Part shown: piece by piece, positions 1-64,000 of the stretch
Position numbering within the stretch: the first letter of the stretch is position 1
How the letters are laid out: the number at the start of each line of letters is the position of its first letter
Position numbers and translations under genes: made by a program
From: Marinomonas pontica
GTDB lineage: Bacteria; Pseudomonadota; Gammaproteobacteria; Pseudomonadales; Marinomonadaceae
DNA: 64,000 nt
Reading direction: 5' to 3'
Assembly: GCF_026191375.1 (NCBI RefSeq)
Contig: NZ_JAODTL010000050.1
Span: 1-64,000, forward strand
The notes under the pieces: model-generated
The model's database searches: none
What the model saw: the letters and a program-made list of their open reading frames with translations, nothing else
What the model was told of the DNA's origin: nothing

Positions 1-752
1 ATGATGCCAGCCAAGCTGTTGGTGTACGCAACCGGCCACGGAGACAAACCGCGAATTTGACGTTCGATCAATTCTACAGACTGGGACCAATTTACATTGC
101 CTTCTTGCTTAGTAAGTTTCGCGGCGTAGCAAGTGACACTGTCGTCTTGTTGTTCTGTTACCAAGGTGCCTGCTTTGAATTTTTCGAGTGCGTCAATCAA
201 TGCACTGCCACCCAGAACAGCCAAGCGATCGTGCAGCGTGGCGGATGTGTCGCTGGGCTTGATGTCGCAATGCGCTTTGAGCAGCATATCGCCTGTGTCC
301 AAGCCCACATCCATTTGCATGATAGTAATGCCTGTTTCAATATCGCCGGCCATCAGAGCACGGTGAATAGGCGCCGCGCCACGCCAGCGTGGTAATAAAG
401 AAGCGTGCACGTTGATGCAGCCAAATTTGGGGGTATCCAGTACCACTTTCGGCAGAATAATCCCGTAAGCGGCCACGATCATAAGATCCGCATTGAGCGC
501 CGCCAGTTGTGCTTTGTCTTCGTCAAGCTTGAAATTGAGCGGCTGAAAAACAGGAATATCATTGGCAATGGCCCGTTGCTTAACTGGGCTCTGAACCAAT
601 TTTTGGCCGCGACCTGCTGGGCGATCTGGTTGCGTGTACACGCCGACGAGTTCATAGTGATTGTCCGCTTTAGCGTCTAAAAGCGCCTGTAGGCTGGCGG
701 CGGCAAATTCGGGGGTGCCTGCAAAAACAATACGAAGTGGTGAGGTTGGCAT
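1..752 (-). CDS. fmt: Methionyl-tRNA formyltransferase, C-terminus off the left edge
   Basis: Formylates initiator Met-tRNA with 10-formyl-THF in the cytoplasm. The reading frame is open from the ATG at 752 to the window edge, about 250 codons of the usual 310-320, so the C-terminal tRNA-binding domain is mostly missing from view. Visible signatures are the N-terminal [12 protein letters not shown] strand, the INVHAS active-site segment near residue 113-118 and the following [12 protein letters not shown] hallmark (about 118-129). It lies downstream of def in the same direction, the classic def-fmt pair, but a strong hairpin with a T-run stands between them. Identification is secure. Confidence 0.96.
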
Positions 753-769
753 AGGGATTCCTTAACAAA

Positions 770-791
770 AAATCAGGCCAAAGCCTGATTT
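770..791 (-). terminator. Hairpin between def and fmt
   Basis: A 9-bp inverted repeat (AAATCAGGC / GCCTGATTT, loop CAAA) is followed on the minus strand by a T-run. It resembles an intrinsic terminator. It sits between two genes usually co-transcribed, so it would lower fmt transcription relative to def. Visible in sequence; function inferred. Confidence 0.65.
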
Positions 792-870
792 TATAAAACG
801 TTGTAATGATCTAAGGCAAAACCAGACGTATCGGTTTAGCCTTGTTTTTGTGCCAGCTTGTGGGCTTTTT

Positions 871-1350
871 CTAGTTTGCTTTGATGCGGTTGCGCTTCAA
901 TGGTGACAAATAATCGACCATAAGCTTGCCATCAAGATGGTCAACTTCGTGCTGAACACAAACTGCCATCAATTCGTCAACGTCCAACGCGAAGGGTTTA
1001 CCATGTCGGTCTAATGCTTTTACTCGCACTTTGGCGGCACGGTAAATGTGTTCGTAAAACCCCGGAACCGACAAGCAGCCTTCTTGGAATTCGTTTGGCT
1101 CGTCGTCCAACACTTCAAACTCTGGGTTAATGAACACAATGGGTTCGTTACGCTCTTCAGAGAAATCCATCACCACAAGACGGTAATGGTAATCCACTTG
1201 TGTGGCCGCCAACCCCAAGCCATTTTCGTCGTACATGGTGTCTAGCATGTCGTCGATTTGAGTTTGCAGTGCGTCAGTGAATTCAGTAATGGGCTTCGCA
1301 ACTTTGCGTAAGCGGTTGTCTGGGTATTCGAGTACAGTTAAAACAGCCAT
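871..1350 (-). CDS. def: Peptide deformylase, tail frameshifted
   Basis: Removes the N-formyl group from nascent proteins; Fe2+/Zn2+ enzyme. With the start at 1350 all three motifs are present: GLGLAATQV (about 44-52), EGCLS (about 90-94, metal Cys) and QHEVDH (about 133-138, metal His residues and catalytic Glu). I chose 1350 rather than 1380 because known Def proteins begin at [11 protein letters not shown] and GGAAAA-like purines precede this ATG. The frame stops after RIKAN, but one extra A in the AAA run near 875 would continue it as [13 protein letters not shown] to a stop at 836-838, the expected family tail. All catalytic parts are intact, so function should not depend on this. Confidence 0.93.
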
Positions 1351-1583
1351 GATCTTTTCCAACGATGTGTCTTTGTTCATGAGAGGAGACGCTCTCTCCT
1401 GCTCTTTATATTGACTCTATTGTAACGCAAGTCACGCTGTTGAGCAGTCTTCTCATGGCGGTTTTTTGGTCAATATGATTGAATAGACTTCATAGCCACA
1501 GACTATGCGTAGATGGCTTTGTGTTTTTTAGACTCGCTTGGGCAAGGAATGCCCGATAAATACCCACAAGGAAGCTGCTTATT

Positions 1584-2823
1584 ATGCCCACTGCTAATAC
1601 CACGGGGTTGTCGTCGACGGATTGGTTGTGCCTGAGTTTTTTGGAAGGCATTGGCCCATCACGACTATCCCGTCTTTGTACTTTACCTCGGTCAATTGAA
1701 CCAACCGCCGTCATTGAGCCTCAAGCATCATTCGGATAGCTTGTCTTTGTTTGATGATTCCACGTCAGCCGACACCATCACTTATGATTTGCTAATAGCG
1801 TTAAAATGGCCACCCATTACGGCTCGCCAAGCGATGGCGTATTTGTCGGATGGAAGCCTTACCAAGGAGCAAGAAACCAAGCGTGATGACACCTTAATGT
1901 GGTTAGCGGAGAGTCACCATCATCTTGTTCGCCAAGAAGACGACACTTACCCAGAGGCGCTGAAAGAGATCGGTGTTGCCCCTGCATTTTTGTATGTGAA
2001 AGGCCAGTGTGACGTATTGGCATTGCCAAAAATAGGCATCGTTGGCGCCCGAAAATGCACTCGTCATGGACGCGATGCCACGTTTCAATTTGCTGAGCAA
2101 TTGTCGTCACGGGGGATTTGTGTGGTGAGCGGTGGTGCCATGGGCGTAGATACGGCGGCTCACCAAGGCGCGTTGCACAGCGCAACAACACCAACCATTG
2201 CGGTCATGCGGAACTGGTTTGCAGCATGTCTATCCCAATCACTGATCGTGGATTATTTGAAGACATACTTGCCCAAGGCGGAGCCTTGATAAGTGAATAC
2301 CCACTCAACGACCAGCCCTCGCCCTCACCTCTTTCCGCCACGCAATAGAATCATCAGCGGGTTGAGTATGGGCGTATTGGTGGCGGAGGCATCGATCAAA
2401 AGCGGCTCCTTGATCAGCGCCAGTTATGCTATCCAGCAAAACCGAGAAGTCTTTGCCATGCCTGGGCGATTGACGGATCCTCAGTCGGAAGGCTGTCACC
2501 AATTACTCCGCCAAGGTGCGACTTTGGTGCGTCATGTAGACGATATTTTAGCGGAGTGTTCGCCTTCGTTAACGGCGTATGATCAAGACAAAATGCCTTC
2601 TGCTTCAGCGTCGTTGCATGCTTCCTATCATGCCTTGCCGGAGTCGTCCTCCAGTGACGCCAAAGCGCTGGCCATATTAATGGAGAAGGACGGAGCGCCG
2701 ATGGATTTTGATGCCTTGATTCGCCAAAGTAACCTGGATGCAGGCATCATGATGCAGGTGTTAATGGAGTTGGAATTGTCAGGCTGCGTGGAAAATCGAG
2801 AAGGCCTTTATAGTCGTATTTGA
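1584..2823 (+). pseudogene. dprA: DNA processing protein DprA, multiply frameshifted
   Basis: DprA/Smf loads RecA on incoming single-stranded DNA during natural transformation. Family sequence is spread over all three frames. MPTANTTGLSSTDW begins at the ATG at 1584 behind an AAGGAAG ribosome site. The frame changes somewhere between about 1650 and 1740. VGARKCTRHGRDATF and VVSGGAMGVDTAAHQGA (Rossmann-like core) run to about 2208. After an apparent extra C at 2209, GTGLQHVYPNH follows. After an extra T near 2243, FEDILAQGGALISEYPL follows. After an extra T at 2325, FPPRNRIISGLSMGVLVAEA runs to the stop at 2823. Four +1 changes are needed. Either a genuinely dead gene or a poorly sequenced stretch. 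It is divergent from def, as in other gammaproteobacteria. Confidence 0.85.
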
Positions 2824-2838
2824 CCGACCTTCTTGTAT

Positions 2839-3258
2839 TTATTCTATGCCGCTAAAGATGTCTTTTTTAAGCTGCTTGATATCGCGACGTTCTTTTTTGT
2901 TTGGCTTGTGGTCGGACATGATACGGCCACCAAAGGACTTGTTTTCGAGGGCGCGTTTTTCACGTTTTGCAATCGACTCAGGTGTTTCCTCGTAAAGCAA
3001 TTGCGCTTCGGGGGCGCCACGGCGCTGTTCGCTGATGGCTTTGATTTCGACGACTCTTTCATCCCAGCCGAGACGAATGCCAATTAAGGCGCCAATTTCC
3101 ACATTTCGGCTGGCTTTGCCTTTGCTGCCGTTGTAAGACACCTTGCCACCATCAATGGCGTCTTTACAAAGTGAACGAGTTTTATAAAAACGTGCGGCCC
3201 AAAGCCACTTATCTAAACGAACGGCTTGTGGTGCCGACTGCTTTTCTGGTTTACTCAT
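2839..3258 (-). CDS. hslR: Heat shock protein 15, ribosome-associated S4 protein
   Basis: Hsp15 binds free 50S subunits carrying a nascent chain and helps recycle stalled ribosomes. The 139-residue protein has an S4 RNA-binding domain from about residue 13 (VRLDKWLWAARFYKTRSL), with DGGKVSYNG and a WDERV segment, then a basic, charged C-terminal tail typical of the family. Length matches the family (about 130-140). It is convergent with dprA (15 bp apart) and divergent from cysQ with only about 45 bp between starts. Confidence 0.9.
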   Translation of the reverse strand: MSKPEKQSAPQAVRLDKWLWAARFYKTRSLCKDAIDGGKVSYNGSKGKASRNVEIGALIGIRLGWDERVVEIKAISEQRRGAPEAQLLYEETPESIAKREKRALENKSFGGRIMSDHKPNKKERRDIKQLKKDIFSGIE

Positions 3259-3302
3259 AAAGAATGCGTTGACCCTATTCTGTTGTCATATTTGAGGCTG
3301 TT

Positions 3303-4151
3303 ATGCAGGACGTTAGTAGACACCCAATTTTCCAAGCTCTTCACAAAATAATACACGATGCTGCCGACGCGATCATGGATATTTATCAACGCGCCGATTT
3401 GGGTATCGAGCAAAAAAAAGATGATAGTCCTGTTACGGCGGCTGACCTTGCGGCTCATAAGGTCATTCTAGCAGGTTTGCAAACACTTACACCTGACATT
3501 CCAGTGTTGTCTGAAGAAGGCGTGGTGGCGTTCGAAGAACGCTCTAAATGGCCCATGCTATGGATCGTCGATCCTCTGGATGGCACCAAAGAATTCATTA
3601 AGCGCAATGGTGAATTTAGCATCAACATCGCGTTAGTGGAAAACGGCGCGCCGATTCTTGGCGTGGTGTATTTGCCGACCACAACGGAAGGCTATTTTGG
3701 TGTCACCAAAGCATGGAAAGAGCTGCCTGTTGGCGCGGTAAAATGGCAAGGTGATGAATACGAAAGCATCAATGTTCGTGAACCGCGTGAACCCATTATT
3801 GCCATGACAAGCCGTAGCCACGGCCCTGCGCTTCCTGCGTCATTGAAAAACAAATTGAAACTGACGTACGAACAAGTTCGAGAACTCCCAAAAGGCAGCT
3901 CAATAAAAGGCTGCCGAATTGCCGAAGGGATTGCCGATTTGCATCTACGCCGCGGCCCGACCAGTGAATGGGACACCGCCGCTCAGCAAGCCATCATTGA
4001 AGCCGCTGGCGGAATGCTCGTTACTCCGGAGGGTAAACCGTTTCGTTATAACCAAAGAGAAACCCTACTCAACGGCCACTTCTTTGTATCGGGTGCTGAA
4101 CTTGCCCCGTTTGTAATGAATTGGTATTTAGAAAATGAGGAAGAAGAGTAA
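3303..4151 (+). CDS. cysQ: 3'(2'),5'-bisphosphate nucleotidase CysQ
   Basis: Hydrolyses 3'-phosphoadenosine 5'-phosphate to AMP and phosphate, clearing the by-product of PAPS use in sulfate assimilation. Inositol-monophosphatase fold. DDSPVTAADLAAH near residue 40, a Glu-Glu pair in LSEEG (about 67) and the metal-binding WIVDPLDGTKEF (about 82-93) are present; GPTSEWDTAA near the C-terminus completes the active site. 282 residues, slightly longer than E. coli CysQ. Usual pairing with a Nudix gene (nudE) is not seen here. Confidence 0.92.
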   Translation: MQDVSRHPIFQALHKIIHDAADAIMDIYQRADLGIEQKKDDSPVTAADLAAHKVILAGLQTLTPDIPVLSEEGVVAFEERSKWPMLWIVDPLDGTKEFIKRNGEFSINIALVENGAPILGVVYLPTTTEGYFGVTKAWKELPVGAVKWQGDEYESINVREPREPIIAMTSRSHGPALPASLKNKLKLTYEQVRELPKGSSIKGCRIAEGIADLHLRRGPTSEWDTAAQQAIIEAAGGMLVTPEGKPFRYNQRETLLNGHFFVSGAELAPFVMNWYLENEEEE

Positions 4152-4180
4152 CGCTTACTCTGCTTCCCAGACCATTTCCA

Positions 4181-4783
4181 TCAAGATGTATAAGTCAGCG
4201 GATGATTCACTCCGCTGTTAAGACGATGAATAATGCGCGCCTGCGCTCGCTTGATAAAATCCCTTTGCATCGGCTGAGTAAAAGATCGCGCGATGGCAAC
4301 CGTCCCTACCAGCGATACGACGGTTTCTTCCGCTAAGACTTCCGCCTCTTCACTGCCACGTTTTTTTAAAATCGTCGCCAGTCGTTCCACTAAGCTGTCA
4401 AAGCAAGCTTGGTAGGCTTGGCGTACTTTCTCTTCTTTATGCGCCGCATCCGTGACTAAGAACTCCAAAGGCGATGGATGATCTTTGTCGTTTTTAGTCC
4501 AGCTCAAATACCTCGCGACTAAGGCTTTTAAGTGTGTTTCTTTGTTCTCGGTTTGCTTGTCGTCCCGCGCCCAAAATGCATTCGATGTGGCGAATTGCAT
4601 CGCGGCTTCGTACAGGCTGCTTTTCCCCGAAAAGTGGGCATAGAAGGCGCCGTGGGTCATGTTGGCCTTCTTCATGATTTGAGTCAGCGTGACGCGATCA
4701 AAACCATGGGAGCAAAATAACTTGGCGGCCGCTTGCAAAATTCGCTGGCGAGTTTGTTCTTTGTGTTGTGGCGTATAGGGCAT
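4181..4783 (-). CDS. TetR/AcrR family transcriptional regulator
   Basis: A 200-residue TetR-type repressor. The N-terminal helix-turn-helix (RILQAAAKLFCSHGFDRVTL through MTHGAFYAHFSGK, about residues 13-60) is canonical; the ligand-binding C-terminal domain is less conserved. It is divergent from the ketoacyl synthase at 4906, with 122 bp between starts containing a quasi-palindrome. Regulation of that gene, and of itself, is the natural inference. The ligand is unknown, possibly an acyl compound given the neighbour. Confidence 0.88.
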   Translation of the reverse strand: MPYTPQHKEQTRQRILQAAAKLFCSHGFDRVTLTQIMKKANMTHGAFYAHFSGKSSLYEAAMQFATSNAFWARDDKQTENKETHLKALVARYLSWTKNDKDHPSPLEFLVTDAAHKEEKVRQAYQACFDSLVERLATILKKRGSEEAEVLAEETVVSLVGTVAIARSFTQPMQRDFIKRAQARIIHRLNSGVNHPLTYTS

Positions 4784-4810
4784 AACGAAGCTCCTGAACG
4801 GATAGTAAAC

Positions 4811-4824
4811 CCATTGTACAAGGG
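4811..4824. promoter_or_regulatory. Candidate TetR operator
   Basis: A quasi-palindrome centred on TTGTACAA (4814-4821), with flanking CC and GG also symmetric. It lies 28 bp upstream of the tetR start, in the divergent intergenic region with the FabF-type gene. Symmetry is visible; the role is inferred from position. Confidence 0.4.
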
Positions 4825-4905
4825 TGTTTAAATATTATCTTGATCATATAAAGACTCACTCTAGCATGGCTCTTTTCTTTCTGCTGAAATTAAAGAGGAT
4901 GAACC

Positions 4906-6174
4906 ATGTCGCTTAAAGAACGTATTGTGATAACAGGAATGGGCATTGTCTCGCCATTGGGCGTAGGTGTCGCATCGGTTTGGGACCGTTTGATTCGCGG
5001 TGAATCCGGTGTTCGTGCCCTACCAATGGAAATGACTGAAGGGCTTTCAACCCATATTGCCGGTCAAGTCCCCAGCCATCACGAGCAAGACAACGGTTTA
5101 GATGAATCGGACTATCTGTCCCCTAAAGATCGTAAACGTGTAGATCTGTTTACCTTATTTGCTTTGGCTGCCGCCGAAGAAGCGTTAACCCAAGCCAATT
5201 GGCGACCTACAACGGCGGAAGACCAAGAAGCCACTGCCACCATCATTGCAACAGGCATTGGTGGCTTGCCGACCATCACGCATGCGCACTCTATTTTGAA
5301 GGAGCAAGGCGCTCGACGTTTGTCGCCTTTCACGGTTCCTGCGTTTCTTGCCAATCTAGCAGCGGGTAACGTTTCGATTAAATACGGTTTTAAAGGGCCG
5401 ATTGGCACACCAGTAACCGCGTGTGCAGCGGGTGTACAAGCGATTGGTGACGCAATGCGTCTGCTGCGTACGGGAGAAGCGAAAGTGGCTCTAGCGGGCG
5501 GTACCGAAGCCTGTATCGATCCCTTGTCTTTGGCGGGCTTTGGTGCTTTGAAGGCATTGTCTACACGCAATGATGACCCAGCAAAAGCGTCTCGTCCTTT
5601 TGATAAAGACCGTGAAGGTTTTGTCATGGGCGAAGGCGCTGGCTTGGTCGTACTAGAAACCCTTGAACATGCGCTAGCACGAGGCGCGACACCATTGGCG
5701 GAAATAGTGGGTTACGGCACCAGTGCGGATGCTTACCATCTGACATCGGGGCCAGAAAGTGGCGAAGGTGCGGCTCGCGCTATGCAAACGGCGCTCAACA
5801 TGGCAGGTATTTCGGCTGATCAGATTGGCTATGTGAATGCTCATGCGACATCGACGCCTGTTGGGGATCGTGGGGAGATTAATGCCCTACGCCGTGTGTT
5901 TGGTGAAAAAGTCACAGACGTAGCAATCTCTTCGACGAAATCGGCGACGGGTCATTTGCTTGGTGCGGCCGGTGGCGTGGAAACCATTTTCAGTGCTCAG
6001 GCGCTAATGTCAGGTATCTTGCCTCCGACGCTCAACCTTGAAAATCCAGAAGACACCATGGCCGATTTGGATCTTATCCCATTGGTTTCACGTGAAAAAA
6101 GAGTCGAGTACGTGCTGTGTAATGGCTTTGGTTTTGGCGGTGTAAACGCAGCGATTATCTTGAAGCGTTATTAA
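4906..6174 (+). CDS. Beta-ketoacyl-ACP synthase II (FabF family)
   Basis: Condenses malonyl-ACP with acyl-ACP in fatty acid chain elongation. The thiolase fold carries the full Cys-His-His triad: C173 in TPVTACAAGVQA, H313 in VNAHATSTPVGD and H350 in STKSATGHLLGAAG. 422 residues, normal for FabF. A GAGGATG site precedes the ATG. It stands alone, not in the fabH-fabD-fabG-acpP-fabF cluster, and is divergent from a TetR regulator. It is therefore probably an auxiliary, conditionally expressed synthase rather than the housekeeping copy. A bidirectional terminator follows. Confidence 0.88.
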   Translation: MSLKERIVITGMGIVSPLGVGVASVWDRLIRGESGVRALPMEMTEGLSTHIAGQVPSHHEQDNGLDESDYLSPKDRKRVDLFTLFALAAAEEALTQANWRPTTAEDQEATATIIATGIGGLPTITHAHSILKEQGARRLSPFTVPAFLANLAAGNVSIKYGFKGPIGTPVTACAAGVQAIGDAMRLLRTGEAKVALAGGTEACIDPLSLAGFGALKALSTRNDDPAKASRPFDKDREGFVMGEGAGLVVLETLEHALARGATPLAEIVGYGTSADAYHLTSGPESGEGAARAMQTALNMAGISADQIGYVNAHATSTPVGDRGEINALRRVFGEKVTDVAISSTKSATGHLLGAAGGVETIFSAQALMSGILPPTLNLENPEDTMADLDLIPLVSREKRVEYVLCNGFGFGGVNAAIILKRY

Positions 6175-6205
6175 CCTACGTAAACCACCGAGCAAACTGA
6201 AATAA

Positions 6206-6238
6206 AAAAGGCGACTCCATTGGAATGAGTCGCCTTTT
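6206..6238. terminator. Bidirectional terminator
   Basis: A 12-bp perfect stem (AAAAGGCGACTC / GAGTCGCCTTTT) with A/T tracts on both sides. It lies between the convergent fabF-type gene and dctM and can end transcription from either side. Confidence 0.9.
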
Positions 6239-6266
6239 ATTATCGCTGCTTTTTTCTGTATTGCTG

Positions 6267-7589
6267 TTAGCCATCCATTAGTTGGTTAGGTAACCAAGTA
6301 ACAAGCTCTGGGAACATCATCACGATGACAAGAACCAAGAGTTTTAACAGCACAAATGGTGTAATGGATTTGTAGATATCCAACATGGTGATGCCCGGAG
6401 GCGCGATGCCTTTTAGGTAGAATAAGGCAAAACCATAAGGCGGCGTTTGTACGGCGATCTCAATGTTAAGAATCATTAAGATACCAAACCAAATCGGATC
6501 ATAGCCAAGCGACACAGCAATCGGTGTGAAGATAGGCGCACACATTAGGACGATGATAAATTCATCGATAATGAAGCCCAGCAATAACATGATCAATTGG
6601 AACAACATGATGACGACAATCGGTGGTAAACCCAAATCTTGGGTGAAACCAGCGACCATGTTTTGCACGCCCATCAGCAAATGGAAGTTACTGAACACGG
6701 ACGCACCAACGATAATCCACATGGCCACACTGACCAGCAATGCGGCTTGCATTCCCGCTTTTTGTACCATGCGTGGTTTGAAGCGTTTAAAGAAAATCGC
6801 CAGAACAATCGCGCCAACCACACCGATAGCACCGGATTCTGTTGGTGTCGCAATGCCCATGATAATACTGCCAAGTACCGCAACGATCAGCAGCAGAGAT
6901 AATATGCCATCACGCGCGGTGAGGAACTTCTCTTTTGGTGTTGGCTGTACTTCAGGCACCACATCCATCGGCGCACGCTTAGGGTTCAATTTACATGAAA
7001 TTACCACATAAGCGATCAGCAAAATGATGGTGATCAGCGCTGGAATCAAGGCACCGATAAACATGCGCCCTACTGAGTTTTGTGTAGACGATGCAAACAT
7101 GATCATTGGAATGCTAGGTGGAATCAAAATACCCAAGCCACCGCCGGCCATAATAACGCCAAGTGCGAGGCGTTTATCGTAACCACGCTCCAACATGGGA
7201 CGCAGTGCGATACTGCCCGATGTCATGATACCCGCACCGATGATGCCGACCATGGCGCCGATCATAGAACACACCACGATGACGCTAATCGCCAATGAAC
7301 CGCGCACACGGCCAATCAACATTTGGCTGGCGTTAAACATGGCATCGCCAATGCCGGAACGAGTCAGTAATTGCCCCATGTAAATATACAAAGGTATGGC
7401 TAGCAGGATGAAACTAAAATGTGTCGACTCAAGCGTAGTGGGAATAACGTTAAAAAGCGCATCGCCCCAAGTCATGTAACCTATGCCCATGGCAATACCG
7501 CCAAGCGCCAAACCAACAGGCGCACCTAAGGCAAACGACGCGATGATGCAGGCAAAGAGAATGCCTGTTAATAATTCAATGCTAATCAT
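6267..7589 (-). CDS. dctM: TRAP transporter large permease (DctM)
   Basis: Large membrane subunit of a tripartite ATP-independent periplasmic transporter that uses the sodium gradient to import an organic acid. 440 residues, strongly hydrophobic, about 12 membrane segments. Typical DctM stretches include GIIGAGIMTSGSIALRPML, GGGLGILIPPSIPMIMFA and the C-terminal IEIAVQTPPYGFALFYLKG. Its ATG overlaps the dctQ stop by 4 bases, indicating translational coupling. The substrate cannot be read from this subunit. Confidence 0.94.
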   Translation of the reverse strand: MISIELLTGILFACIIASFALGAPVGLALGGIAMGIGYMTWGDALFNVIPTTLESTHFSFILLAIPLYIYMGQLLTRSGIGDAMFNASQMLIGRVRGSLAISVIVVCSMIGAMVGIIGAGIMTSGSIALRPMLERGYDKRLALGVIMAGGGLGILIPPSIPMIMFASSTQNSVGRMFIGALIPALITIILLIAYVVISCKLNPKRAPMDVVPEVQPTPKEKFLTARDGILSLLLIVAVLGSIIMGIATPTESGAIGVVGAIVLAIFFKRFKPRMVQKAGMQAALLVSVAMWIIVGASVFSNFHLLMGVQNMVAGFTQDLGLPPIVVIMLFQLIMLLLGFIIDEFIIVLMCAPIFTPIAVSLGYDPIWFGILMILNIEIAVQTPPYGFALFYLKGIAPPGITMLDIYKSITPFVLLKLLVLVIVMMFPELVTWLPNQLMDG

Positions 7590-8140
7590 TGTGCGCTTTC
7601 CTCTTGTTCGGACGGTGCTTTTGGCAACAAAGGTTTGCCAGTAATGGCTTGGTGTAAGGAATCAATCCAATCGCTGGAAAGCTGTAAAATAAGCAGCACA
7701 CTGGCAATGGCCATCATTAACCAATAATGATGCATGTGCGGAGCCCATTCACTTTGACGTCGATAGTTAAACTGGAGCGCTTCTTCAAACTTACCTATGC
7801 TCATTTTGCAAACGATCACCATGAAGAACATGGCAAGGGCGAATGAAAATAGGTTAAATATGCTTTTCGTCCGAGCTGAAACTTTGTTGTAAAGGATATC
7901 CACATTGATGTGAGCGCGTTGCTGTTGAGCATAAGCACCGCCTAATGCCGCAATATAGCCAAAGATAAATAAAGAGGTGTCGTAGGCCCAAATAGTCGGA
8001 CTGTCTAAGAGGTAACGAGAGAAAACCTCGAACGCAACGACAAAGGCTAATACTGGCATAAGATAGGAAACGGAATTCCCAATGAAAGCCACCAACGCGT
8101 GGACTCCAAGACAATAGCGCCTAATCGCAGTCATTATCAT
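7586..8140 (-). CDS. dctQ: TRAP transporter small permease (DctQ)
   Basis: Four-helix small membrane subunit that pairs with DctM. 184 residues with hydrophobic segments near 15-40, 48-70, 90-115 and 135-160; the segment PTIWAYDTSLFIFGYIAALGG is typical of DctQ. Co-transcribed with dctM (4-base overlap). An in-frame ATG two codons downstream is an alternative start. A hairpin separates it from dctP upstream. Confidence 0.92.
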   Translation of the reverse strand: MIMTAIRRYCLGVHALVAFIGNSVSYLMPVLAFVVAFEVFSRYLLDSPTIWAYDTSLFIFGYIAALGGAYAQQQRAHINVDILYNKVSARTKSIFNLFSFALAMFFMVIVCKMSIGKFEEALQFNYRRQSEWAPHMHHYWLMMAIASVLLILQLSSDWIDSLHQAITGKPLLPKAPSEQEESAQ

Positions 8141-8174
8141 TGTTTTGTACCTGTCAGGATGAATCGGAAAAAGT

Positions 8175-8203
8175 AAAACGGCCTTCTTAATGAAGGCCGT
8201 TTT
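8175..8203 (-). terminator. Intra-operon hairpin between dctP and dctQM
   Basis: A 12-bp perfect stem (AAAACGGCCTTC / GAAGGCCGTTTT, 5-nt loop) directly after the dctP stop. In transporters of this kind such hairpins stabilise or partly terminate the transcript, so the binding protein is made in excess over the permeases. The hairpin is visible; the effect is inferred. Confidence 0.75.
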
Positions 8204-8220
8204 AGTTATTGCTGAGTCAA

Positions 8221-9249
8221 TTATTTCTGTTCTTTGCGTAGAACGTCAATCAACTCTTTGCTGTATTTGTCTGCAGCGGCGTACTCATCCCAAAGTTTAG
8301 AACCCGCGTCTTTCCATGCGGCTTTGTCGGCAGCACTTGGCTCAGGGCTCCACTGAAGACCTTTTGCTTCCATGTCCGCAACGGCTTCAGATTCCCAAAG
8401 TTTAGACTTGGTCATTTGCTCTTGTGCGTGAACCGTTGTTGCGGCTTTTACAATCGCTTGTAGGTCAGCTGGTAGTTTGTTCCAAGCGCTTTGGTTCACG
8501 ATAATAGGTAACACTTGTGCGCCAGCTAGTGGAAGTGGGTACATGTATTTCGCTACTTCAACGTGGTTGCCGTCGCGGTGATCGATCATGTTAGATCCGA
8601 TAGAACCGTCGATTACACCAGTAGATAAAGACGTGTAAATTTCAGACCAAGCAAGTGACACCGGAGAAGCGCCTAGGTTGCGAAGGAACTTACCGTATGC
8701 GCCTGGTGCACGAATTTTCAAACCTTGGAAATCAGCAACAGAGTTGATTGGCTCTTTAGTGATAACGTAAACCGCTGGCTGAATGTAAGGGTCAAGCCAA
8801 ACTAGACCTTGTTCGCCGTACGCTTTTTTAAGGATTGGCGCCCAGCCTTTTTGTTGGAACAAGGTTGTCAGTTCACCAACGTCGCTTGTGCCACCTGGTA
8901 GACCGATCTCAACCAAGCCTGCTGGCAGTTCGCCTGCGTTCAAAGATTGGAAAGTCGCACCCATGGTGATTAGGCCTGTTTTCACGGCACCAAAAATACC
9001 AGAAGAACCCACACCTTCACCATCGTACAATACTTGTACTTTGATGCGGCCGTCAGACATAGTCTCAATGTTTTTTGCCAAATCTTCGTACACAGCACCG
9101 AAGGCAGAGCCACGGCTGTATAGGTTGGCAAAGCGCCAGTTATAGTCAGCGGCCTGAGCGGCGGAAGAAGCCATTACGCCAAGACCTAAAGTGACTGCTA
9201 GAGAACTCGCCACCAATCGTTTTTTTACTTTTAGTATCGTATTAATCAT
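8221..9249 (-). CDS. dctP: TRAP transporter substrate-binding protein (DctP)
   Basis: Periplasmic solute receptor delivering substrate to DctQM. I place the start at 9249 (MINTILKVKKR) because a GAGG site lies just upstream and a standard signal peptide follows, with AAQA-A cleavage near residue 33. The longer frame to 9288 lacks such a site. KIRAPGAYGKFLR, around residue 165, carries the Arg that usually pairs with the substrate carboxylate; SEIYTSLSTGVIDG is the conserved lobe-two motif. 342 residues. Probably binds a small carboxylate or 2-oxo acid; not more precise from sequence. Confidence 0.92.
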   Translation of the reverse strand: MINTILKVKKRLVASSLAVTLGLGVMASSAAQAADYNWRFANLYSRGSAFGAVYEDLAKNIETMSDGRIKVQVLYDGEGVGSSGIFGAVKTGLITMGATFQSLNAGELPAGLVEIGLPGGTSDVGELTTLFQQKGWAPILKKAYGEQGLVWLDPYIQPAVYVITKEPINSVADFQGLKIRAPGAYGKFLRNLGASPVSLAWSEIYTSLSTGVIDGSIGSNMIDHRDGNHVEVAKYMYPLPLAGAQVLPIIVNQSAWNKLPADLQAIVKAATTVHAQEQMTKSKLWESEAVADMEAKGLQWSPEPSAADKAAWKDAGSKLWDEYAAADKYSKELIDVLRKEQK

Positions 9250-9494
9250 TGAGCTACCTCGAGAGCAAAAAGTGCATAAAAAGATCACGTCTGACTGACG
9301 CGATAACTTGTGTTCGATACTTTCAAAAAGGCTTCGTGCGTTAAAGCACGCAAAATCTATCTAAAGTTTTGTGGGTATCAAACAATCAAAAAATTCAAAA
9401 GCCCTTAAAAATCAGGCTACTAAGGGAAATGGCCGCACTCAAATTGCGCGCAACGCACAATATTGGTGCAAATTAATGTTGAAGGTGGCTCATC

Positions 9495-9511
9495 AATAAC
9501 GTGACGTTATT
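9495..9511. promoter_or_regulatory. Palindrome upstream of dctP
   Basis: Perfect inverted repeat AATAACG-TGA-CGTTATT, about 250 bp before the dctP start. Its symmetry and A/T-rich arms fit a regulator site. No regulator gene is adjacent, so the link is weak. Confidence 0.3.
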
Positions 9512-9588
9512 TTATCTATAATGTTGAAAACGTGCACTTTTTTTACCTTTTTAGAGAAACGACCGTTCTCCTCGAACAATACGGCAAG

Positions 9589-9609
9589 CCCGCACCAATT
9601 TTGTGCGGG
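9589..9609 (-). terminator. Terminator after the chemoreceptor gene
   Basis: Stem CCCGCAC / GTGCGGG with a 7-nt loop, about 40 bp past the chemoreceptor stop. The better T-run is on the plus side, so its strength on the minus strand is uncertain. Confidence 0.55.
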
Positions 9610-9647
9610 ATTTTGCTCGATAGCGAGTTTGCTCCTAAAAAGTCGCT

Positions 9648-11537
9648 CTATGCGACGTCAAAGCCTTGTATCTGGTTCGCCAATTCTTTTGTTTGGTGGT
9701 GAACATTTTTATTGGCCATCTGAATTGACTGAGTTGCAATGTGATTGTCTTTGATGTCGTGAGCGATGATGTCCATGTCTTGCGCCATCTGTGCCGTCGT
9801 CAGAGCCACCTCATGGATCGCTTGGGTGATTTCTTGCGTGTTGTTCATTGCTTCTAGGGTGTTCTTCTCGATTTGATGAATGGTGATGACCGCGTGTTCG
9901 CCTTGTTCCTTGCTGCGTTCTACTTTGGTTAAGCTTAGGTTCATGGCATCGATAACCGCTTGGGTTTCTTTTTGAATGTTTTCCACTTTTGCCGTGATAT
10001 CACCGGACGCTTTCACGGTTTGTTCGGACAAGGTTTTTACCTCGTCAGCCACAACGGCAAAGCCCCGCCCTGCTTCACCGGCGCGAGCGGCTTCAATCGC
10101 TGCGTTTAACGCCAGCAAACTGGTTTGTTCAGCAACACCGACGATAAGTTCGATGACGACGTCAATTTCTTTCGACAGCGCTCCCAATCGTGCCACGCGC
10201 TCATTGGTGTCTTGAATGGTATTCGCCACATCACTGATGCTGGACATGGCGTCACGCATAACATTGACCCCGCTGGTCGCCGATTCATACGCGAGGTTCG
10301 CCACACCTTGAACCGCTTGCGTCATGGTTTGTACCGTGTCGGCGGTCGCTGAAATTTCTTCTGTCGAAGCGGCTAAGGTGTTGCTGCGATCTCGAATGCG
10401 TTCGCTGCCGCTGACAATGATTTGAATGCCACTGTCTAATTCATCCGCACTGATGACCAGCTTCTCGTTGCTGTTCATTAAGTGGCCAATCAATAAACGC
10501 AAATCGTGGGACATTTGATTGGTGGCAATAAATAACTGCTGGAACTCGTCAGGGTTTTGGTTTGGTAGATGTTGTGGACGAGGTCGGAGTTTGCCTTGCG
10601 CCACCTCTTTTAGTACCACTAAGACAGCGTTCAAATTACGGTTCAAAGAGCGAATTACCGTCGTCAGCACAAGGCCGATGGCCAGTGCCAGCAAAATACA
10701 AGCAATTACCAATGATTGTCTGGCTTGTTGAGCCGTTTCTAAGGATTGAGCTTGAGCATTGGCGAGTAAGGTGTTCTGCAAATACGCCGCACTTGCGTCC
10801 ATGGACTGAGTGTATTGATTGCTTAATAAGGCCAATGTTTTATGTTGCGCTTGGATTTTAATGGACAGCGCGATCACGGGGGACAAGGCGTCTTCATAGG
10901 TCTGGATCATAGGGTTAAATACGTCGCCGAAGCCGATGTTATCGACGTTTGTTTTTAGGGCTTGGATAGCGGACTGCAGTGCGACTTGATGTTCGGCATC
11001 GCTGTAAGCTAGGAAGTCTTTTTCCTTGGCTCTGACTTCTTTAAAACTGGATGCAAAACTTGCTAAGGCTTTGAGCTGTTCCGCAAGCGCGTGTGCCGAT
11101 TGATTCAGTGCGCCTAACAGCCCTTGTTCACTGCTTAGACCCAATTCGATAAGGTCTTGCACGTTACTTTCGAGCGCAGACAAGTATTCTGGTTGTAAGG
11201 TTTGGCTGGTCGCTAAGAGTGCCTTGCCTTTTTGGTCTATCAAGTCCTGTTGAATGGAAAAACCAGCCGCTGTGTTTTGCTTGATGGTGTCCAATGTGTG
11301 CTGGAGAAGGTCAACATTGGCGGGCGACAAGGCCGCCATTTCTCGCTCAAACTTCAGAAAGGCGATCTCGACTTCTTTGACCTGGGTCGTCAGACGATTT
11401 AATTCACTGGCGTTATTTGACGCGTTGGAAATTTGGGACAAGTTATAAACCGAATACGCCCCGAATCCCGCGTAGCCCACGCTGACAAGTACAACGATAG
11501 CAATCAGCTTTTGACGAACAGATAACGCAATAGGCAT
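9648..11537 (-). CDS. Methyl-accepting chemotaxis protein
   Basis: Transmembrane chemoreceptor of 629 residues. One membrane helix near residues 10-32 and a second near 270-293 flank a mostly helical periplasmic sensor of about 235 residues. A HAMP domain follows, then a long signalling coiled coil with the conserved hairpin tip around [19 protein letters not shown] and [13 protein letters not shown]. Helical periplasmic sensors of this type often bind small ligands across a dimer interface; the ligand here is unknown. No che genes are near. A structured leader ending in a strong terminator lies immediately upstream (separate entry). Confidence 0.93.
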
Positions 11538-11566
11538 AGCAATCCCCTGTGGATCCTTTTCTACGA

Positions 11567-11760
11567 CAAAAAAAGCCTGTTCATCTTATCAAGACAAACA
11601 GGCCAAAAAAAACGAGCTGGAAGAACAACATTCAGACGAGCAGTCAGCCTGAATTTGTAAGGTATAACCAAGCGGCTACCGCTTATCTGGGAGATTAAGC
11701 AGCGCAACCATTCATTCGCTGCTTGCGTGGTAACCGACCTTTGTAACCATAAAGAAGCAG
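11567..11760 (-). ncRNA. Structured 5' leader or small RNA with terminator before the chemoreceptor
   Basis: On the minus strand this stretch folds into two clear stems, AGCAGCG / CGCTGCT (about 11726-11697) and AAGCGG / CCGCTT (about 11685-11671). A long intrinsic terminator at about 11605-11567 follows (outer stem GCCTGTT/AACAGGC, inner GTCTT/AAGAT, then seven T). The terminator ends about 30 nt before the chemoreceptor ATG. That is the layout of a transcription attenuator or riboswitch; a stand-alone sRNA is the alternative. I could not match it to a known riboswitch consensus. Confidence 0.45.
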
Positions 11761-11947
11761 AAAGAGGGATGAAAGAGGAATAAATCAATGTAAAGTTAGA
11801 TAATCAACGAACTAAATTACGACAGTCATTTATAACGGTGCGGCGGACAGTCGTCGTATCATAGCCATTACGTGTATCGCGCAAACGAATATTGGTTTCA
11901 TAGCTTCGTAAGAATAAAATGCATGTCGGTACGGATGGAGAAAGGCA
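11761..11947. other. Divergent promoter region between chemoreceptor leader and lysR
   Basis: No gene seen. On the minus strand a TTGATT box near 11803-11808 and a downstream A/T-rich hexamer could form the promoter of the chemoreceptor leader. The plus side carries the lysR promoter and a GGAGAAAGG ribosome site just before 11948. LysR regulators usually bind such divergent spacers, but no clear T-N11-A palindrome was identified. Confidence 0.35.
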
Positions 11948-12886
11948 ATGAATGTACAAAACTATTCACTGGGTCAGGTCGGTGATTATGAAATTAAGCA
12001 GCTAAAAGTCTTTAAAACGGTCGTGGATTGCGGTGGCTTTTCGGCGGCTGAAACCTCTCTGAACATTGGTCGATCAACCATCAGCCTGCATATTTCCAAT
12101 CTAGAAGCGCGCTTAAACCTTGTACTGTGTAAACGTGGACGCGGCGGTTTTTCTCTGACAGAAGAAGGCGTCATTATTTACAAAATGACTGAAAACCTTC
12201 TGGAATCACTGGATGCGTTTCGCACGACAGTAAACAACTTAAATGCCAGCCTCACCGGCAAATTGCGTCTTGCTCTTTCCGACAAAGTCAGCCTTGACCC
12301 TCGTAGCCATTTCCCTGAATTGATTCAACGTTTCTCTACCGAAGCCCCAGAAGTCCTGATCACCACCAACGTGTCTTCGATGTCCAATATCGAACGCATG
12401 ATATTGAACGACGAAGCCGACATTGGGTTCATTCCCTATCATCGTAAGTTGGACGGCTTAAGCTACGTGCATTTATACAGCGATGACTGCTACCTTTATT
12501 GCGGTAAAGATCATCCTTTAGCGACGATGTCAGTGGCAGACCAAGAAGTGCAAGCGGATCAGTTCCCAGCAACTCATGCCGGTTTAAAGCCGCACGAAGC
12601 GGTCAGTGAACAAATTTCGCAAATGAATTTAACGGCAATTTCGTATTTCTACGACAGTCGCCTAGCACTGATTTTATCGGGTCGATACATCGGCTTCTTG
12701 CCTAAGCTCTACGCTGAACCGTATGTCACATCGGGAAAAATAGTTGCTGTCGCGCCAGAGCAACGCTCTTATACGCTCGGTGTGGCGGTGATTTGCAAGA
12801 AAACCACGCAACCCAATAAACCCCGTGAACTGTTTCTCAAGGTATTACGTCAAACGGTCGAAGAATTGATGGTCGCTCCGTATTGA
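11948..12886 (+). CDS. LysR-family transcriptional regulator
   Basis: 312-residue LysR regulator. N-terminal winged helix-turn-helix at about residues 18-75 (LKVFKTVVDCGGFSAAET, then STISLHISNLEARL); the C-terminal effector-binding domain starts near residue 100. A GGAGAAAGG site precedes the ATG. The next gene, in the same direction, is an orphan TRAP binding protein; the divergent neighbour is the chemoreceptor. Either could be its target. Effector unknown. Confidence 0.9.
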   Translation: MNVQNYSLGQVGDYEIKQLKVFKTVVDCGGFSAAETSLNIGRSTISLHISNLEARLNLVLCKRGRGGFSLTEEGVIIYKMTENLLESLDAFRTTVNNLNASLTGKLRLALSDKVSLDPRSHFPELIQRFSTEAPEVLITTNVSSMSNIERMILNDEADIGFIPYHRKLDGLSYVHLYSDDCYLYCGKDHPLATMSVADQEVQADQFPATHAGLKPHEAVSEQISQMNLTAISYFYDSRLALILSGRYIGFLPKLYAEPYVTSGKIVAVAPEQRSYTLGVAVICKKTTQPNKPRELFLKVLRQTVEELMVAPY

Positions 12887-12998
12887 GCGCAGATCAGTAT
12901 GGCGACTTTGTTGGTCCGGATCAGAACCAAAACGATGAATGGCGATCTATACTTTAAATGCTTCTTTGCTTTCATGTGCGAATAAACAGGCGACTATT

Positions 12999-13984
12999 AT
13001 GAAAAAAGTACTCGTGTTGGCGTCCGCTTTACTCACTGCATTATCAGCCAATGCCTCGTCAGTAAGCGTGGCGTTGGATACGGCTCCAGACAGAGAGAAT
13101 TCGGGAACATATCGCTATGTTGATAATTTACTTCAATCCTTGAATGATAAGGGCTGGCAAACCGAATCTTATCCGCGTAATTCTGTGGGCGACGAAAGTA
13201 CGCGCCTTAATAAAGTTCGCGCTGGAACGCTGGATATTTCTATGTCCCAGTATTCCTCTGCGGCGCAATTTGTGCCTGAAATGCAGGTTTTGCAACTCCC
13301 CTATACGTTTATCAATACAGACCACCAATATAATTTTTTCGTCAACAGTGGCTATTTAGACAGTATAAACCGTCGTTTGAGCAGCGAAGGATTGCGTGTA
13401 TTGGCGGTGATTCCAACGGGCGGCTTCTTGGGGATTTTCAATAACGAGTACCCGGTGAAAACCGTTGCTGACATGTCTGGGTTACGAATGAGGCACTGGA
13501 TACGAATCAGCTGACTATTTTTCAAATGATGGGCGCATCGGGAGTATTGATTCCGTTTTCTGAAGTACCGAATGCGTTGCGTCTTGGTATTGCCGATGGT
13601 TACTTAAATGCGTCTCCTGTTCCTATCATCTTTAAACACACTGAATTACTGAAATATTTCACCGATGCTAAAGTGATGATGTCCGCACGCCTCGTCTTAG
13701 CGTCGCAATATTGGTGGGACAATTTGACCAAGGAGGAAAAAGCGCAATTTTCTGCGTCGTCAATTGAGGCACAAAAGGAAGTTTTCCAATGGGTGAATCA
13801 GTCTGAAGAAGCCCACCACAAAGCATTAATGGCGGCTGGCATGGAGGTTTATCAACCCACAGAAGAGGATTTGCTGACTTTCAAATCGGCGGTGGCAACC
13901 ATGAACCAAAAGGTCAAAGGTGTGCCGTTTGAACGTGTTGTGTTGCTGCAAAAAATGGTCAGTGATTACCGACCCAACAACTAG
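12999..13984 (+). pseudogene. Orphan TRAP substrate-binding protein, one frameshift
   Basis: DctP-family periplasmic receptor without its own permease genes. The start at 12999 (MKKVLVLASALL) gives a clean signal peptide ending ANA-S; the longer frame from 12939 is unlikely. The N-terminal part runs to MSGLRMR, which carries the substrate-carboxylate Arg, and then shifts near 13493. Restoring one G in AGGCA would give RMRALDTNQLTIFQMMGAS and join the second half (FSEVPNALRLGIADG) without loss. The full product would be about 328 residues. Either an assembly error or a fresh inactivation. Possibly supplies a chemoreceptor or a distant TRAP permease. Confidence 0.82.
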
Positions 13985-13999
13985 TCTGTGATAAAAATG

Positions 14000-14033
14000 A
14001 AAACGCCGCGCTGGGTTTCCAGCGCGGCGTTTT
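14000..14033. terminator. Bidirectional terminator
   Basis: A 15-bp perfect stem beginning AAAACGCCGCGC with a GTTT loop and T/A tracts on both sides. It lies between the convergent orphan dctP and gabT. Confidence 0.93.
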
Positions 14034-14051
14034 TATTGCCTTCAGGACGGC

Positions 14052-15329
14052 TTAAACAAGCTCTTTGAAGCAGCGTTTAAAGATGTCCATGCCTTCGTCA
14101 ATGATGTCCATTTCGATGGTCAACGCAGGTAGGAAACGAATAACGTTACCGCGAATACCACAAGACAATAAAACTAAGCCGTTTTCAGCGGCTTTGGCCG
14201 ATAATTTCTTAGCCATTTCAGGGTACGGTTTGTTCACATCGCCATCGTGAACGAATTCGACCGCGATCATCGCGCCCGCATTACGTACTTCGCCAATGAT
14301 CTGTGGGTACTCTGCTTGCATTTCTTTCAAGTGTTTCACGAAGTGAGCGCCCACTTCCACGGCGCGGTCGCACAGTTTCTCTTCTTCAATCACATCAAAT
14401 ACCGCAAGACCGGCTGCACAACCCACCGGAGAACCGCCGTAAGTGCCACCTAGACCGCCAGGAATCGGCGCGTCCATAATGTCTGCTTTACCGACAACGG
14501 CGGCAATTGGGAAACCGCCCGCGATGCCTTTCGCCGCCGTCATCAAGTCTGCTTCAATGCCCGCTTGTTCGTGGCAGAACATAGTACCTGTACGGGCAAA
14601 GCCCGCTTGGATTTCATCCAAAATCAACAACATGCCGTGCTCGTCACACAATGTACGAAGCTTTTGTAGGAAGCTGGCAGACGCTTGGTAGAAACCGCCC
14701 TCACCTTGTACTGGCTCAATGATAATAGCCGCAACGCGAGACGCCTCGATGTCGCACGTAAAGCGCATTTGAAGATCAGCAAGTGCTTGTTCTTCAGTGA
14801 TTCCTAAGTAGTCATTTGGATAAGGAACATGGAAAATATCGCTTGGGAAAGGACCAAAGCCGATTTTGTAAGGGTTTACTTTACCCGTAAGACCCATGGT
14901 CATGTTGGTACGGCCGTGGAAGCCACCGTTGAACGCGATGATGCCTGGACGACCCGTGTAAGCACGCGCGATTTTTACGCAGTTTTCAACGGCTTCAGCG
15001 CCCGTTGTTACGAAGATCGATTTTTTCGGCGTGTTACCTGGCGCCGCTGCGTTTAGCTTTTCCGCCAAAGCAACAGCAGATTCGTATGGGCTAACCATCA
15101 CGCAAGTGTGCGTGAAGCGTTCAAGTTGCGCTTGTACGGCCGCTTTTACTTTAGGGTGGTTATGGCCTGTGTTTACGACGGCGATACCAGCACCAAAATC
15201 GATATGGCGTTTGCCTTCCACGTCCCAAATTTCTGCGTTGACAGCACGGTCAACGTACACTGGCGCCATGTTGCCTTGGCCACGAGCGATCGCACTTTCT
15301 TTGCGTTTTTGTAGATCAGCGTTGTTCAT
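14052..15329 (-). CDS. gabT: 4-aminobutyrate aminotransferase
   Basis: PLP enzyme transferring the amino group of GABA to 2-oxoglutarate, giving succinate semialdehyde. 425 residues, class III aminotransferase. LLILDEIQAGFARTG contains the PLP-ring Asp, MTAAKGIAGGFPIAAV the Schiff-base Lys (about 268), and FVTTGAEAVENCVKIARA the phosphate-binding segment. It lies 95 bp downstream of gabD in the same direction, making a gabD-gabT unit. Close paralogues act on 5-aminovalerate, so that substrate is also possible. Confidence 0.92.
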   Translation of the reverse strand: MNNADLQKRKESAIARGQGNMAPVYVDRAVNAEIWDVEGKRHIDFGAGIAVVNTGHNHPKVKAAVQAQLERFTHTCVMVSPYESAVALAEKLNAAAPGNTPKKSIFVTTGAEAVENCVKIARAYTGRPGIIAFNGGFHGRTNMTMGLTGKVNPYKIGFGPFPSDIFHVPYPNDYLGITEEQALADLQMRFTCDIEASRVAAIIIEPVQGEGGFYQASASFLQKLRTLCDEHGMLLILDEIQAGFARTGTMFCHEQAGIEADLMTAAKGIAGGFPIAAVVGKADIMDAPIPGGLGGTYGGSPVGCAAGLAVFDVIEEEKLCDRAVEVGAHFVKHLKEMQAEYPQIIGEVRNAGAMIAVEFVHDGDVNKPYPEMAKKLSAKAAENGLVLLSCGIRGNVIRFLPALTIEMDIIDEGMDIFKRCFKELV

Positions 15330-15424
15330 TTGTCTTTCACCTTTTGAGCGTGTTCTTTGTTTGGGTTGTCAATGTCTTAAGCGTTAGAAGTCGTTTTGCT
15401 TAGTTGTTCATCTCAATAGGAAAA

Positions 15425-16891
15425 CTACGCTAATCCGCCCATGCACAAGTATTTGATTTCAACGTATTCGTCGATGCCGTATTGTGAACCTTCACGGCCA
15501 CTGCCGGACTCTTTCACACCACCGAATGGTGCCACTTCACTGGAAATGATGCCTTCGTTGATGCCTACCATGCCGTATTCCAAGGCTTCTGATACGCGCC
15601 AAATACGACCTAGATTTTGGGAATAGAAGTACGATGCCAAGCCAAATGGGGTATTGTTTGCCATGGCAACGGCGTCGTCTTCGGTTTTAAATTTAAACAA
15701 TGGCGCAACAGGGCCAAAAATCTCATTAGAGAAGATGTCCATGTCTTCCGTTACACCGGTCAAAATGGTCGGTTCGAAAAACTGAGCGCCCGCCGCAGAG
15801 GCTTTTGATCCACCGATTAAGGCTTTCGCGCCTTTTGCTACCGCGTCACCAACAAGTTGCTCTACTTTGCTGATCGCAGCGGGATTGATCAGTGGGCCAA
15901 TGTTGACGCCTTCTGCAAAACCGTCGCCTGTTTTAAAGGTTGCTACGCGTTTTGCTAATTTTTCAGCAAAAGCATCGTACACGCCTTCTTGAACCAAAAT
16001 TCGGTTTGCGCAAACACAGGTTTGGCCAGCGTTACGGTATTTAGAAGCAATCGCGCCTTCGACAGCGGCGTCTAGATCAGCATCATCAAACACGATGAAA
16101 GGTGCGTTGCCACCTAGCTCCATTGACGTGCGTTTTACCGTTTGCGCGCACTGAGACAGCAATAATTTACCCACAGGCGTAGAGCCGGTGAAAGACAACT
16201 TACGCACCGTTGGGTGGCCCGTTAATACGCCACCAATGGCTTTCGCGTCTTTACCAACCACCACGTTCAATACACCGGCTGGAATGCCTGCCTGATGCGC
16301 TAATTCTGCTAATGCTAAGGCGCACAAAGGCGTTTCGTCAGACGGTTTGATGACAATCGCACAACCTGCCGCCAAGGCAGGACCGGCTTTGCGCGTGATC
16401 ATGGCAATTGGGAAGTTCCAAGGCGTAATGGCCGCCACAACGCCGATTGGTTGCTTGATGGTCAAAACGCGCTTGTCTTTAGCAAACGTCGGGATCACAT
16501 CACCATTTAAACGACGGGCTTCGTCAGCAAACCAATCAATGAAAGACGCACCATAAGCCACTTCGCCTTTGGCTTCGGCAAACGGTTTGCCTTGCTCTAA
16601 TGTCATCAAGGTTGCCAAGTCGTCTTGGTTGTCCAGAATCAGCTGGTTCCAACGACGCAATAACGTCGCACGTTCTTTGGCCGTGCGGCCTTGCCATTCT
16701 TTCTGTGCTTTTTCAGCCGCTTCAACGGCGTTGGTTGTCTCTTCTGCCCCTAAATCGGCAACGTCAATCAGGTGTTCGCCATTCGCTGGGTTAGTAATGG
16801 CGAAGGTCTTGCCAGATTTAGCATCAACCCATTCACCACCAATGTACGAATGGCTTTTGAGTAAAGAGGGCTGAGATAGTACTGCTTTCAT
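15425..16891 (-). CDS. gabD: Succinate-semialdehyde dehydrogenase
   Basis: NAD(P)+-dependent aldehyde dehydrogenase oxidising succinate semialdehyde to succinate. 488 residues. Catalytic Cys lies in NAGQTCVCANR (about 289), general-base Glu in MELGGNAPF (about 255), cofactor-binding ITPWNFPIAM near 157 and FTGSTPVGK near 230. The double Cys pattern CVC is typical of GabD. First gene of the gabDT unit; an inverted repeat 125 bp upstream is a candidate control site. Glutarate-semialdehyde dehydrogenase is an alternative. Confidence 0.92.
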   Translation of the reverse strand: MKAVLSQPSLLKSHSYIGGEWVDAKSGKTFAITNPANGEHLIDVADLGAEETTNAVEAAEKAQKEWQGRTAKERATLLRRWNQLILDNQDDLATLMTLEQGKPFAEAKGEVAYGASFIDWFADEARRLNGDVIPTFAKDKRVLTIKQPIGVVAAITPWNFPIAMITRKAGPALAAGCAIVIKPSDETPLCALALAELAHQAGIPAGVLNVVVGKDAKAIGGVLTGHPTVRKLSFTGSTPVGKLLLSQCAQTVKRTSMELGGNAPFIVFDDADLDAAVEGAIASKYRNAGQTCVCANRILVQEGVYDAFAEKLAKRVATFKTGDGFAEGVNIGPLINPAAISKVEQLVGDAVAKGAKALIGGSKASAAGAQFFEPTILTGVTEDMDIFSNEIFGPVAPLFKFKTEDDAVAMANNTPFGLASYFYSQNLGRIWRVSEALEYGMVGINEGIISSEVAPFGGVKESGSGREGSQYGIDEYVEIKYLCMGGLA

Positions 16892-17015
16892 AAGGTACTC
16901 CAGACTTGGCTGAATAAGGATCGTTAGTTAAGAACTGCGTTTATTAACTTAGCACTTTTAATATCAATCGATAGTAGGCAATGACAACAGTTTGAAAAAT
17001 GAGAAGCTATCAACT

Positions 17016-17041
17016 CAATGTTTGATGGTGTTCAAACATTG
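17016..17041. promoter_or_regulatory. Perfect inverted repeat upstream of gabD
   Basis: CAATGTTTGA - TGGTGT - TCAAACATTG, a 10-bp perfect inverted repeat with a 6-bp spacer. It lacks a T-tract and sits about 125 bp upstream of gabD, so an operator is more likely than a terminator. The regulator is not identifiable; no gabR or LysR gene lies next to it. Confidence 0.5.
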
Positions 17042-17200
17042 TGAAAGGCGTCTTATTTCATTGCGATAAAACCATCATGTTGTAGGGATTTTGTGCGATG
17101 ACACGGGCTGTGTGAAATACCCCCGTGTAGGTATAAACACATCGACCAAGGGAATTGAGCAGAAAAGCGTGGCTTTCGTCGTCATTAAGCGATTTTTGAG

Positions 17201-17206
17201 TATAAT
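17201..17206 (+). promoter_or_regulatory. -10 box of gntR
   Basis: Perfect TATAAT 63 bp before the GntR start, preceded by TGAG. No good -35 hexamer is visible, so this may be a weak or activator-dependent promoter. Confidence 0.45.
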
Positions 17207-17268
17207 ACGGTCATTATTTGCCGTGCTGTTTGGCCAATAAAAACAGCCTACTAGAACTAAGAGAGGGT

Positions 17269-17946
17269 ATGAAATTGGCACAAAAAAGAGCGGTTGTTCG
17301 CCAAAGTTTGCCTGATGTTATTGTGGCGGATCTGCGTAAACGCATTCTGAGTGGTGACTTAGAAGAAGGCACCTTGATCCGTCAAGAGCTGCTCGCCGAG
17401 GAATACGATGTGTCGCGTATGCCAGTTCGAGAAGCGCTAAAACGTCTGGATTCAGAAGGGCTGGTGGTTTTCCAAAACAATCGCGGTGCGACCGTTACTA
17501 AACATTCAATGGACGAAATTGCGGAAATTTTTGATGTCCGCATTATGCTAGAAGTGGATCTTTTTCAACGTTCTATCCCCAACATGACCAAGGCGCATTT
17601 TGCCGAATGCGAAGCAATATTAGAGTCGATGGATGTGTCTTACAAAACCGGTAATATTGCGGATTGGGGACCTCTTAACGCGGCGTACCATGGCAAACTC
17701 TATGAAGCCGCTGGGCGTCATTTGACCGAAGTGTTGTTAGCAAGAGTGACCTTGCAAGCCAACCGTTACGTCAGCATGCACATCGACAAATTAGACAACC
17801 GCGATAATGCCAGTCACGACCACCACCGGTTGCTTGAATTGGCACGCCAACGTGACGTAGCCGGTGCAACAGAGCAACTACGCCGTCATTTGGTGAATAC
17901 CAAAGACCAAGTCATGGCACTGGTAAAACAAACCCGCACGTCATAA
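17269..17946 (+). CDS. GntR-family regulator (FCD domain), likely of hydroxyproline catabolism
   Basis: 225-residue FadR-subfamily regulator. Start at 17269 is set by a GAGAGGG ribosome site. Winged helix-turn-helix at about 13-75 (LPDVIVADLRKRILSGDL, then SRMPVREALKRLDSEGL); the C-terminal FCD domain carries the metal-site His residues in YHGKLYEAAG and HDHHRLLELA. It sits immediately before the ketoglutarate-semialdehyde dehydrogenase. A matching palindrome overlaps both promoters of the pathway, so I infer it is the local repressor. Confidence 0.9.
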   Translation: MKLAQKRAVVRQSLPDVIVADLRKRILSGDLEEGTLIRQELLAEEYDVSRMPVREALKRLDSEGLVVFQNNRGATVTKHSMDEIAEIFDVRIMLEVDLFQRSIPNMTKAHFAECEAILESMDVSYKTGNIADWGPLNAAYHGKLYEAAGRHLTEVLLARVTLQANRYVSMHIDKLDNRDNASHDHHRLLELARQRDVAGATEQLRRHLVNTKDQVMALVKQTRTS

Positions 17947-18035
17947 TTCAACTCTCTTTTCCATTCTTTGCTTTTGATGGTGGGGCTATAGGTGGTCTTG
18001 TCATCGGCGCAAAAATAGTGAACAATTGACTTAGT

Positions 18036-18055
18036 TAAAATTGGATACAAAATAC
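18036..18055. promoter_or_regulatory. Candidate GntR operator upstream of the semialdehyde dehydrogenase
   Basis: Contains TTGGATACAAAATACA, identical over 16 bases to the operator in front of the ABC transporter operon (27969-27988). One half-site, CAAAATAC, is perfect and the other is degenerate. It overlaps the expected -10 region downstream of a TTGACT box at 18026-18031, the position expected for repression. Confidence 0.7.
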
Positions 18056-18089
18056 AAATATAACCGATTCATTAAAAAACGAGGGTTTC

Positions 18090-19604
18090 ATGACTTTTAC
18101 TCCCCACGGAAAACACTTAATTGCTGGTCAATGGGTAAGCTCAGAGCAGCAGTTTCAGTCCTCCCCTGCGCACGGTGCTGCTTATTCTTTTTCAAAGGGT
18201 ACGGTTGACCAAGTTAATACAGCGGTCACGGCAGCAGAAGGCGCTTTTTATGAATACAGTGGACTGTCACGCGAAAAACGCGCGGCCTTTTTACACGCCA
18301 TTGCGGACGAAATTGACGCTCGTGGTGATGCCATTACCACAATCGGCACTTCCGAAACTGGCCTACCAGAAGCCCGTTTGCAAGGCGAGCGAGGCCGTAC
18401 TTGTGGCCAGTTGCGTTTGTTTGCTCAGCATATTTTGGACGGTGACTATTTAGACCGCCGCCATGACCAAGCCTTGCCAGATCGTCAGCCATTGCCACGC
18501 GCTGAATTGCGTTTGATGCAGCGACCGATTGGCCCTGTTGCGGTGTTTGGCGCATCCAACTTCCCTCTTGCCTTTTCGACAGCGGGGGGCGATACCGCTT
18601 CGGCGTTAGCGGCAGGCTGTCCTGTTGTGGTGAAAGGCCACAGTGCTCACCCTGGAACGGGTGAGATCATAGCGGAAGCCATTCATGCCGCGATGAAAGC
18701 ATGTGCCATACCTGCGGGGGTTTTCAGTTTAATTCAAGGCGGCAGCCGTGATGTGGGCACCGCATTGGTAACGCACCCACTGATTAAAGCGGTTGGTTTT
18801 ACGGGATCCTTGGCGGGTGGACGAGCCCTATTCGATTTGTGCGCGGCGCGTCCAGAGCCCATTCCTTTCTTTGGTGAGCTCGGTTCCGTCAACCCTATGT
18901 TCTTGTTTCCTAATGCCGTTTCACAGCGTGGCGAAGCATTGGCAAAAGGCTGGGCGGGTTCATTAACCATGGGCGCGGGTCAGTTCTGTACGAATCCGGG
19001 GATTGCGGTTCTATTAGCGGGATCGGACGCTGACACATTTGTATCCGCAACGAAACAAGCTTTATCAACTGTACCTTCTCAAACCATGCTAACGGAAGGG
19101 ATCGCCGAAGCGTATCGTGTTGGGCAACAGCGCATTGCCGCCAGCGCTGGTGTACGCGAAGTGCTTTCGACCAGCTGTGATTTGCGCAATGCAACGCCCT
19201 ATTTGTACACCACCACAGCGACCGAATGGTTGGCCAATGAAGATCTAGCCGAAGAAGTGTTCGGCCCGTTGGGAGTTGTGGTGTTGGCGGACAGTGTGGA
19301 TGATATGTTGAACGTCGCGAAACACTTACAAGGTCAGCTTACCTGCACGTTGCACCTAGACGATGCCGACGTCGAAACGGCTCAGGCCTTCATGCCAGTG
19401 TTAGAACGCAAAGCGGGGCGAATATTAGCCAATGCGTTTCCTACTGGTGTCGAAGTGTGTGACACCATGGTGCATGGCGGCCCTTACCCTGCCTCAACAA
19501 ACTTTGGGGCGACATCGGTGGGCACAATGGCCATTCGTCGTTTCTTGCGTCCTGTGTGTTTCCAAGACATTCCAGCGGCGTTATTGCCTGCTGATTTGCG
19601 TTAA
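18090..19604 (+). CDS. 2-oxoglutarate semialdehyde (2,5-dioxopentanoate) dehydrogenase
   Basis: Aldehyde dehydrogenase oxidising 2-oxoglutarate semialdehyde to 2-oxoglutarate, the last step of trans-4-hydroxyproline breakdown. 504 residues; catalytic Cys in GAGQFCTNPG (about 298), Glu in PFFGELGSVNPM (about 266), cofactor segment VFGASNFPLAFS (about 152). The shape of this protein, with FGELGSVNP in place of MELGG, is typical of the KGSADH subfamily and unlike gabD nearby. Transcribed towards the hydroxyproline operon and under the same predicted operator. Confidence 0.92.
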   Translation: MTFTPHGKHLIAGQWVSSEQQFQSSPAHGAAYSFSKGTVDQVNTAVTAAEGAFYEYSGLSREKRAAFLHAIADEIDARGDAITTIGTSETGLPEARLQGERGRTCGQLRLFAQHILDGDYLDRRHDQALPDRQPLPRAELRLMQRPIGPVAVFGASNFPLAFSTAGGDTASALAAGCPVVVKGHSAHPGTGEIIAEAIHAAMKACAIPAGVFSLIQGGSRDVGTALVTHPLIKAVGFTGSLAGGRALFDLCAARPEPIPFFGELGSVNPMFLFPNAVSQRGEALAKGWAGSLTMGAGQFCTNPGIAVLLAGSDADTFVSATKQALSTVPSQTMLTEGIAEAYRVGQQRIAASAGVREVLSTSCDLRNATPYLYTTTATEWLANEDLAEEVFGPLGVVVLADSVDDMLNVAKHLQGQLTCTLHLDDADVETAQAFMPVLERKAGRILANAFPTGVEVCDTMVHGGPYPASTNFGATSVGTMAIRRFLRPVCFQDIPAALLPADLR

Positions 19605-19625
19605 CAAGGGCGCTTCCTTGGGCGA

Positions 19626-19659
19626 AAAAAGCGGTCTTGGTCTCCCAATGCCGCTTTTT
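19626..19659. terminator. Bidirectional terminator
   Basis: Stem AAAAAGCGG / CCGCTTTTT with an inner TTGG/CCAA extension. It lies between the convergent semialdehyde dehydrogenase gene and the end of the hydroxyproline operon. Confidence 0.85.
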
Positions 19660-19685
19660 GTTTACCCCTTTCATTCTTTAGCGCG

Positions 19686-20702
19686 CTATTTTTTCAGTTT
19701 GAGCAAATCGTCGTACAGTGCCCGTGGAATCTCGAGTGCGTTGCGCTCTAAGTTGAACGCCTGTGCGGCTTGACGACGCTGAGAAGGTAGACGTGCCCCT
19801 TGGTCGATGACGTCCGCAAATAAGCGTTCCGCTCGGTCATTATTTTCGGCCACTCGACCGCCACTCAATAAATATGGATCGAAGGCAAGGATGATTTCGC
19901 CATGATATGGTGCTTCTGGTTTGCCGCCAGCAGCTTCCATACTTTCTTTGCTGGTTAGGTCATCAATTAATGGCCCTGCCATTAATTCAATCATCAGCGA
20001 CAACGCCGACCCTTTGTGTCCACCAAACGTCAACATCGCGCCGTTCATTGCGGCTTCCGCGTCTGTGGTGGGATGACCGTCTTTGTCGATGGCCACACCT
20101 TCGGGCAACGGCTTACCGGCACGGCGGTACAGTTCAATTTCACCTCTTGCGAATTGGCTGGTGGCGAAATCAAAGGTAAACGGCGCTTTGCCAGCCCGCG
20201 GCCAACTAAAAGCAAAAGGATTGGTTCCCAATAAACCGCGCTTACCGCCAGCAGGTGCTACCCAAGCATGACTTGGCAACATGGCCATGCCTGCTAAGCC
20301 TGCTTCAGAGAGCATTTCCACTTCAGGCCAAAGTGCCGAGAAGTGGAAGCAGCGATTAATGGCCAACGCGGCGACCCCGTTCTTCTTTGCTTTTTCGATT
20401 AACAATGGCATGGCGGCTTTCATGGCCAACAATGAAATACCGTCGTTTGCGTCTGCCCGCACGACAGAGGGGCCAGCATCCGTAATGATCGGAGTCGCTG
20501 TCCCACTGGCGCGCCCCGACCTAATGCTCTCGGCACACATAAACAAACGATACAAACCATGGGAATGACAATCGCCTAATTGATTGGTGTAAATAATATC
20601 GGTAATGGCTTGAGCATGAGCGTCATTGAAGCCATTGCTGGTAAGCACAGAATTACTTAACTCACGGACTTGGTTAAGGTTAAGGGTAAACGTATCGCTC
20701 AT
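19686..20702 (-). CDS. Ldh-family reductase, likely delta-1-pyrroline-2-carboxylate reductase
   Basis: 338-residue member of the malate/L-lactate dehydrogenase-like NAD(P)H enzymes (with DpkA and YbiC). Family marks are DCHSHGLYRL, NRCFHFSALWPEVE, LGTNPFAFSWPR and GGHKGSALSLMIE. Known members next to trans-3-hydroxyproline dehydratases reduce delta-1-pyrroline-2-carboxylate to L-proline. Here it is the last gene of the operon, 40 bp after the dehydratase-like gene, so that role is the best inference. Other cyclic imine or 2-oxo acid substrates are possible. Confidence 0.85.
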   Translation of the reverse strand: MSDTFTLNLNQVRELSNSVLTSNGFNDAHAQAITDIIYTNQLGDCHSHGLYRLFMCAESIRSGRASGTATPIITDAGPSVVRADANDGISLLAMKAAMPLLIEKAKKNGVAALAINRCFHFSALWPEVEMLSEAGLAGMAMLPSHAWVAPAGGKRGLLGTNPFAFSWPRAGKAPFTFDFATSQFARGEIELYRRAGKPLPEGVAIDKDGHPTTDAEAAMNGAMLTFGGHKGSALSLMIELMAGPLIDDLTSKESMEAAGGKPEAPYHGEIILAFDPYLLSGGRVAENNDRAERLFADVIDQGARLPSQRRQAAQAFNLERNALEIPRALYDDLLKLKK

Positions 20703-20742
20703 TATGGCCTCTATGAATCAGTTGAATAATATGAAGCATACC

Positions 20743-21768
20743 TCAGGCACCCCATGTATCAGTGAGTTTGTAGCCTTCTGGCCAAGGATCGTCTGGGTCT
20801 AACATGTGTTGGTGAGTACCTGTAATCCAGCCACGCCCGCTGATTTGTGGGATCACCGCTGGGGTATTTCCAATGTGAGTTTCTTGCAATAAGGTTCCTG
20901 AAAACTGGGAGCCAATGATGGAAATGGCCTCCAATGTGTCACCTGGTTTCATCAACCCCTTAGCATGCATCAGAGCTATGCGTGCAGAGACAGCTGTACC
21001 GGTCGGAGATCGATCAATTTTGCCTGGTTGAATGGCCACGGCCGAGCGGCTGCGATAGCCAGTATCGGATTTTTCGAGAGGGCCACAAAAGGCGCAGAAA
21101 GAAATATGACGCCATTCTGGATTACTTGGATGTTCAAACCCTAGTTGTTGGTTGGCGGCTTGGGTAATCTTTACCCCAAGATGTGCTAGAGCTTTGGCTT
21201 CACTCTCAACTAACTCAAAGCCAAGAGCTGCGGCATCCACTACGACAAAACTGTCGCCGCCGTAGGCCGTATCCACGGTGATTTCACCAACACCTTCTAC
21301 TATTAAGGGGGCAGATAGTTTTACTGCAAAACTTGGGACATTTGTGACGAAGATGCGCTGGGCTTTGCCATCGCGACATTCCGCACGTACTTTTACCAAG
21401 CCTCCAGGTGCTTCAAGGGTAATATCAGTGTAGGGCTCTTGCATGGGTAATATGCCGCTATCCAGTAGTACCGTGGACACACAAATAGAGTTAGATCCCG
21501 ACATGGGAGGCGTGTCTTCAGGCTCCATAATGATAAAGGCTGCATCGGCGTCAGGGTGCTTCGGCGGGACCAGCAGATTCACATGACGGAACACTCCGCC
21601 ACGGGGTTCGTTGAGTACAAAGTTACGTAAGGTCTTATCTTCGGCGATGAAGTTACGCTGTTCCCATAGAGTGTCTCCAGGTGGCGGTGCAACCCCACCG
21701 ACGATGACATCGCCCACTTCTCCCTCCGCATGGGCAGAAATGACATGGAGTGTTTTCGTAGTTCGCAT
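20743..21768 (-). CDS. Proline racemase-superfamily protein, likely trans-3-hydroxy-L-proline dehydratase
   Basis: 341 residues, two-lobed proline-racemase fold. The two positions that are Cys in racemases and epimerases are Ser (MSGSNSICV, near 96) and Thr (DRSPTGTAV, near 257). With neither catalytic Cys, two-base racemisation is not expected. Loss of the second Cys, replaced by Thr, is the known mark of trans-3-hydroxyproline dehydratases, which yield delta-1-pyrroline-2-carboxylate. The reductase for that product is the next gene. Assignment rests on this residue pattern plus neighbours. Confidence 0.82.
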
Positions 21769-21798
21769 AATACTGTCCTTTTTCTTATTGACGTCCCA

Positions 21799-23045
21799 TT
21801 AAAAACGCTGAGCGCGGAAAGGTTGAGTTGAAATACTCGTATCTCGGCTTTGGATCATGTCGGCCACCAGTTCTGCGGTGCCTGCAGATTGGGTAAGTCC
21901 CAAATGCCCATGCCCAAACGCATAAACGATACGTGTTGATTGGCTGGCGTAGCTAATGACGGGCAAACTGTCTGGCATGGAAGGCCGAAATCCCATCCAT
22001 TGCACGCCGTTTTCAGTGTTTAACCCGAGTAAAAATTTCGCCGCTTTATCCAATAGCACTTTTGAACGCTGGTAGTTTGGTGGCAGCTCTAAGCCCCCAA
22101 CTCGACCGCGCCTCCCACTCGTACCCCGTCACCGGCTTTGGTGACGACAAAACCATGATTGCTAAAGGTAATGTGAGTTTTTAAATCAAATGCACCCGCT
22201 GGTAAGGTGGTGTTGTACCCTCGTTCGGTATCCAGCGGAATGCTGTCCCCTATTTGCTGGGCTAACGATTTCGACCAAGCGCCTGCCGCCAGCACCACAT
22301 GACCGACTTCATAGTTGTGTTCCTGAGTGGAGACGACGACGTCATGATCACGGTGTTTGACGGTCATGACTTGAGCGATCTGTATAGCGCCTCCCAGACG
22401 GCAAAAGTGATCGGCTAAATGCTCTGTCCAAGTTTTAGGGTGGACGACGTTTTTCCATTCTGGGGTAAAACCCGCATGGGTAAAGCGAGGGTCGATACCT
22501 GGCTGGATGTTGGCGATGGCTTCTGGGCTTTCCAATAATTCAAATTGTACGCCATGCGATTTACGTATTTGCCAGCTTGGTAAGGCAGCCTTGAATTCTG
22601 CTTCGCCTTCATAGAGCTGTAACTGCCCTTCTCGACGGATCAGATGCTCGCCATTCACCCCTTGGATCTGGCGTTCTAAAGCTGCTTTTGACAGTTCCAT
22701 CAAGTCGGCTTGGGCTTTTAACGCTGCGCCATAGCGGTCTTTCCAACTGGCGCGCCAGAAATGCAGCATCCAAGGTATGATCTTGAACGCATAAGCCGGA
22801 CGAATGGATAAAGGCCCCAGTGGGTCCAGTAACCATTTTGGGGCTTTGCGCATAATTCCGGGCGTTGCCAGCGGAATGACATCGGCAAAGGCGAATGCAC
22901 CTGCATTGCCTGCGGAGGTTTCAGCGGCGACGCCTTTGCTGTCTAGCACTAAAACTCGCTTACCTTCTTGTTGCAGCTTTAACGCACTGCTGATGCCGAT
23001 AATGCCGGCACCCACTACAATCACATCGTAAGCAGGTGTACTCAT
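21799..23045 (-). pseudogene. FAD-dependent D-hydroxyproline oxidase/dehydrogenase, one frameshift
   Basis: D-amino-acid oxidase/DadA-type flavoenzyme expected to oxidise cis-4-hydroxy-D-proline. Rossmann FAD motif at the N-terminus (VVGAGIIGISSALKLQQEG, about 9-27). The frame breaks near 22093 in a run of five G. A sixth G restores VELGGLELPPNYQRSKVLLD and joins the C-terminal part with MGFRPSMPDSLPVI and FGHGHLGLTQS, giving about 415 residues. Its start overlaps the 4-hydroxyproline epimerase stop by 4 bases. Without it the 4-hydroxyproline route is blocked, so a base-calling error is plausible. Confidence 0.85.
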
Positions 23046-23980
23046 AATGTGACACCATGGCGTAATGGATCGGTTGGATTGAAGAGCATTTTCGCTTCAC
23101 GAGTAATAAATGCTTGCCCAGTAATAGAAGGGATAATGCCGCCTGCTTGGCTACCTGCTTGGTAACTTAAGGTGTAGCCACTGCCAATGGTGCTTTCTTG
23201 GTAAATTTCCTCGCCCGGCGCTAAACGATTATCGGCCGCCAAACAGGACAAGCGCGCTGAACTACCCGTACCACAAGGTGAGCGGTCGTAGGCATCATCT
23301 GGACACAATACGAAGTTACGGGTGTGACCCTTATCCGTTAACGCCGGTCCATAGAACACGATATGGTCAATGATGCCGCCATGTTCCCCTTCGATGCCGT
23401 TGGCATAGATAGTTTCACGAACCTTAATGCCGACTTCTGTGAGGGTGCGGATATTGTTGGGCAGAACGGGGGTTGGACTGTCATCCACAATAAAGAACCA
23501 GTTGCCGCCGTAGGCAATGTCCCCTACCACTTTACCCACGCCTTCTACATCCAGCTCGACGCCTTTCTTAAAGCGGTAACTTTCGATGTTTTGCACAGCA
23601 ACGGTGTTTTTGTCGCTTAACGTGACTTCAACAATGCCCACGGGTGTCTCGATTTTATGGGTGCCGACACCGATCTTGCCAATATGAGCCAGCGTGGCGG
23701 CTAGGCCAATGGTGCCGTGACCACACATACCAATAACGGCCGCAGCATCAAAGTAAATCACGCCGGTGACACAGCTCGGATCGGTCGGCTCTACCAATAG
23801 CGCCCCGACCATGGCTTCTTGTCCGTAGGGCTCTACTACTAAGGAGCGGTAAAAATCCTTATGTTCCGTTGCAAGACGTTTCGCCCGATCAGACAAAGAC
23901 CCTGATCCAAGATCAGGGCCTCCTTCTAGAATCACTCGGGTCGGTTCGCCTTCTGTATGGCTATCGACAACTACTAGCAT
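23042..23980 (-). CDS. 4-hydroxyproline 2-epimerase
   Basis: Converts trans-4-hydroxy-L-proline to cis-4-hydroxy-D-proline, the first step of bacterial hydroxyproline catabolism. 312 residues; both catalytic Cys are present, in GMCGHGTIG (about 90) and DRSPCGTGSSAR (about 236). The C/C pattern separates it from the Ser/Thr paralogue at 20743. Overlaps both neighbours (deaminase upstream, oxidase downstream), so the three genes are translationally coupled. Confidence 0.93.
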   Translation of the reverse strand: MLVVVDSHTEGEPTRVILEGGPDLGSGSLSDRAKRLATEHKDFYRSLVVEPYGQEAMVGALLVEPTDPSCVTGVIYFDAAAVIGMCGHGTIGLAATLAHIGKIGVGTHKIETPVGIVEVTLSDKNTVAVQNIESYRFKKGVELDVEGVGKVVGDIAYGGNWFFIVDDSPTPVLPNNIRTLTEVGIKVRETIYANGIEGEHGGIIDHIVFYGPALTDKGHTRNFVLCPDDAYDRSPCGTGSSARLSCLAADNRLAPGEEIYQESTIGSGYTLSYQAGSQAGGIIPSITGQAFITREAKMLFNPTDPLRHGVTL

Positions 23981-24951
23981 TCTGTTACCTGCATGTTGGA
24001 AAGCACTCCACCTTGTTTAGACCAATCCGCAAACCAAGCTTTGAACAGCGAGTACTGTTGTTCACAGTAGTGGCGCTGAGCATCGTTCAGTTCATCTGTT
24101 TCGTTGAAGTGTAAGCGATACTCTTCTTCACCGTTTAGTACAAGTAGATATTTGAAGAACAGTACCAATTCTGGGCCTTCGTCAAAACTCGCCAAGACGC
24201 TGAATGCTTCTTCCAATTCTTTAGCGCGAACACGCGCTTCCGCATTGCCTTGCGCCGCCAGGCGAGAAAGATTGGCAAGCAACAACACTTCTTTAGGTAA
24301 CGCGGTACCGATACCCGTGATGGCACCCACTGCACCGCAGTTAACGAAACCGTGGAATACCGCTGTATCCACACCCACCATCAACAAGACTTCGTCGTCT
24401 TTAGAAGTAATGTTTTCCGCGGCATAACGTAGGTCTGCGTCGCCACCAAATTCTTTGAAACCGATGAGATTTGGATGTTCAGAACGCAGGCTGAAGAACA
24501 AATCTGCGCGTGTTGCAAAGCCGTACACTGGGCTGTTGTAAATGATGGCTGGCACATCTGGTGCGGCTTCTAAGATCGCTTTGAAGTGGTTACGTTGAGC
24601 CGCAATCACAGTGCCGCGTGACAACACGCGAGGAATGACCATCAAACCCGCTGCCCCCACTTTTTGTGCATGTGCAGCAAGTGCAACCGCCGATTTTGTA
24701 TTGATCGCCCCCGTGCCCACTACAACAGGAATACCTGCTTGAGTCAGGCGCTCTACGCCTTCCATACGTTGTTCGTCGGTGAGTAACGGCCAGTCACCCA
24801 TAGAGCCACAGTAGACAACGGCAGACATACCCGCCGCGATCATTTCATGGCCTTTCTTCACTAACGCGTCGTAATCTGGTGTACGGTCGGCTTTACATGG
24901 TGTCATTAGGGCTGGCATTACACCGTTAAATACTTCTTTGTTCATGATCAT
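23974..24951 (-). CDS. 1-pyrroline-4-hydroxy-2-carboxylate deaminase (DapA family)
   Basis: TIM-barrel class I aldolase relative of dihydrodipicolinate synthase. 325 residues; Schiff-base Lys in LIGFKEFGGDAD (about 171), Tyr in AIIYNSPVYG (about 143), phosphate-loop-like CGSMGDWPLLTDEQR near 44. In hydroxyproline clusters this family deaminates the oxidase product to 2-oxoglutarate semialdehyde, which the enzyme at 18090 oxidises. An alternative start lies 6 bases downstream (24945) with better spacing from the AAGG site. Role inferred from cluster; family certain. Confidence 0.9.
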   Translation of the reverse strand: MIMNKEVFNGVMPALMTPCKADRTPDYDALVKKGHEMIAAGMSAVVYCGSMGDWPLLTDEQRMEGVERLTQAGIPVVVGTGAINTKSAVALAAHAQKVGAAGLMVIPRVLSRGTVIAAQRNHFKAILEAAPDVPAIIYNSPVYGFATRADLFFSLRSEHPNLIGFKEFGGDADLRYAAENITSKDDEVLLMVGVDTAVFHGFVNCGAVGAITGIGTALPKEVLLLANLSRLAAQGNAEARVRAKELEEAFSVLASFDEGPELVLFFKYLLVLNGEEEYRLHFNETDELNDAQRHYCEQQYSLFKAWFADWSKQGGVLSNMQVTEC

Positions 24952-25012
24952 TAACCTTATTCAAATAGTGTTTGGTATGGGAGAGAGCCTACCTCTCAAC
25001 CCTTTTTTTACG

Positions 25013-25744
25013 CTAGCGTACGTTGGCAAGAAACTTACGCGTGTGTTCGGATTGAGGGCTGCCAAAAAGCTGCTCAGGTGGCCCGATTTCTTCCATAATG
25101 CCATTATGGAAATAGGCGACGCGGTCAGAAACTTCTTTGGCGAAGCCCATTTCATGGGTGACACAAATCATGGTCATACCCTCTTCTGCCAATAGGCGCA
25201 TGGTATCGAGTACTTCCCCTACTTTTTCTGGGTCCAGCGCAGAAGTTGCTTCATCAAACAGCATATATTCCGGTTCCATCGCTAACGCGCGAGCAATGGC
25301 AAGACGCTGCTGTTGTCCACCAGATAACGAGTTGGGATAGTGTTTAAATTTATCACCCAAGCCTACGTGCTTGAGTTGTTTTTCAGCCATCGCGATGGCT
25401 TCTTCTTTAGACTTTCCCTTCACAATACGCGGTGATAGAGCAACGTTTTCCAACACCGTCAGATGTGGGAAACTGTTCCATTGTTGAAACACCATGCCTA
25501 GCTTTTGGCGCAGCGTATTCACGCCAGTGCTTTTGGCATGAACGTCGATACCATCCACATGAACAGAACCTTGCTGGATTTGTTCTAGGCTGTTTAGGCA
25601 GTACAACAAGGTGGATTTGCCGGAACCAGAAGAGCCGATGACCGATAGCACCTCACCTTTATTAACGTCTAGATTAATGCCTTTGAGGACGTGTAAATCG
25701 CCAAAGTGCTTGTGTAGGTCGCGAACTTGAATCATTTTGACCAC
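25013..25744 (-). CDS. Polar amino acid ABC transporter ATPase
   Basis: 243-residue HisP/GlnQ-type ATPase energising uptake by the two adjacent permeases. Walker A GSSGSGKST (about 36-44), Q-loop MVFQQWNSFPHL, signature LSGGQQQR, Walker B YMLFDEATSALDP, switch His in CVTHEMG. Its start overlaps the permease stop by 13 bases; a second Met three codons in is equally possible. Part of the importer that opens the hydroxyproline operon. Confidence 0.93.
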   Translation of the reverse strand: MVKMIQVRDLHKHFGDLHVLKGINLDVNKGEVLSVIGSSGSGKSTLLYCLNSLEQIQQGSVHVDGIDVHAKSTGVNTLRQKLGMVFQQWNSFPHLTVLENVALSPRIVKGKSKEEAIAMAEKQLKHVGLGDKFKHYPNSLSGGQQQRLAIARALAMEPEYMLFDEATSALDPEKVGEVLDTMRLLAEEGMTMICVTHEMGFAKEVSDRVAYFHNGIMEEIGPPEQLFGSPQSEHTRKFLANVR

Positions 25745-26394
25745 CTTTGTTCAAATTTGTTTGCGTAACGCGAAATCGGGTAGGACAGAGCGAAATAAAA
25801 TGCCCCTGCGATCGCGAGAATAAGAAGAGGTTCCTGCGTTCGTGTGATCAATACCTGGCTCGCTTTCAGTAGCTCCACATAGCCTAGAACGGATACCAAC
25901 GCACTGTCCTTCATCACGCCTAAGACGACGCCGATCCAAGCGGGAAACACGGCGCGACCACCAATCGGTAAGACCACGTGAAACAGATCCTGCCAATAGC
26001 TCATACCCAATGAGCGTGATGCCCGGCGCATTGATTGTGGTACGGCTTCAATGCCTCCACGAGCGACGTTTGCTACCAAAGAAGCGGTATAGAAGGTTAG
26101 AATCACCACACCTGACAAAAACGGATCAAAGTTCAAGCCAATAATGGGCGCGAAGTTATAGAACAGTACTAACTGTATAATCAGCGGAACCGAGCGAAAT
26201 ACGTCTAGTACAGGTGCAATGGTTAGAGTTGCCGCGAGCTTACCTTCGTGCAAAACCCAACCAAAAAAGGTACCAAGTAGCGTGCCCACACTGATGGATA
26301 ACACTGATATCCAAAGCGTCTTCAAAGCCGCTTCGCCTAAGAACCATAAATCATTAATACCGAATCCAGTGAAGAAGCTAATAGAGTTTTGCAT
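25732..26394 (-). CDS. Polar amino acid ABC transporter permease
   Basis: 220-residue HisM/GlnP-type inner-membrane permease with about five helices. The EAA loop that contacts the ATPase is seen as GGIEAVPQSMRRASRSLGMSY (about residues 112-131). Next to a second permease of the same type, giving the heterodimer typical of this ABC family. Confidence 0.92.
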   Translation of the reverse strand: MQNSISFFTGFGINDLWFLGEAALKTLWISVLSISVGTLLGTFFGWVLHEGKLAATLTIAPVLDVFRSVPLIIQLVLFYNFAPIIGLNFDPFLSGVVILTFYTASLVANVARGGIEAVPQSMRRASRSLGMSYWQDLFHVVLPIGGRAVFPAWIGVVLGVMKDSALVSVLGYVELLKASQVLITRTQEPLLILAIAGAFYFALSYPISRYANKFEQRWSK

Positions 26395-26409
26395 CTTGTG
26401 CCCCCTTAT

Positions 26410-27072
26410 TTAGTAGCGGAATAGCCGCATAGCGAGTAAACGACTGACCGCCAAAATGATTTTGACGATGACGTAATACAGCACTGCGGTGACGGCAAAG
26501 TACTCGAAAATACGGAACGTACGGCTGGCAAAGAATTGCGTTTCACCACTGAGTTCACGAAAGCCAATCAGCATGCCCAATGAAGACATCAATACCGCCC
26601 AAACCATTTGGTTTGTAATCGGGTGGTAAATCACCTTAAAAACTTGTGGGATCACTATGCGTGTATAGGCTTGCCACGCGTTCATCCCCAAACAACGGGC
26701 CGCTTTCAGTTGTGTATCGGGCACCGCTTGAAAACCACCGCGAAAGTTTTCGGCCAGATAGCCTGCACAGTTAAAACTTAGGCCTGCTAAAATAATGGTG
26801 TAAGGCGTCAAGTTAATACCGATCGCACCCAGACCAAAACCAAAAAAGAATAATTGGAACAGCGCCGGTGTGTTACGGGCCATCTCAATCCATGCCACTG
26901 TAAACCACCTTAACGGGCCTTTCATGTGCATCCTAATCAGCGCTAACCCCAACCCTAAGATGATGCCAATGACCATCGAAAGTACCGCTACTTCTAAGGT
27001 GGTTAGGCCTGCTTGAATCAAATCGGGCAAGGTCTTTAATACTGGCCGCCAATGAAAATTGTAATCAAACAT
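26410..27072 (-). CDS. Polar amino acid ABC transporter permease
   Basis: 220-residue partner permease. Hydrophobic N-terminal helix GLTTLEVAVLSMVIGIILGL; the EAA-type loop is NFRGGFQAVPDTQLKAARCLG (read as a short conserved stretch near 110-130). Lies 15 bp upstream of the other permease and 55 bp downstream of the binding protein. Substrate inferred to be hydroxyproline or proline-like compounds from the operon. Confidence 0.92.
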   Translation of the reverse strand: MFDYNFHWRPVLKTLPDLIQAGLTTLEVAVLSMVIGIILGLGLALIRMHMKGPLRWFTVAWIEMARNTPALFQLFFFGFGLGAIGINLTPYTIILAGLSFNCAGYLAENFRGGFQAVPDTQLKAARCLGMNAWQAYTRIVIPQVFKVIYHPITNQMVWAVLMSSLGMLIGFRELSGETQFFASRTFRIFEYFAVTAVLYYVIVKIILAVSRLLAMRLFRY

Positions 27073-27127
27073 AGATCTACCTCGTAAAGCGCCTCACTAA
27101 AGCGTAAGGCGCATGCGCATTGAGTAC

Positions 27128-27934
27128 TTAGTAAAGTACGCCAGGGATGCGTAGTTCAGGGGCTTGGTCAGCACCCACGTATTTACTCCACAACTCATCG
27201 TAACGACCAGATCTCACTTGGTGAGTGACGAATAGGTTTAGGTAGTTCAACCAAGTCACGTCTTGGCGTTTACCTACAATCGAGGTGTAGTCCGGTGTCC
27301 AAGGCATACGTGGACCTGAGTCTAGGCTGTCATATTGCTGAGTGATGGCTTTCACAGCAGTGTTTGTGGTTAAGCCAATATCCGCCTTACCTTGCGCCAC
27401 AGCTAGGAACACTTCGTTTTCTGACTGGTAGCTTTGGTACAGGTTTGTTTCGCCCCACTGTTCAGCGATTTTCAACCATTCTTGTTCAGGCATGGTTCCT
27501 AAGGCTGCGGCAACGCGTTTACCGTGAATATCTTCAAAAGAGCTGATGCCACTCTTGGCATTCACCACACCTTGAGAAAAGTAAATTGCGTACGGAATAC
27601 TAAAACCAACCGTACGAGCACGAGCTAATGTGTCGGACGTCGCTCCGAACACTACGTCTGCACGACCAGTAGCAATCACAGGCAAACGCTCAGACCAGGT
27701 CACAGGCATGATTTCTGCCTCGACTTCTAATGACTTCGCCAAATCTTGGCAGTATTCCACATCAAAGCCAGCGGGTTCATTGTTCGCATCGCGGTAGCCA
27801 ATGGGTGGGAAATCCAATACCACACCACAACGTAAGGTGCCGCGATCAACCACATTATCGAGCGTGTCAGCTTGAGCGTATGCTGCCACCATCATGGCAG
27901 TCGTTGCTAGTAAAGCTGTTAATTGATGTTTCAT
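27128..27934 (-). CDS. Amino acid ABC transporter substrate-binding protein
   Basis: 268-residue periplasmic binding protein of family 3. Signal peptide MKHQLTALLATTAMMVAAYAQA; mature part starts near residue 23 with DTLDNVVDRGTLRCGV. GFDVEYCQDLAKSL and RADVVFGATSDTLARA are standard lobe-one motifs; the Arg in the latter region normally pairs with the amino-acid carboxylate. First gene of the hydroxyproline operon, directly behind the operator and promoter described below. Confidence 0.93.
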   Translation of the reverse strand: MKHQLTALLATTAMMVAAYAQADTLDNVVDRGTLRCGVVLDFPPIGYRDANNEPAGFDVEYCQDLAKSLEVEAEIMPVTWSERLPVIATGRADVVFGATSDTLARARTVGFSIPYAIYFSQGVVNAKSGISSFEDIHGKRVAAALGTMPEQEWLKIAEQWGETNLYQSYQSENEVFLAVAQGKADIGLTTNTAVKAITQQYDSLDSGPRMPWTPDYTSIVGKRQDVTWLNYLNLFVTHQVRSGRYDELWSKYVGADQAPELRIPGVLY

Positions 27935-27968
27935 CGTATTTGTTCCTCTATTGGTTTTTATTAATTAT

Positions 27969-27988
27969 GTATTTTGTATCCAAAATAC
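27969..27988. promoter_or_regulatory. GntR operator upstream of the hydroxyproline operon
   Basis: Perfect palindrome GTATTTTG-TATC-CAAAATAC (8-bp arms, 4-bp centre). The minus strand reads TTGGATACAAAATACA across it, the same 16-mer found upstream of the semialdehyde dehydrogenase at 18041-18056. It overlaps the -10 box of the operon promoter, so binding would block transcription. The FadR-type regulator at 17269 is the obvious candidate. Confidence 0.8.
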
Positions 27989-28010
27989 ACTTGACGTATG
28001 TAGTCGTCAA
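27982..28010 (-). promoter_or_regulatory. Sigma-70 promoter of the hydroxyproline operon
   Basis: On the minus strand TTGACG (28010-28005), a 17-bp spacer and TATTTT (27987-27982) form a good -35/-10 pair. Transcription would start about 40 bp before the binding-protein ATG. The -10 lies inside the operator palindrome. Confidence 0.7.
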
Positions 28011-28569
28011 TAAAGTTGTGCAAAAAATTTGCAGTAGAGGAAAATTCGACGGCACGGTATGTCAAAAAAACCATGAGACTGAAGGTGGATGTCGCAGCGA
28101 TAGTGGCACTTTATTTCAGATATATTATAAAGAAATAGCCTTTTAAAACAGTATGTTAAAGTTTTATAGGCAAAGAAAAGAAATGCTGCAGGCCGGGCTT
28201 GTGTAGACCAACAGCAGAATTCTCTGAGAGTGAGCTGTGAGCTATTTCAACCAATTTTTAAGGCATTAGTAGGCCTATATTAAACAGGAAATGAGAGCCA
28301 ATGGATGGAGTATTAAGGGGCAGTGGAGCCTGAACATAGTGAAGAGGCACGAATATCATGAGTAATTTGTAGTTTATAGGCATTTGTTATCAGACTTTAT
28401 TGGGGCCATCGGAAAAGACAGGTTAAGGTGCTTTGAAATTTTCCTCGAAACTGCACATAAACGAAGAGCAAATCGTCATTCGTCTAAACGTTATGACCCT
28501 GAGCAACACGTTCTTTAATACAGTTAAGAGCGTCACAATTAGAACCTTGCTAGATCGACTGTCGCTTCA
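28011..28569. other. Gene-poor region
   Basis: About 560 bp with many stops in all frames and no gene I can support. It separates the hydroxyproline island from the hemF-aroE region and precedes a regulator-like fragment. It may be decayed sequence left by rearrangement; no inverted repeats or transposase remnants were seen. Confidence 0.5.
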
Positions 28570-28776
28570 ATGCACTTAGCTTCCGAGACATCGCTGATCT
28601 TAGATTGGTTGACTCACGTATTTGTGCGTTTGGATAAGGTTGATAAAAACGCAGGATTCATGCAAGGGAGTCAATTACTGGCTAGTCTCCATGGCGCTTC
28701 GATTTTAGTGCAAGGCACGAATCAGCCCGATGTCTTTGATAAAGCTTTGTTTGAGTGGCGCAGTCGATATAAGTAA
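28570..28776 (+). pseudogene. Possible C-terminal remnant of a TetR-type regulator
   Basis: A 68-codon frame ending FDKALFEWRSRYK. Its text (LILDWLTHVFVRLDKV, then QLLASLHGASILVQGTNQPDVFDKAL) resembles the end of TetR ligand domains, where a short helix with LHGA precedes a closing FD helix. No helix-turn-helix is found upstream; the same frame has several stops. It is most likely a relic. A small free-standing protein cannot be excluded. Confidence 0.4.
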
Positions 28777-28856
28777 AACCAGTAAGATATTAATTTGAGG
28801 CATTTTATGATTGATGTATCATCAAGCTTTCATAATTCATGCGAAAAGTTTGCTTA

Positions 28857-29794
28857 ATGAGTTCAGCCGAAAAGCACTTATACAATCCCACTTTTGAGTG
28901 GCGTTTTCTTTTGCCTAAGTATTGGCTGACGTGGTTGGGCGTGTTTTTCGCGTTACTGATCGCGTATTTACCTGTGTGTTGGCGCGACAAGTTGGCCAGC
29001 TGGATCGCCTGTCGATTGCTGCATACAAAAAGCGGTGCGCTTAAAAGAGCTCGTATTAACTTGGAGCAATGCTTTCCGGATAAATCGCTGGAAGAGCGTG
29101 AAACCCTTCTAAAAGAAGCTTTCAAACGGCAGCGCAGTTTTTCATTGCGTATGGCGAGCTGATTGTCCGCAGTAAACGACACTGTGAAAATCGTTGCAAT
29201 ATTATCGGTGGTGAGCATCTGTTCCCGCTTTTGAATAGTGATCAAAATGTCATTGCTTTGGTTCCGCATTGTTGGGCCATTGATTACGCGGGCGTTATGT
29301 TGACGGCAAAAGGTCATAAGACTGTTGCCATGATTCGCATCCAAAAAAATCCAATATTGAATTGGCTGATTCATTTACAACGCATCCGCTACGATGCGCG
29401 TGTGTATTGCCGTAGTGCGGGTATTAAGCCCTTTATGTCTTCTATCAAAGAGGGGTATTTAGGGTATTACTTACCAGATGAAGATTTGGGAGCCCAGCAT
29501 TCAGTGTTCACGCCTTTTTTTGCTGCAAACAAAGCCACCATGAAAGGCTTGGGGAAATTGGCAAAATTGAGCAATGCGAAAGTCGTTCCTATGCTCCCTG
29601 CTTACAATGCCGACACTGGCCGGTATGAATTGTTTATCTCCCCTCCTTTGGAAAATTTCCCCAGTGGCAGCGAAGAAACGGACGCCTTGATCATGAACCA
29701 AGCGCTGGAAGCGATGATCTCTAAACACCCAGAACAGTACATGTGGGTGTTGAATTTACTGCGCACTCGTCCAGACGGTTCGCGTCTTTATTAA
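28857..29794 (+). pseudogene. Lipid A biosynthesis (lauroyl-type) acyltransferase, one frameshift
   Basis: LpxL/LpxM-family inner-membrane acyltransferase adding a secondary acyl chain to lipid A. One membrane helix near residues 20-40 (YWLTWLGVFFALLIAYLPV). The catalytic HX4D box is HCWAID in VPHCWAIDYAG. The frame breaks near 29130 after LLKEAFK; adding one A to the AAA run gives FKTAAQFFIAYGELIVRSKRH and continues cleanly to the stop at 29794. The full product would be about 312 residues, normal for the family. The upstream in-frame Met at 28839 is an alternative start. Error or recent loss cannot be told apart here. Confidence 0.85.
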
Positions 29795-29833
29795 AGAGTT
29801 CCTTCACGATACGTGTCTTTTCAGTGGTAAACT

Positions 29834-30851
<1,018 letters not shown>

Positions 30852-30897
30852 TAAATAGCGCGATTATCGCCGTTTAACGTTGTTAAGAGGACGCATT

Positions 30898-31710
30898 TTG
30901 GATCAGTACGCCGTTGCAGGAAACCCCATTGCTCACAGTAAATCGCCCAGTATTCACACCTATTTTGCAGAGCAAACGAAACAAGAGTTGGTGTATTCGA
31001 CTTTGTTGGGTGACGAGGTCGAGTTTGAAAACCAAGTCAGAGACTTTTTGAAAAAAGACGGCAAAGGCCTAAACGTGACGGTACCGTTTAAAGAACGCGC
31101 CTATGCCATGTGCGATATTTTAAGCCAAAGAGCAAAGCAAGCCGGTGCGGTGAATACTTTGCTGATGGGCAAAAATGGCGACCTGTTCGGCGACAATACC
31201 GACGGAATTGGCATGGTGAGAGACATTGTCGAAAACCAAAAGCAGAGCTTGACCGGCAAACGCATTCTTATTTTGGGCGCTGGTGGCGCGGTGCGAGGCG
31301 TGCTTGAGCCTGTTTTGGCGGAGAATCCAGAATCTGTCACCATCGCCAATCGTACTCTTGAAAAAGCCCAAGCTTTAGCGGATCAATTTGATTGTCTGGC
31401 GTCGTCTTTTGACGCGCTTGAAGGCGCTTTTGATGTCATCATCAATGGTACCTCCGCGAGTTTATCTGGCAGTCTGCCGCCATTAAAAGACGAATTAGTG
31501 AGCCCCGAAACCTGGTGCTATGACATGATGTACGGCAAAGAGCGAACCGTGTTTTTACAATGGGCGCATGAACGTGGCGCTGACGGGGCAGATGGTTTAG
31601 GTATGCTGGTTGGACAAGCCGCCGAAGCGTTTTATTTGTGGCGACAAGTACGCCCTGACACCGCCAGTTTGGTCGAGTCGATGCGCCAGCAAATGGAAGC
31701 CGCTAACTGA
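30898..31710 (+). CDS. aroE: Shikimate dehydrogenase
   Basis: NADPH-dependent reduction of 3-dehydroshikimate to shikimate in aromatic amino acid synthesis. 270 residues starting at a TTG (30898): the product DQYAVAGNPIAHSKSP aligns with known AroE starts, and AAGAGG lies 7 bases upstream. Catalytic Lys in NVTVPFKERAY (about 65) and Asp in GDNTDGIGM (about 101); NADP site ILGAGGAVRGVL. A second TTG at 30880 is less likely. Confidence 0.95.
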   Translation: MDQYAVAGNPIAHSKSPSIHTYFAEQTKQELVYSTLLGDEVEFENQVRDFLKKDGKGLNVTVPFKERAYAMCDILSQRAKQAGAVNTLLMGKNGDLFGDNTDGIGMVRDIVENQKQSLTGKRILILGAGGAVRGVLEPVLAENPESVTIANRTLEKAQALADQFDCLASSFDALEGAFDVIINGTSASLSGSLPPLKDELVSPETWCYDMMYGKERTVFLQWAHERGADGADGLGMLVGQAAEAFYLWRQVRPDTASLVESMRQQMEAAN

Positions 31711-31745
31711 GCGTCGCGCAAGGGGCTCTCATAAAGGAAAGCAGT

Positions 31746-32906
31746 ATGAAAGTGCAGTGGTTCAATTCGGTTGATCAAATAGGCGAAGCCAAATGGCAAG
31801 CGGCTATTGGGGAAACGCGTTATCCGTTTGCGCAATTTGCTTTTCATCAGGCGTTAGAACAAAGCAAAAGCATCGGCGATGGAACGGGCTGGTATCCTGA
31901 ATACTTGTTGGTGATGGACGATGACGACAGTCCGCTCGCTATCGCTCCAACCTATTTAAAAACCCACTCCCAAGGCGAATTTGTCTTCGACTGGTCATGG
32001 GCGGATGCCTACCAACGCTACGGCATGCGCTACTTCCCTAAGCGTATTTGGGCGATTCCTTTTTCCCCTGTGACGGGTGTGCGGCTGTTTTCTCACCTTG
32101 ACCCAAACGGCGATGATGTGGCGTTTTCTCATCTGTACCCTGCGTTGGCTGATCTCATGACTCAAGCCAACCAAGAGCGGAATTTCTCCAGTTGGCATCT
32201 GTTATTTACCAAGCCAGAACACGCGGCGTTATTCGCACCCAACAAAGATCTACTGCATCGAATATCTTGTCAGTTTCATTGGTTCAACCGTGACTACAAA
32301 GACATGGACGACTACTTGTCGCATTTCTCCAGTCGTAAGCGAAAAACCGCCCGTAAGGAACGAGAAAAAATCGCCAAAGAAGGCATCAAGCTGACTCGAA
32401 CCATCGGCAGCGATTTAACGTCGGACGAGATTGATTTCTTTTACCTGTGTTACCAATCCACTTACGCCAAGCGTGGACAACAAGGTTACCTCGCTCGCGA
32501 ATTTTTCGGGCAACTAGCCGAAAACATGGGCGACCAAATCCTCTTGGTACAAGCCTTTCGAGAAGGCGAAACCATCGCCGCCTCTTGGTGCTTCTTTGAT
32601 GATCATTCTTTGTATGGTCGTTATTGGGGCTGCATGGAAGAAGTGGATTGCCTGCACTTTGAAGCCTGTTATTACCAAGGCATTGAGTTTTGCTTGGAAA
32701 AAGGGTTACAGCATTTTGATCCTGGCACCCAAGGGGAACACAAAATCGCCCGAGGCTTCGAGCCTGTTTTCAGTCACAGCATTCACTACATCGCCCACGA
32801 AGGCTTCCGTGACGCCATTGGCAACTTCTGCGAAGAAGAAGCGCAAGCCGTGCGCGAGTATCATCAAGATACCCACGCTCTGTTGCCGTTTAAGCGGGAA
32901 AGCTAG
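31746..32906 (+). CDS. GNAT/FemAB-like family protein (COG3146, DUF482)
   Basis: 386-residue protein of the family annotated as GNAT or FemAB-like, sometimes 'peptidoglycan biosynthesis protein'. Seen here: SWADAYQRYGMRYFPK (about 82-97), SRKRKTARKEREKIAKEG (about 200-217) and the C-terminal FDPGTQGEHKIARGFEP, which are conserved in the family. A biochemical activity is not established to my knowledge. AAAGGA ribosome site; 35 bp after aroE, possibly co-transcribed. Convergent with the reductase gene. Confidence 0.82.
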   Translation: MKVQWFNSVDQIGEAKWQAAIGETRYPFAQFAFHQALEQSKSIGDGTGWYPEYLLVMDDDDSPLAIAPTYLKTHSQGEFVFDWSWADAYQRYGMRYFPKRIWAIPFSPVTGVRLFSHLDPNGDDVAFSHLYPALADLMTQANQERNFSSWHLLFTKPEHAALFAPNKDLLHRISCQFHWFNRDYKDMDDYLSHFSSRKRKTARKEREKIAKEGIKLTRTIGSDLTSDEIDFFYLCYQSTYAKRGQQGYLAREFFGQLAENMGDQILLVQAFREGETIAASWCFFDDHSLYGRYWGCMEEVDCLHFEACYYQGIEFCLEKGLQHFDPGTQGEHKIARGFEPVFSHSIHYIAHEGFRDAIGNFCEEEAQAVREYHQDTHALLPFKRES

Positions 32907-32947
32907 TAATCCCTTTCAATCTAATTAGCAGGCTAACAGAGATGAGA

Positions 32948-34639
32948 TTAATACAAATCTGTGTGAAATTGAGACTGCCATTGTGGTTCTGGAAGAATGT
33001 CTTGCAGAGTCATCAGAACAGACTGCCCGAATCCCTCTCGACTGCCGCACACATAAACATTCGCCCCCTGTTCGGTCACCCAGTGCCGAATGTCGTTGCG
33101 TGACTGCTGTAACAGATTAGGAACATAGACCCCATCACTGCGTGACCATGCTCGATCAAACCGGTTAAGTACTCCTAACTCTTGGAGCGAAAGAAGATCT
33201 TGTGCAAAATAGTCATCATGTTCTTCGTATTGCTCACCAAAAAATAACCAACATGGTGCTTTGTCTTGAGACGCTTGGCGTTTTTTTAAAAAGCTTATAA
33301 AGGGGGCCAGTCCAGTACCTGCGGCAATCATAATCCATGGTACATTTTCCTTTGGGTGGAAAGTAACATGCTCACGCACACTGGCTGAAATACGATTACC
33401 AGGTGTCAACTGACTCAGCATCCCCGACGCCAGCCCAATGGTTCCATCCGTACGGATATGCTGACGCACTAACAGCTCTATTGTGTTGTCTTCGTAGGAT
33501 GCAATCGAGTACAGACGTTCGTGCTCATCTTTTTGCTCAGGCTGTACTGCCAATAGATCACCGGCTTCGTAGCGCGCATTGGCACAAAACAATGTCACTC
33601 GATGAGCCAAGCGATGCACTTGTCCTGGGTTCAAGCATTCGTTCGCCACCACCGTATAGTCATCGTATTCAAATAATTCAGACGCAGTATGAATACCAAG
33701 CAATTCCCCTACTTGCTGCCACCAATGAGCGACCCCTTGGGGATCCATTCGATCGATTTCCGTTGTTGGAATGGCCCTTTGGTAGCCTTTTTTTTCTAGT
33801 AATTCAGACAAATAATGACCGAATGCACAAAATGTTTGGTACGTTCGATCCCCCAATGCGAGCACACTGAACTGGGTGTGAGAGGCAGCCGAGTTGGCCT
33901 CTTGCAATGTATTAACGAACCGTCGAGCGCTGTCGGGTGCTTCTCCTTGCCCATAGGTACTCACCACAAAGAAGACCCGTTGATAACGCTGCAATGTTTG
34001 CTCGGTCAGGGTCGAGATACAGGCAATGTCCATCAGTGCATGGGTGGTATCATGTAGGCGCTGCGCCAAATACTTCGCACTACCCGTTTGGCTGGCGTAG
34101 ACAATAAGCGCCTGATTGTTGGTCTGGGCGATAGGTAAAAATCTGGCGGCCCAATGTGTGCAAAGCAACGCGACCATAAGTCTTAGTAATTCCCACCATG
34201 GCAATACCACTCCCCAATTTGGTAATAAATAGAGTGGTGAAACGATAAGCAAACCACAGGAAAACAAAGTGACGGCAGCATAAAGGCGATAGACTTTATT
34301 GAGCATGATAACCAAGCAAAAAAGCATCACAGCGGCCAGTAATACTTGGCTAGAAATCAGGACGCCAACGATAAAAAACCATTCTCTTTGGGTAAACACA
34401 TGCCCCACTTCGCTCTCAGAGACATGCGCCAACATCCCCTCTTGCAGCTGGTATACAAAATGCCCTGAGAACTCAAAACTAATCAGAGTATCAAGTGAGG
34501 AATACAAGGGTAATGGGTGGCTCATGCCAAACTCTAAAGTGGCCCAAATATAACCAAGTCCAAATAGCATTCCCAAACACACCAACCGCATCGCGGGTTC
34601 AATCTGTCTTATCGTTTTGATTTGCCAAGAGGATGACAC
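32948..34639 (-). CDS. Membrane-anchored flavodoxin/ferredoxin-NADP+ reductase-type protein
   Basis: About 563 residues starting at a GTG (34639) with GGAG 7 bases upstream. The longer frame to 34765 would run through the Fur box and into the divergent gene, so I reject it. N-terminal four or so membrane helices (first MRLVCLGMLFGLGYIWATL); flavodoxin-like domain from ALIVYASQTGSAKYLAQRL, with STYGQGEAPDSA and LALGDRTYQTFC; FAD domain with RLYSIAS; NADPH domain with MIAAGTGLAPFISFLKKR and VYVCGSREGFG. Layout matches sulfite-reductase/P450-reductase type flavoproteins fused to a membrane part. Probably passes NADPH electrons across the membrane for periplasmic metal or siderophore reduction. 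Confidence 0.85.
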   Translation of the reverse strand: MSSSWQIKTIRQIEPAMRLVCLGMLFGLGYIWATLEFGMSHPLPLYSSLDTLISFEFSGHFVYQLQEGMLAHVSESEVGHVFTQREWFFIVGVLISSQVLLAAVMLFCLVIMLNKVYRLYAAVTLFSCGLLIVSPLYLLPNWGVVLPWWELLRLMVALLCTHWAARFLPIAQTNNQALIVYASQTGSAKYLAQRLHDTTHALMDIACISTLTEQTLQRYQRVFFVVSTYGQGEAPDSARRFVNTLQEANSAASHTQFSVLALGDRTYQTFCAFGHYLSELLEKKGYQRAIPTTEIDRMDPQGVAHWWQQVGELLGIHTASELFEYDDYTVVANECLNPGQVHRLAHRVTLFCANARYEAGDLLAVQPEQKDEHERLYSIASYEDNTIELLVRQHIRTDGTIGLASGMLSQLTPGNRISASVREHVTFHPKENVPWIMIAAGTGLAPFISFLKKRQASQDKAPCWLFFGEQYEEHDDYFAQDLLSLQELGVLNRFDRAWSRSDGVYVPNLLQQSRNDIRHWVTEQGANVYVCGSREGFGQSVLMTLQDILPEPQWQSQFHTDLY

Positions 34640-34665
34640 TGACGGCTCCGTTATAAAAACTTTTT

Positions 34666-34718
34666 GATAATGATTATTATTATATTGAAAAAAATAGTTG
34701 TAAGCGATTATCATTAGC
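34666..34718. promoter_or_regulatory. Two Fur-like boxes in a divergent promoter
   Basis: Box 1 at 34666-34684 (GATAATGATTATTATTATA) matches the 19-bp Fur consensus at 16 positions. A second partial match, GCGATTATCATTAGC, follows at 34704-34718. They lie between the reductase (minus) and PepSY gene (plus), so iron-Fur could repress both. Confidence 0.8.
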
Positions 34719-34746
34719 AAACAAAAACACATTTGAATGCTATTTA

Positions 34747-35352
34747 ATGACAACCAGACTCTCAATCATCAACCGCTGGGCACGATGGCTACATATTTAC
34801 AGCGCTGCGCCAGTTTTATTGCTGATGCTGTTTTTTTCTATAACTGGGGTGTTGTTGAATCATACCACCTGGCACTTGGGAGAGACGGTAAAGGCAAATC
34901 AAACTTTTGATTTGCCAGAATATTTACTTGAGCAGGATTGGCAAACGGAGTCAGCGAAAACGGCTTTAAGTGTCTTAAGTTGGCTGGACAAAGAGCATGG
35001 CATTCATGGAATTGACATCGAGATAAGCTGGGAACTCGAAGAGTCCCTGCTGATTCTCACCCTAGAGACACCGGAGGGTAGCTATACCGTTGAAGTTTAC
35101 CCAGAGGATGAGGTCGCTGAGTTGTTTGTGCTCGATTTGCCATTTTTAGAAATGCTCAACAACTTACACCGTGGCAAACACGTGACGGGGTTTTGGCGCT
35201 TTCTTTCGGACTTAGCGGGTATTTGTATGTTCGTTTTTTGCGCCACTGGACTGTGGCTGCTATTGACCAACGCCTTACAACGACAAAGCACACTGAGCTG
35301 GGTTGGGCTCGGGTCAATTGTCATGGTAGTGACCATTTTTCTAATGCATTAA
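34747..35352 (+). CDS. PepSY-associated transmembrane protein
   Basis: 201-residue membrane protein. N-terminal helix WLHIYSAAPVLLLMLFFSITG (about 14-33) is the PepSY-TM signature with a conserved His. The periplasmic part is a PepSY-like region (about 50-140). HRGKHVTGFWRFLSDLAGI and a following helix pair (about 150-200) carry a second His and Trp. Such proteins often bind haem and relay electrons in iron reduction. First gene of the nine-gene run ending at 40573, directly downstream of the Fur-like boxes. Confidence 0.85.
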   Translation: MTTRLSIINRWARWLHIYSAAPVLLLMLFFSITGVLLNHTTWHLGETVKANQTFDLPEYLLEQDWQTESAKTALSVLSWLDKEHGIHGIDIEISWELEESLLILTLETPEGSYTVEVYPEDEVAELFVLDLPFLEMLNNLHRGKHVTGFWRFLSDLAGICMFVFCATGLWLLLTNALQRQSTLSWVGLGSIVMVVTIFLMH

Positions 35353-35366
35353 CAAAGGAGAGCTTG

Positions 35367-35840
35367 ATGCGCTCACTGTTTAAAACCTCTATGTTGGCCG
35401 CAACGCTAAGTTTTGCTGGTATCACGCATGCCGCGTCAATGGAGGTGTCTTTTGATATTCCTCAAGTGACAACGGGAAAGTATGCCCGCCCTTATGTGGC
35501 TATTTGGGCTGAGCAAGGTAAAGAATCTAAGCCGCTACTGGTCTGGCACCTACAAGGACAAGAAGACAAATGGCTGAAAGACCTGCGTCGCTGGTGGCGC
35601 AAAATTGGCCGCTATGATGACCACGTTGACAGTTTAACCGGTGCGACAAAAGGTCCTGGTCATTACCAAGAAACTTTAGATCTTGGCGACTGGAGCGAGT
35701 TCACCCTGTACGTCGAAGCGGCCCGAGAAAATGGCGGTCGCTCTTTAGTGAAAACCAACATCGATCTAAATAACGCGCAAGCGTACAGCATCCCGGCGGA
35801 TGCCGAAATCGGCCCCATCCAAATTTCCATTAACCCCTAA
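35367..35840 (+). CDS. DUF2271 domain periplasmic protein
   Basis: 158 residues; AAAGGAG ribosome site 6 bases before the ATG at 35367. Signal peptide to about residue 22 (THAAS). The mature domain has YVAIWAEQGKESKPLLVWH and WLKDLRRWWRK with VDSLTGATKGPG, typical of DUF2271. Function unestablished. It follows the PepSY gene by 14 bp and repeatedly occurs next to PepSY proteins in iron loci. Confidence 0.82.
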   Translation: MRSLFKTSMLAATLSFAGITHAASMEVSFDIPQVTTGKYARPYVAIWAEQGKESKPLLVWHLQGQEDKWLKDLRRWWRKIGRYDDHVDSLTGATKGPGHYQETLDLGDWSEFTLYVEAARENGGRSLVKTNIDLNNAQAYSIPADAEIGPIQISINP

Positions 35841-35856
35841 ATAGTTAGGATTGAAT

Positions 35857-36666
35857 ATGTTCAAGACAAGTCTTTGTGCTTTGGCTGTCGTTGCGGCAAG
35901 CTCAAGCTTTGCTCACGACCTAATGGTGTTACCAAGCAAATCTATCCTGTCAGCTGTGCCTGCCAATGTTGCGGTTGACGTCACTGCAACGCATGACGTT
36001 TACCGTTTTGATAAAGCGGTTTCTCCTGACAATGTCACAGTTTACGGTCCTGATGGTAAGCGTATTCGTGACCTTGGCACCATGGTAAAAGGCGCAACTC
36101 GTACGTCATTTGATCTGGCCGTTACTGAAGAAGGCACTTACAAAATCACCTACGGTTCCAGCATGGCGGGTTACATGACCACGTATGAAATCGGTGAACG
36201 TAACACTCGTAAGCGTCTACGTGGCAACCAGAAAGAAATGGCCGATCAAATCCCTGCGGATGCGAAAAACATCGAAACCACTAAAATGGGCCGCACGGGT
36301 GTGACATACATCACCAGCAAAGCACCAACAGATACGGTATTGAAGCCAAGCAACCAAGGCTTTGAAATGGTGCCAGTGACTCACCCAGCTGATTACATCA
36401 ACGGCGAAGAAATCGAAATCAAAACCCTGATGGATGGTAAGCCATTAGCGGGTGCTAAAGTGGTCGTGAAAGCGGAATCCGCCATTTACGGCATTGCGGC
36501 AGAGCCTGTTGAAGTCAGCACGGATAAATCTGGTGTTGCAAGATTCACTCTAGACAATGCAGGTCGTTACAACGCTGCGGTTTCTTACAGCGGCCCAAGC
36601 AGTGACCCACTGGCTGACAAAGAAGCCTACACTGTGTTCTACACCTTTGAAGTGGTATACGAATAA
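35857..36666 (+). CDS. DUF4198 domain periplasmic protein
   Basis: 269 residues, exported (signal to about residue 20, SSFAHDL). DUF4198 is related to the periplasmic NikM/CbiK-type proteins linked to nickel and cobalt uptake, with an Ig-like C-terminal part (GKPLAGAKVVVKAES to the end). The mature N-terminus begins with His-Asp, a feature seen in metal-binding members. Start at 35857; a TTG two codons upstream is less likely. Its stop shares one base with the next start. Confidence 0.82.
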   Translation: MFKTSLCALAVVAASSSFAHDLMVLPSKSILSAVPANVAVDVTATHDVYRFDKAVSPDNVTVYGPDGKRIRDLGTMVKGATRTSFDLAVTEEGTYKITYGSSMAGYMTTYEIGERNTRKRLRGNQKEMADQIPADAKNIETTKMGRTGVTYITSKAPTDTVLKPSNQGFEMVPVTHPADYINGEEIEIKTLMDGKPLAGAKVVVKAESAIYGIAAEPVEVSTDKSGVARFTLDNAGRYNAAVSYSGPSSDPLADKEAYTVFYTFEVVYE

Positions 36667-36971
36667 TGACCAAAGCTGCCTTAATACTGGGTAGCGCAGT
36701 GGCCTTGCTTTCGAGCAAAGCCATGGCTCATTACCCGACCTTAGATTGTCAACTGGATCAACAAGAAGTGGTTTGCGTGGCTGCGTACAGCGATGGTTCA
36801 GCCGCCTACAACGAGCAAGTGGAAGTTCGTAGCTATGACGATGACGTACTGCAAACTCTTACCACAGATGACGATGGTGAAATTCGTCTCGCTCAGCCAG
36901 AGGGTGAATATTATTTAATCTTCGATCCAGGCCACGAAGATCCTGCTGAGTTCGACTATGCCGAATTCTAA
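36666..36971 (+). CDS. Small exported acidic protein
   Basis: 101 residues, signal peptide cleaved near AMA-H (about 22). The mature protein is acidic, begins HYPTLDC, and has a Cys pair (about 27 and 36) that could form a disulfide. The body, with VEVRSYDDDVLQTLTTDDDGEI, looks like a short Ig or carboxypeptidase-regulatory-like beta domain. Overlaps DUF4198 upstream by one base and the next gene by 14, so it belongs to this operon. No function known; metal binding is a reasonable guess. Confidence 0.75.
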   Translation: MTKAALILGSAVALLSSKAMAHYPTLDCQLDQQEVVCVAAYSDGSAAYNEQVEVRSYDDDVLQTLTTDDDGEIRLAQPEGEYYLIFDPGHEDPAEFDYAEF

Positions 36972-37398
36972 TATTGAGATCATTGCACCGGCGGATGGTC
37001 GCGGGGAGACTCGTAACTTCCTATTGGTATGTGTTGTGGTGCTTGCTTGTGCCATCGGCTTGCTTTCTCTGATTCATTCCTCACCTCAAAATGCCTTATC
37101 GGAACTGCCTAATCAATTCAGCAACCTAGCGACTCAGGTGAGCAACGCGGTAGAGGAAATCGAATTGCTGGAAGAAGCCGAGTTGATCAATGCACCTTAT
37201 CAGTTGGCCGATCTCCCTTTCCCTACATATCAAAATCAGTCATTCATTCAGCTAGACGAACATTGCTTTAGCCTGTTCCAAGGACAATATGTGTTTGTTG
37301 TCGAACGTCACGAAGAAGGCTGGGATGCTCACTGGGCACCATCAGAACAAGCCGTTGACTGCCACGCTTCACTTGATTGGCATTTGCTTAACCAATAG
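36958..37398 (+). CDS. Membrane-anchored protein, possibly DUF6162 family
   Basis: 146 residues. One membrane helix near 20-40 (FLLVCVVVLACAIGLLSLI), then a short helical stretch and a periplasmic domain with two Cys (in DEHCFSLF and AVDCHASL). I recall proteins of this size between DUF4198 and metal ABC genes annotated as DUF6162; that label is not certain. Role unknown, presumed accessory to the importer that follows. Confidence 0.65.
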   Translation: MPNSNIEIIAPADGRGETRNFLLVCVVVLACAIGLLSLIHSSPQNALSELPNQFSNLATQVSNAVEEIELLEEAELINAPYQLADLPFPTYQNQSFIQLDEHCFSLFQGQYVFVVERHEEGWDAHWAPSEQAVDCHASLDWHLLNQ

Positions 37399-37406
37399 GA
37401 ACCCCC

Positions 37407-38258
37407 ATGCGTTTACTTTTACTCAGTCTTTTGGTGTTACTCAGCTCTCAGGCAAGCGCCCGCTTGCAAGTTGGCATCACATTGCACCCTTACTATTCCT
37501 ACGTGAGCAATATCGTGGGAGACAAAGCCGATGTGCTGCCGCTGATCGACAGTGGTTTTAACCCACATAATTACCAGCTAAACCCTGCCGATATCGAGCG
37601 TTTGAACAATCTTGATGCCCTAGTCGTGAATGGCATCGGTCACGACATGTTTGCGACCAATACCGTTGATCGTCTCCAACCAAAGAACCTGACCGTCATT
37701 TACGCCAACAGAGATGTCCCTCTGATCGGGCACGATGAAAAAGTAAACCCCCATACCTTTGTCTCCATTGATGCCGCTATTCGTCAGGTTTATACCATTG
37801 CTAAAGAGTTGGGTGCTTTGGATCCAGACAACAAATCATACTTCCTCAAGAATGCGCTGCAATACGCGAAAACGCTAAGAGCGTTAAAGAAACCGGTTCA
37901 GCAAGCACTGTTGAATAAAGACGTCAGCAAGCTGCGCATTGCCAGTACTCATGGCGCCTACGCTTATTTACTTCAAGAGTTCGGCTTAACCGTCTCTGCG
38001 GTAATCGAGCCAGCCCACGGTGTTGCGCCAACCGCATCACAACTGGAAGAAACCATCGAAACCATTCGTCAGCAGAACATTGATGTACTGTTCACCGAGC
38101 TGAACATGGAAAACAAATACGTGGATCTGATTGAACGTGAGACAGGGATCAAAATTTATTACTTCAGCCATATGACCCATGGCGCTTATAGCAAAGACCA
38201 AGTCGAGCAAGAAATGGGGCACAATTTGAGCAAACTTGCCGAGGCACTGAGTTCATGA
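37407..38258 (+). CDS. Metal ABC transporter substrate-binding protein (ZnuA/TroA type)
   Basis: 283 residues, signal peptide to about 18. Cluster A-I binding protein for Zn2+, Mn2+ or Fe2+. Candidate metal ligands: His in TLHPYYSYV, His in GFNPHNYQLNP (about 52), His in VNPHTFVS (about 113), and the Glu/Asp region in VIEPAHGVAP. It lacks the long His-rich loop of typical ZnuA, which argues slightly for Mn2+ or Fe2+, as does the Fur context. Stop overlaps the ATPase start (ATGA). Confidence 0.88.
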   Translation: MRLLLLSLLVLLSSQASARLQVGITLHPYYSYVSNIVGDKADVLPLIDSGFNPHNYQLNPADIERLNNLDALVVNGIGHDMFATNTVDRLQPKNLTVIYANRDVPLIGHDEKVNPHTFVSIDAAIRQVYTIAKELGALDPDNKSYFLKNALQYAKTLRALKKPVQQALLNKDVSKLRIASTHGAYAYLLQEFGLTVSAVIEPAHGVAPTASQLEETIETIRQQNIDVLFTELNMENKYVDLIERETGIKIYYFSHMTHGAYSKDQVEQEMGHNLSKLAEALSS

Positions 38259-38953
38259 TGGGACCAAGTCTTCATTTATCTAATGTCGGTGTCACAGTAA
38301 AAGGACAAGTCCTCATAACACCACTAAGCCTGCAACTGAAGGGCGGCTTGTGGCACGGTATTGCTGGCCCCAATGGCGGTGGTAAAAGCACCTTACTCAA
38401 AGCCATTGCCGGCCTTCACAATCATGTGGGGGAAATCGCCTTACATTGGCCGTCGGATCGCGGACAGATCGGCTACATGCCTCAGTTATCACCTTTTGAT
38501 GCATCTCTTCCCGTGACGGCGCTGGATTTCTTGCGAATGCATTGCGATAGGCAGCCTGTGTGGCGTCGCTATCGTGGCAACCCCAACATAGAGCAAGTCA
38601 TTGAAAAAGTTAACATTAAAGGGCTGCTCAGTAAGCGCCTTGGCACCCTATCGTCAGGGGAGCGCCAGCGCATCCTATTAGCGTGCGCCCTAGTGAACAA
38701 GCCCGATATTTTATTGCTGGATGAGCCGCTTGCAGGGGTCGATAAGGCGGGTCGAGAACAAATTATCGAGATTCTTAGCGCCTTTAAAGCGGAGGGCGGC
38801 TCACTCATTATGATCGAACATGACTGGCAAATCTTACAGGCTCATTGCGATACCCTGTCATGGATTGATGGGAGCTTACAGCACCACGATTTTCCTGACG
38901 CTATTTTTACCAAGATAAACAGTCATCATATAGGTCTTCGTCATGCTAGCTAA
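38255..38953 (+). CDS. Metal ABC transporter ATPase
   Basis: 232 residues. Walker A GPNGGGKST (about 35-43), Q-loop YMPQLSPFD, signature LSSGERQR (Ser replaces the first Gly of LSGGQ), Walker B ILLLDEPLAGVD, switch His in MIEHDWQ. Overlaps the binding-protein stop by 4 bases and the permease start by 11. ZnuC/MntB-like. Confidence 0.9.
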   Translation: MMGPSLHLSNVGVTVKGQVLITPLSLQLKGGLWHGIAGPNGGGKSTLLKAIAGLHNHVGEIALHWPSDRGQIGYMPQLSPFDASLPVTALDFLRMHCDRQPVWRRYRGNPNIEQVIEKVNIKGLLSKRLGTLSSGERQRILLACALVNKPDILLLDEPLAGVDKAGREQIIEILSAFKAEGGSLIMIEHDWQILQAHCDTLSWIDGSLQHHDFPDAIFTKINSHHIGLRHAS

Positions 38954-39839
38954 TCTGCACAGTTTCTTTTCAGGGCTAGTGGACGCTGGCATGTTACCGA
39001 CCATGTTCAGTTATGGCTTTGTGGTCAATGCTTTTATCGCCTGCCTGATGATCGGCCCTCTACTCGGTTTATTAGGCACCTTGGTGGTAGTAAAGCGCCT
39101 GGCGTTCTTATCTGAAGCGGTTGGACACAGTGCGTTAACTGGTGTCTCTATTGGCATTTTGATGGGAGAGCCCGTAACCGAACCATGGATCAGTTTATTC
39201 GCTTTCTCAGTCCTGTTTGCTCTAACACTGCAATGGGTCCGAGGCCGAACGACTGTTCCCTATGATGCTTTGATTGGGGTGTTCCTAGCCTTTGCTTTGG
39301 CGCTCGGGGCAGCATTACTGATGTTTGTCGCGAAGAAGATTAATGCACACCTAGTGGAACAAGTGTTGTTTGGCTCTATCTTAACGGCCTCTGCCTATGA
39401 CTTAGTGATATTAGCTATCATCACCAGCGTGGTGTTAGTCCTCGCGTTTTTCAGTGCCAACGAGGCGTATTTAAATGCCCTCAGTCCCGATATTGCTAGG
39501 TCTCGCCGCATTCGTACCACGCTACATGATTATGGCTTTGTGCTTCTGATTGCATTGGTCACGGTGGCCGCTGTCAAAATCATCGGCGCCATCTTGGTCG
39601 GGGCTCTGCTGTTAATCCCAGCCGCCAGCGCCAGATTAATGGCGAGAGACTTGAGAGGTATGGTGGGTTATTCCGTTTTGATTGCTACCACCAGCGCCCT
39701 CATTGGTGTAGTGCTGCCTATGTATATGAAATGGGCGATTGGTACAGGCCCTGCCATCATTCTGGTGGCGTGTGTTTGGTTTGTTATCGCCATCTCTGTT
39801 TATTCATTGCGTAAAGAAGGACAACCGGCATGCGTATAA
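38943..39839 (+). CDS. Metal ABC transporter permease (ABC-3 family)
   Basis: 298 residues with about eight membrane helices. LGTLVVVKRLAFLSEAVGHSALTGVSIG and VKIIGAILVGALLLIPAASARL (quoted only to mark regions near residues 40-60 and 215-235) are the typical ZnuB/MntC segments. Tightly coupled to the ATPase. Completes a TroABC-type importer. Confidence 0.9.
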   Translation: MLANLHSFFSGLVDAGMLPTMFSYGFVVNAFIACLMIGPLLGLLGTLVVVKRLAFLSEAVGHSALTGVSIGILMGEPVTEPWISLFAFSVLFALTLQWVRGRTTVPYDALIGVFLAFALALGAALLMFVAKKINAHLVEQVLFGSILTASAYDLVILAIITSVVLVLAFFSANEAYLNALSPDIARSRRIRTTLHDYGFVLLIALVTVAAVKIIGAILVGALLLIPAASARLMARDLRGMVGYSVLIATTSALIGVVLPMYMKWAIGTGPAIILVACVWFVIAISVYSLRKEGQPACV

Positions 39840-40573
39840 TCTTTGTTAGCCTCTTCATGTTACTTGCCAATATTGGTCAAGCTGCCAATATTGCGACAGT
39901 GTCACCAATCGCTCATAGCATGAGTCGCACTTTAGTCGAAAATACGCCCATTGAGGTTACCTACTTACCCCCTACTCGCTTACCGATCAACCGTATACCG
40001 AGTTGGTTAAATCGCTCAGCAACGGAGCCCATGGAGCACTTTGATGCCATCGTCAACATCAGCTCTATGCGTCCAGACCTCGCATTTTACGTGCCTTTGC
40101 GCAGTCGCAATATTCGCATTGTGCCGATTGATATTGCCAAGGCTATGATTCCTGGTGGGGAGCAAGTGGCGACCCATCAAGCCGATGAATACTTCTGGCT
40201 AAACACCAATAACGCCTTACTCATGCTCGGCATTTTAAAGCGAGACTTATCCACCCTGTGGCCAGAGTATGCAGAGCAGATCAGTCAAAACTATCAAGCG
40301 ACTAGCGCTGCGTTACGTCAGTTAGCACTGGACATTGATGATGCATTACTTATGAAGGGTTACGACGCCATTCATCTGGATAAGTCGTCATTAGAGCCGT
40401 TTAGCAAGGGGTTATTGCTGCCCACCCTTGATCCTTCTGACGCAGAGGGGTTAAACATGATCACTCTCTCAAGCAAGGCTTCAGCAAGCACTTGGCAGGT
40501 AGACGACTTCAGTCGCTATAGTGATGTGTCGTTTATCGAACGCTGGCAGCAAACCATCCAATCCATGCCGTAA
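39830..40573 (+). CDS. Divergent metal binding-protein-like periplasmic protein
   Basis: 247 residues, signal peptide to about 18. Overall it follows a cluster A-I binding protein (IATVSPIAHSMSRTL at the start; EHFDAIVNISSMRPDLAFYVPLRSRN and ADEYFWLNTNNALLMLGILKRDL in the middle), but it is shorter than the gene at 37407. Most metal-ligand His are not obvious. Last gene of the nine-gene run, overlapping the permease by 10 bases. Could be an accessory metal chaperone or a degenerate second receptor. Confidence 0.65.
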   Translation: MRIIFVSLFMLLANIGQAANIATVSPIAHSMSRTLVENTPIEVTYLPPTRLPINRIPSWLNRSATEPMEHFDAIVNISSMRPDLAFYVPLRSRNIRIVPIDIAKAMIPGGEQVATHQADEYFWLNTNNALLMLGILKRDLSTLWPEYAEQISQNYQATSAALRQLALDIDDALLMKGYDAIHLDKSSLEPFSKGLLLPTLDPSDAEGLNMITLSSKASASTWQVDDFSRYSDVSFIERWQQTIQSMP

Positions 40574-40584
40574 CAGCTGTTTTT

Positions 40585-40603
40585 AACGCTCTAATAGAGC
40601 GTT
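40585..40603 (+). terminator. Terminator of the metal ABC operon
   Basis: Stem AACGCTCT / AGAGCGTT, loop AAT, then TTTCTCT, just after the last gene of the operon. Confidence 0.85.
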
Positions 40604-40632
40604 TTTCTCTCGACTATCTTGCTCGTCTACCA

Positions 40633-40666
40633 AAGCGGAGCTCTGTTTTCAGGGCTCCGCTTTTTT
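40633..40666 (+). terminator. Second terminator
   Basis: Stem AAGCGGAGC / GCTCCGCTT with a 12-nt loop and a T6 run. A tandem backup that isolates the next gene from read-through. Confidence 0.85.
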
Positions 40667-40719
40667 ACGCTCAAATTAAATGAATGCAAATTTAATGTAA
40701 AATAACGTAAATTCACTAT

Positions 40720-40738
40720 TCAAATAATACTCATTATC
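40720..40738 (+). promoter_or_regulatory. Fur-like box upstream of the Fiu-like receptor
   Basis: TCAAATAATACTCATTATC matches the 19-bp Fur consensus at 14 positions, with a perfect right half (TCATTATC). It lies 66 bp before the receptor start. Confidence 0.65.
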
Positions 40739-40803
40739 GTTTAGCATCTCCTTCTCATTAAAAATATAAATAACTCTAATATAAATTTTGTATGGATAAA
40801 CGA

Positions 40804-43002
40804 ATGAAAAACGCGACTCCTAGTTACACTCCTTTCAAAGTAGCACCCATTGCTATCGCGGTCAGCTCTGCACTCGCACTGATGAGCTCAGCAGCTCTTG
40901 CAGCAGAGCAAAGCGACATTGAGTTGGAACAGATTGAAGTGGTTGATACAGCACAAGATGGTTATGTGGTGAAATCCGCTGCGAGTGCGAAATACACGCA
41001 GGAATTGGTAGATACGCCTCAGACAATCAATGTGGTCAATGAGCAAGTTTTAGAAGACCAAGGCATTACTTCTCTCGAAGATGCTTTGCGTAACGTATCG
41101 GGCGTTTCTACTTTTGGCGCTGGTGAAGGCGGTGGTGGTAACGTAAACACAACAGATAATGTGACGATACGTGGCTTTGATGCAAATGGTAGTATTTACT
41201 CCGATGGCATCCGTGATGTAGCTGGCTACAGTCGCGATACGTTTAACACAGAACAAATTGAAGTAGCGAAAGGTGCCAATGGTACTATTTCAGGCAAAGG
41301 TTCAGCAGGTGGATCGGTTAACTTAGTAACCAAAGCAGCCAACTTACGTGGTGACAAAAACAGCATCAGCGCCTCTTATGATGAAGGTGACACCGCCCGA
41401 TTAACTGGTGACTTCAACAAAGTATTATCTGAAGACAGCGCCCTTCGCTTAAACCTGATGACTGAACAAGGTGGCGATTACTGGGACAACGGTGAAGAAG
41501 AATACAAAAGTTACGCCATTGCACCCTCTTATTTCACTAAGGTCAGTGAAAACACAGACTTAACCATCAACCTTATGCATATGAAGCAAGACAACACTCC
41601 TGTGATTGGCTTGCCGTTCATTACTGAAACTGTTGCAACTCAAACAGGTTTATCTGAGGGTATGATTGCAGAACAGTATTGGAGTAATTACTACGGCGTC
41701 AAAGGACTGGATTTCGAAGAGGTCGATGCCACAACCCTAACCGCGATTATCAACCATCAACTTAATAACCGCTGGGCTTTTCGCAACCAAACTCGTTTTG
41801 GTGTAACAGAAACCAAGAGCATTATTACACGTCCTTGGGCAAACTCAGATGGCACCTATAGTACTGAGCGAGCGAGTACTAACTTTAGCGAGAACCAACT
41901 GGCCGTTTCACAGTTTGACTTCTTAGGTGAAATCATAACCGGCTCAATCAAGCACGATCTTGTGGTTGGTGCAGAAATTTATCAAGAAACACAAAAGACA
42001 CCAAATGTAAGCTTGGATAATGTGGTGCGTTCACAAACCAGCTACGATGCAACAAACCCTGGTGTTACCACGGCAACAGGCTCGTACACAGTGGATGGCT
42101 ACTCCAAAGATGCTACTGCAACAGGCTTAGCCGCTTACTTAAGCAACACTGCCACGTTAAATGATCAGCTTCAATTAGCTGGTGGCGTGCGACTTGAGAA
42201 ATACAAGATCGACAGTACACAAAATGTTGGTCGCGGCTCGAGCGCTACATCCGTTAGTGCTGTCGATAAATCAGACCTAATTAGTTGGCACACGGCAATT
42301 AATTTTAAACCAACCAACAACGGTAGTATTTACGCCTCTTTTGCTAATAACCAAGAACCTAACGGCAACAACTTATCATTGAATGGTCGTAGTGCTGAGC
42401 AAGTAGCAGAATACACAAGCCTAGATCCTATTGAGTCTATCACCGCAGAGGTCGGTACGAAGTGGGAGCTATTTGACGACAAACTTTTGTTGGCCGCAGC
42501 GGTTTTCCAAACAAGAAAAGACGTTTACCAAACAGTTGATAATGTCTTGGAAGCATCCGGTGAGCAAGAAAGCAAAGGGGTGGAACTGTCTGTTACAGGC
42601 CAACTGACCGATACGGTTAGCATCACTGCTACCTACACTCATCAAAATGCGAAAGTGACTGAATCCTCATCATCGGATGATGTGGGCGATGGATTAAGCT
42701 CAGCTCCTGAGGAATCCGCTAGCGTTTGGCTTTCATACAAAGGCGAGAAACTAGGTTTAGGACTAGGCGCAGAATATACATCTGGCAATGACTACTGGCG
42801 TGGTAGTGAGGTCTACTTCACAACAGGCGAAGTAACTTTGGTTAATGCCATGGCGAGCTATGCCTTTACTGAAAACTTGTCAGCACAGTTAAATATTAGC
42901 AACCTAACGGATGAGCGTTATGCATCAGACTACAGCGCTAAGGGGCATTTCTTGCCTGGCAACCCACGCAATGTAAAAGCAACAGTGAAGTACGATTTCT
43001 AA
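40804..43002 (+). CDS. TonB-dependent catecholate siderophore receptor (Fiu-like)
   Basis: Outer-membrane receptor of about 732 residues. Signal peptide to about residue 33 (ALAAEQ), a TonB-box-like stretch near IEQIEVVDT, plug domain with VDTPQTINVVNEQVLEDQ, IRGFDANGSIYSDGIRD and GSAGGSVNLVTKAA, then a 22-strand barrel ending in the usual terminal Phe (VKYDF). Start at 40804 is preferred because GGA lies at proper distance; 40792 is also in frame. It is followed by PiuC, the usual partner of Fiu/PiuA receptors. Imports ferric catecholates. Confidence 0.9.
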   Translation: MKNATPSYTPFKVAPIAIAVSSALALMSSAALAAEQSDIELEQIEVVDTAQDGYVVKSAASAKYTQELVDTPQTINVVNEQVLEDQGITSLEDALRNVSGVSTFGAGEGGGGNVNTTDNVTIRGFDANGSIYSDGIRDVAGYSRDTFNTEQIEVAKGANGTISGKGSAGGSVNLVTKAANLRGDKNSISASYDEGDTARLTGDFNKVLSEDSALRLNLMTEQGGDYWDNGEEEYKSYAIAPSYFTKVSENTDLTINLMHMKQDNTPVIGLPFITETVATQTGLSEGMIAEQYWSNYYGVKGLDFEEVDATTLTAIINHQLNNRWAFRNQTRFGVTETKSIITRPWANSDGTYSTERASTNFSENQLAVSQFDFLGEIITGSIKHDLVVGAEIYQETQKTPNVSLDNVVRSQTSYDATNPGVTTATGSYTVDGYSKDATATGLAAYLSNTATLNDQLQLAGGVRLEKYKIDSTQNVGRGSSATSVSAVDKSDLISWHTAINFKPTNNGSIYASFANNQEPNGNNLSLNGRSAEQVAEYTSLDPIESITAEVGTKWELFDDKLLLAAAVFQTRKDVYQTVDNVLEASGEQESKGVELSVTGQLTDTVSITATYTHQNAKVTESSSSDDVGDGLSSAPEESASVWLSYKGEKLGLGLGAEYTSGNDYWRGSEVYFTTGEVTLVNAMASYAFTENLSAQLNISNLTDERYASDYSAKGHFLPGNPRNVKATVKYDF

Positions 43003-43026
43003 GACGACTTCAATCTAGCTAAATAA

Positions 43027-43046
43027 GAGCCAAGTGGCTCACCTTT
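43027..43046 (+). terminator. Terminator after the Fiu-like receptor
   Basis: Stem GAGCCA / TGGCTC with a 2-nt loop followed closely by a T6 run. Stem is short, so termination may be partial, letting some transcript reach piuC. Confidence 0.6.
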
Positions 43047-43135
43047 TTTCGCTCTTACAAAGTAGCTGTGTTAGTTTTAGCGCAGCTGCTTTGTCGTTTT
43101 AGCTTTCCATTTACCCTCATAAGAAGCGTTTCAAC

Positions 43136-43822
43136 ATGTTGTTACACCTCAAAGATATTCTTACCAAAGAGCAAGTCAAAGAGATTCGCCAAGCCTTAGA
43201 TCAAGCCAATTGGCAAGACGGTAAACTCACCGCTGGCAACGCATCACGACAGCAGAAAAGCAACTTACAACTTAATCAAGAAGACCCATTAGCCCGCAAG
43301 CTAGGGGACTTTTTATTGCATACCCTAAGTCAACGAGAAGACTTTATGGGCAGTGCGCTACCAGCCAAGATATTCCCGCCGATGTTCAATCGCTATGAAA
43401 GAGGCGGGGCTTTTGGCTTCCATGTGGATAACGCTATCCGCCAGGTGCCCAATACACCAGTAAAGATTCGCACCGATTTGTCGATGACGATTTTCTTGAG
43501 TGAACCAGAAGAATACGAGGGTGGCGAGTTGGTCATCCAAGATACCTTTGGCACCCAAGAAGTAAAGCTGCCAGCAGGAGATATGGTGCTGTACCCTTCA
43601 ACCAGCGTGCACAAAGTTAACCCTGTGACCAAAGGCGCACGTGTCAGCTCCTTTTTTTGGCTACAAAGCTTAGTATCCGATAACGAACAACGTCGCACGC
43701 TACATCAGCTTGATCAAAGTATTCAAGGGCTTAGAAAAGAACACGGCGAAGAAAGCGAACATATCCAAAACCTAATTTGGGTGTACCACAACCTGCTTCG
43801 CCAATGGAGCCAAACCAACTAA
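43136..43822 (+). CDS. piuC: Fe(II)/2-oxoglutarate dioxygenase PiuC
   Basis: 228-residue PKHD-type hydroxylase. The HxD...H iron triad is in FGFHVDNAIR (about 98-100) and STSVHKVNP (about 160); the 2-oxoglutarate Arg is in KGARVSSFFWLQS. Genes of this family (PiuC/YbiX) accompany Fiu/PiuA receptors across proteobacteria; their substrate is not settled. It lies 133 bp after the receptor and is convergent with the FMN oxidase, 3 bp between stops. Confidence 0.93.
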   Translation: MLLHLKDILTKEQVKEIRQALDQANWQDGKLTAGNASRQQKSNLQLNQEDPLARKLGDFLLHTLSQREDFMGSALPAKIFPPMFNRYERGGAFGFHVDNAIRQVPNTPVKIRTDLSMTIFLSEPEEYEGGELVIQDTFGTQEVKLPAGDMVLYPSTSVHKVNPVTKGARVSSFFWLQSLVSDNEQRRTLHQLDQSIQGLRKEHGEESEHIQNLIWVYHNLLRQWSQTN

Positions 43823-43825
43823 TGT

Positions 43826-44914
43826 TCAGAACGTCGATGCATTAGGTTGGTACAAGCATTCGGACGTAATGTCCTGCACACTGGCACAGCCACACAGCGC
43901 CATGGTGGCTTCCAGTTCATCTCGTAGGATGCGCAAGCAATGGGCAACACCTAATGGACCCGCCACAGCTAGAGCGTAAAACACCGAGCGGCCAAGTAAG
44001 ACCGCATCCGCACCTAAAGCAATCGCTTTAAAGATATCACTACCACGGCGAATACCGCTGTCCAATAACACCGTCGTCTCTTTGCCTACCGCAGCGCGAA
44101 TAGCAGGCAAGACCTCAATGGTAGCAGGTTGGCTATCGAGTACACGGCCGCCATGATTAGAGACGATGATGCCATCTAGCCCAAGCGAGACAGCACGTTG
44201 AGCATCTTGTGCTGACATAACGCCCTTCAATAAAAGCGGTAACTTAGTTTGCTCACGTAACCAAGCAAGGGTTTGCCAATCCGCAGCTTGTCCCATCCAA
44301 CAGGAAAAAACCGAGTCCCCCTGCGCTGCACTAGGTAGGCTTTCTAAATTCACCGCCCTGACGCCCTCTGGCAAAGAAAAGCCAGCTCGCTGTTCAGCAT
44401 TGCGTACGCCATTAATCGGCGCATCAGCGGTGACAACAATCGCTTGATAACCGGCCTGCTCTGCACGGCGCACAAGTTGCAAAGTGGTTTCACGGGAGGG
44501 CTGGCAATACAACTGGAACCAACGGGTGGCATCTGGCGACATTTGTGCCACATGCTCCAGAGGCGCACTGGCTAGTGTGGACAAACAGAACCCTACATTT
44601 TGCGCTGCTGCCGCTTGGATCGTTCCCAGCTCTCCTGTGGGATGAGCCAACTTTTGATAGGCCAGCGGCGCTACCAACAATGGCATGGCCAGATGCTGGC
44701 CAAATAAGGTCTGCTGACAACCGCCCTTGGCCATGTCTTCACATAACACGCGCTGCTGTAACAAGATCTCATCGAGCTTTTGACGATTACGCTGGTAAGT
44801 CAGGCCATCCATAGCCGTTCCAGAGAGATAAGCCCATGTAGGCGCTGGCAATACTTCTTTCGCATGTTGCTCATAATCCGCTAATGAGCAAACGCCTACA
44901 GGGATGGTGGACAT
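43826..44914 (-). CDS. FMN-dependent alpha-hydroxy-acid oxidising enzyme
   Basis: 362-residue TIM-barrel flavoenzyme of the lactate/glycolate oxidase family. FMN and substrate motifs: PLLVAPLAYQKLAHPTGE, QLYCQPSRE, LLLKGVMSAQDA and the hallmark IIVSNHGGRVLDSQPA with the catalytic His (about 246), then VLLDSGIRRGSDIFKA. Accepts 2-hydroxy acids and makes 2-oxo acids, giving H2O2 or feeding electrons to a carrier. It is the last gene of an operon of iron-associated membrane proteins, an odd place for it. Substrate unknown. Confidence 0.88.
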   Translation of the reverse strand: MSTIPVGVCSLADYEQHAKEVLPAPTWAYLSGTAMDGLTYQRNRQKLDEILLQQRVLCEDMAKGGCQQTLFGQHLAMPLLVAPLAYQKLAHPTGELGTIQAAAAQNVGFCLSTLASAPLEHVAQMSPDATRWFQLYCQPSRETTLQLVRRAEQAGYQAIVVTADAPINGVRNAEQRAGFSLPEGVRAVNLESLPSAAQGDSVFSCWMGQAADWQTLAWLREQTKLPLLLKGVMSAQDAQRAVSLGLDGIIVSNHGGRVLDSQPATIEVLPAIRAAVGKETTVLLDSGIRRGSDIFKAIALGADAVLLGRSVFYALAVAGPLGVAHCLRILRDELEATMALCGCASVQDITSECLYQPNASTF

Positions 44915-44924
44915 CTAAAACCTC

Positions 44925-45278
44925 TTATTTTGTTCGTAGCGGACGCTCTGCGGGCGGTGCAATGAAACGCACTACGCCCAACAAACGCCATAGTTTGGCA
45001 AAGCTTTCTGGAGCAAAGTTCACTAACACTGTCACCGCGAGAGCCGATACGGTAATCAGCATCAGCCATGCCATGATACCAATGCCCATTCCCCAGTGTT
45101 GTATGGCTGGTACCAAGGTATATAGCAGTGTTACCCAAGCGACACTTTGCAGTACACGGAACTCTTTGTTGGTAATGGTCATTTTCTTATATAGGTCGCG
45201 ATGATGCTTTTGCACCGACACAGCAAAATGCATAAAGCTAAAGAAGCTGACAACTAAAATTACCCATAATGCGGTCAT
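44925..45278 (-). CDS. DUF3325-type membrane protein
   Basis: 117 residues with about three membrane helices (FFSFMHFAVSV, FRVLQSVAWVTLLYTLV, AWLMLITVSALAVTVLV). Matches the small DUF3325 protein found beside PepSY-TM proteins in siderophore loci. Its ATG overlaps the PepSY stop by 4 bases; the FMN oxidase starts 10 bp downstream. Function unknown, likely part of a membrane reductase unit. Confidence 0.78.
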   Translation of the reverse strand: MTALWVILVVSFFSFMHFAVSVQKHHRDLYKKMTITNKEFRVLQSVAWVTLLYTLVPAIQHWGMGIGIMAWLMLITVSALAVTVLVNFAPESFAKLWRLLGVVRFIAPPAERPLRTK

Positions 45279-46987
45279 TTTACGGCTCCTTCTAAGGTGG
45301 GTTTACGAGTGGCTGGTTTTGGGGATGCGACACGACGAGCCTTGCTCTGTAAATAACGTGCGGCGGCCAACATAATACCGCCTAATAGCAAGCACATCAC
45401 ATCAAAGCTCAGGCGCAATACATCCACGTGAATGATGGCATGTAAAAGACTGGCGGAAGACGTTAGCGTGTCCAGTACTGGAATCAAGCAGAACAATGCA
45501 CCAGCAATGCTTAACTGAACCACCCAAGCGCCTTTATTTCGGTAGAAAATGGCATGAATCAATGACAGTAACCAAGCCACGAAGAAACCATTAATTTCCC
45601 AGTTAATACGGTTTTCTAATGTGGCAGGCAGTAAGCGGTTTAACCAGAAGTAAACGGCCACCGCTCCACACAAACCGGCAATGCTGGCGATGTTTGTGAT
45701 GACCACCAATTCATAACCGAATTGTCCCATCTGACGCTTGGCGCGCTTAACCGCCCACAAGACAGAACCCGTTCCCACCATAATGGTGCCCATCACGCCC
45801 GCTAAGAAAAATGCCCAACGGGTGATAGCATCGGCGAAACGCGCTTCATGCAAAGTATGCAGCACACCGCCAGCGGCACTGAAGAAGGAATTGTTTCCAC
45901 TCGCTTTCGCTTGGTTACGCTCAATCTCTAATCCCGTGGCAGAGAAAGTAACGCTATTATTAGAACCTCGCTCCACCATCAACATATCGCGATTCACCGG
46001 TGAAAAGACAAACGTCGCGTCTGCCGTTAAAGGGTTCTGAACCTGCACTCGACCAATGTCACCAGCAAACAAAGATTCGGCTTGAGTCAGCATGTTACGT
46101 AACGGCGGTGTTGCTATATCTTGGCGATCTTGATGACGAGCCGTTTGACGACCTTCTCCACGCGCTCTTTTTTCACCTGAACGCTCTCCCTGTGCTTCGC
46201 GATTAGGTCTAGCACGCACTTCTGATGTGTCAGCGCCAGCACGAGCAGCATCTTGTCCACCACGCGGGCCGTTCTCTGCCATTTGCTGTTGGGCATTAGG
46301 TGCTTGGTTGCGTTCTCCGCCGCCTCCGCGGGTGTTCTCCGTCCAAAATATCAAACTAGAGGACAACAGCAGCAAACCAGAAAAGGTAATCATAATGTGG
46401 AATGGCAACGCCAGAACCGCTGTCACCGCGTGGGCATCCGCCCAGCCTAAAGAACGGTTTTTGGTGCGCATCATAAAGAAATCACTGAAAATTTTACGGT
46501 GCATCACAATGCCACTTAAGATCGCAATAAACATCGCCATGGTGGCAATTTCGACCACGGCTCGAGCAAAGCCTCGTGGCATACCGTACAACTCAAAGTG
46601 GAAGCGATACAGAAAGTCACCGCCTCGGGTTTCTCGACCATCAATGGATTCACCTGTTGCCGCGTTCATGGTTTCTTGAGGGCCACGGCGACGCTGGTTT
46701 TCACCTTCGTTCTGCCAACTTAGGCCCACCGTATTCTCACGCACAGTTGGCAGAGAAATACTCCAACTATTGGCATTAGGTGCCACCTCAGAAAGACGTT
46801 CATAGGCTTTTATAATGGTGTCGTCGGTGACATAAGATGTATGCTGTTCAGGGGTCATCCAATGGCTGATCTCGCCTCGAAAATACGACAAAGTACCGGT
46901 CAGAAAAATCGCAAACAGTAACCAACCTAATAAAATGCTGCTCCATGTGTGCAGCCATGTCATGGTTTTACGTAACGGCCCCTTCAT
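45275..46987 (-). CDS. PepSY-TM iron-uptake membrane protein with Arg/Gly-rich insert
   Basis: About 570 residues from the ATG at 46987, which overlaps the DUF3649 stop (ATGA). PepSY-TM architecture: first helix with WLHTWSSILLGWLLFAIFLTG, FHFELYG, second helix AMFIAILSGIVMHRK, the His-bearing GWADAHAVTAVLALPFH, then later helices to the C-terminus. Conserved His pairs in these helices usually hold haem for transmembrane electron transfer. An insert of about 70 residues at 225-300 is rich in Arg, Gly, Gln and Glu (RGGGGERNQ..., GERSGEKRARGEGRQ) and looks disordered. Proposed ferric-siderophore reductase, like FoxB/FpvG-type proteins. Confidence 0.85.
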   Translation of the reverse strand: MKGPLRKTMTWLHTWSSILLGWLLFAIFLTGTLSYFRGEISHWMTPEQHTSYVTDDTIIKAYERLSEVAPNANSWSISLPTVRENTVGLSWQNEGENQRRRGPQETMNAATGESIDGRETRGGDFLYRFHFELYGMPRGFARAVVEIATMAMFIAILSGIVMHRKIFSDFFMMRTKNRSLGWADAHAVTAVLALPFHIMITFSGLLLLSSSLIFWTENTRGGGGERNQAPNAQQQMAENGPRGGQDAARAGADTSEVRARPNREAQGERSGEKRARGEGRQTARHQDRQDIATPPLRNMLTQAESLFAGDIGRVQVQNPLTADATFVFSPVNRDMLMVERGSNNSVTFSATGLEIERNQAKASGNNSFFSAAGGVLHTLHEARFADAITRWAFFLAGVMGTIMVGTGSVLWAVKRAKRQMGQFGYELVVITNIASIAGLCGAVAVYFWLNRLLPATLENRINWEINGFFVAWLLSLIHAIFYRNKGAWVVQLSIAGALFCLIPVLDTLTSSASLLHAIIHVDVLRLSFDVMCLLLGGIMLAAARYLQSKARRVASPKPATRKPTLEGAVK

Positions 46988-47262
46988 ACCGTTTGCCCTC
47001 CGAGTAACCACCAACATCCCCACACTACTACGTTGGTACCTAAAGCAATCCAGACACTACGGTAAAGAGAGTTAATCGCCACGAAGGTCATAATAGAAAT
47101 GGCGTAATATAAGAAAAACACAAAATGCACGATGGTGCGCATTTCACGCTCAGTGCCGCCAATGATAGTGCCAGTTAGCAAGCTTAACCCAGCAGACAAT
47201 ACATACCCACCTACCAACGCCAAGGTCAAACGTATTGTCAAAGCCATCTTTGGTGACAACAC
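46984..47262 (-). CDS. DUF3649-type small membrane protein
   Basis: About 92 residues with three helices (IRLTLALVGGYVLSAGLSLL, VHFVFFLYYAISIMTFVAINSL, WIALGTNVVVWGCWWLLG). The open frame reaches 47355, but its first part covers the Fur-like box. A GTG at 47262 with AAGGGGCG upstream is the likely start; ATGs at 47310 and 47295 are alternatives. First gene of the DUF3649-PepSY-DUF3325-FMN oxidase operon. Confidence 0.75.
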   Translation of the reverse strand: MLSPKMALTIRLTLALVGGYVLSAGLSLLTGTIIGGTEREMRTIVHFVFFLYYAISIMTFVAINSLYRSVWIALGTNVVVWGCWWLLGGQTV

Positions 47263-47320
47263 AAGGTCGCCCCTTTTTTTAATTACATGCAACATGTTTA
47301 AACATTTCATCCCTATTTTA

Positions 47321-47340
47321 AATGAGAATGATTGTATTTC
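47321..47340 (-). promoter_or_regulatory. Fur-like box upstream of the DUF3649-PepSY operon
   Basis: AATGAGAATGATTGTATTTC reads, on the minus strand, AATCATTCTCATT, a common variant of the Fur site (12 of 19 consensus positions). It lies about 60 bp before the proposed GTG start. Weaker match than the others. Confidence 0.5.
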
Positions 47341-47474
47341 GATGTGCTGTTTCAAGCGATACTTTGAATGTAAAGTAAAGTAAATAACATTAAAGGCGAT
47401 AATGGTTTTTATTTACTTATTTTCGGCAATTTGTAAAGATCACCCCCCTATTTGCCAACTTGATATTTAACTCT

Positions 47475-47666
47475 ATGAAAGTCCTACTCCTTTCTGCTGC
47501 TTTAAGCCTGACTCTAAGCGTGTCAGCCATGTACTTTTTTAGCTCGTCTTCAGGTCAGCAACAGCTGCTCTCATACGTCGGCTTTTCGGATGATGCCACG
47601 CCATCTCAGAGCGAGCGTCCACGCCGCAATTTTGACGTCAATAACCGTCCAGCAAGGAGCGAATAA
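47475..47666 (+). CDS. Small signal-anchored protein upstream of macA
   Basis: 63 residues from the ATG at 47475. One N-terminal hydrophobic segment (LLLSAALSLTLSVSAMYFF), then a polar tail ending RPRRNFDVNNRPARSE. Located 5 bp before macA, so it is probably co-transcribed. No family recognised. Could be a membrane peptide attached to the efflux pump; the ribosome site is weak. Confidence 0.5.
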   Translation: MKVLLLSAALSLTLSVSAMYFFSSSSGQQQLLSYVGFSDDATPSQSERPRRNFDVNNRPARSE

Positions 47667-47671
47667 CCGCC

Positions 47672-48916
47672 ATGGCAATCTTTCGATTTACGATGAAATG
47701 TGTTCTGTGGAGCATTGCATTGGGTAGCCCTATTTTCGCTGGCTGGTGGCTTTACCATGACAGCCAAAGCGCTTCCGTTACTTGGTTAACGGATACGGTA
47801 AAAACGGGCTCTATTGAGATCACAGTGCCTGCAACGGGAACATTAGAACCCTCTAATTACGTTGATGTTGGCGCACAGGTGTCAGGACAAATCAAAACCC
47901 TGCATGTCAGCGAAGGCGATGTAGTGAAAAAAGGCCAGCTGCTGGCTGAGATAGACGCAACGGTGTTTGAAACGGAAGTCAAAAGAAGTCGTGCCAGCCT
48001 GTTAAGCCAAAAAGCACAACGAGATCAATTGGTCGCGCAATTGGAGTTAGCTGAAAGTCAGCTTGAGCGAGATCGACGTCTCAATGCCCGTGGTGCGGTC
48101 AGTAACGATTCACTAAAGCAAAGCGAAACGGACATTGTGGTACAAAGTGCAAAGCTTGCTGCGACCGAAGCAGAGCTTCAAGTGGATGAAGCGGCACTGG
48201 AACAAGACTTGATCACATTATCTTACAGCCAAATTTATGCACCGATGGACGGCACGATTACCAGTGTCGAAGTGCGTGTAGGGCAAACGCTGAATGCCAG
48301 CCAAAGCGCCCCAACACTGATGACCATTTCCGATTTGTCCCATATGACGCTGCGTGCCAATGTGTCTGAAGCCGATATTCAACGCCTATCACCAGATATG
48401 CCAGTTCGTTTTTCGACACTGGGTAATCCGAATGATTTTTTCTATTCCTCTTTGGAAAAGGTACTCCCGACTCCTCTAGTGAATAACGACGTCGTGCTTT
48501 ATCAGGTCTTGATCAACGTTGATAACCAAGCTGGACATTTGATGGATGGCATGAGCACTCAGGTCTTCTTTATTGAGGCGCAAGCCAAAGACGTGCTGAT
48601 TATTCCTTTAGCGGCCATTTCTGAGCGGCCACGCGGCCCTGTGGCTTATATTCCTGGACAAAAAAGTGCCTCGCGCGCAACTACACCGGTAAAAATTGGT
48701 CTTAAAAATCGCACTCAAGTGGAGATTATCAGCGGACTGAGCTTAAAAGATATCGTTATCGTTGGGCGAGAGAATGGAGCCAGCGGAGAAAAGCATCAGT
48801 TTAACGGGAGGGTCGTCGAGCAGTCGAGCGCCAATGGGAGGGCGTCGTGGATTGTAAACGTCCGCTGCTGTCAATTGAGCAGGTCAGTCGTCATTACCGC
48901 AATGGCGATTCACTGA
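47672..48916 (+). CDS. macA: MacA-type periplasmic adaptor protein
   Basis: 414-residue membrane-fusion protein connecting MacB to an outer-membrane channel. One N-terminal anchor helix (about 12-28). Lipoyl halves flank a coiled-coil hairpin: IKTLHVSEGDVVKKGQLLAEI (about 72-92), coil about 95-175, IYAPMDGTITSVEVRVGQTL (about 188-207). Beta-barrel and membrane-proximal domains follow to about 370. The last about 40 residues look wrong (WIVNVRCCQLS) and run 70 bases into macB. Another frame offers SSSSRAPMGGRRGL with stop at 48855-48857, a likelier MacA tail. Confidence 0.88.
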   Translation: MAIFRFTMKCVLWSIALGSPIFAGWWLYHDSQSASVTWLTDTVKTGSIEITVPATGTLEPSNYVDVGAQVSGQIKTLHVSEGDVVKKGQLLAEIDATVFETEVKRSRASLLSQKAQRDQLVAQLELAESQLERDRRLNARGAVSNDSLKQSETDIVVQSAKLAATEAELQVDEAALEQDLITLSYSQIYAPMDGTITSVEVRVGQTLNASQSAPTLMTISDLSHMTLRANVSEADIQRLSPDMPVRFSTLGNPNDFFYSSLEKVLPTPLVNNDVVLYQVLINVDNQAGHLMDGMSTQVFFIEAQAKDVLIIPLAAISERPRGPVAYIPGQKSASRATTPVKIGLKNRTQVEIISGLSLKDIVIVGRENGASGEKHQFNGRVVEQSSANGRASWIVNVRCCQLSRSVVITAMAIH

Positions 48917-50775
48917 TCAGTGCCTTAGATGGTGTGTCTCTCTCGGTACAAGAGGGTGAGTTTGTCGCCATCATGGGGCAATCTGGATCCGGCAAATCGA
49001 CCTTAATGAACATCATTGGTTGTTTGGATCAACCCAGTGAAGGGCGTTATCTTATTAATGGCCATGATGTCAGTAAGCTCAATACCAATCAACTCGCAGC
49101 ATTGCGCCTTAAAACCTTTGGTTTCGTTTTTCAACGCTATCAGTTATTGCCAACGTTGAATGCTAAAGAGAATGTTGCTTTGCCTGCTCTCTACGCAAAT
49201 ACCGCCAAAGAGAAGCGCTTACAAAACGCTATGACGTTGCTGAAAAAACTTGGGCTGGAAGGACGCGAACACCATAAGCCGAGTGAGTTATCTGGAGGTC
49301 AGCAACAACGTGTTTCCATCGCACGTGCAATGATTAATGGGGCAGACGTTATTTTAGCGGATGAACCAACGGGTGCTCTGGATTCAACAAGCAGTGAGCA
49401 GGTGTTGGCTCTACTCAGCGAATTGAATGACCAAGGCGTCACCGTCATTTTAATCACTCACGATGCGGACGTTGCGGCAAAAGCCAAGCGTCAGGTACAT
49501 ATTCAGGATGGTAAGATCCTGTCCGACAGTGATGTTTCAAACACCGTTCCGGTGAGCGAAAACCCTGAAACCATGCAAGAGCTACCCTCCATTGGTATTG
49601 ATGAAGCCATTAATATTTCGTTTAAAGCGCTGCGGGCTAATTGGTTTCGTACCATCCTCACTCTACTCGGAGTGGTGATTGGTGTTGCCGCGGTGGTAGC
49701 AATGATGGCCATCGGCGAAGGCGGCAAACAGCAAGTGGTACAACGTATTCAATCTATGGGCACCAACCTACTTCTGGTTCGTCCAGGCGGCGCGAATATG
49801 CGCAACACAGGAGACATTGCCACCTTAACAGAGTATGACGCCGAGGCACTGAGTACCCTTGAGCATATTGAGTTTGTGGCACCAGAACGCGAAAGTCGCT
49901 CGACCATCCGTTATCGCAGCCAAGATTATCGAGGCAAGATCATGGCCACAACGCCAAATTATATTGACGTAAAAGAGTGGTCTTTATCGCAAGGGGTCAT
50001 GTTCGACCAACAAGACATGCTCAATAAGGCCCCTGTGATTGTTATCGGTGACACCATTGCCACGTCTTTGTTTGCGGATGAAAACCCAATCGGCCAATAC
50101 GTGATGATGAAAAGCGCCTTGTACCAAGTGATTGGTGTGCTCAGTACTCAAGGCGCCACAGCCAGCGGCGTCAACAACGATGAAATGGTGCTGATACCTC
50201 TATCTACCGGCCTGTCACGGGTGTTTGCTGGTCAGTACCTAAATGGCTTAACCGTCAAGGTGGATGACACGGACAGTTTGGATAGCGTCGAAGACGCCAT
50301 CCGTGCGCTCTTGATCCAGCGACATGGCACAGAGGACTTCCAAGTGTTGAATACGGCGTCGTTAATCGAGGCGGTTTCCGAAACCCAAAACACCATGACT
50401 TGGTTGCTCGGCTCCATTGCCGCCATTTCGCTGCTCGTCGGAGGTATCGGCGTGATGAATATTATGCTGGTGAGTGTTTCAGAACGACGTCGAGAAATCG
50501 GCTTGCGTATGGCGACGGGCGCCAAACCAAAAGACATCTTACGCCAGTTTAATATCGAAGCATTGGTGGTGTGCTGCAGTGGTGGCCTACTGGGGATTGC
50601 GATTGGGCTGTGTGCCGCCTTAGCCATGTCCAGCTTTAACCTTGCTATCGCTCTGTCTTGGCATCCACCAGCCCTGGCGTTTGCCTCGGCGTTCTTTGTG
50701 GGTTTGATTTTCGGTCACGCGCCAGCACGCAAGGCTTCTAAGCTCAACCCAATTGACGCACTCTCGGAGGAATAA
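48847..50775 (+). CDS. macB: MacB-type ABC transporter, ATPase-permease fusion
   Basis: 642 residues from a GTG. N-terminal ATPase: Walker A GQSGSGKST (about 46-54), signature LSGGQQQR, Walker B VILADEPTGALDS, switch His in LITHDAD. Four-helix MacB permease: helix 1 near 275-300 (TILTLLGVVIGVAAVVAMMAIGEG), large periplasmic domain, then three helices from about 525 with the FtsX motif SVSERRREIGLRMATGA. A mechanotransmission transporter; in PvdT-like systems it exports siderophores. Its stop overlaps the channel gene start. Confidence 0.92.
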   Translation: MDCKRPLLSIEQVSRHYRNGDSLISALDGVSLSVQEGEFVAIMGQSGSGKSTLMNIIGCLDQPSEGRYLINGHDVSKLNTNQLAALRLKTFGFVFQRYQLLPTLNAKENVALPALYANTAKEKRLQNAMTLLKKLGLEGREHHKPSELSGGQQQRVSIARAMINGADVILADEPTGALDSTSSEQVLALLSELNDQGVTVILITHDADVAAKAKRQVHIQDGKILSDSDVSNTVPVSENPETMQELPSIGIDEAINISFKALRANWFRTILTLLGVVIGVAAVVAMMAIGEGGKQQVVQRIQSMGTNLLLVRPGGANMRNTGDIATLTEYDAEALSTLEHIEFVAPERESRSTIRYRSQDYRGKIMATTPNYIDVKEWSLSQGVMFDQQDMLNKAPVIVIGDTIATSLFADENPIGQYVMMKSALYQVIGVLSTQGATASGVNNDEMVLIPLSTGLSRVFAGQYLNGLTVKVDDTDSLDSVEDAIRALLIQRHGTEDFQVLNTASLIEAVSETQNTMTWLLGSIAAISLLVGGIGVMNIMLVSVSERRREIGLRMATGAKPKDILRQFNIEALVVCCSGGLLGIAIGLCAALAMSSFNLAIALSWHPPALAFASAFFVGLIFGHAPARKASKLNPIDALSEE

Positions 50776-52127
50776 TGAAGTATCTAATCACCGGCTGCGC
50801 CGCGCTATTATTATCCGGCTGCGCCAGTCAGTATCAGTATGAAGCGCCCTCTGTCACTGCAGAAGCTATGCCGACGTATGCCCTTGCAGAATTTTCAGCC
50901 AACCAATGGTTAAGCTTTGGCTCCCCTGATCTGGAGGCTTTATTAAGAGCTGCTTTTGAGCATAACTGGACCATCACGGTGGCGGCAGAACGAGTACGCT
51001 TAGCACGATTGGCAATCGAAACAGAGGAAGCTAACCAAGGTATCTCAACCACGGCAACCCTCATCGCAGGATCGACGCAAAGCGCCAACACCAATGATCT
51101 GAGTAACTTCAGTAGTTCGGATGCGTCGTCACTGTCCTTTACTGCGAAATACGAATGGGATTTGTGGGGTAAGTTGCAAGCTGGGATGGATCAAACGCTG
51201 CTGTCAGTGCAATCTTCCCAGTGGAGTTTTGAATCGGCGCGTCTGTCAGTCACGGCTAGTATCGTCAAACAGTACATTGCGTTTTTGTCTCTTAAAGAGC
51301 AACTTACCCTTGCACAAAAAAATTTAGTGTCAGCCAAAGAAAGTTACGATCTTTTTCTAGCACAGCACGAAGAAGGTTTAGTGTCGCGCATTGATCTGAT
51401 TGATCAACAAGAGACGATACTTAGTCTGGAAGAAAAAATCGAAACCTTACAGTTAAACCAACAAGATCAAGAGCGTGCGTTGGCTCTGTTAACAGGGCAG
51501 GCAAACTGGCAAGAAAGTGATCCGCATTTTCGTTTAACGGACTTAACCGTGCCAACGATTGCGTTGAACCAACCAGCAGAGTTAATTCGTCAACGCCCTG
51601 ACCTAAAAGAAGCGGAAGCATCCGTCAAAGCCGCCTTTTTAAGCAAAGTGGAAACCGAGCTAGATCGTTGGCCAAACCTATCCATTAGCCTTAGCCTACG
51701 CCCTTCCGATTTATATGACTTAGCGGAACAGTGGACCGTGACCTTAGCCGAATCCATTAGCTTGGCGCTTTATGATAATGGCGATAACAAGCGCGCTTTG
51801 AAAAAGGCGGAAATCAACGAAACCATTGCGCGTATCAATTATCAAAATACCGTAGTGTCAGCATTGCATGAGGTTCAAGATACGTTGAGTGCTTATCAGC
51901 AAAGCCGTATATCGTACCGATATGTGCAAATCTCCCACCAGAATCAAATCGTGAAAACTCAACTCACGGAGTATGAATGGGAAGAAGGCGTGCGTGACAA
52001 GTCAGATTTAATAAGTGCTCAACGCAGCCTATTTAGCACCGAAGAATCCTTGGTTACAGCAAAACAAAGTGTTCTTAATAGTATTGTCGCGTTGTACCAA
52101 GCGAACGGTACAGCGCCTAATTTCTAA
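50775..52127 (+). CDS. TolC-like outer membrane efflux lipoprotein (NodT family)
   Basis: 450 residues. Lipoprotein signal with lipobox LLSGC-A (Cys16). Two repeats of the outer-membrane efflux fold, marked by DLWGKLQAG and LIRQRPDLKEAEASVKAA. It completes a MacA-MacB-channel tripartite pump (order macA-macB-oprM-like, 1-base overlap). Start ATG overlaps the macB stop. Pump position inside an iron island recalls PvdRT-OpmQ, which moves siderophore out of the periplasm. Confidence 0.92.
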   Translation: MKYLITGCAALLLSGCASQYQYEAPSVTAEAMPTYALAEFSANQWLSFGSPDLEALLRAAFEHNWTITVAAERVRLARLAIETEEANQGISTTATLIAGSTQSANTNDLSNFSSSDASSLSFTAKYEWDLWGKLQAGMDQTLLSVQSSQWSFESARLSVTASIVKQYIAFLSLKEQLTLAQKNLVSAKESYDLFLAQHEEGLVSRIDLIDQQETILSLEEKIETLQLNQQDQERALALLTGQANWQESDPHFRLTDLTVPTIALNQPAELIRQRPDLKEAEASVKAAFLSKVETELDRWPNLSISLSLRPSDLYDLAEQWTVTLAESISLALYDNGDNKRALKKAEINETIARINYQNTVVSALHEVQDTLSAYQQSRISYRYVQISHQNQIVKTQLTEYEWEEGVRDKSDLISAQRSLFSTEESLVTAKQSVLNSIVALYQANGTAPNF

Positions 52128-52297
52128 ACCGTCTACACCTTTCTTGTGATAAGTCGGTAAATGTGTATTTGCCGACTTTGTGTGTCTATAACTTGCCACC
52201 CATTGTTATGCAAGGTCCGCTATTCACATTATGGCTCTTTAGATAATGCGTTGCAGTTAACGAAACGGCATGTTCCAATCTATGGTCAAATACAAAT

Positions 52298-52316
52298 AAT
52301 AATGATTAACATTACC
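52298..52316 (+). promoter_or_regulatory. Fur-like box upstream of the second TonB receptor
   Basis: AATAATGATTAACATTACC matches the Fur consensus at 15 of 19 positions, with a clear ATAATGAT left half. About 85 bp before the receptor start. Confidence 0.7.
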
Positions 52317-52400
52317 ATTCAGTTATTTTCTCCCATATGTTAATATTTCTTTAAATTTACTTATCTTTACATTCCTTTGACACTATGGAGCCGCATTATT

Positions 52401-54536
52401 ATGAAACCCACTTTGGTCGCACTGGCTGTTGCATTGGCATCCGGTGCCCTACACGCCGACAATGAACTAAATACACTCCTGATTGAAGGACAGGCAGAGC
52501 TTCAAACAACAGACAAAGCTCGCGTGAGTGAAGCCGAAGGTGCAACCACTACGACTAGCGAAGACATTGTTGAAGCACAAGCTTCGAATTTGGCAGACGC
52601 CTTGCAAAGCAATGCTGCCGTACAAATCGACGAAGTGGGTGGCTCTCGCGGTAGCACCATTACCGTTCGTGGACAAACGGGTAATGCTGTCAGTGTTCGA
52701 GTAGAAGGTGCTCCCAACAACCGTAGCCAGATCATGCACAAAGGCAGCAACGACCGTGACACCATTTGGTTAAACATGGACATGTATGAGTCTGTGACGG
52801 TTATCCCTGGCGCCGCGGCAAATACCTACGGCAATGGTTCAACCGGTGGCGTGGTTCTACTAGAAACCAAGGACCCAGAGTCGATTATTCGCGAGGACCG
52901 AGATTGGGGCGCCAACCTGCGCTACACCCATGAGACGAATGGTGAAGCGAATGGTATTAGTACGGATGTTGCGAAGCAGTTTAACGACAAATTCTCTGCA
53001 AATGCGACCATCTCCGCCAAGGATACTAACGCCTACGAAGACGCAAATGGCGTTAAGACAGACAATGGCGGTACGGGCTCAGAAGACCTAAGTTACCTAT
53101 TAAAAGGCGTATTTACGCCTGATGAAGCACAGCGTTTAGAAGTCAGCATTCTACAAAACAATATGGACTATTCTGATTATGCTGACGATGGCACCGAAAC
53201 GAAAAAGAAAGTACGTGACCGCACTCTGTCGGGACAATACACCTTCAATCCAAAAGACAATGACCTTGTCGACCTGAAAATCCGTGTCTCGCAAGCAGAA
53301 AGCGATCAGGACTCCGATGAAGGTACTGGGGATTGGTCAAATACAGGTGGCGTGACAACCACCTACGCAGAAATCGAAAATACCAGTGTTTTCTTCCCGA
53401 CTCAAAATACCATGCACGTTACTCGATACGGCTTAGATTACACCTTTGATGACGTTCGCATGTCTTACGACAATGACGACGGCACTCCAAAGCAAGTGGA
53501 ACGTACTTCCATCGGTGCTTATCTGTCTGACACCATGCACATCGGCGAAGATCTGCAGTTAACTGGTAGCTTGCGTTATGACTCTTATAACGCCGATTAT
53601 GCTGGGCGTGAAGCACAAGGTGAGGATTCTATTAACTCGAAATTGTCCGCGCTTTGGAAGCCATTTGAAAACACAGCCATTCATGGCCTTGGCTTTACCG
53701 CGTTAGTGGGTTCTGGTTACCGTGCTCCAGCCGTATATGAAATTTACGGTAAAAAGTTCACATCTGAATACTTTACAGGCACAGATGCTGACGGTGATGG
53801 TGTATACGAAACAGGCAACCTAGCCGGGTGTGGCGATGGCAACGGTAACTGGTGTGTCATCGAAAACGAAGACCTTACTGGTGAAACTTCCTTGGACACA
53901 GAAGTGGGTCTGACCTTTGAGCGTATGGGCATATGGCAAACCACTGACCGTTTAGATGCCAATATCAGCTACATTCATAACGACTTAAAAGACAAAATCT
54001 ACAACGAGCTACTGGGCACACTTGATACAAGCATCGGCACTTACAACGGTAGTGCCTACAATGTGCGTCAGTTTGTCAACAAAGACGAAGCCGCCATATA
54101 CGGTTGGGAGCTGGCCGCTCGCTATGATAGCCCTCTTATCTTTGCCAATTTCACATTCCAAGATATGAATGGTTATGTGGTTGAAGACGATGGTACGAAA
54201 TCCAAAGATACTAGCATTATTCCTCGTAGCATTAGCGTCACATTAGGTACTTACTTTAACGATCAAAAAGGTCGTGTCGGCTTCGATACCAAGTATCGAA
54301 AAGGGCGTGTTGAAGAAGGTACTCGAAGCACCAGTGAATACCTGACATACACCGTATATGACGTGTTTGCTTCTTACCGTTTCACTGAAAACCTCAGTGC
54401 CCAACTACGCGTTGATAACGTTACCAATAAGTTATACAGCAAAAGCGAGACATCGGAAGACTCAACCACGGGCGAAGATACAACGTCTTATCAGCCAGGC
54501 CGTAACGTTAAGCTTGGGGTGAATTACCGCTTTTAG
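52401..54536 (+). CDS. TonB-dependent receptor, haemoglobin/transferrin type
   Basis: 711 residues from the ATG at 52401. Signal peptide to about 21, TonB-box-like NTLLIEG, plug with SRGSTITVRGQTGNAVSVRVEG and NTYGNGSTGGVVLLETKD, long barrel ending VNYRF. In the barrel YRAPAVYEIYG (about 444-454) and NEDLTGETSLDTEVGL (about 492-507) resemble the FRAP and NPxL boxes of haem/haemoprotein receptors. An extracellular loop has DADGDGVYETG and a Cys pair (AGCGDG, NWCV), a calcium-loop-like insert. The ligand may be haem, haemoproteins or a chelate. Confidence 0.85.
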   Translation: MKPTLVALAVALASGALHADNELNTLLIEGQAELQTTDKARVSEAEGATTTTSEDIVEAQASNLADALQSNAAVQIDEVGGSRGSTITVRGQTGNAVSVRVEGAPNNRSQIMHKGSNDRDTIWLNMDMYESVTVIPGAAANTYGNGSTGGVVLLETKDPESIIREDRDWGANLRYTHETNGEANGISTDVAKQFNDKFSANATISAKDTNAYEDANGVKTDNGGTGSEDLSYLLKGVFTPDEAQRLEVSILQNNMDYSDYADDGTETKKKVRDRTLSGQYTFNPKDNDLVDLKIRVSQAESDQDSDEGTGDWSNTGGVTTTYAEIENTSVFFPTQNTMHVTRYGLDYTFDDVRMSYDNDDGTPKQVERTSIGAYLSDTMHIGEDLQLTGSLRYDSYNADYAGREAQGEDSINSKLSALWKPFENTAIHGLGFTALVGSGYRAPAVYEIYGKKFTSEYFTGTDADGDGVYETGNLAGCGDGNGNWCVIENEDLTGETSLDTEVGLTFERMGIWQTTDRLDANISYIHNDLKDKIYNELLGTLDTSIGTYNGSAYNVRQFVNKDEAAIYGWELAARYDSPLIFANFTFQDMNGYVVEDDGTKSKDTSIIPRSISVTLGTYFNDQKGRVGFDTKYRKGRVEEGTRSTSEYLTYTVYDVFASYRFTENLSAQLRVDNVTNKLYSKSETSEDSTTGEDTTSYQPGRNVKLGVNYRF

Positions 54537-54570
54537 ATGCCCTTAGAAAGCAATTGGTTTCTTTCTACTT

Positions 54571-54594
54571 GAGCAGCCTTCGGGCTGCTCTTTT
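54571..54594 (+). terminator. Terminator after the second TonB receptor
   Basis: 8-bp stem GAGCAGCC / GGCTGCTC closed by a stable TTCG loop, then TTTTCTTGTTTT. Confidence 0.92.
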
Positions 54595-54635
54595 CTTGTT
54601 TTCATTAAATGATCAAAGTGTAAATCAAAGTAAAT

Positions 54636-54654
54636 ACAAATGAGAATCAATGCT
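54636..54654 (+). promoter_or_regulatory. Weak Fur-like site upstream of the lamin-tail operon
   Basis: ACAAATGAGAATCAATGCT contains the AATGAGAATCA core common in Fur sites, 11 of 19 consensus positions. It lies about 50 bp before the lamin-tail gene. If real, it would place this operon under iron control. Confidence 0.4.
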
Positions 54655-54703
54655 ACTTAAAGGCATAATATGACCAAATTATGACGATTTAATAACTCAT
54701 TCT

Positions 54704-55240
54704 ATGTATCAGACTTATCGTTCTATTAAACCCTATCTATTTACTGGTTTTATGGCGGTCACTGCGGTGGTTGCATTTGCTCTGCACCAGACCACAGTGA
54801 CAGCAGCAGCCAATCAATTGTTTATCAGCGAAGTATCGTTTGCCAATAACGATAAGCAGGATTGGATAGAACTCTACAATCCAAGCCTCAACAGTGTTTC
54901 CTTGAAGGGCTATTACCTTAGCGACGACCTAGACGACCCCGAACGTTTTCGTATTCCGTTTGATGTCATCGTCCCTGCACATGGCACCGCTTTGTTGCAT
55001 GGGGAAAAAGCGGAAAATCTACCTATGAATGCGATCAAGCTTAACTTTAGTCTTGGCAATGGTGAAACAGTCACTCTGACCAGTCCAAGTGGCAAAACCC
55101 AACTGGACCGCATTGCTTTAATCGCTCCGGCTTCTTACAAAGGCCAATTTTCGATAGGCCATAAAATAAAGAATCCTGACATAGTGGAAATTTCCTATCA
55201 GCCAACACCTGGACAACTTGTAGGGGTGACGGCTCGATGA
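54704..55240 (+). CDS. Exported lamin-tail domain protein
   Basis: 178 residues. One N-terminal hydrophobic segment (LFTGFMAVTAVVAFALH) as signal or anchor, then a single lamin-tail (LTD) beta domain: LFISEVSFANNDKQDWIELYNPS, LKGYYLSDDLDDP, VIVPAHGTALLHGEKA, LNFSLGNGETVTL. LTD domains occur on surface and secreted proteins, often with CotH and nucleases. Stop overlaps the VTC gene by 4 bases. Function unknown; operon suggests an extracellular or envelope role. Confidence 0.82.
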   Translation: MYQTYRSIKPYLFTGFMAVTAVVAFALHQTTVTAAANQLFISEVSFANNDKQDWIELYNPSLNSVSLKGYYLSDDLDDPERFRIPFDVIVPAHGTALLHGEKAENLPMNAIKLNFSLGNGETVTLTSPSGKTQLDRIALIAPASYKGQFSIGHKIKNPDIVEISYQPTPGQLVGVTAR

Positions 55241-55947
55241 GTAAAACATTAAAAGTTCAGCGTCATGAGGTGAAGTATTACATCAGCTACGCGGATTACG
55301 AATACGCGCGCCATCTACTTGCAACCCTCATGCAGCGGGACCCTCATCAAAAAGACGAACGAGGCTACTTCATTCGTAGTCTTTATTTTGATGACGACTA
55401 TGACACCAGCGTTGAGGAAAAGCTGGACGGGATTGAGCACCGTGATAAATACCGTTTACGCACCTACGACCCAACGCTTAACTGGGTCAAGTTAGAACGT
55501 AAGCGCAAGCACAACCAATTTGTGAACAAAAGCTCAGTCCGCCTGAGCAAGGCTGAAGCGCTGCAAATGATCGATGGGGATGTGGACTTTTTACTTGAGA
55601 AGGACAGCCAAAGTGCACGTTCTATCTACTTTGATTTAAAACGTAAATTTATCCGCCCGAAAGTGATCGTCGATTACGACCGGGAAGTCTACATGCTCGA
55701 CTACAACGACATTCGAGTGACGTTTGATAAAAACATCCGCGTTAATACCAGCGATTTAGATCTATTTAACCCGGATCTTGAAACGCAAACTTTGCAGCGC
55801 CCGGACACCATCATCATGGAGGTCAAGTTCAATACCTGCTTGCCCTCTTGGTTCTCGACTTTGCTGAAGCTCGATGGCACAACCGCCATGGCGATTAGTA
55901 AATATTGCCAAGGCCGAATGCATATGCGCGAGTATTACGGCGACTGA
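55237..55947 (+). CDS. VTC-domain protein (polyphosphate polymerase type)
   Basis: 236 residues, soluble. The VTC domain of yeast Vtc4 makes polyphosphate from ATP inside a basic tunnel. Visible family features: HEVKYYIS at the start, YFIRSLYFDDDYDTSVEEK (about 41-59), KYRLRTYDP, VKLERKRKHNQFVNKSSV (about 85-102, basic tunnel residues), IMEVKFN near the C-terminus and the closing MAISKYCQGR. Partner DUF4956 follows 45 bp downstream. Activity as polymerase is inferred; bacterial VTC proteins are little studied. Confidence 0.85.
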   Translation: MSKTLKVQRHEVKYYISYADYEYARHLLATLMQRDPHQKDERGYFIRSLYFDDDYDTSVEEKLDGIEHRDKYRLRTYDPTLNWVKLERKRKHNQFVNKSSVRLSKAEALQMIDGDVDFLLEKDSQSARSIYFDLKRKFIRPKVIVDYDREVYMLDYNDIRVTFDKNIRVNTSDLDLFNPDLETQTLQRPDTIIMEVKFNTCLPSWFSTLLKLDGTTAMAISKYCQGRMHMREYYGD

Positions 55948-55992
55948 TTTATCCCCTTTAACTCATTAACCCTTGAAACAAGACGAAACATC

Positions 55993-56682
55993 ATGGACTC
56001 AACTAACCTAAGCCAAATACTCAATAACAGCCTACTCTTTTCGGAAAACACCATGAGTGTGCTGCAGATTTTGTTGTCATTATCGATCACTTTCTTGATG
56101 GCAATGTTTATCTATTTTATCTATAAGCGCACCTACAATGGTGTACTGTACTCGCAAAACTTCAACATCACCTTGGTGATGACGGCCATTGCGATCAACG
56201 CCATCGTCATCGGCATCAGTGGCAATTTAATGCTGTCTTTGGGCATGGTCGGTGCCTTATCGATCATCCGTTTTCGTACAGCCGTCAAAGATCCTCGCGA
56301 TACGGCCTTTATCTTTTGGTCCATCATGGTGGGTATCGCCAACGGCGTGGCCTATTACGAGTTATCATTTATCGCGAGCATTTTCATTGCCATCGTTCTC
56401 TGGGGGCTGTCACGTTCGGTCACCTTCGAGCCTGCTTACATGCTTATCATTAAGTATCCACGCAGTAGCGATTGGGCGTCTGTACAGAATATTTTAGATG
56501 ACCGCAAATTGGTCAACAGCTACCTAACCCGCTCTGACACCCTAAAAGGGGACGTGGTCGAACGCGTTACCGAAGTCAAAATTAAGCGCGGTCAGCAAGA
56601 ACCTCTTCTTACTCAGCTGCGCTCATGCGCGAGCATCAACAGCTGTGTTCTTCTTTCAAGTAACGGCGAATTTACGGAATAA
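55993..56682 (+). CDS. DUF4956 membrane protein
   Basis: 229 residues with about four N-terminal helices (LQILLSLSITFLMAMFIYFIY, LVMTAIAINAIVIGISGNLML, and two after) and a soluble C-terminal domain from about 150. SLGMVGALSIIRFRTAVKDPRDTAF (region about 79-103) is the family hallmark, with conserved Arg, Lys and Asp inside or next to the membrane. DUF4956 consistently accompanies VTC genes, suggesting a polyphosphate or similar anionic polymer channel. Not demonstrated. Confidence 0.85.
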   Translation: MDSTNLSQILNNSLLFSENTMSVLQILLSLSITFLMAMFIYFIYKRTYNGVLYSQNFNITLVMTAIAINAIVIGISGNLMLSLGMVGALSIIRFRTAVKDPRDTAFIFWSIMVGIANGVAYYELSFIASIFIAIVLWGLSRSVTFEPAYMLIIKYPRSSDWASVQNILDDRKLVNSYLTRSDTLKGDVVERVTEVKIKRGQQEPLLTQLRSCASINSCVLLSSNGEFTE

Positions 56683-56683
56683 T

Positions 56684-58297
56684 ATGATGAAACACCTATC
56701 TCGACGTTGGGCCATCGCGCCTTTATATGCAGCCTTGTTCGCAGCCAGCACTCAGGTCTCTGCGGCCAACAATGCCATTGAACTGAATGTGGCACAGCCA
56801 CCTTTATCGACCCCAGCTATCTTAGTCAAAGACGGCCGTATCCTCATTACCCGCGGTGGTACTTACCGCCTAACGGGACAAAGTGACAACGGTCAAATCT
56901 GGGTCAACACAGGGGACGAGAAAGTTACGTTACAGCTGGATAATATCCAACTGTCCAACGCTTACGGGTCTGCTCTGTACCTCGAAGAAGCGGGTGATGT
57001 GGATGTCGAATTGATGCCAAACTCCAACAACCGTTTTGAAGACCACAACCACAGCGCGGAGAAAGAAGGCGAAGCAAAACAAAACGCGCCAATTTACTCT
57101 AAAGCCGATCTAAAAATCACCGGAGCACCACAAGCCACATTGACCATCGTGGGCCGCTATAAAGACGGTATCGTGAGCAAAGACGATCTTGATATTCGTC
57201 GCGCCAACATCAGCATCGAAACCGTAGACGATGGTTTATACGGACAGGACAGTGTCGATATCCGTGACTCTAAGATCCTAATCAAGGCGGGTGACGACGG
57301 CATTAAAGCCGACAATGAGGAGCGCGAAGACAAAGGTTTTGTTCACATCGAAGGCAGCGATATTCAGATTTTCGCAAAAGACGATGGCATCAAGGGCGTC
57401 CGCAAAGTCGACATTTACAGCGGCAATATTCGTGTCGAGGAATCCTATGAGGGCATTGAGAGTCGTAACATCACGATTCATGGTGGCAATATTTTTGTTA
57501 AGTCGGAAGACGATGCTCTGAATATTTCAGATGGCAGTGGCGCCAATGAACCAAGCTTTGGCGAACGCGTGAAAGGCTTTTTCAAAGGCGGTGAGCGTGG
57601 TGAACACCCTGAAGGCGAAATGGGCGAACGCCCTCCTCGCGGCGAGCGACCAGAAGGCCAACCTAGTGAACGCCCTCCTCGCGGCGAGCGACCAGAAGGC
57701 CAACCTAGTGAACGCCCTCCTCGCGGCGAGCGACCAGAAGGCCAACCTAGTGAACGCCCACCACATGGCGGCGGTAAAGCCAAAGTAGATGGCATCATGA
57801 CCATCTTAGGCGGCCGCACGCACATTCAATCCAGTGGTGACGGCTTTGACTCGAATGGTGACGCTATGATGAGTGGCGGTGAACTGTTTATCGAAGGCCC
57901 AACCAGTGGTCGTGATGGCTATATTGATGTGGATGGTTTCTTCAAACTGACTGGTGGCCGTTTATTTGCCATGGGCAGTGCTGGCATGGCACAAGCCCCT
58001 TCTGACGACTCTACTCAGCCAGTTATTCAGATCAACTTAGAAAGCACTTATGCAAAAGGGGCCACCGTCACCATCACCCATGTCGAGAGCAATCAGGTGT
58101 TTGAACAAGTGATGCCAATGGACTTCCAATCGTTCACTGTTTCTGAGCCTGAATTCACGCTGGGGCAAACTTACCAAGTGCAAATTAATGGCGAAGACAT
58201 TACCACTGTCACACTGGAGACCGTCATTACCCGCTTTGGTAATGCTGGACGCGGCGGCCCTAGAGGTGAGCGGGGTGAAAAGAAAGGTTGGTGGTAA
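56684..58297 (+). CDS. Exported Cthe_2159-like beta-helix protein with tandem repeats
   Basis: 537 residues. Signal peptide to about 27. Repeating short strands such as KADLKITGAPQATLTIVG, SKDDLDIRRANISIETVDDG, VDIRDSKILIKAGDDGIKADN and VEESYEGIESRNITIHGGN fit the parallel beta-helix of the carbohydrate-binding Cthe_2159 family, which binds acidic polysaccharide and calcium. An Arg/Pro/Glu-rich insert with three perfect 14-residue repeats (ERPPRGERPEGQPS) lies near 315-360, between two helix parts. ATGATG start follows the DUF4956 stop by 1 base. Last gene of the LTD-VTC-DUF4956 operon. Confidence 0.82.
   Translation: MMKHLSRRWAIAPLYAALFAASTQVSAANNAIELNVAQPPLSTPAILVKDGRILITRGGTYRLTGQSDNGQIWVNTGDEKVTLQLDNIQLSNAYGSALYLEEAGDVDVELMPNSNNRFEDHNHSAEKEGEAKQNAPIYSKADLKITGAPQATLTIVGRYKDGIVSKDDLDIRRANISIETVDDGLYGQDSVDIRDSKILIKAGDDGIKADNEEREDKGFVHIEGSDIQIFAKDDGIKGVRKVDIYSGNIRVEESYEGIESRNITIHGGNIFVKSEDDALNISDGSGANEPSFGERVKGFFKGGERGEHPEGEMGERPPRGERPEGQPSERPPRGERPEGQPSERPPRGERPEGQPSERPPHGGGKAKVDGIMTILGGRTHIQSSGDGFDSNGDAMMSGGELFIEGPTSGRDGYIDVDGFFKLTGGRLFAMGSAGMAQAPSDDSTQPVIQINLESTYAKGATVTITHVESNQVFEQVMPMDFQSFTVSEPEFTLGQTYQVQINGEDITTVTLETVITRFGNAGRGGPRGERGEKKGWW
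57626..57767 (+). repeat. 42-bp in-frame tandem repeat, three copies
   Basis: Units start at 57626, 57668 and 57710 and are identical over 42 bp; a degenerate fourth begins at 57752. Each unit codes for 14 residues (ERPPRGERPEGQPS). Perfect identity means recent expansion, so copy number probably varies between strains. Confidence 0.95.
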
Positions 58298-58332
58298 GTA
58301 GATTGTAGATCTTCACTGTGTCAATCCAGTCT

Positions 58333-58370
58333 CGTCAAAGATAGGAGACACTATATTCCTATCTTTGACG
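58333..58370. terminator. Long hairpin between the beta-helix gene and hmp
   Basis: 14-bp perfect stem starting CGTCAAAGATAGGA with a 10-nt loop, between two convergent genes. A strong T-run is missing, so it may act as an mRNA end stabiliser or a weak bidirectional terminator. Confidence 0.6.
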
Positions 58371-58477
58371 CGTTTAAATGGAGCTGAAAAATATTCCGAG
58401 CCTCCTACTCACTATTGTTTGCCTCTTCTTGTAGAGGTTCAAGCGTAGTGGCACATATTGATGACTTTGATTGACTG

Positions 58478-59668
58478 CTAAACCTCTTGATGTGGGCCGA
58501 AGAGTTCGTAATGAATGCGGTCGGCTTCTACACCAAGGCTGAGTAGTTGCTGTTTCACAAACATCATGAAGCCCACTGGGCCACATAAGTAAAACTCACC
58601 ATCCGTCAGCGGTAGGCTGTCTTTTACTGCGTCAATTTGCATCATACCGTTCAATACGCCTTGCGCTTCGTTGCCTGCTTGTTCGTACCAAGTGTAAACA
58701 GACAGGTTGAGCTGCTCTTTTAGGCTGTTTACGTGGGCGTCAAATGAATGCTGACCTTGATGCGTACAGGCGTGCAAGTAGCTGATGGGTTGGGCGTATT
58801 GTTGTTTTGCTAATGTGTCTAACATGGCTTGCATCGGGGTTAAGCCAACACCACCAGAAATCAGCACCACCGGTCTTTGTTTGTCTTGGAAAAAGAAGTC
58901 GCCTGCGGGTGGCATGGCTTCTATTTCATCGCCTACGGTGATGTGATCATGCAGGTAATTCGACATGACGCCGGCGATCTCTCCTGTGCCTTCGCGTTTC
59001 ACGCTGATGCGATAGCTGCTGCCATTTGGCGCTGTAGACAGTGAATATTGACGAATTTCGTCGAACTCGTTGCCTTCTGGGTGCAATTTGATGCCAAGAT
59101 ATTGACCTGGTTGATAGTCGATCACCGCGCCGCCATCAACAGGTTCGAACACAAAGCTGGTAACCAGATCCGACTCAGGTGTTTTTGACGCCACTCGAAA
59201 ACGACGGAAGTCTTTCCAGCCGCCTTGTTGCGCCGCGCGCTCCGCATATAGGTCGCCTTCTACCTTAATAAAAATACCCGCAAGTTGTGTGTAAGCCGCA
59301 ACCCACGCCTCTTCTACTTCTTTGGTGAAGGCGTCTGGCGCCAGTTCACGTAGGGTTTCAATCAAGTGATGACCCACAATATCGTATTGGTTTGGTTGGA
59401 TATTGAAACTGGTGTGCTTATGGGCGATACGCATCACGGCGCTGGTTAGCACTTCTAAGTTATCGATGTGCGTTGCGTAGGCTGCGATAGCATTAAACAG
59501 TGCAGCAGGTTGGCCACCCGTTCTTTGGTGTGTCATGTTAAACACATCTTTTAACTCTGGGTTGTGTGAAAACATACGCTTGTAAAAATGCTCAGTAATG
59601 GCCGTACCCGCAGACGCAAGAAGTGGGATGGTCGCTTTCACTGTATCTATGTGTTGTTGAGATAACAT
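58478..59668 (-). CDS. hmp: Flavohaemoglobin, nitric oxide dioxygenase
   Basis: 396 residues, cytoplasmic. Converts NO and O2 to nitrate using NAD(P)H. Globin domain about 1-140, proximal His in MRIAHKHTSFNI (about 85), distal pocket in FYKRMFSHNPEL. FAD domain with RQYSLSTAPNGSSYRISVK, then NAD domain with VVLISGGVGLTPMQAML and FYLCGPVGFMMFVK, ending ELFGPHQEV. Divergent from norR; a sigma-54 promoter and NorR boxes lie upstream, so expression should follow NO. Confidence 0.97.
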   Translation of the reverse strand: MLSQQHIDTVKATIPLLASAGTAITEHFYKRMFSHNPELKDVFNMTHQRTGGQPAALFNAIAAYATHIDNLEVLTSAVMRIAHKHTSFNIQPNQYDIVGHHLIETLRELAPDAFTKEVEEAWVAAYTQLAGIFIKVEGDLYAERAAQQGGWKDFRRFRVASKTPESDLVTSFVFEPVDGGAVIDYQPGQYLGIKLHPEGNEFDEIRQYSLSTAPNGSSYRISVKREGTGEIAGVMSNYLHDHITVGDEIEAMPPAGDFFFQDKQRPVVLISGGVGLTPMQAMLDTLAKQQYAQPISYLHACTHQGQHSFDAHVNSLKEQLNLSVYTWYEQAGNEAQGVLNGMMQIDAVKDSLPLTDGEFYLCGPVGFMMFVKQQLLSLGVEADRIHYELFGPHQEV

Positions 59669-59732
59669 ATTGTGTCCTTTGCTTTAGTAAGTCATAAAAC
59701 GGGAATGAAATTGTTGAATTGTCTTTACTATT

Positions 59733-59747
59733 GCGAAGGACGTGCCA
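59733..59747 (-). promoter_or_regulatory. Sigma-54 promoter of hmp
   Basis: Minus strand reads TTGGCACGTCCTTCGCA: TGGCAC with the invariant GG, exactly ten bases, then GC of the -12 element. Transcription would begin about 55 bases before the hmp ATG. Needs an enhancer-binding protein, here NorR. Confidence 0.85.
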
Positions 59748-59801
59748 AATAAAAAAATTAAAATAAAATCAACATCTTGGGTTTTTATGTCGTGATTTAG
59801 A

Positions 59802-59812
59802 GTCATAATGAC
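59802..59812. promoter_or_regulatory. NorR box 1
   Basis: GTCATAATGAC, a perfect palindrome fitting the NorR core GT-N7-AC. It lies about 55 bp upstream of the sigma-54 promoter of hmp. Confidence 0.8.
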
Positions 59813-59845
59813 ACAAAAATAGTAAAGTCTTTATGATCTGATTGA

Positions 59846-59856
59846 GTCATAATGAC
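59846..59856. promoter_or_regulatory. NorR box 2
   Basis: Second perfect GTCATAATGAC, 44 bp from the first. A degenerate copy, GTCTTTATGAT (59827-59837), lies between them, giving the three-site enhancer layout known for NorR. Box 2 is also 26 bp before the norR start and may allow self-repression. Confidence 0.8.
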
Positions 59857-59882
59857 CTAACAATAATGAATTGCGAGCGTCC

Positions 59883-61448
59883 ATGAATCAGGTATCCAAT
59901 AATGCTCTACTGAGCTTTGCACTGGATTTGGCCAGTGCTGTGAATCACCCCAACCGATTTGAACAATTGGTTTATGCCGTGCGAGCCACCATAAACTGCG
60001 ATGCCGTTGTCTTATTGGCGCATCATCATGGCGTGCTAACCCCGCTTGCACAGCGCGGTTTGTCGGACGATGTGATGGGACGACGTTTCGTGATTGAAGA
60101 ACACCCACGACTACGCGAAATCTGCGCGGGGCATTATCCAGTACGTTTTCCCGCACATTCGACCTTGCCAGATCCCTATGACGGCATGGTACTAGGCCAC
60201 GACGAACAGTTGCCCGTGCATTCTTGCATGGGGGTTCCGCTTTACTTAGAAGGAAAATTGATTGGCGTGGTGACGCTGGACAGTATTTTGCCTGGTGTAT
60301 TTGATGACATTGATGCGCGCGCTTTAGAAATTATTGGCGCCATGGCGGCCATGACATTGAACACGGCGATGTTAATGGAACAACTGGAAAATCAATCTCA
60401 ACATGCTCAAAACGTATTGAAAGTAATGGGCGAACAAAGCCGTGAGATGATAGGTCAAAGCAAGGCGATGCAAGACCTCAAGCAGTCAATTAATTTGGTT
60501 GCCTCATCGGATTTTTCTATCTTAATCGAAGGCGAAACGGGCGTCGGCAAAGAGCTTGTTGCACGTGCGCTTCATGAGCGCTCTAACCGATCTGACGCGC
60601 CCATGGTGTATGTGAACTGCGCCGCCATTCCGCATCATCTTATTGAAAGTGAGCTGTTTGGCCATGTCAAAGGCGCGTTTACTGGTGCGGATCGAGACCG
60701 AGACGGTAAGTTCTTGTTAGCTGACGGTGGCACCTTATTATTGGATGAGATTGGCGAACTGCCGTTAGAAGTACAAGGTACCTTGCTCAGAGCGATTCAA
60801 AATCAAGAAATCCAAGCCGTCGGTAAAGATCAGATTCGCAAGGTAAACGTGCGCATCATTGCCGCAACCAACCGACACTTGGAAACCGAAGTGGTCGAGC
60901 ATCGTTTTCGTGCCGATTTATTCCATCGCCTTAGCGTCTTTCCTATTCAAGTTCCTGCCTTGCGCGATAGACAAGGCGACATTGCTTTATTGGCTGGCTT
61001 CTTCGCCGAACGCTTTCGCCGAAAACTGGGATTGCAGCAACTGACGCTATCGCCCGCCGCGATTCAGTTATTAGAAGCGTATCACTGGCCAGGTAATGTT
61101 CGAGAACTAGAGCACGTCATCTCTCGCGCCGCGCTTTTCGCCAAAGCGGACAATGCAACAGGTATTACAGTTATTTCATCAGCGCATTTAACTGGGTTAC
61201 AAATCGATGATAGTTTCCAAGAAAAGATACAGAAAAATGAACTGGAGCCGCTGCGCTTAGAAAAACACAAACCAATCGATTTGCGTTTAGAAACAGAAAC
61301 TTATCAACGAAATCTAATCCGTAAAGCGCTAGAAGAAAATCAAGGAAATTGGACCAAAGCCGCTCAGCAGCTGTCTATGGACCGCGCCAACCTAGCGCGC
61401 TTAGCGAAACGCTTGGGGATCGTCGTTGCCAAAGAAGTGCGTATTTAG
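59883..61448 (+). CDS. norR: NorR, NO-responsive sigma-54 activator
   Basis: 521 residues from the ATG at 59883. Domain order: GAF sensor (about 15-180) with [20 protein letters not shown] and VHSCMGVPL, where the His, Cys and Asp expected to hold the mononuclear iron are kept; AAA+ domain with Walker A GETGVGKE (217-224), the sigma-54 loop GAFTGA, and [14 protein letters not shown]; Fis-type DNA-binding helix at the end ([24 protein letters not shown]). NO binding to the iron frees the AAA+ domain. Divergent from its target hmp. Confidence 0.97.
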
Positions 61449-61450
61449 AC

Positions 61451-61548
61451 CCCCTCCTAGCCTCCCCCTTCAAGACACAAGGGGGGAGGAGCTAAGATTT
61501 TTTGTTCCCTCCCCTTATCTTCAAGGGGAGGGTTAGGGAGGGGTTGCA
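61451..61548. repeat. G/C-rich inverted-repeat element with G-quadruplex potential
   Basis: Two hairpins in tandem: CCTCCCCCTT/AAGGGGGGAGG (61461-61489), followed by T6, and a perfect 10-bp CCCTCCCCTT/AAGGGGAGGG (61507-61532). The second merges into GGGGAGGGTTAGGGAGGGG (61525-61543), four G-runs with loops of 1, 3 and 1. The first probably terminates norR. The style matches repeated intergenic elements in many bacteria; copy number elsewhere is unknown. Confidence 0.7.
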
Positions 61549-61553
61549 AGTTC

Positions 61554-61979
61554 TTAGTTATGCCTCGCCGCACTCACTTGACGAATGCGCTCGGCCGGAA
61601 AAGCGAGCTGAGGCAGCAAATATGCCTTCAAATCTTCTGGATAATCCAATTCATCGAGCGCAGCGGCCATGCAGTTTAACCACATGGCTTTTTCTTTTTC
61701 GGTGACGATTAAGTGTGCGTGTGCTTGAGGTAAGCTAATTGGCCCATATTTTTTCGAGAATAACTTTTCGCCGCCCATCCAACCGGACAAAAAAGACACC
61801 AGCTTGTCGATGGTCAGTTCGATATTGCTAGGATGCATATCAAACAGTGGCCGAAACTCAGGTGTGTTTTCCATAATGCGATAGAAGGTTTCAACCAAGG
61901 TTTGTAGCCCCGTCAGCCCTCCAACGGCTTGTAACGTGGCGTCGCCTTCTCCGTAAACGGGTGTACTGGAAGGCGTCAT
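61554..61979 (-). CDS. Group II truncated haemoglobin
   Basis: 141 residues of the 2-on-2 globin fold. Typical group II features: FYRIMENTPEFRPLFDMH, LVSFLSGWMGGEKLFSKKYG and the proximal His in LPQAHAHLIVTEKE (about 86-88), with the group II Trp in LSGWMGG. Roles proposed for this family are oxygen or NO chemistry and redox signalling. Next to hmp and norR, so nitrosative stress is a reasonable context. The following gene starts one base beyond. Confidence 0.9.
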   Translation of the reverse strand: MTPSSTPVYGEGDATLQAVGGLTGLQTLVETFYRIMENTPEFRPLFDMHPSNIELTIDKLVSFLSGWMGGEKLFSKKYGPISLPQAHAHLIVTEKEKAMWLNCMAAALDELDYPEDLKAYLLPQLAFPAERIRQVSAARHN

Positions 61980-61980
61980 C

Positions 61981-62184
61981 TTATTCGCTGTCTTTGGGTT
62001 GGTTTTGTTCTTTCTTGGCGGTTTTTTCTTTGTCCATCTTGATCGAGTTACGATAGCCGCCTAACGCGGCCAATGCGCCAATAATGAAGCTCATATACAG
62101 AGGAATTTGGAATAACATTGTGATGCTGATGAAAACGCACCCGACGGCTAAGCCTTCAATAAAGGGCTTTAATTGTTTTGGCAT
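61981..62184 (-). CDS. Small two-helix membrane protein
   Basis: 67 residues from the ATG at 62184 (GGAG eight bases upstream). Two hydrophobic segments (FIEGLAVGCVFISITMLF and YMSFIIGALAALGGY) and a charged, Lys-rich tail. Stop lies one base before the truncated haemoglobin start, so the two genes are co-transcribed. No family recognised. Confidence 0.7.
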   Translation of the reverse strand: MPKQLKPFIEGLAVGCVFISITMLFQIPLYMSFIIGALAALGGYRNSIKMDKEKTAKKEQNQPKDSE

Positions 62185-62250
62185 AAGGTTGCTCCAGCGG
62201 CAAAAAATAAACGCGAGTTTAGCAAATTTCTGCGATGATGTGAGCCAGAT

Positions 62251-62501
62251 TGTGGAAAAAAGCACCACTTATCCAACATTAGCCGTGTTGAATATTTCCA
62301 ACGATTATGGGCGATCGCTTTGTGGGTAAGTTGATCAATAGTGCAAAAAACAGTCAAGAGTTGACTTTTATCGGTGGAAAACCCTGAAATCTTGGAAAAA
62401 ATGCCGCTCAATGTGAATAACTGCTATGATTTTCCACAAAAATTTTGTGTCGATAATTTGTGTTTGATTGAACTTTACCCACAGAAAATAAAGTATCCAC
62501 A
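62251..62501. other. Cluster of DnaA-box-like sites
   Basis: Three exact matches to TTWTNCACA (62251-62259 minus, 62412-62420 minus, 62430-62438 plus) and four with one mismatch (62321-62329 minus, 62373-62381 minus, 62475-62483 plus, 62493-62501 plus) in 250 A/T-rich bases without a gene, upstream of the MATE gene. Chance expectation for exact matches in this length is far below one. It could be a DnaA titration or control site, or an origin. No replication gene is next to it. Confidence 0.55.
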
Positions 62502-62546
62502 AAATAGAGCCAATAACTAAAAAGCATAACGACAAGCGAGACATGA

Positions 62547-63911
62547 ATGTCGAAATTATCCTTACAGGCCATTTCCGGCTCATATCGTGCGAATATCGTA
62601 CTGAATCGTAAAATTTGGCGTATGGCGTGGCCTCCTATGGTGTCGAATATCACAACGCCGCTCTTGGGCTTAGTCGATACGGCGGTGGTTGGGCATTTAG
62701 GCACGGCAACGCATCTTGCGGCGGTGGCGATTGGCGCGAGCATTTTTAGTTTCTTGTTTTGGGCGTTTGGCTTTTTGCGCATGGGCTCGACGGGGTTGAC
62801 TGCACAAGCTCTCGGTCAGGGCGATGAACGACGCGTGCGAGAGCTGCTTCTGCAATCGATTTTGATGGGCGTTTTTATCGGGCTCATGCTGATTCTATTC
62901 CGAGCGCCCTTGATTGATTTGGCGATTACCTTGATGGAGCCCAGCGAGGAAGTCGAACCTTGGGCACGTTTGTATTGTGAAGCGCGGATTTTCAGTGCGC
63001 CAGCGGTGCTCGCCGGCTATGCCTTAATGGGTTGGTTCTTTGGCGTGCAGTATTCCAAAGGGCCGCTGTGGATGCTGCTGGTGATCAATGTCGCTAACAT
63101 GATTCTCGATTACGTCGCCGTTTATGGATTGGGCATGGCGAGTGACGGCGTGGCGTGGGCAACGGTGTTTGCGCATTATATTGGCGTCACGGTCGCTGGC
63201 GTATTGGCGTGGCATAAGTTAAAAGGCTTTTCCGGTCATGTGCCATTACGCGTTTTAGTTAAATGGCGTGAATACATGGCGTTGGTGAAAGTGAATCGCT
63301 ATTTGTTTGTACGCACGATTCTCTTGTTATTAGTGATGTTATTTTTTACCGCACAAGGTGCTCGACAAGGGGATTCTATTCTTGCCGCCAACGCGGTTTT
63401 ACTGACATTTTTGATGATTATTTCTAACGCCTTGGATGGCTTTGCTTTCTCGGTGGAAGCTTTGTGTGGTGAATATTATGGTCGCAAAGACAAAGCCAAT
63501 TTTAAGAAGGTTATTCAGCTTTCTACCTATTGGGCGCTGTTTGCCGCAGTTATTTTAATGCTGATATTTTGGCTTTTTGGTAATCAAATCATTGCCTTAC
63601 TAACCAATGTACAAACCGTGCGAGACGATGCGGCTCTGTACCTACCTTGGTTGATCTTCTTTCCTCTGTTGGGTATTTGGTCCTTTATGTTGGATGGCAT
63701 TTTCATTGGCACAACCAGCGTAAAGCAAATGCAAAACACCATGATCATTTGTGTCGTCGGCGTGTTTTTCCCTGTGTGGTTTATTAGTCAAGATCTTGGT
63801 AATCATGGCTTATGGCTTAGCCAAGCCATGTTGTTTTTCGCCAGAGCCATCACCTTGTATTGGTGTTATCTGCAGAATATGAAGAAAAACGTTTGGTTCG
63901 CGGATGCTTAA
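62547..63911 (+). CDS. MATE family efflux transporter (DinF/NorM-like)
   Basis: 454 residues, 12 membrane helices, Na+ or H+ antiporter of drugs or metabolites. RMAWPPMVSNITTPLLGLVDTAVVGHLG (region about 22-50) is the family start, ALDGFAFSVEALCGEYYGRKDK (about 293-315) the repeat start of the second half. This pattern is nearest to the DinF branch. The gene lies just downstream of the DnaA-box cluster. Substrate not readable from sequence. Confidence 0.92.
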   Translation: MSKLSLQAISGSYRANIVLNRKIWRMAWPPMVSNITTPLLGLVDTAVVGHLGTATHLAAVAIGASIFSFLFWAFGFLRMGSTGLTAQALGQGDERRVRELLLQSILMGVFIGLMLILFRAPLIDLAITLMEPSEEVEPWARLYCEARIFSAPAVLAGYALMGWFFGVQYSKGPLWMLLVINVANMILDYVAVYGLGMASDGVAWATVFAHYIGVTVAGVLAWHKLKGFSGHVPLRVLVKWREYMALVKVNRYLFVRTILLLLVMLFFTAQGARQGDSILAANAVLLTFLMIISNALDGFAFSVEALCGEYYGRKDKANFKKVIQLSTYWALFAAVILMLIFWLFGNQIIALLTNVQTVRDDAALYLPWLIFFPLLGIWSFMLDGIFIGTTSVKQMQNTMIICVVGVFFPVWFISQDLGNHGLWLSQAMLFFARAITLYWCYLQNMKKNVWFADA

Positions 63912-64000
63912 AGTTTCTTACTGGCTATAAAAGGCGCTGTTAACAATTGAAATTTTTCTGGCGACTGGGTTTGTTACCATGCGGTGATGTGTTTTTTACA

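Follow-up and report, generated by a model that had tools for sequence, protein, structure and literature searches.

A VTC–DUF4956 operon of Marinomonas pontica as a candidate CpxR-linked envelope polyphosphate module

Polyphosphate in bacteria is usually credited to cytoplasmic PPK enzymes, and we know of no dedicated bacterial route for its export. A four-gene operon of Marinomonas pontica (contig NZ_JAODTL010000050.1), whose genome also encodes PPK1, raises the question of whether such a route exists. The window analysed is a 64,000-nucleotide stretch of this contig. The operon lies on its forward strand and encodes an LTD (lamin-tail domain) protein (54704–55240, 178 aa; PF00932, 3.7e-14), a VTC-domain protein that is a putative polyphosphate polymerase (55237–55947, 236 aa; PF09359, 1.2e-38), a DUF4956 inner-membrane protein (55993–56682, 229 aa; PF16316, 1.1e-14), and a Cthe_2159 beta-helix protein (56684–58297, 537 aa; PF14262, 2.6e-61), each above its Pfam gathering score. 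The LTD and VTC reading frames overlap by 4 bases, and DUF4956 and Cthe_2159 are separated by 1 base, given a Cthe_2159 start at ATG 56684 and not at the mechanical GTG 56645. When the whole genome was searched, VTC, DUF4956, and Cthe_2159 each had a single match, all at this operon. A sequence-only reading had described a compact operon of these four families at 54636–58297, which is borne out in strand, family names, and scores. The layout it proposed, a polymerase-like cytoplasmic enzyme and an inner-membrane protein with two exported proteins, agrees with the sequences and the predicted models. To our knowledge, no enzymatic or other activity is known for any of the four proteins.

VTC and DUF4956 form a conserved and widespread pair. 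Co-occurrence in other genomes, which had been set beforehand as the test of the operon, is strong. VTC is found in 14/293 and 9/369 genomes of two sets and DUF4956 in 21/293 and 13/369; without double counting, all 22 VTC-positive genomes out of 657 fall within the 33 that are DUF4956-positive (hypergeometric 3e-33, a value which ignores kinship). The remaining 11 of these 33 are without VTC, and nine of the 11 have weak, divergent DUF4956 matches. Among 99 VTC loci listed, 90 have DUF4956 on the same strand within 6 kb, spaced within 200 bases in 81 of them, while nine have no DUF4956 within 6 kb, some being at contig ends. Distances of VTC and DUF4956 correlate at 0.94 (90 loci), compared with 0.82 for VTC and CotH (58 loci) and 0.78 for VTC and Cthe_2159 (21 loci), among the matches listed. 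These proportions describe a non-random sample of the VTC family, in which 80 named loci are the best 80 of at least 530 confirmed matches to patterns from six VTCs near that of the window. Many loci are from metagenome bins and may be affected by binning errors, above all those of Gracilibacteria and WWE3.

Duplicates (L115, L116, L119, L120) were removed before the 99 were counted. The gene caller keeps the longest non-overlapping frames and missed LTD in L023 and VTC in L117, L139, and L147; DUF4956 adjoins VTC in the latter three as well, which are excluded from the 99-locus counts. A later check read L139 as LTD+CotH, VTC, DUF4956, and L147 as VTC, DUF4956, Cthe_2159. In one genome scored for both families (G018), DUF4956 is at the edge of a different contig, beside a Porin_O_P-like gene. 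Among Marinomonas species, dN/dS for VTC and DUF4956 is 0.010–0.018.

The VTC protein scores 133.5 bits against a Pfam cut-off of 23 and has 0 transmembrane segments by hydropathy. As a single sequence it retrieved nothing credible from the PDB, whereas an alignment profile matched Vtc4 at 7e-22. Its AF2 model (pLDDT 91.9) has yeast Vtc4 as the best structural match (3g3r; E 2.9e-15, TMq 0.74), and also matches tripolyphosphatases (YgiF 5a60, 9e-8). In the alignment R9, K13, R73, R75, E87, and K89 correspond to Vtc4 R196, K200, R264, R266, E279, and K281. A hand count on the profile alignment, with numbering that assumes a chain offset of 3, pairs E195, K197, and K222 with E426, K428, and K458, and we take K222 to be the equivalent of the catalytic K458. 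R73, R75, E87, K89, K98, R149, R160, E195, K197, and K222 are invariant in 66/66 VTC sequences, and R9 and K13 are kept in at least 90% of them. The model and alignments predict a Vtc4-like tunnel fold with its basic tunnel residues, as in the yeast catalytic domain (3g3q, 3g3r). In contrast to yeast Vtc4, the window protein has no SPX domain, its membrane part would be a separate DUF4956 protein, and Thr is replaced by E11, a position held by an acidic residue in 90% or more of the 66 sequences. TTM phosphatases hold the catalytic metal by glutamates of an acidic patch (PMC4641920). At the three of its four positions that could be placed, VTC has basic R9 and K197 and acidic E11, as judged by motif spacing and not by a computed alignment to AtTTM3.

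DUF4956 has a model of moderate quality (pLDDT 78.5), with five long N-terminal helices and a C-terminal ACT-like domain. The model has 0 matches in the PDB at 1e-3 or better, and its profile found nothing credible among PDB sequences. The C-terminal part weakly resembles the C-terminal domain of MgtC (2lqj), and the O. kriegii homologue approaches the MgtC/SapB family (PF02308) at 1.3e-4 and 22.8 bits against a cut-off of 31.4. However, PF02308 is not over its cut-off in the window protein, where DUF4956 is the sole domain found, and DUF4956 is a separate Pfam family with other partner genes.

The usual third gene within 6 kb is CotH (64 of the 99 listed loci) or Cthe_2159 (23), and the two occur together at 1 locus vs. 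14.9 expected. In some listed loci CotH is fused to LTD or a beta-helix. The full four-gene set is present in nine, among them loci of Thalassolituus, Oceanobacter, and two Gracilibacteria bins. Our own profiles further found Porin_O_P in 7, HlyD in 3, OEP-like genes in 2, and PHO4 in 1 of the 99, with Pfam checks for Porin_O_P at 5/7 loci and for CotH at 8/64. The HlyD profile flagged L032 (without a Pfam check), L043, and L044 and missed L030, which is Pfam HlyD-positive; for OEP, the profile started from the proteins of L043 and L044, of which Pfam finds OEP in L044 only and none in L043. These neighbours suggest phosphate transport and export and, together with the Vtc4-like predicted fold and tunnel residues, would fit polymer synthesis and export. 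The window operon itself contains no HlyD, OEP, or porin, and no CotH-like gene lies within 6 kb of its VTC, where Cthe_2159 is in place.

A related gene set has been described in Gram-positive Pel clusters, which carry the accessory genes cotH-PPP-DUF4956 (PMC7112168, PMC12345266). In S. intermedius, SIR_1592 is described in these sources as MgtC-like with an ACT domain; it is probably the DUF4956 gene, and the PPP gene is taken here as VTC-type. According to PMC12345266 this three-gene synteny was not found outside Pel. The Marinomonas operon shares a polyphosphate-polymerase-type gene beside DUF4956 and a secreted partner, but has Cthe_2159 and a separate LTD in place of CotH. No PelG-like gene was found in the 19 kb of the window examined or in the 23 Cthe_2159 loci listed, and 37 of 58 listed CotH+VTC+DUF4956 loci have none in their stored flanks, some of which are short. 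The operon is best read as a Pel-free variant of the published genes, and provides a marine setting in which their role could be tested apart from Pel.

Control of the operon was previously ascribed to a Fur-like box. The string AATGAGAATCA is present at 54639–54649, but as a Fur site it is no better than chance: the surrounding 19-mer matches 11/19 of the Fur consensus, equalled by 391/500 Markov-sampled sequences. The core is altered in relatives, reading AATGAGATGCA in M. ostreistagni and AATGAGAAACA in M. communis, where the 19-mers match 12/19 (reached by 149 and 138/500 samples). Fur control is therefore not supported. The string overlaps the -35 of a putative promoter at 54640–54669 (+; ATGAGA 54640–54645, CATAAT 54664–54669; match 9/12), which is weak alone as 8 promoter-grade sites occur in the region vs. 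9.2 expected by chance; the -35 is unchanged in 3/3 Marinomonas. A terminator-like hairpin at 54571–54590 (+), between the upstream TonB receptor and the operon, has a stem conserved in the relatives, although such hairpins are also weak evidence alone (11 vs. 6.4 expected in the scanned region). A PhoB box was set aside by eye, with a repeat spacing of 10 and not the 11 of its consensus.

Just upstream of the putative promoter is a perfect CpxR-type box, GTAAA-N5-GTAAA (GTAAATCAAAGTAAA, 54620–54634, +), which is identical in both Marinomonas relatives (3/3) and absent upstream in 4/4 more distant operons read. The motif was spotted post hoc, after inspection of the sequence. A genome scan gives 11 copies, four inside open frames and one between cpxP and cpxRA. 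Four copies precede transcription units within 14 kb here, a clustering reached in 16/200,000 uniform simulations. Besides the operon, these units are the TonB receptor (52356–52370, -), a MacA/MacB/outer-membrane-factor operon (47370–47384, +; site also upstream in four other Marinomonas genomes read), and a Fiu-like siderophore receptor at 40792–43002 (40697–40711, +). In P. aeruginosa, Cpx regulon sites likewise include efflux and siderophore-receptor genes, along with pslA and pelA, some by DAP-seq only (PMC12802237); the text of that source holds no polyphosphate term. From these boxes, the operon looks to be under the control of CpxR rather than Fur.

Taken together, the operon may be a CpxR-linked envelope polyphosphate module, a reading to which we give an even chance. 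VTC would be cytoplasmic, tethered to the membrane via DUF4956, and would polymerise phosphate from nucleotide within its basic tunnel. DUF4956, with its five helices, MgtC-like character, and cytoplasmic ACT-like domain, would pass the growing chain through the inner membrane or control its passage. The LTD and Cthe_2159 N-termini are signal-peptide-like by eye, and outside the cell these proteins may bind or anchor the product, probably with divalent cations. Cthe_2159 is strongly acidic (net charge about -27), hence polyanion binding would be possible only via cations or basic patches. The operon would probably be driven in Marinomonas by CpxR, a regulator tied to envelope stress and surface contact, along with the neighbouring siderophore-receptor and efflux genes. 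Counted against this module are the PPK1 already in the genome, the acidic E11, the lack of HlyD, OEP, or porin in the operon, the loci and genomes in which VTC or DUF4956 stands without the other, the moderate DUF4956 model, the acidity of Cthe_2159, and, for CpxR, the box being absent from the more distant operons, spotted post hoc, and in four copies inside open frames. More broadly, VTC-DUF4956 could act in bacteria and archaea generally as a synthase-translocase that drives polyphosphate out of the cell, like the yeast VTC complex but split into two proteins, and that is envelope-stress-induced with iron uptake in Marinomonas. Its outer parts would be interchangeable (CotH kinase, Cthe_2159 beta-helix, LTD, phosphate-selective porin, HlyD/OEP-type conduit). 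This wider reading is tentative and on balance somewhat doubtful; if true, the pair with its swappable exported partners would be a dedicated bacterial polyphosphate export route and would explain together what DUF4956, bacterial VTC domains, and Cthe_2159 do.

It may instead be that no polymer is made and VTC hydrolyses triphosphate or senses nucleotides and, with the DUF4956 ACT-like domain, regulates secretion or surface assembly of CotH or Cthe_2159. The YgiF match, the retention of E11, and the ACT-like domain agree with this, but R9 and K197 are basic as in Vtc4 (by motif spacing), K222 is invariant, and the Porin_O_P, PHO4, and HlyD/OEP genes nearby point to phosphate transport; we consider such a role unlikely. 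Polyphosphate could also serve as phosphoryl donor for extracellular protein phosphorylation, mostly by CotH kinase, with Cthe_2159 as acceptor or substitute in Marinomonas. ATP is scarce outside cells, and the frequent CotH, its fusions, and its near-exclusivity with Cthe_2159 among the loci listed would be explained. However, the window operon has no CotH; we consider this idea quite improbable.

Lastly, the operon could foremost be an iron-uptake accessory under Fur or CpxR. Its neighbours include siderophore receptors, PepSY, PKHD dioxygenase, and MacAB-like genes, and its CpxR-type box is common to three neighbouring iron or efflux units. In an Alteromonadaceae bin (L118), ExbB, ExbD, TonB_C, and PepSY_TM genes are upstream of the operon on the same strand, the PepSY being close to that of the window (5e-161); these genes make an iron accessory slightly more probable, though still quite improbable. 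Against it stand the chance-level Fur string and, in B. thetaiotaomicron, the DUF4956 gene BT3498, for which a table row gives a decrease and not an increase when iron is low (P 0.175; PMC10434189). The operon does lie behind a TonB-dependent receptor (52401–54536, +), as the sequence-only reading stated, but the receptor as a fixed partner was rejected. Two Marinomonas genomes (G671 and G213) have the receptor and the efflux genes but lack the operon, and outside Marinomonas the flanks available for six related operons (L023/L120, L024/L119, L117, L118, L121 with a short flank, and L122) yielded no relative of the receptor. Around the operon of Thalassolituus, Oceanobacter, and the Gracilibacteria bins, neither a TonB-receptor relative nor PepSY was found. 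An iron link persists in another form since the CpxR-type box is common to the neighbouring iron and efflux units, and with the L118 context a wider link is possible. The receptor's best NCBIfam model is a hemin family (280 bits, under the 317-bit cut-off), and a good Fur-type box lies ahead of it at 52298–52316 (16/19; 0/500 samples as good).

The exported partners show further features. LTD is also found in related operons, and its dN/dS among Marinomonas species is based on partly saturated dS. Cthe_2159 matches 4peu at 1.1e-29 (phmmer) over the beta-helix domain; 4peu and 4phb, labelled uncharacterized protein in the PDB, are what we take to be Cthe_2159 of Clostridium thermocellum. Compared with that protein, the window protein adds an acidic tail and a repeat linker. 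The linker, not alike in M. communis and M. ostreistagni, is encoded by a 42-bp tandem repeat at 57626–57759 (+) with 3.2 perfect copies, giving ERPPRGERPEGQPS repeats.

The operon at 54704-58297 likely encodes a phosphate-polymer machine tied to the membrane, served by exported partners and controlled in Marinomonas by CpxR; that it specifically synthesises polyphosphate for export or display is a prediction about evenly balanced between right and wrong. The four-gene arrangement described in the sequence-only reading is sound, with LTD (54704-55240), VTC (55237-55947), DUF4956 (55993-56682), and Cthe_2159 (56684-58297) all on the + strand and each above its Pfam gathering score. VTC, DUF4956, and Cthe_2159 have a single match each within the genome. 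The most likely start of Cthe_2159 is the ATG at 56684, directly after the DUF4956 stop, which gives a signal-peptide-like N-terminus. Among Marinomonas operons, VTC and DUF4956 are under strong constraint (dN/dS 0.010-0.018), with faster change in LTD (0.042-0.086, dS partly saturated) and Cthe_2159 (0.054-0.082). The Cthe_2159 gene also carries a perfect 42-bp tandem repeat (57626-57759), with a linker that varies among Marinomonas species.

Of 293 genomes searched in the order, 14 have VTC and 21 have DUF4956 (20 above cut-off); of 369 in the class, 9 have VTC and 13 have DUF4956 (12 above cut-off). The order and class sets overlap by five genomes, giving 657 distinct genomes. All 22 VTC genomes fall within the 33 that encode DUF4956 (3e-33 under independence, which genomes do not meet), and the co-occurrence proposed as a check on the operon is thus borne out beyond chance. 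In control genomes, VTC and DUF4956 match the same 3 of 14. Cthe_2159 is rare in the order (4/293): three copies adjoin VTC, and the remaining match is borderline. For gene order, 106 loci were assembled from the window, 22 gammaproteobacterial stretches, three further Marinomonas stretches, and the best 80 of at least 530 matches from one scan. Removal of four duplicates and three loci where the gene caller missed VTC left 99. DUF4956 lies within 6 kb of VTC, always on the same strand, in 90 of these 99 listed loci, and is also found at the three with a missed VTC. The distance correlation of VTC with DUF4956 (0.94, 90 loci) is tighter than with CotH (0.82, 58 loci) or Cthe_2159 (0.78, 21 loci). 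Separately, locus L114 (1384-3296) encodes a divergent DUF4956-like protein without VTC, beside genes that by eye suggest a regulator of the PhoU type and a phosphate transporter of the Pit type.

The VTC profile matches yeast Vtc4 (7e-22), and the top PDB matches of the AF2 model (pLDDT 91.9) are Vtc4 chains (3g3r, 2.9e-15, TMq 0.74), with tripolyphosphatases such as YgiF (9e-8) well behind. R9, K13, R73, R75, E87, and K89 align with Vtc4 R196, K200, R264, R266, E279, and K281, while a hand count on the profile alignment pairs E195, K197, and K222 with E426, K428, and K458; these Vtc4 positions are taken to be working residues. K222 is invariant in all 66 VTC sequences. As PMC4641920 explains, the positions occupied by basic residues in Vtc4 are four glutamates in phosphatases that share its fold. 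Three of these positions could be placed by motif spacing, of which R9 and K197 are basic and E11 is a glutamate. A polymerase is favoured over a hydrolase, though not proven. As the genome also encodes PPK1, general polyphosphate storage is an unlikely role for the operon.

DUF4956 is predicted to form five long helices and a C-terminal ACT-like domain (model pLDDT 78.5). Foldseek returned no match to this model at 1e-3 or better; the weak matches include the MgtC C-terminal domain (2lqj, 3.8e-3), and the Oceanobacter kriegii DUF4956 protein matches MgtC at 1.3e-4, below cut-off. PMC12345266 describes SIR_1592 as MgtC plus ACT. A88, R93, R95, F108, and G114 are invariant (68/68). If the C-terminal domain is inside, the cytoplasmic side would be where R93, R95, and K99 lie, and these could plausibly provide an entry for an anionic chain.

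Our own iterated profiles place CotH within 6 kb of VTC in 64 of the 99 listed loci, Cthe_2159 in 23, both in 1, and neither in 13, alongside LTD (16), Porin_O_P (7), HlyD (3), OEP-like (2), and PHO4 (1). Pfam searches on representatives support the CotH, Porin_O_P, HlyD, OEP (L044 only), PHO4, and beta-helix assignments, and add an HlyD at L030 that our profile missed. CotH and Cthe_2159 avoid each other (one joint locus among those listed vs. 14.9 expected, kinship ignored), and the Cthe_2159 label requires seven changes on the VTC tree. The two look like alternatives for one slot. Loci L043 and L044 share the order DUF4956, HlyD, OEP-like, VTC, with a phosphate transporter (PHO4) before VTC in L043. 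These single runs (L043 8358-14546; L044 8041-12814) resemble a trans-envelope conduit. In Thalassolituus, a divergent calcineurin-like phosphoesterase adjoins the four-gene operon (L024, 10316-12346).

Relatives of the module are known from Pel clusters. In Gram-positive bacteria, PMC7112168 describes cotH, PPP, and DUF4956 as accessory to the Pel clusters. In the accessible portion of PMC12345266, deletion of SIR_1592 and SIR_1594 altered Pel levels and aggregation, no such effect is named for SIR_1593, and the three-gene synteny was not found outside Pel. Among the matches listed, 58 loci combine CotH, VTC, and DUF4956; a PelG-like gene is present in the stored flank of 21 and absent from 37, several flanks being short. 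None of the 23 listed Cthe_2159 loci has a PelG-like gene, using search seeds confirmed as PelG. VTC-domain and CotH genes also share a locus in C. perfringens, as reported in sections of PMC2879425. In the open-access journal literature, the three papers naming DUF4956 and the seven naming Cthe_2159 do not overlap, and the combination was not found.

All four genes occur together in nine of the listed loci: the window, M. ostreistagni, M. communis, O. kriegii, an Alteromonadaceae bin, Thalassolituus maritimus, a Thalassolituus bin, and two Gracilibacteria bins, one with the set in rotated order. Within Marinomonas, 3 of 48 genomes have the close VTC, and one more pairs a distant VTC with DUF4956. 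The VTC tree groups the window (support 100/97) with two Marinomonas, two Thalassolituus, one Alteromonadaceae, two Gracilibacteria, and one WWE3 sequence. This patchy distribution suggests lateral transfer, and the candidate-phylum loci may possibly reflect binning error. Another Marinomonas (G680, locus L079, 7825-11267) carries a very distant VTC-DUF4956 pair separated by a 733-aa protein that matches no Pfam or NCBIfam family.

The Fur-like site of the sequence-only reading did not hold up: AATGAGAATCA scores no better than chance, and both Marinomonas relatives have an altered core. Fur control of the operon is not supported; the relatives' 19-mers still match at 12/19, equalled by 149/500 and 138/500 samples. 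The three Marinomonas operons share an unchanged 31-base block, with GTAAATCAAAGTAAA inside it and the putative -35 ATGAGA as its last bases. The CpxR box is given as GTAAA-N5-GTAAA in passages of PMC3127752 and PMC12802237. Its 11 copies in the genome are fewer than the 27 counted for the reversed control. One copy separates a gene of the CpxP family from CpxR/CpxA-like genes, where autoregulation would be expected; the best model for the CpxR-like protein is CpxR (293.6 bits, below the cut-off of 341). Another four are grouped in 14 kb of the window, where they precede the Fiu-like receptor, the MacAB-like efflux operon, the TonB receptor, and the four-gene operon. The other six precede a calcium/sodium antiporter gene (1), separate converging genes (1), or fall inside open frames (4). 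An equally tight cluster arose in 16 of 200,000 uniform-placement simulations, for a motif noticed after looking. Among the Marinomonas genomes read, the efflux box recurs in all four others and the receptor box only in M. communis, ahead of the first of two receptors; the box is absent from the upstream regions read outside Marinomonas. Since PMC12802237 counts efflux, siderophore-receptor, and Pel/Psl genes among the CpxR sites of P. aeruginosa, whether predicted or from DAP-seq, a CpxR grouping of the operon with iron and efflux units is believable.

An operon serving foremost as an iron-uptake accessory is unlikely. This reading draws on the Alteromonadaceae bin (L118), where ExbB, ExbD, TonB_C, PepSY_TM, and PPDK_N genes lie directly upstream on the same strand, along with a TPR gene (952-9471), and the PepSY_TM gene is close to that of the window (5e-161). 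That context raised it from very improbable, in part at slight cost to the hydrolase alternative. For the six related operons in other genera, the available flanking sequence yielded no relatives of the window's TonB receptor (52401-54536), and PepSY was found in L118 alone. The window itself has an iron/metal region (33000-54536) with a PepSY_TM protein, a Fiu-like siderophore receptor, a PKHD-type dioxygenase, MacAB-like efflux, a hemin-type TonB receptor, and ABC-transporter genes of Zn/Mn type by eye, with CpxR-type boxes at three of its promoters. Downstream of the operon (58478-61448), an Hmp flavohemoprotein gene divergent from NorR forms an ordinary nitric-oxide detoxification pair.
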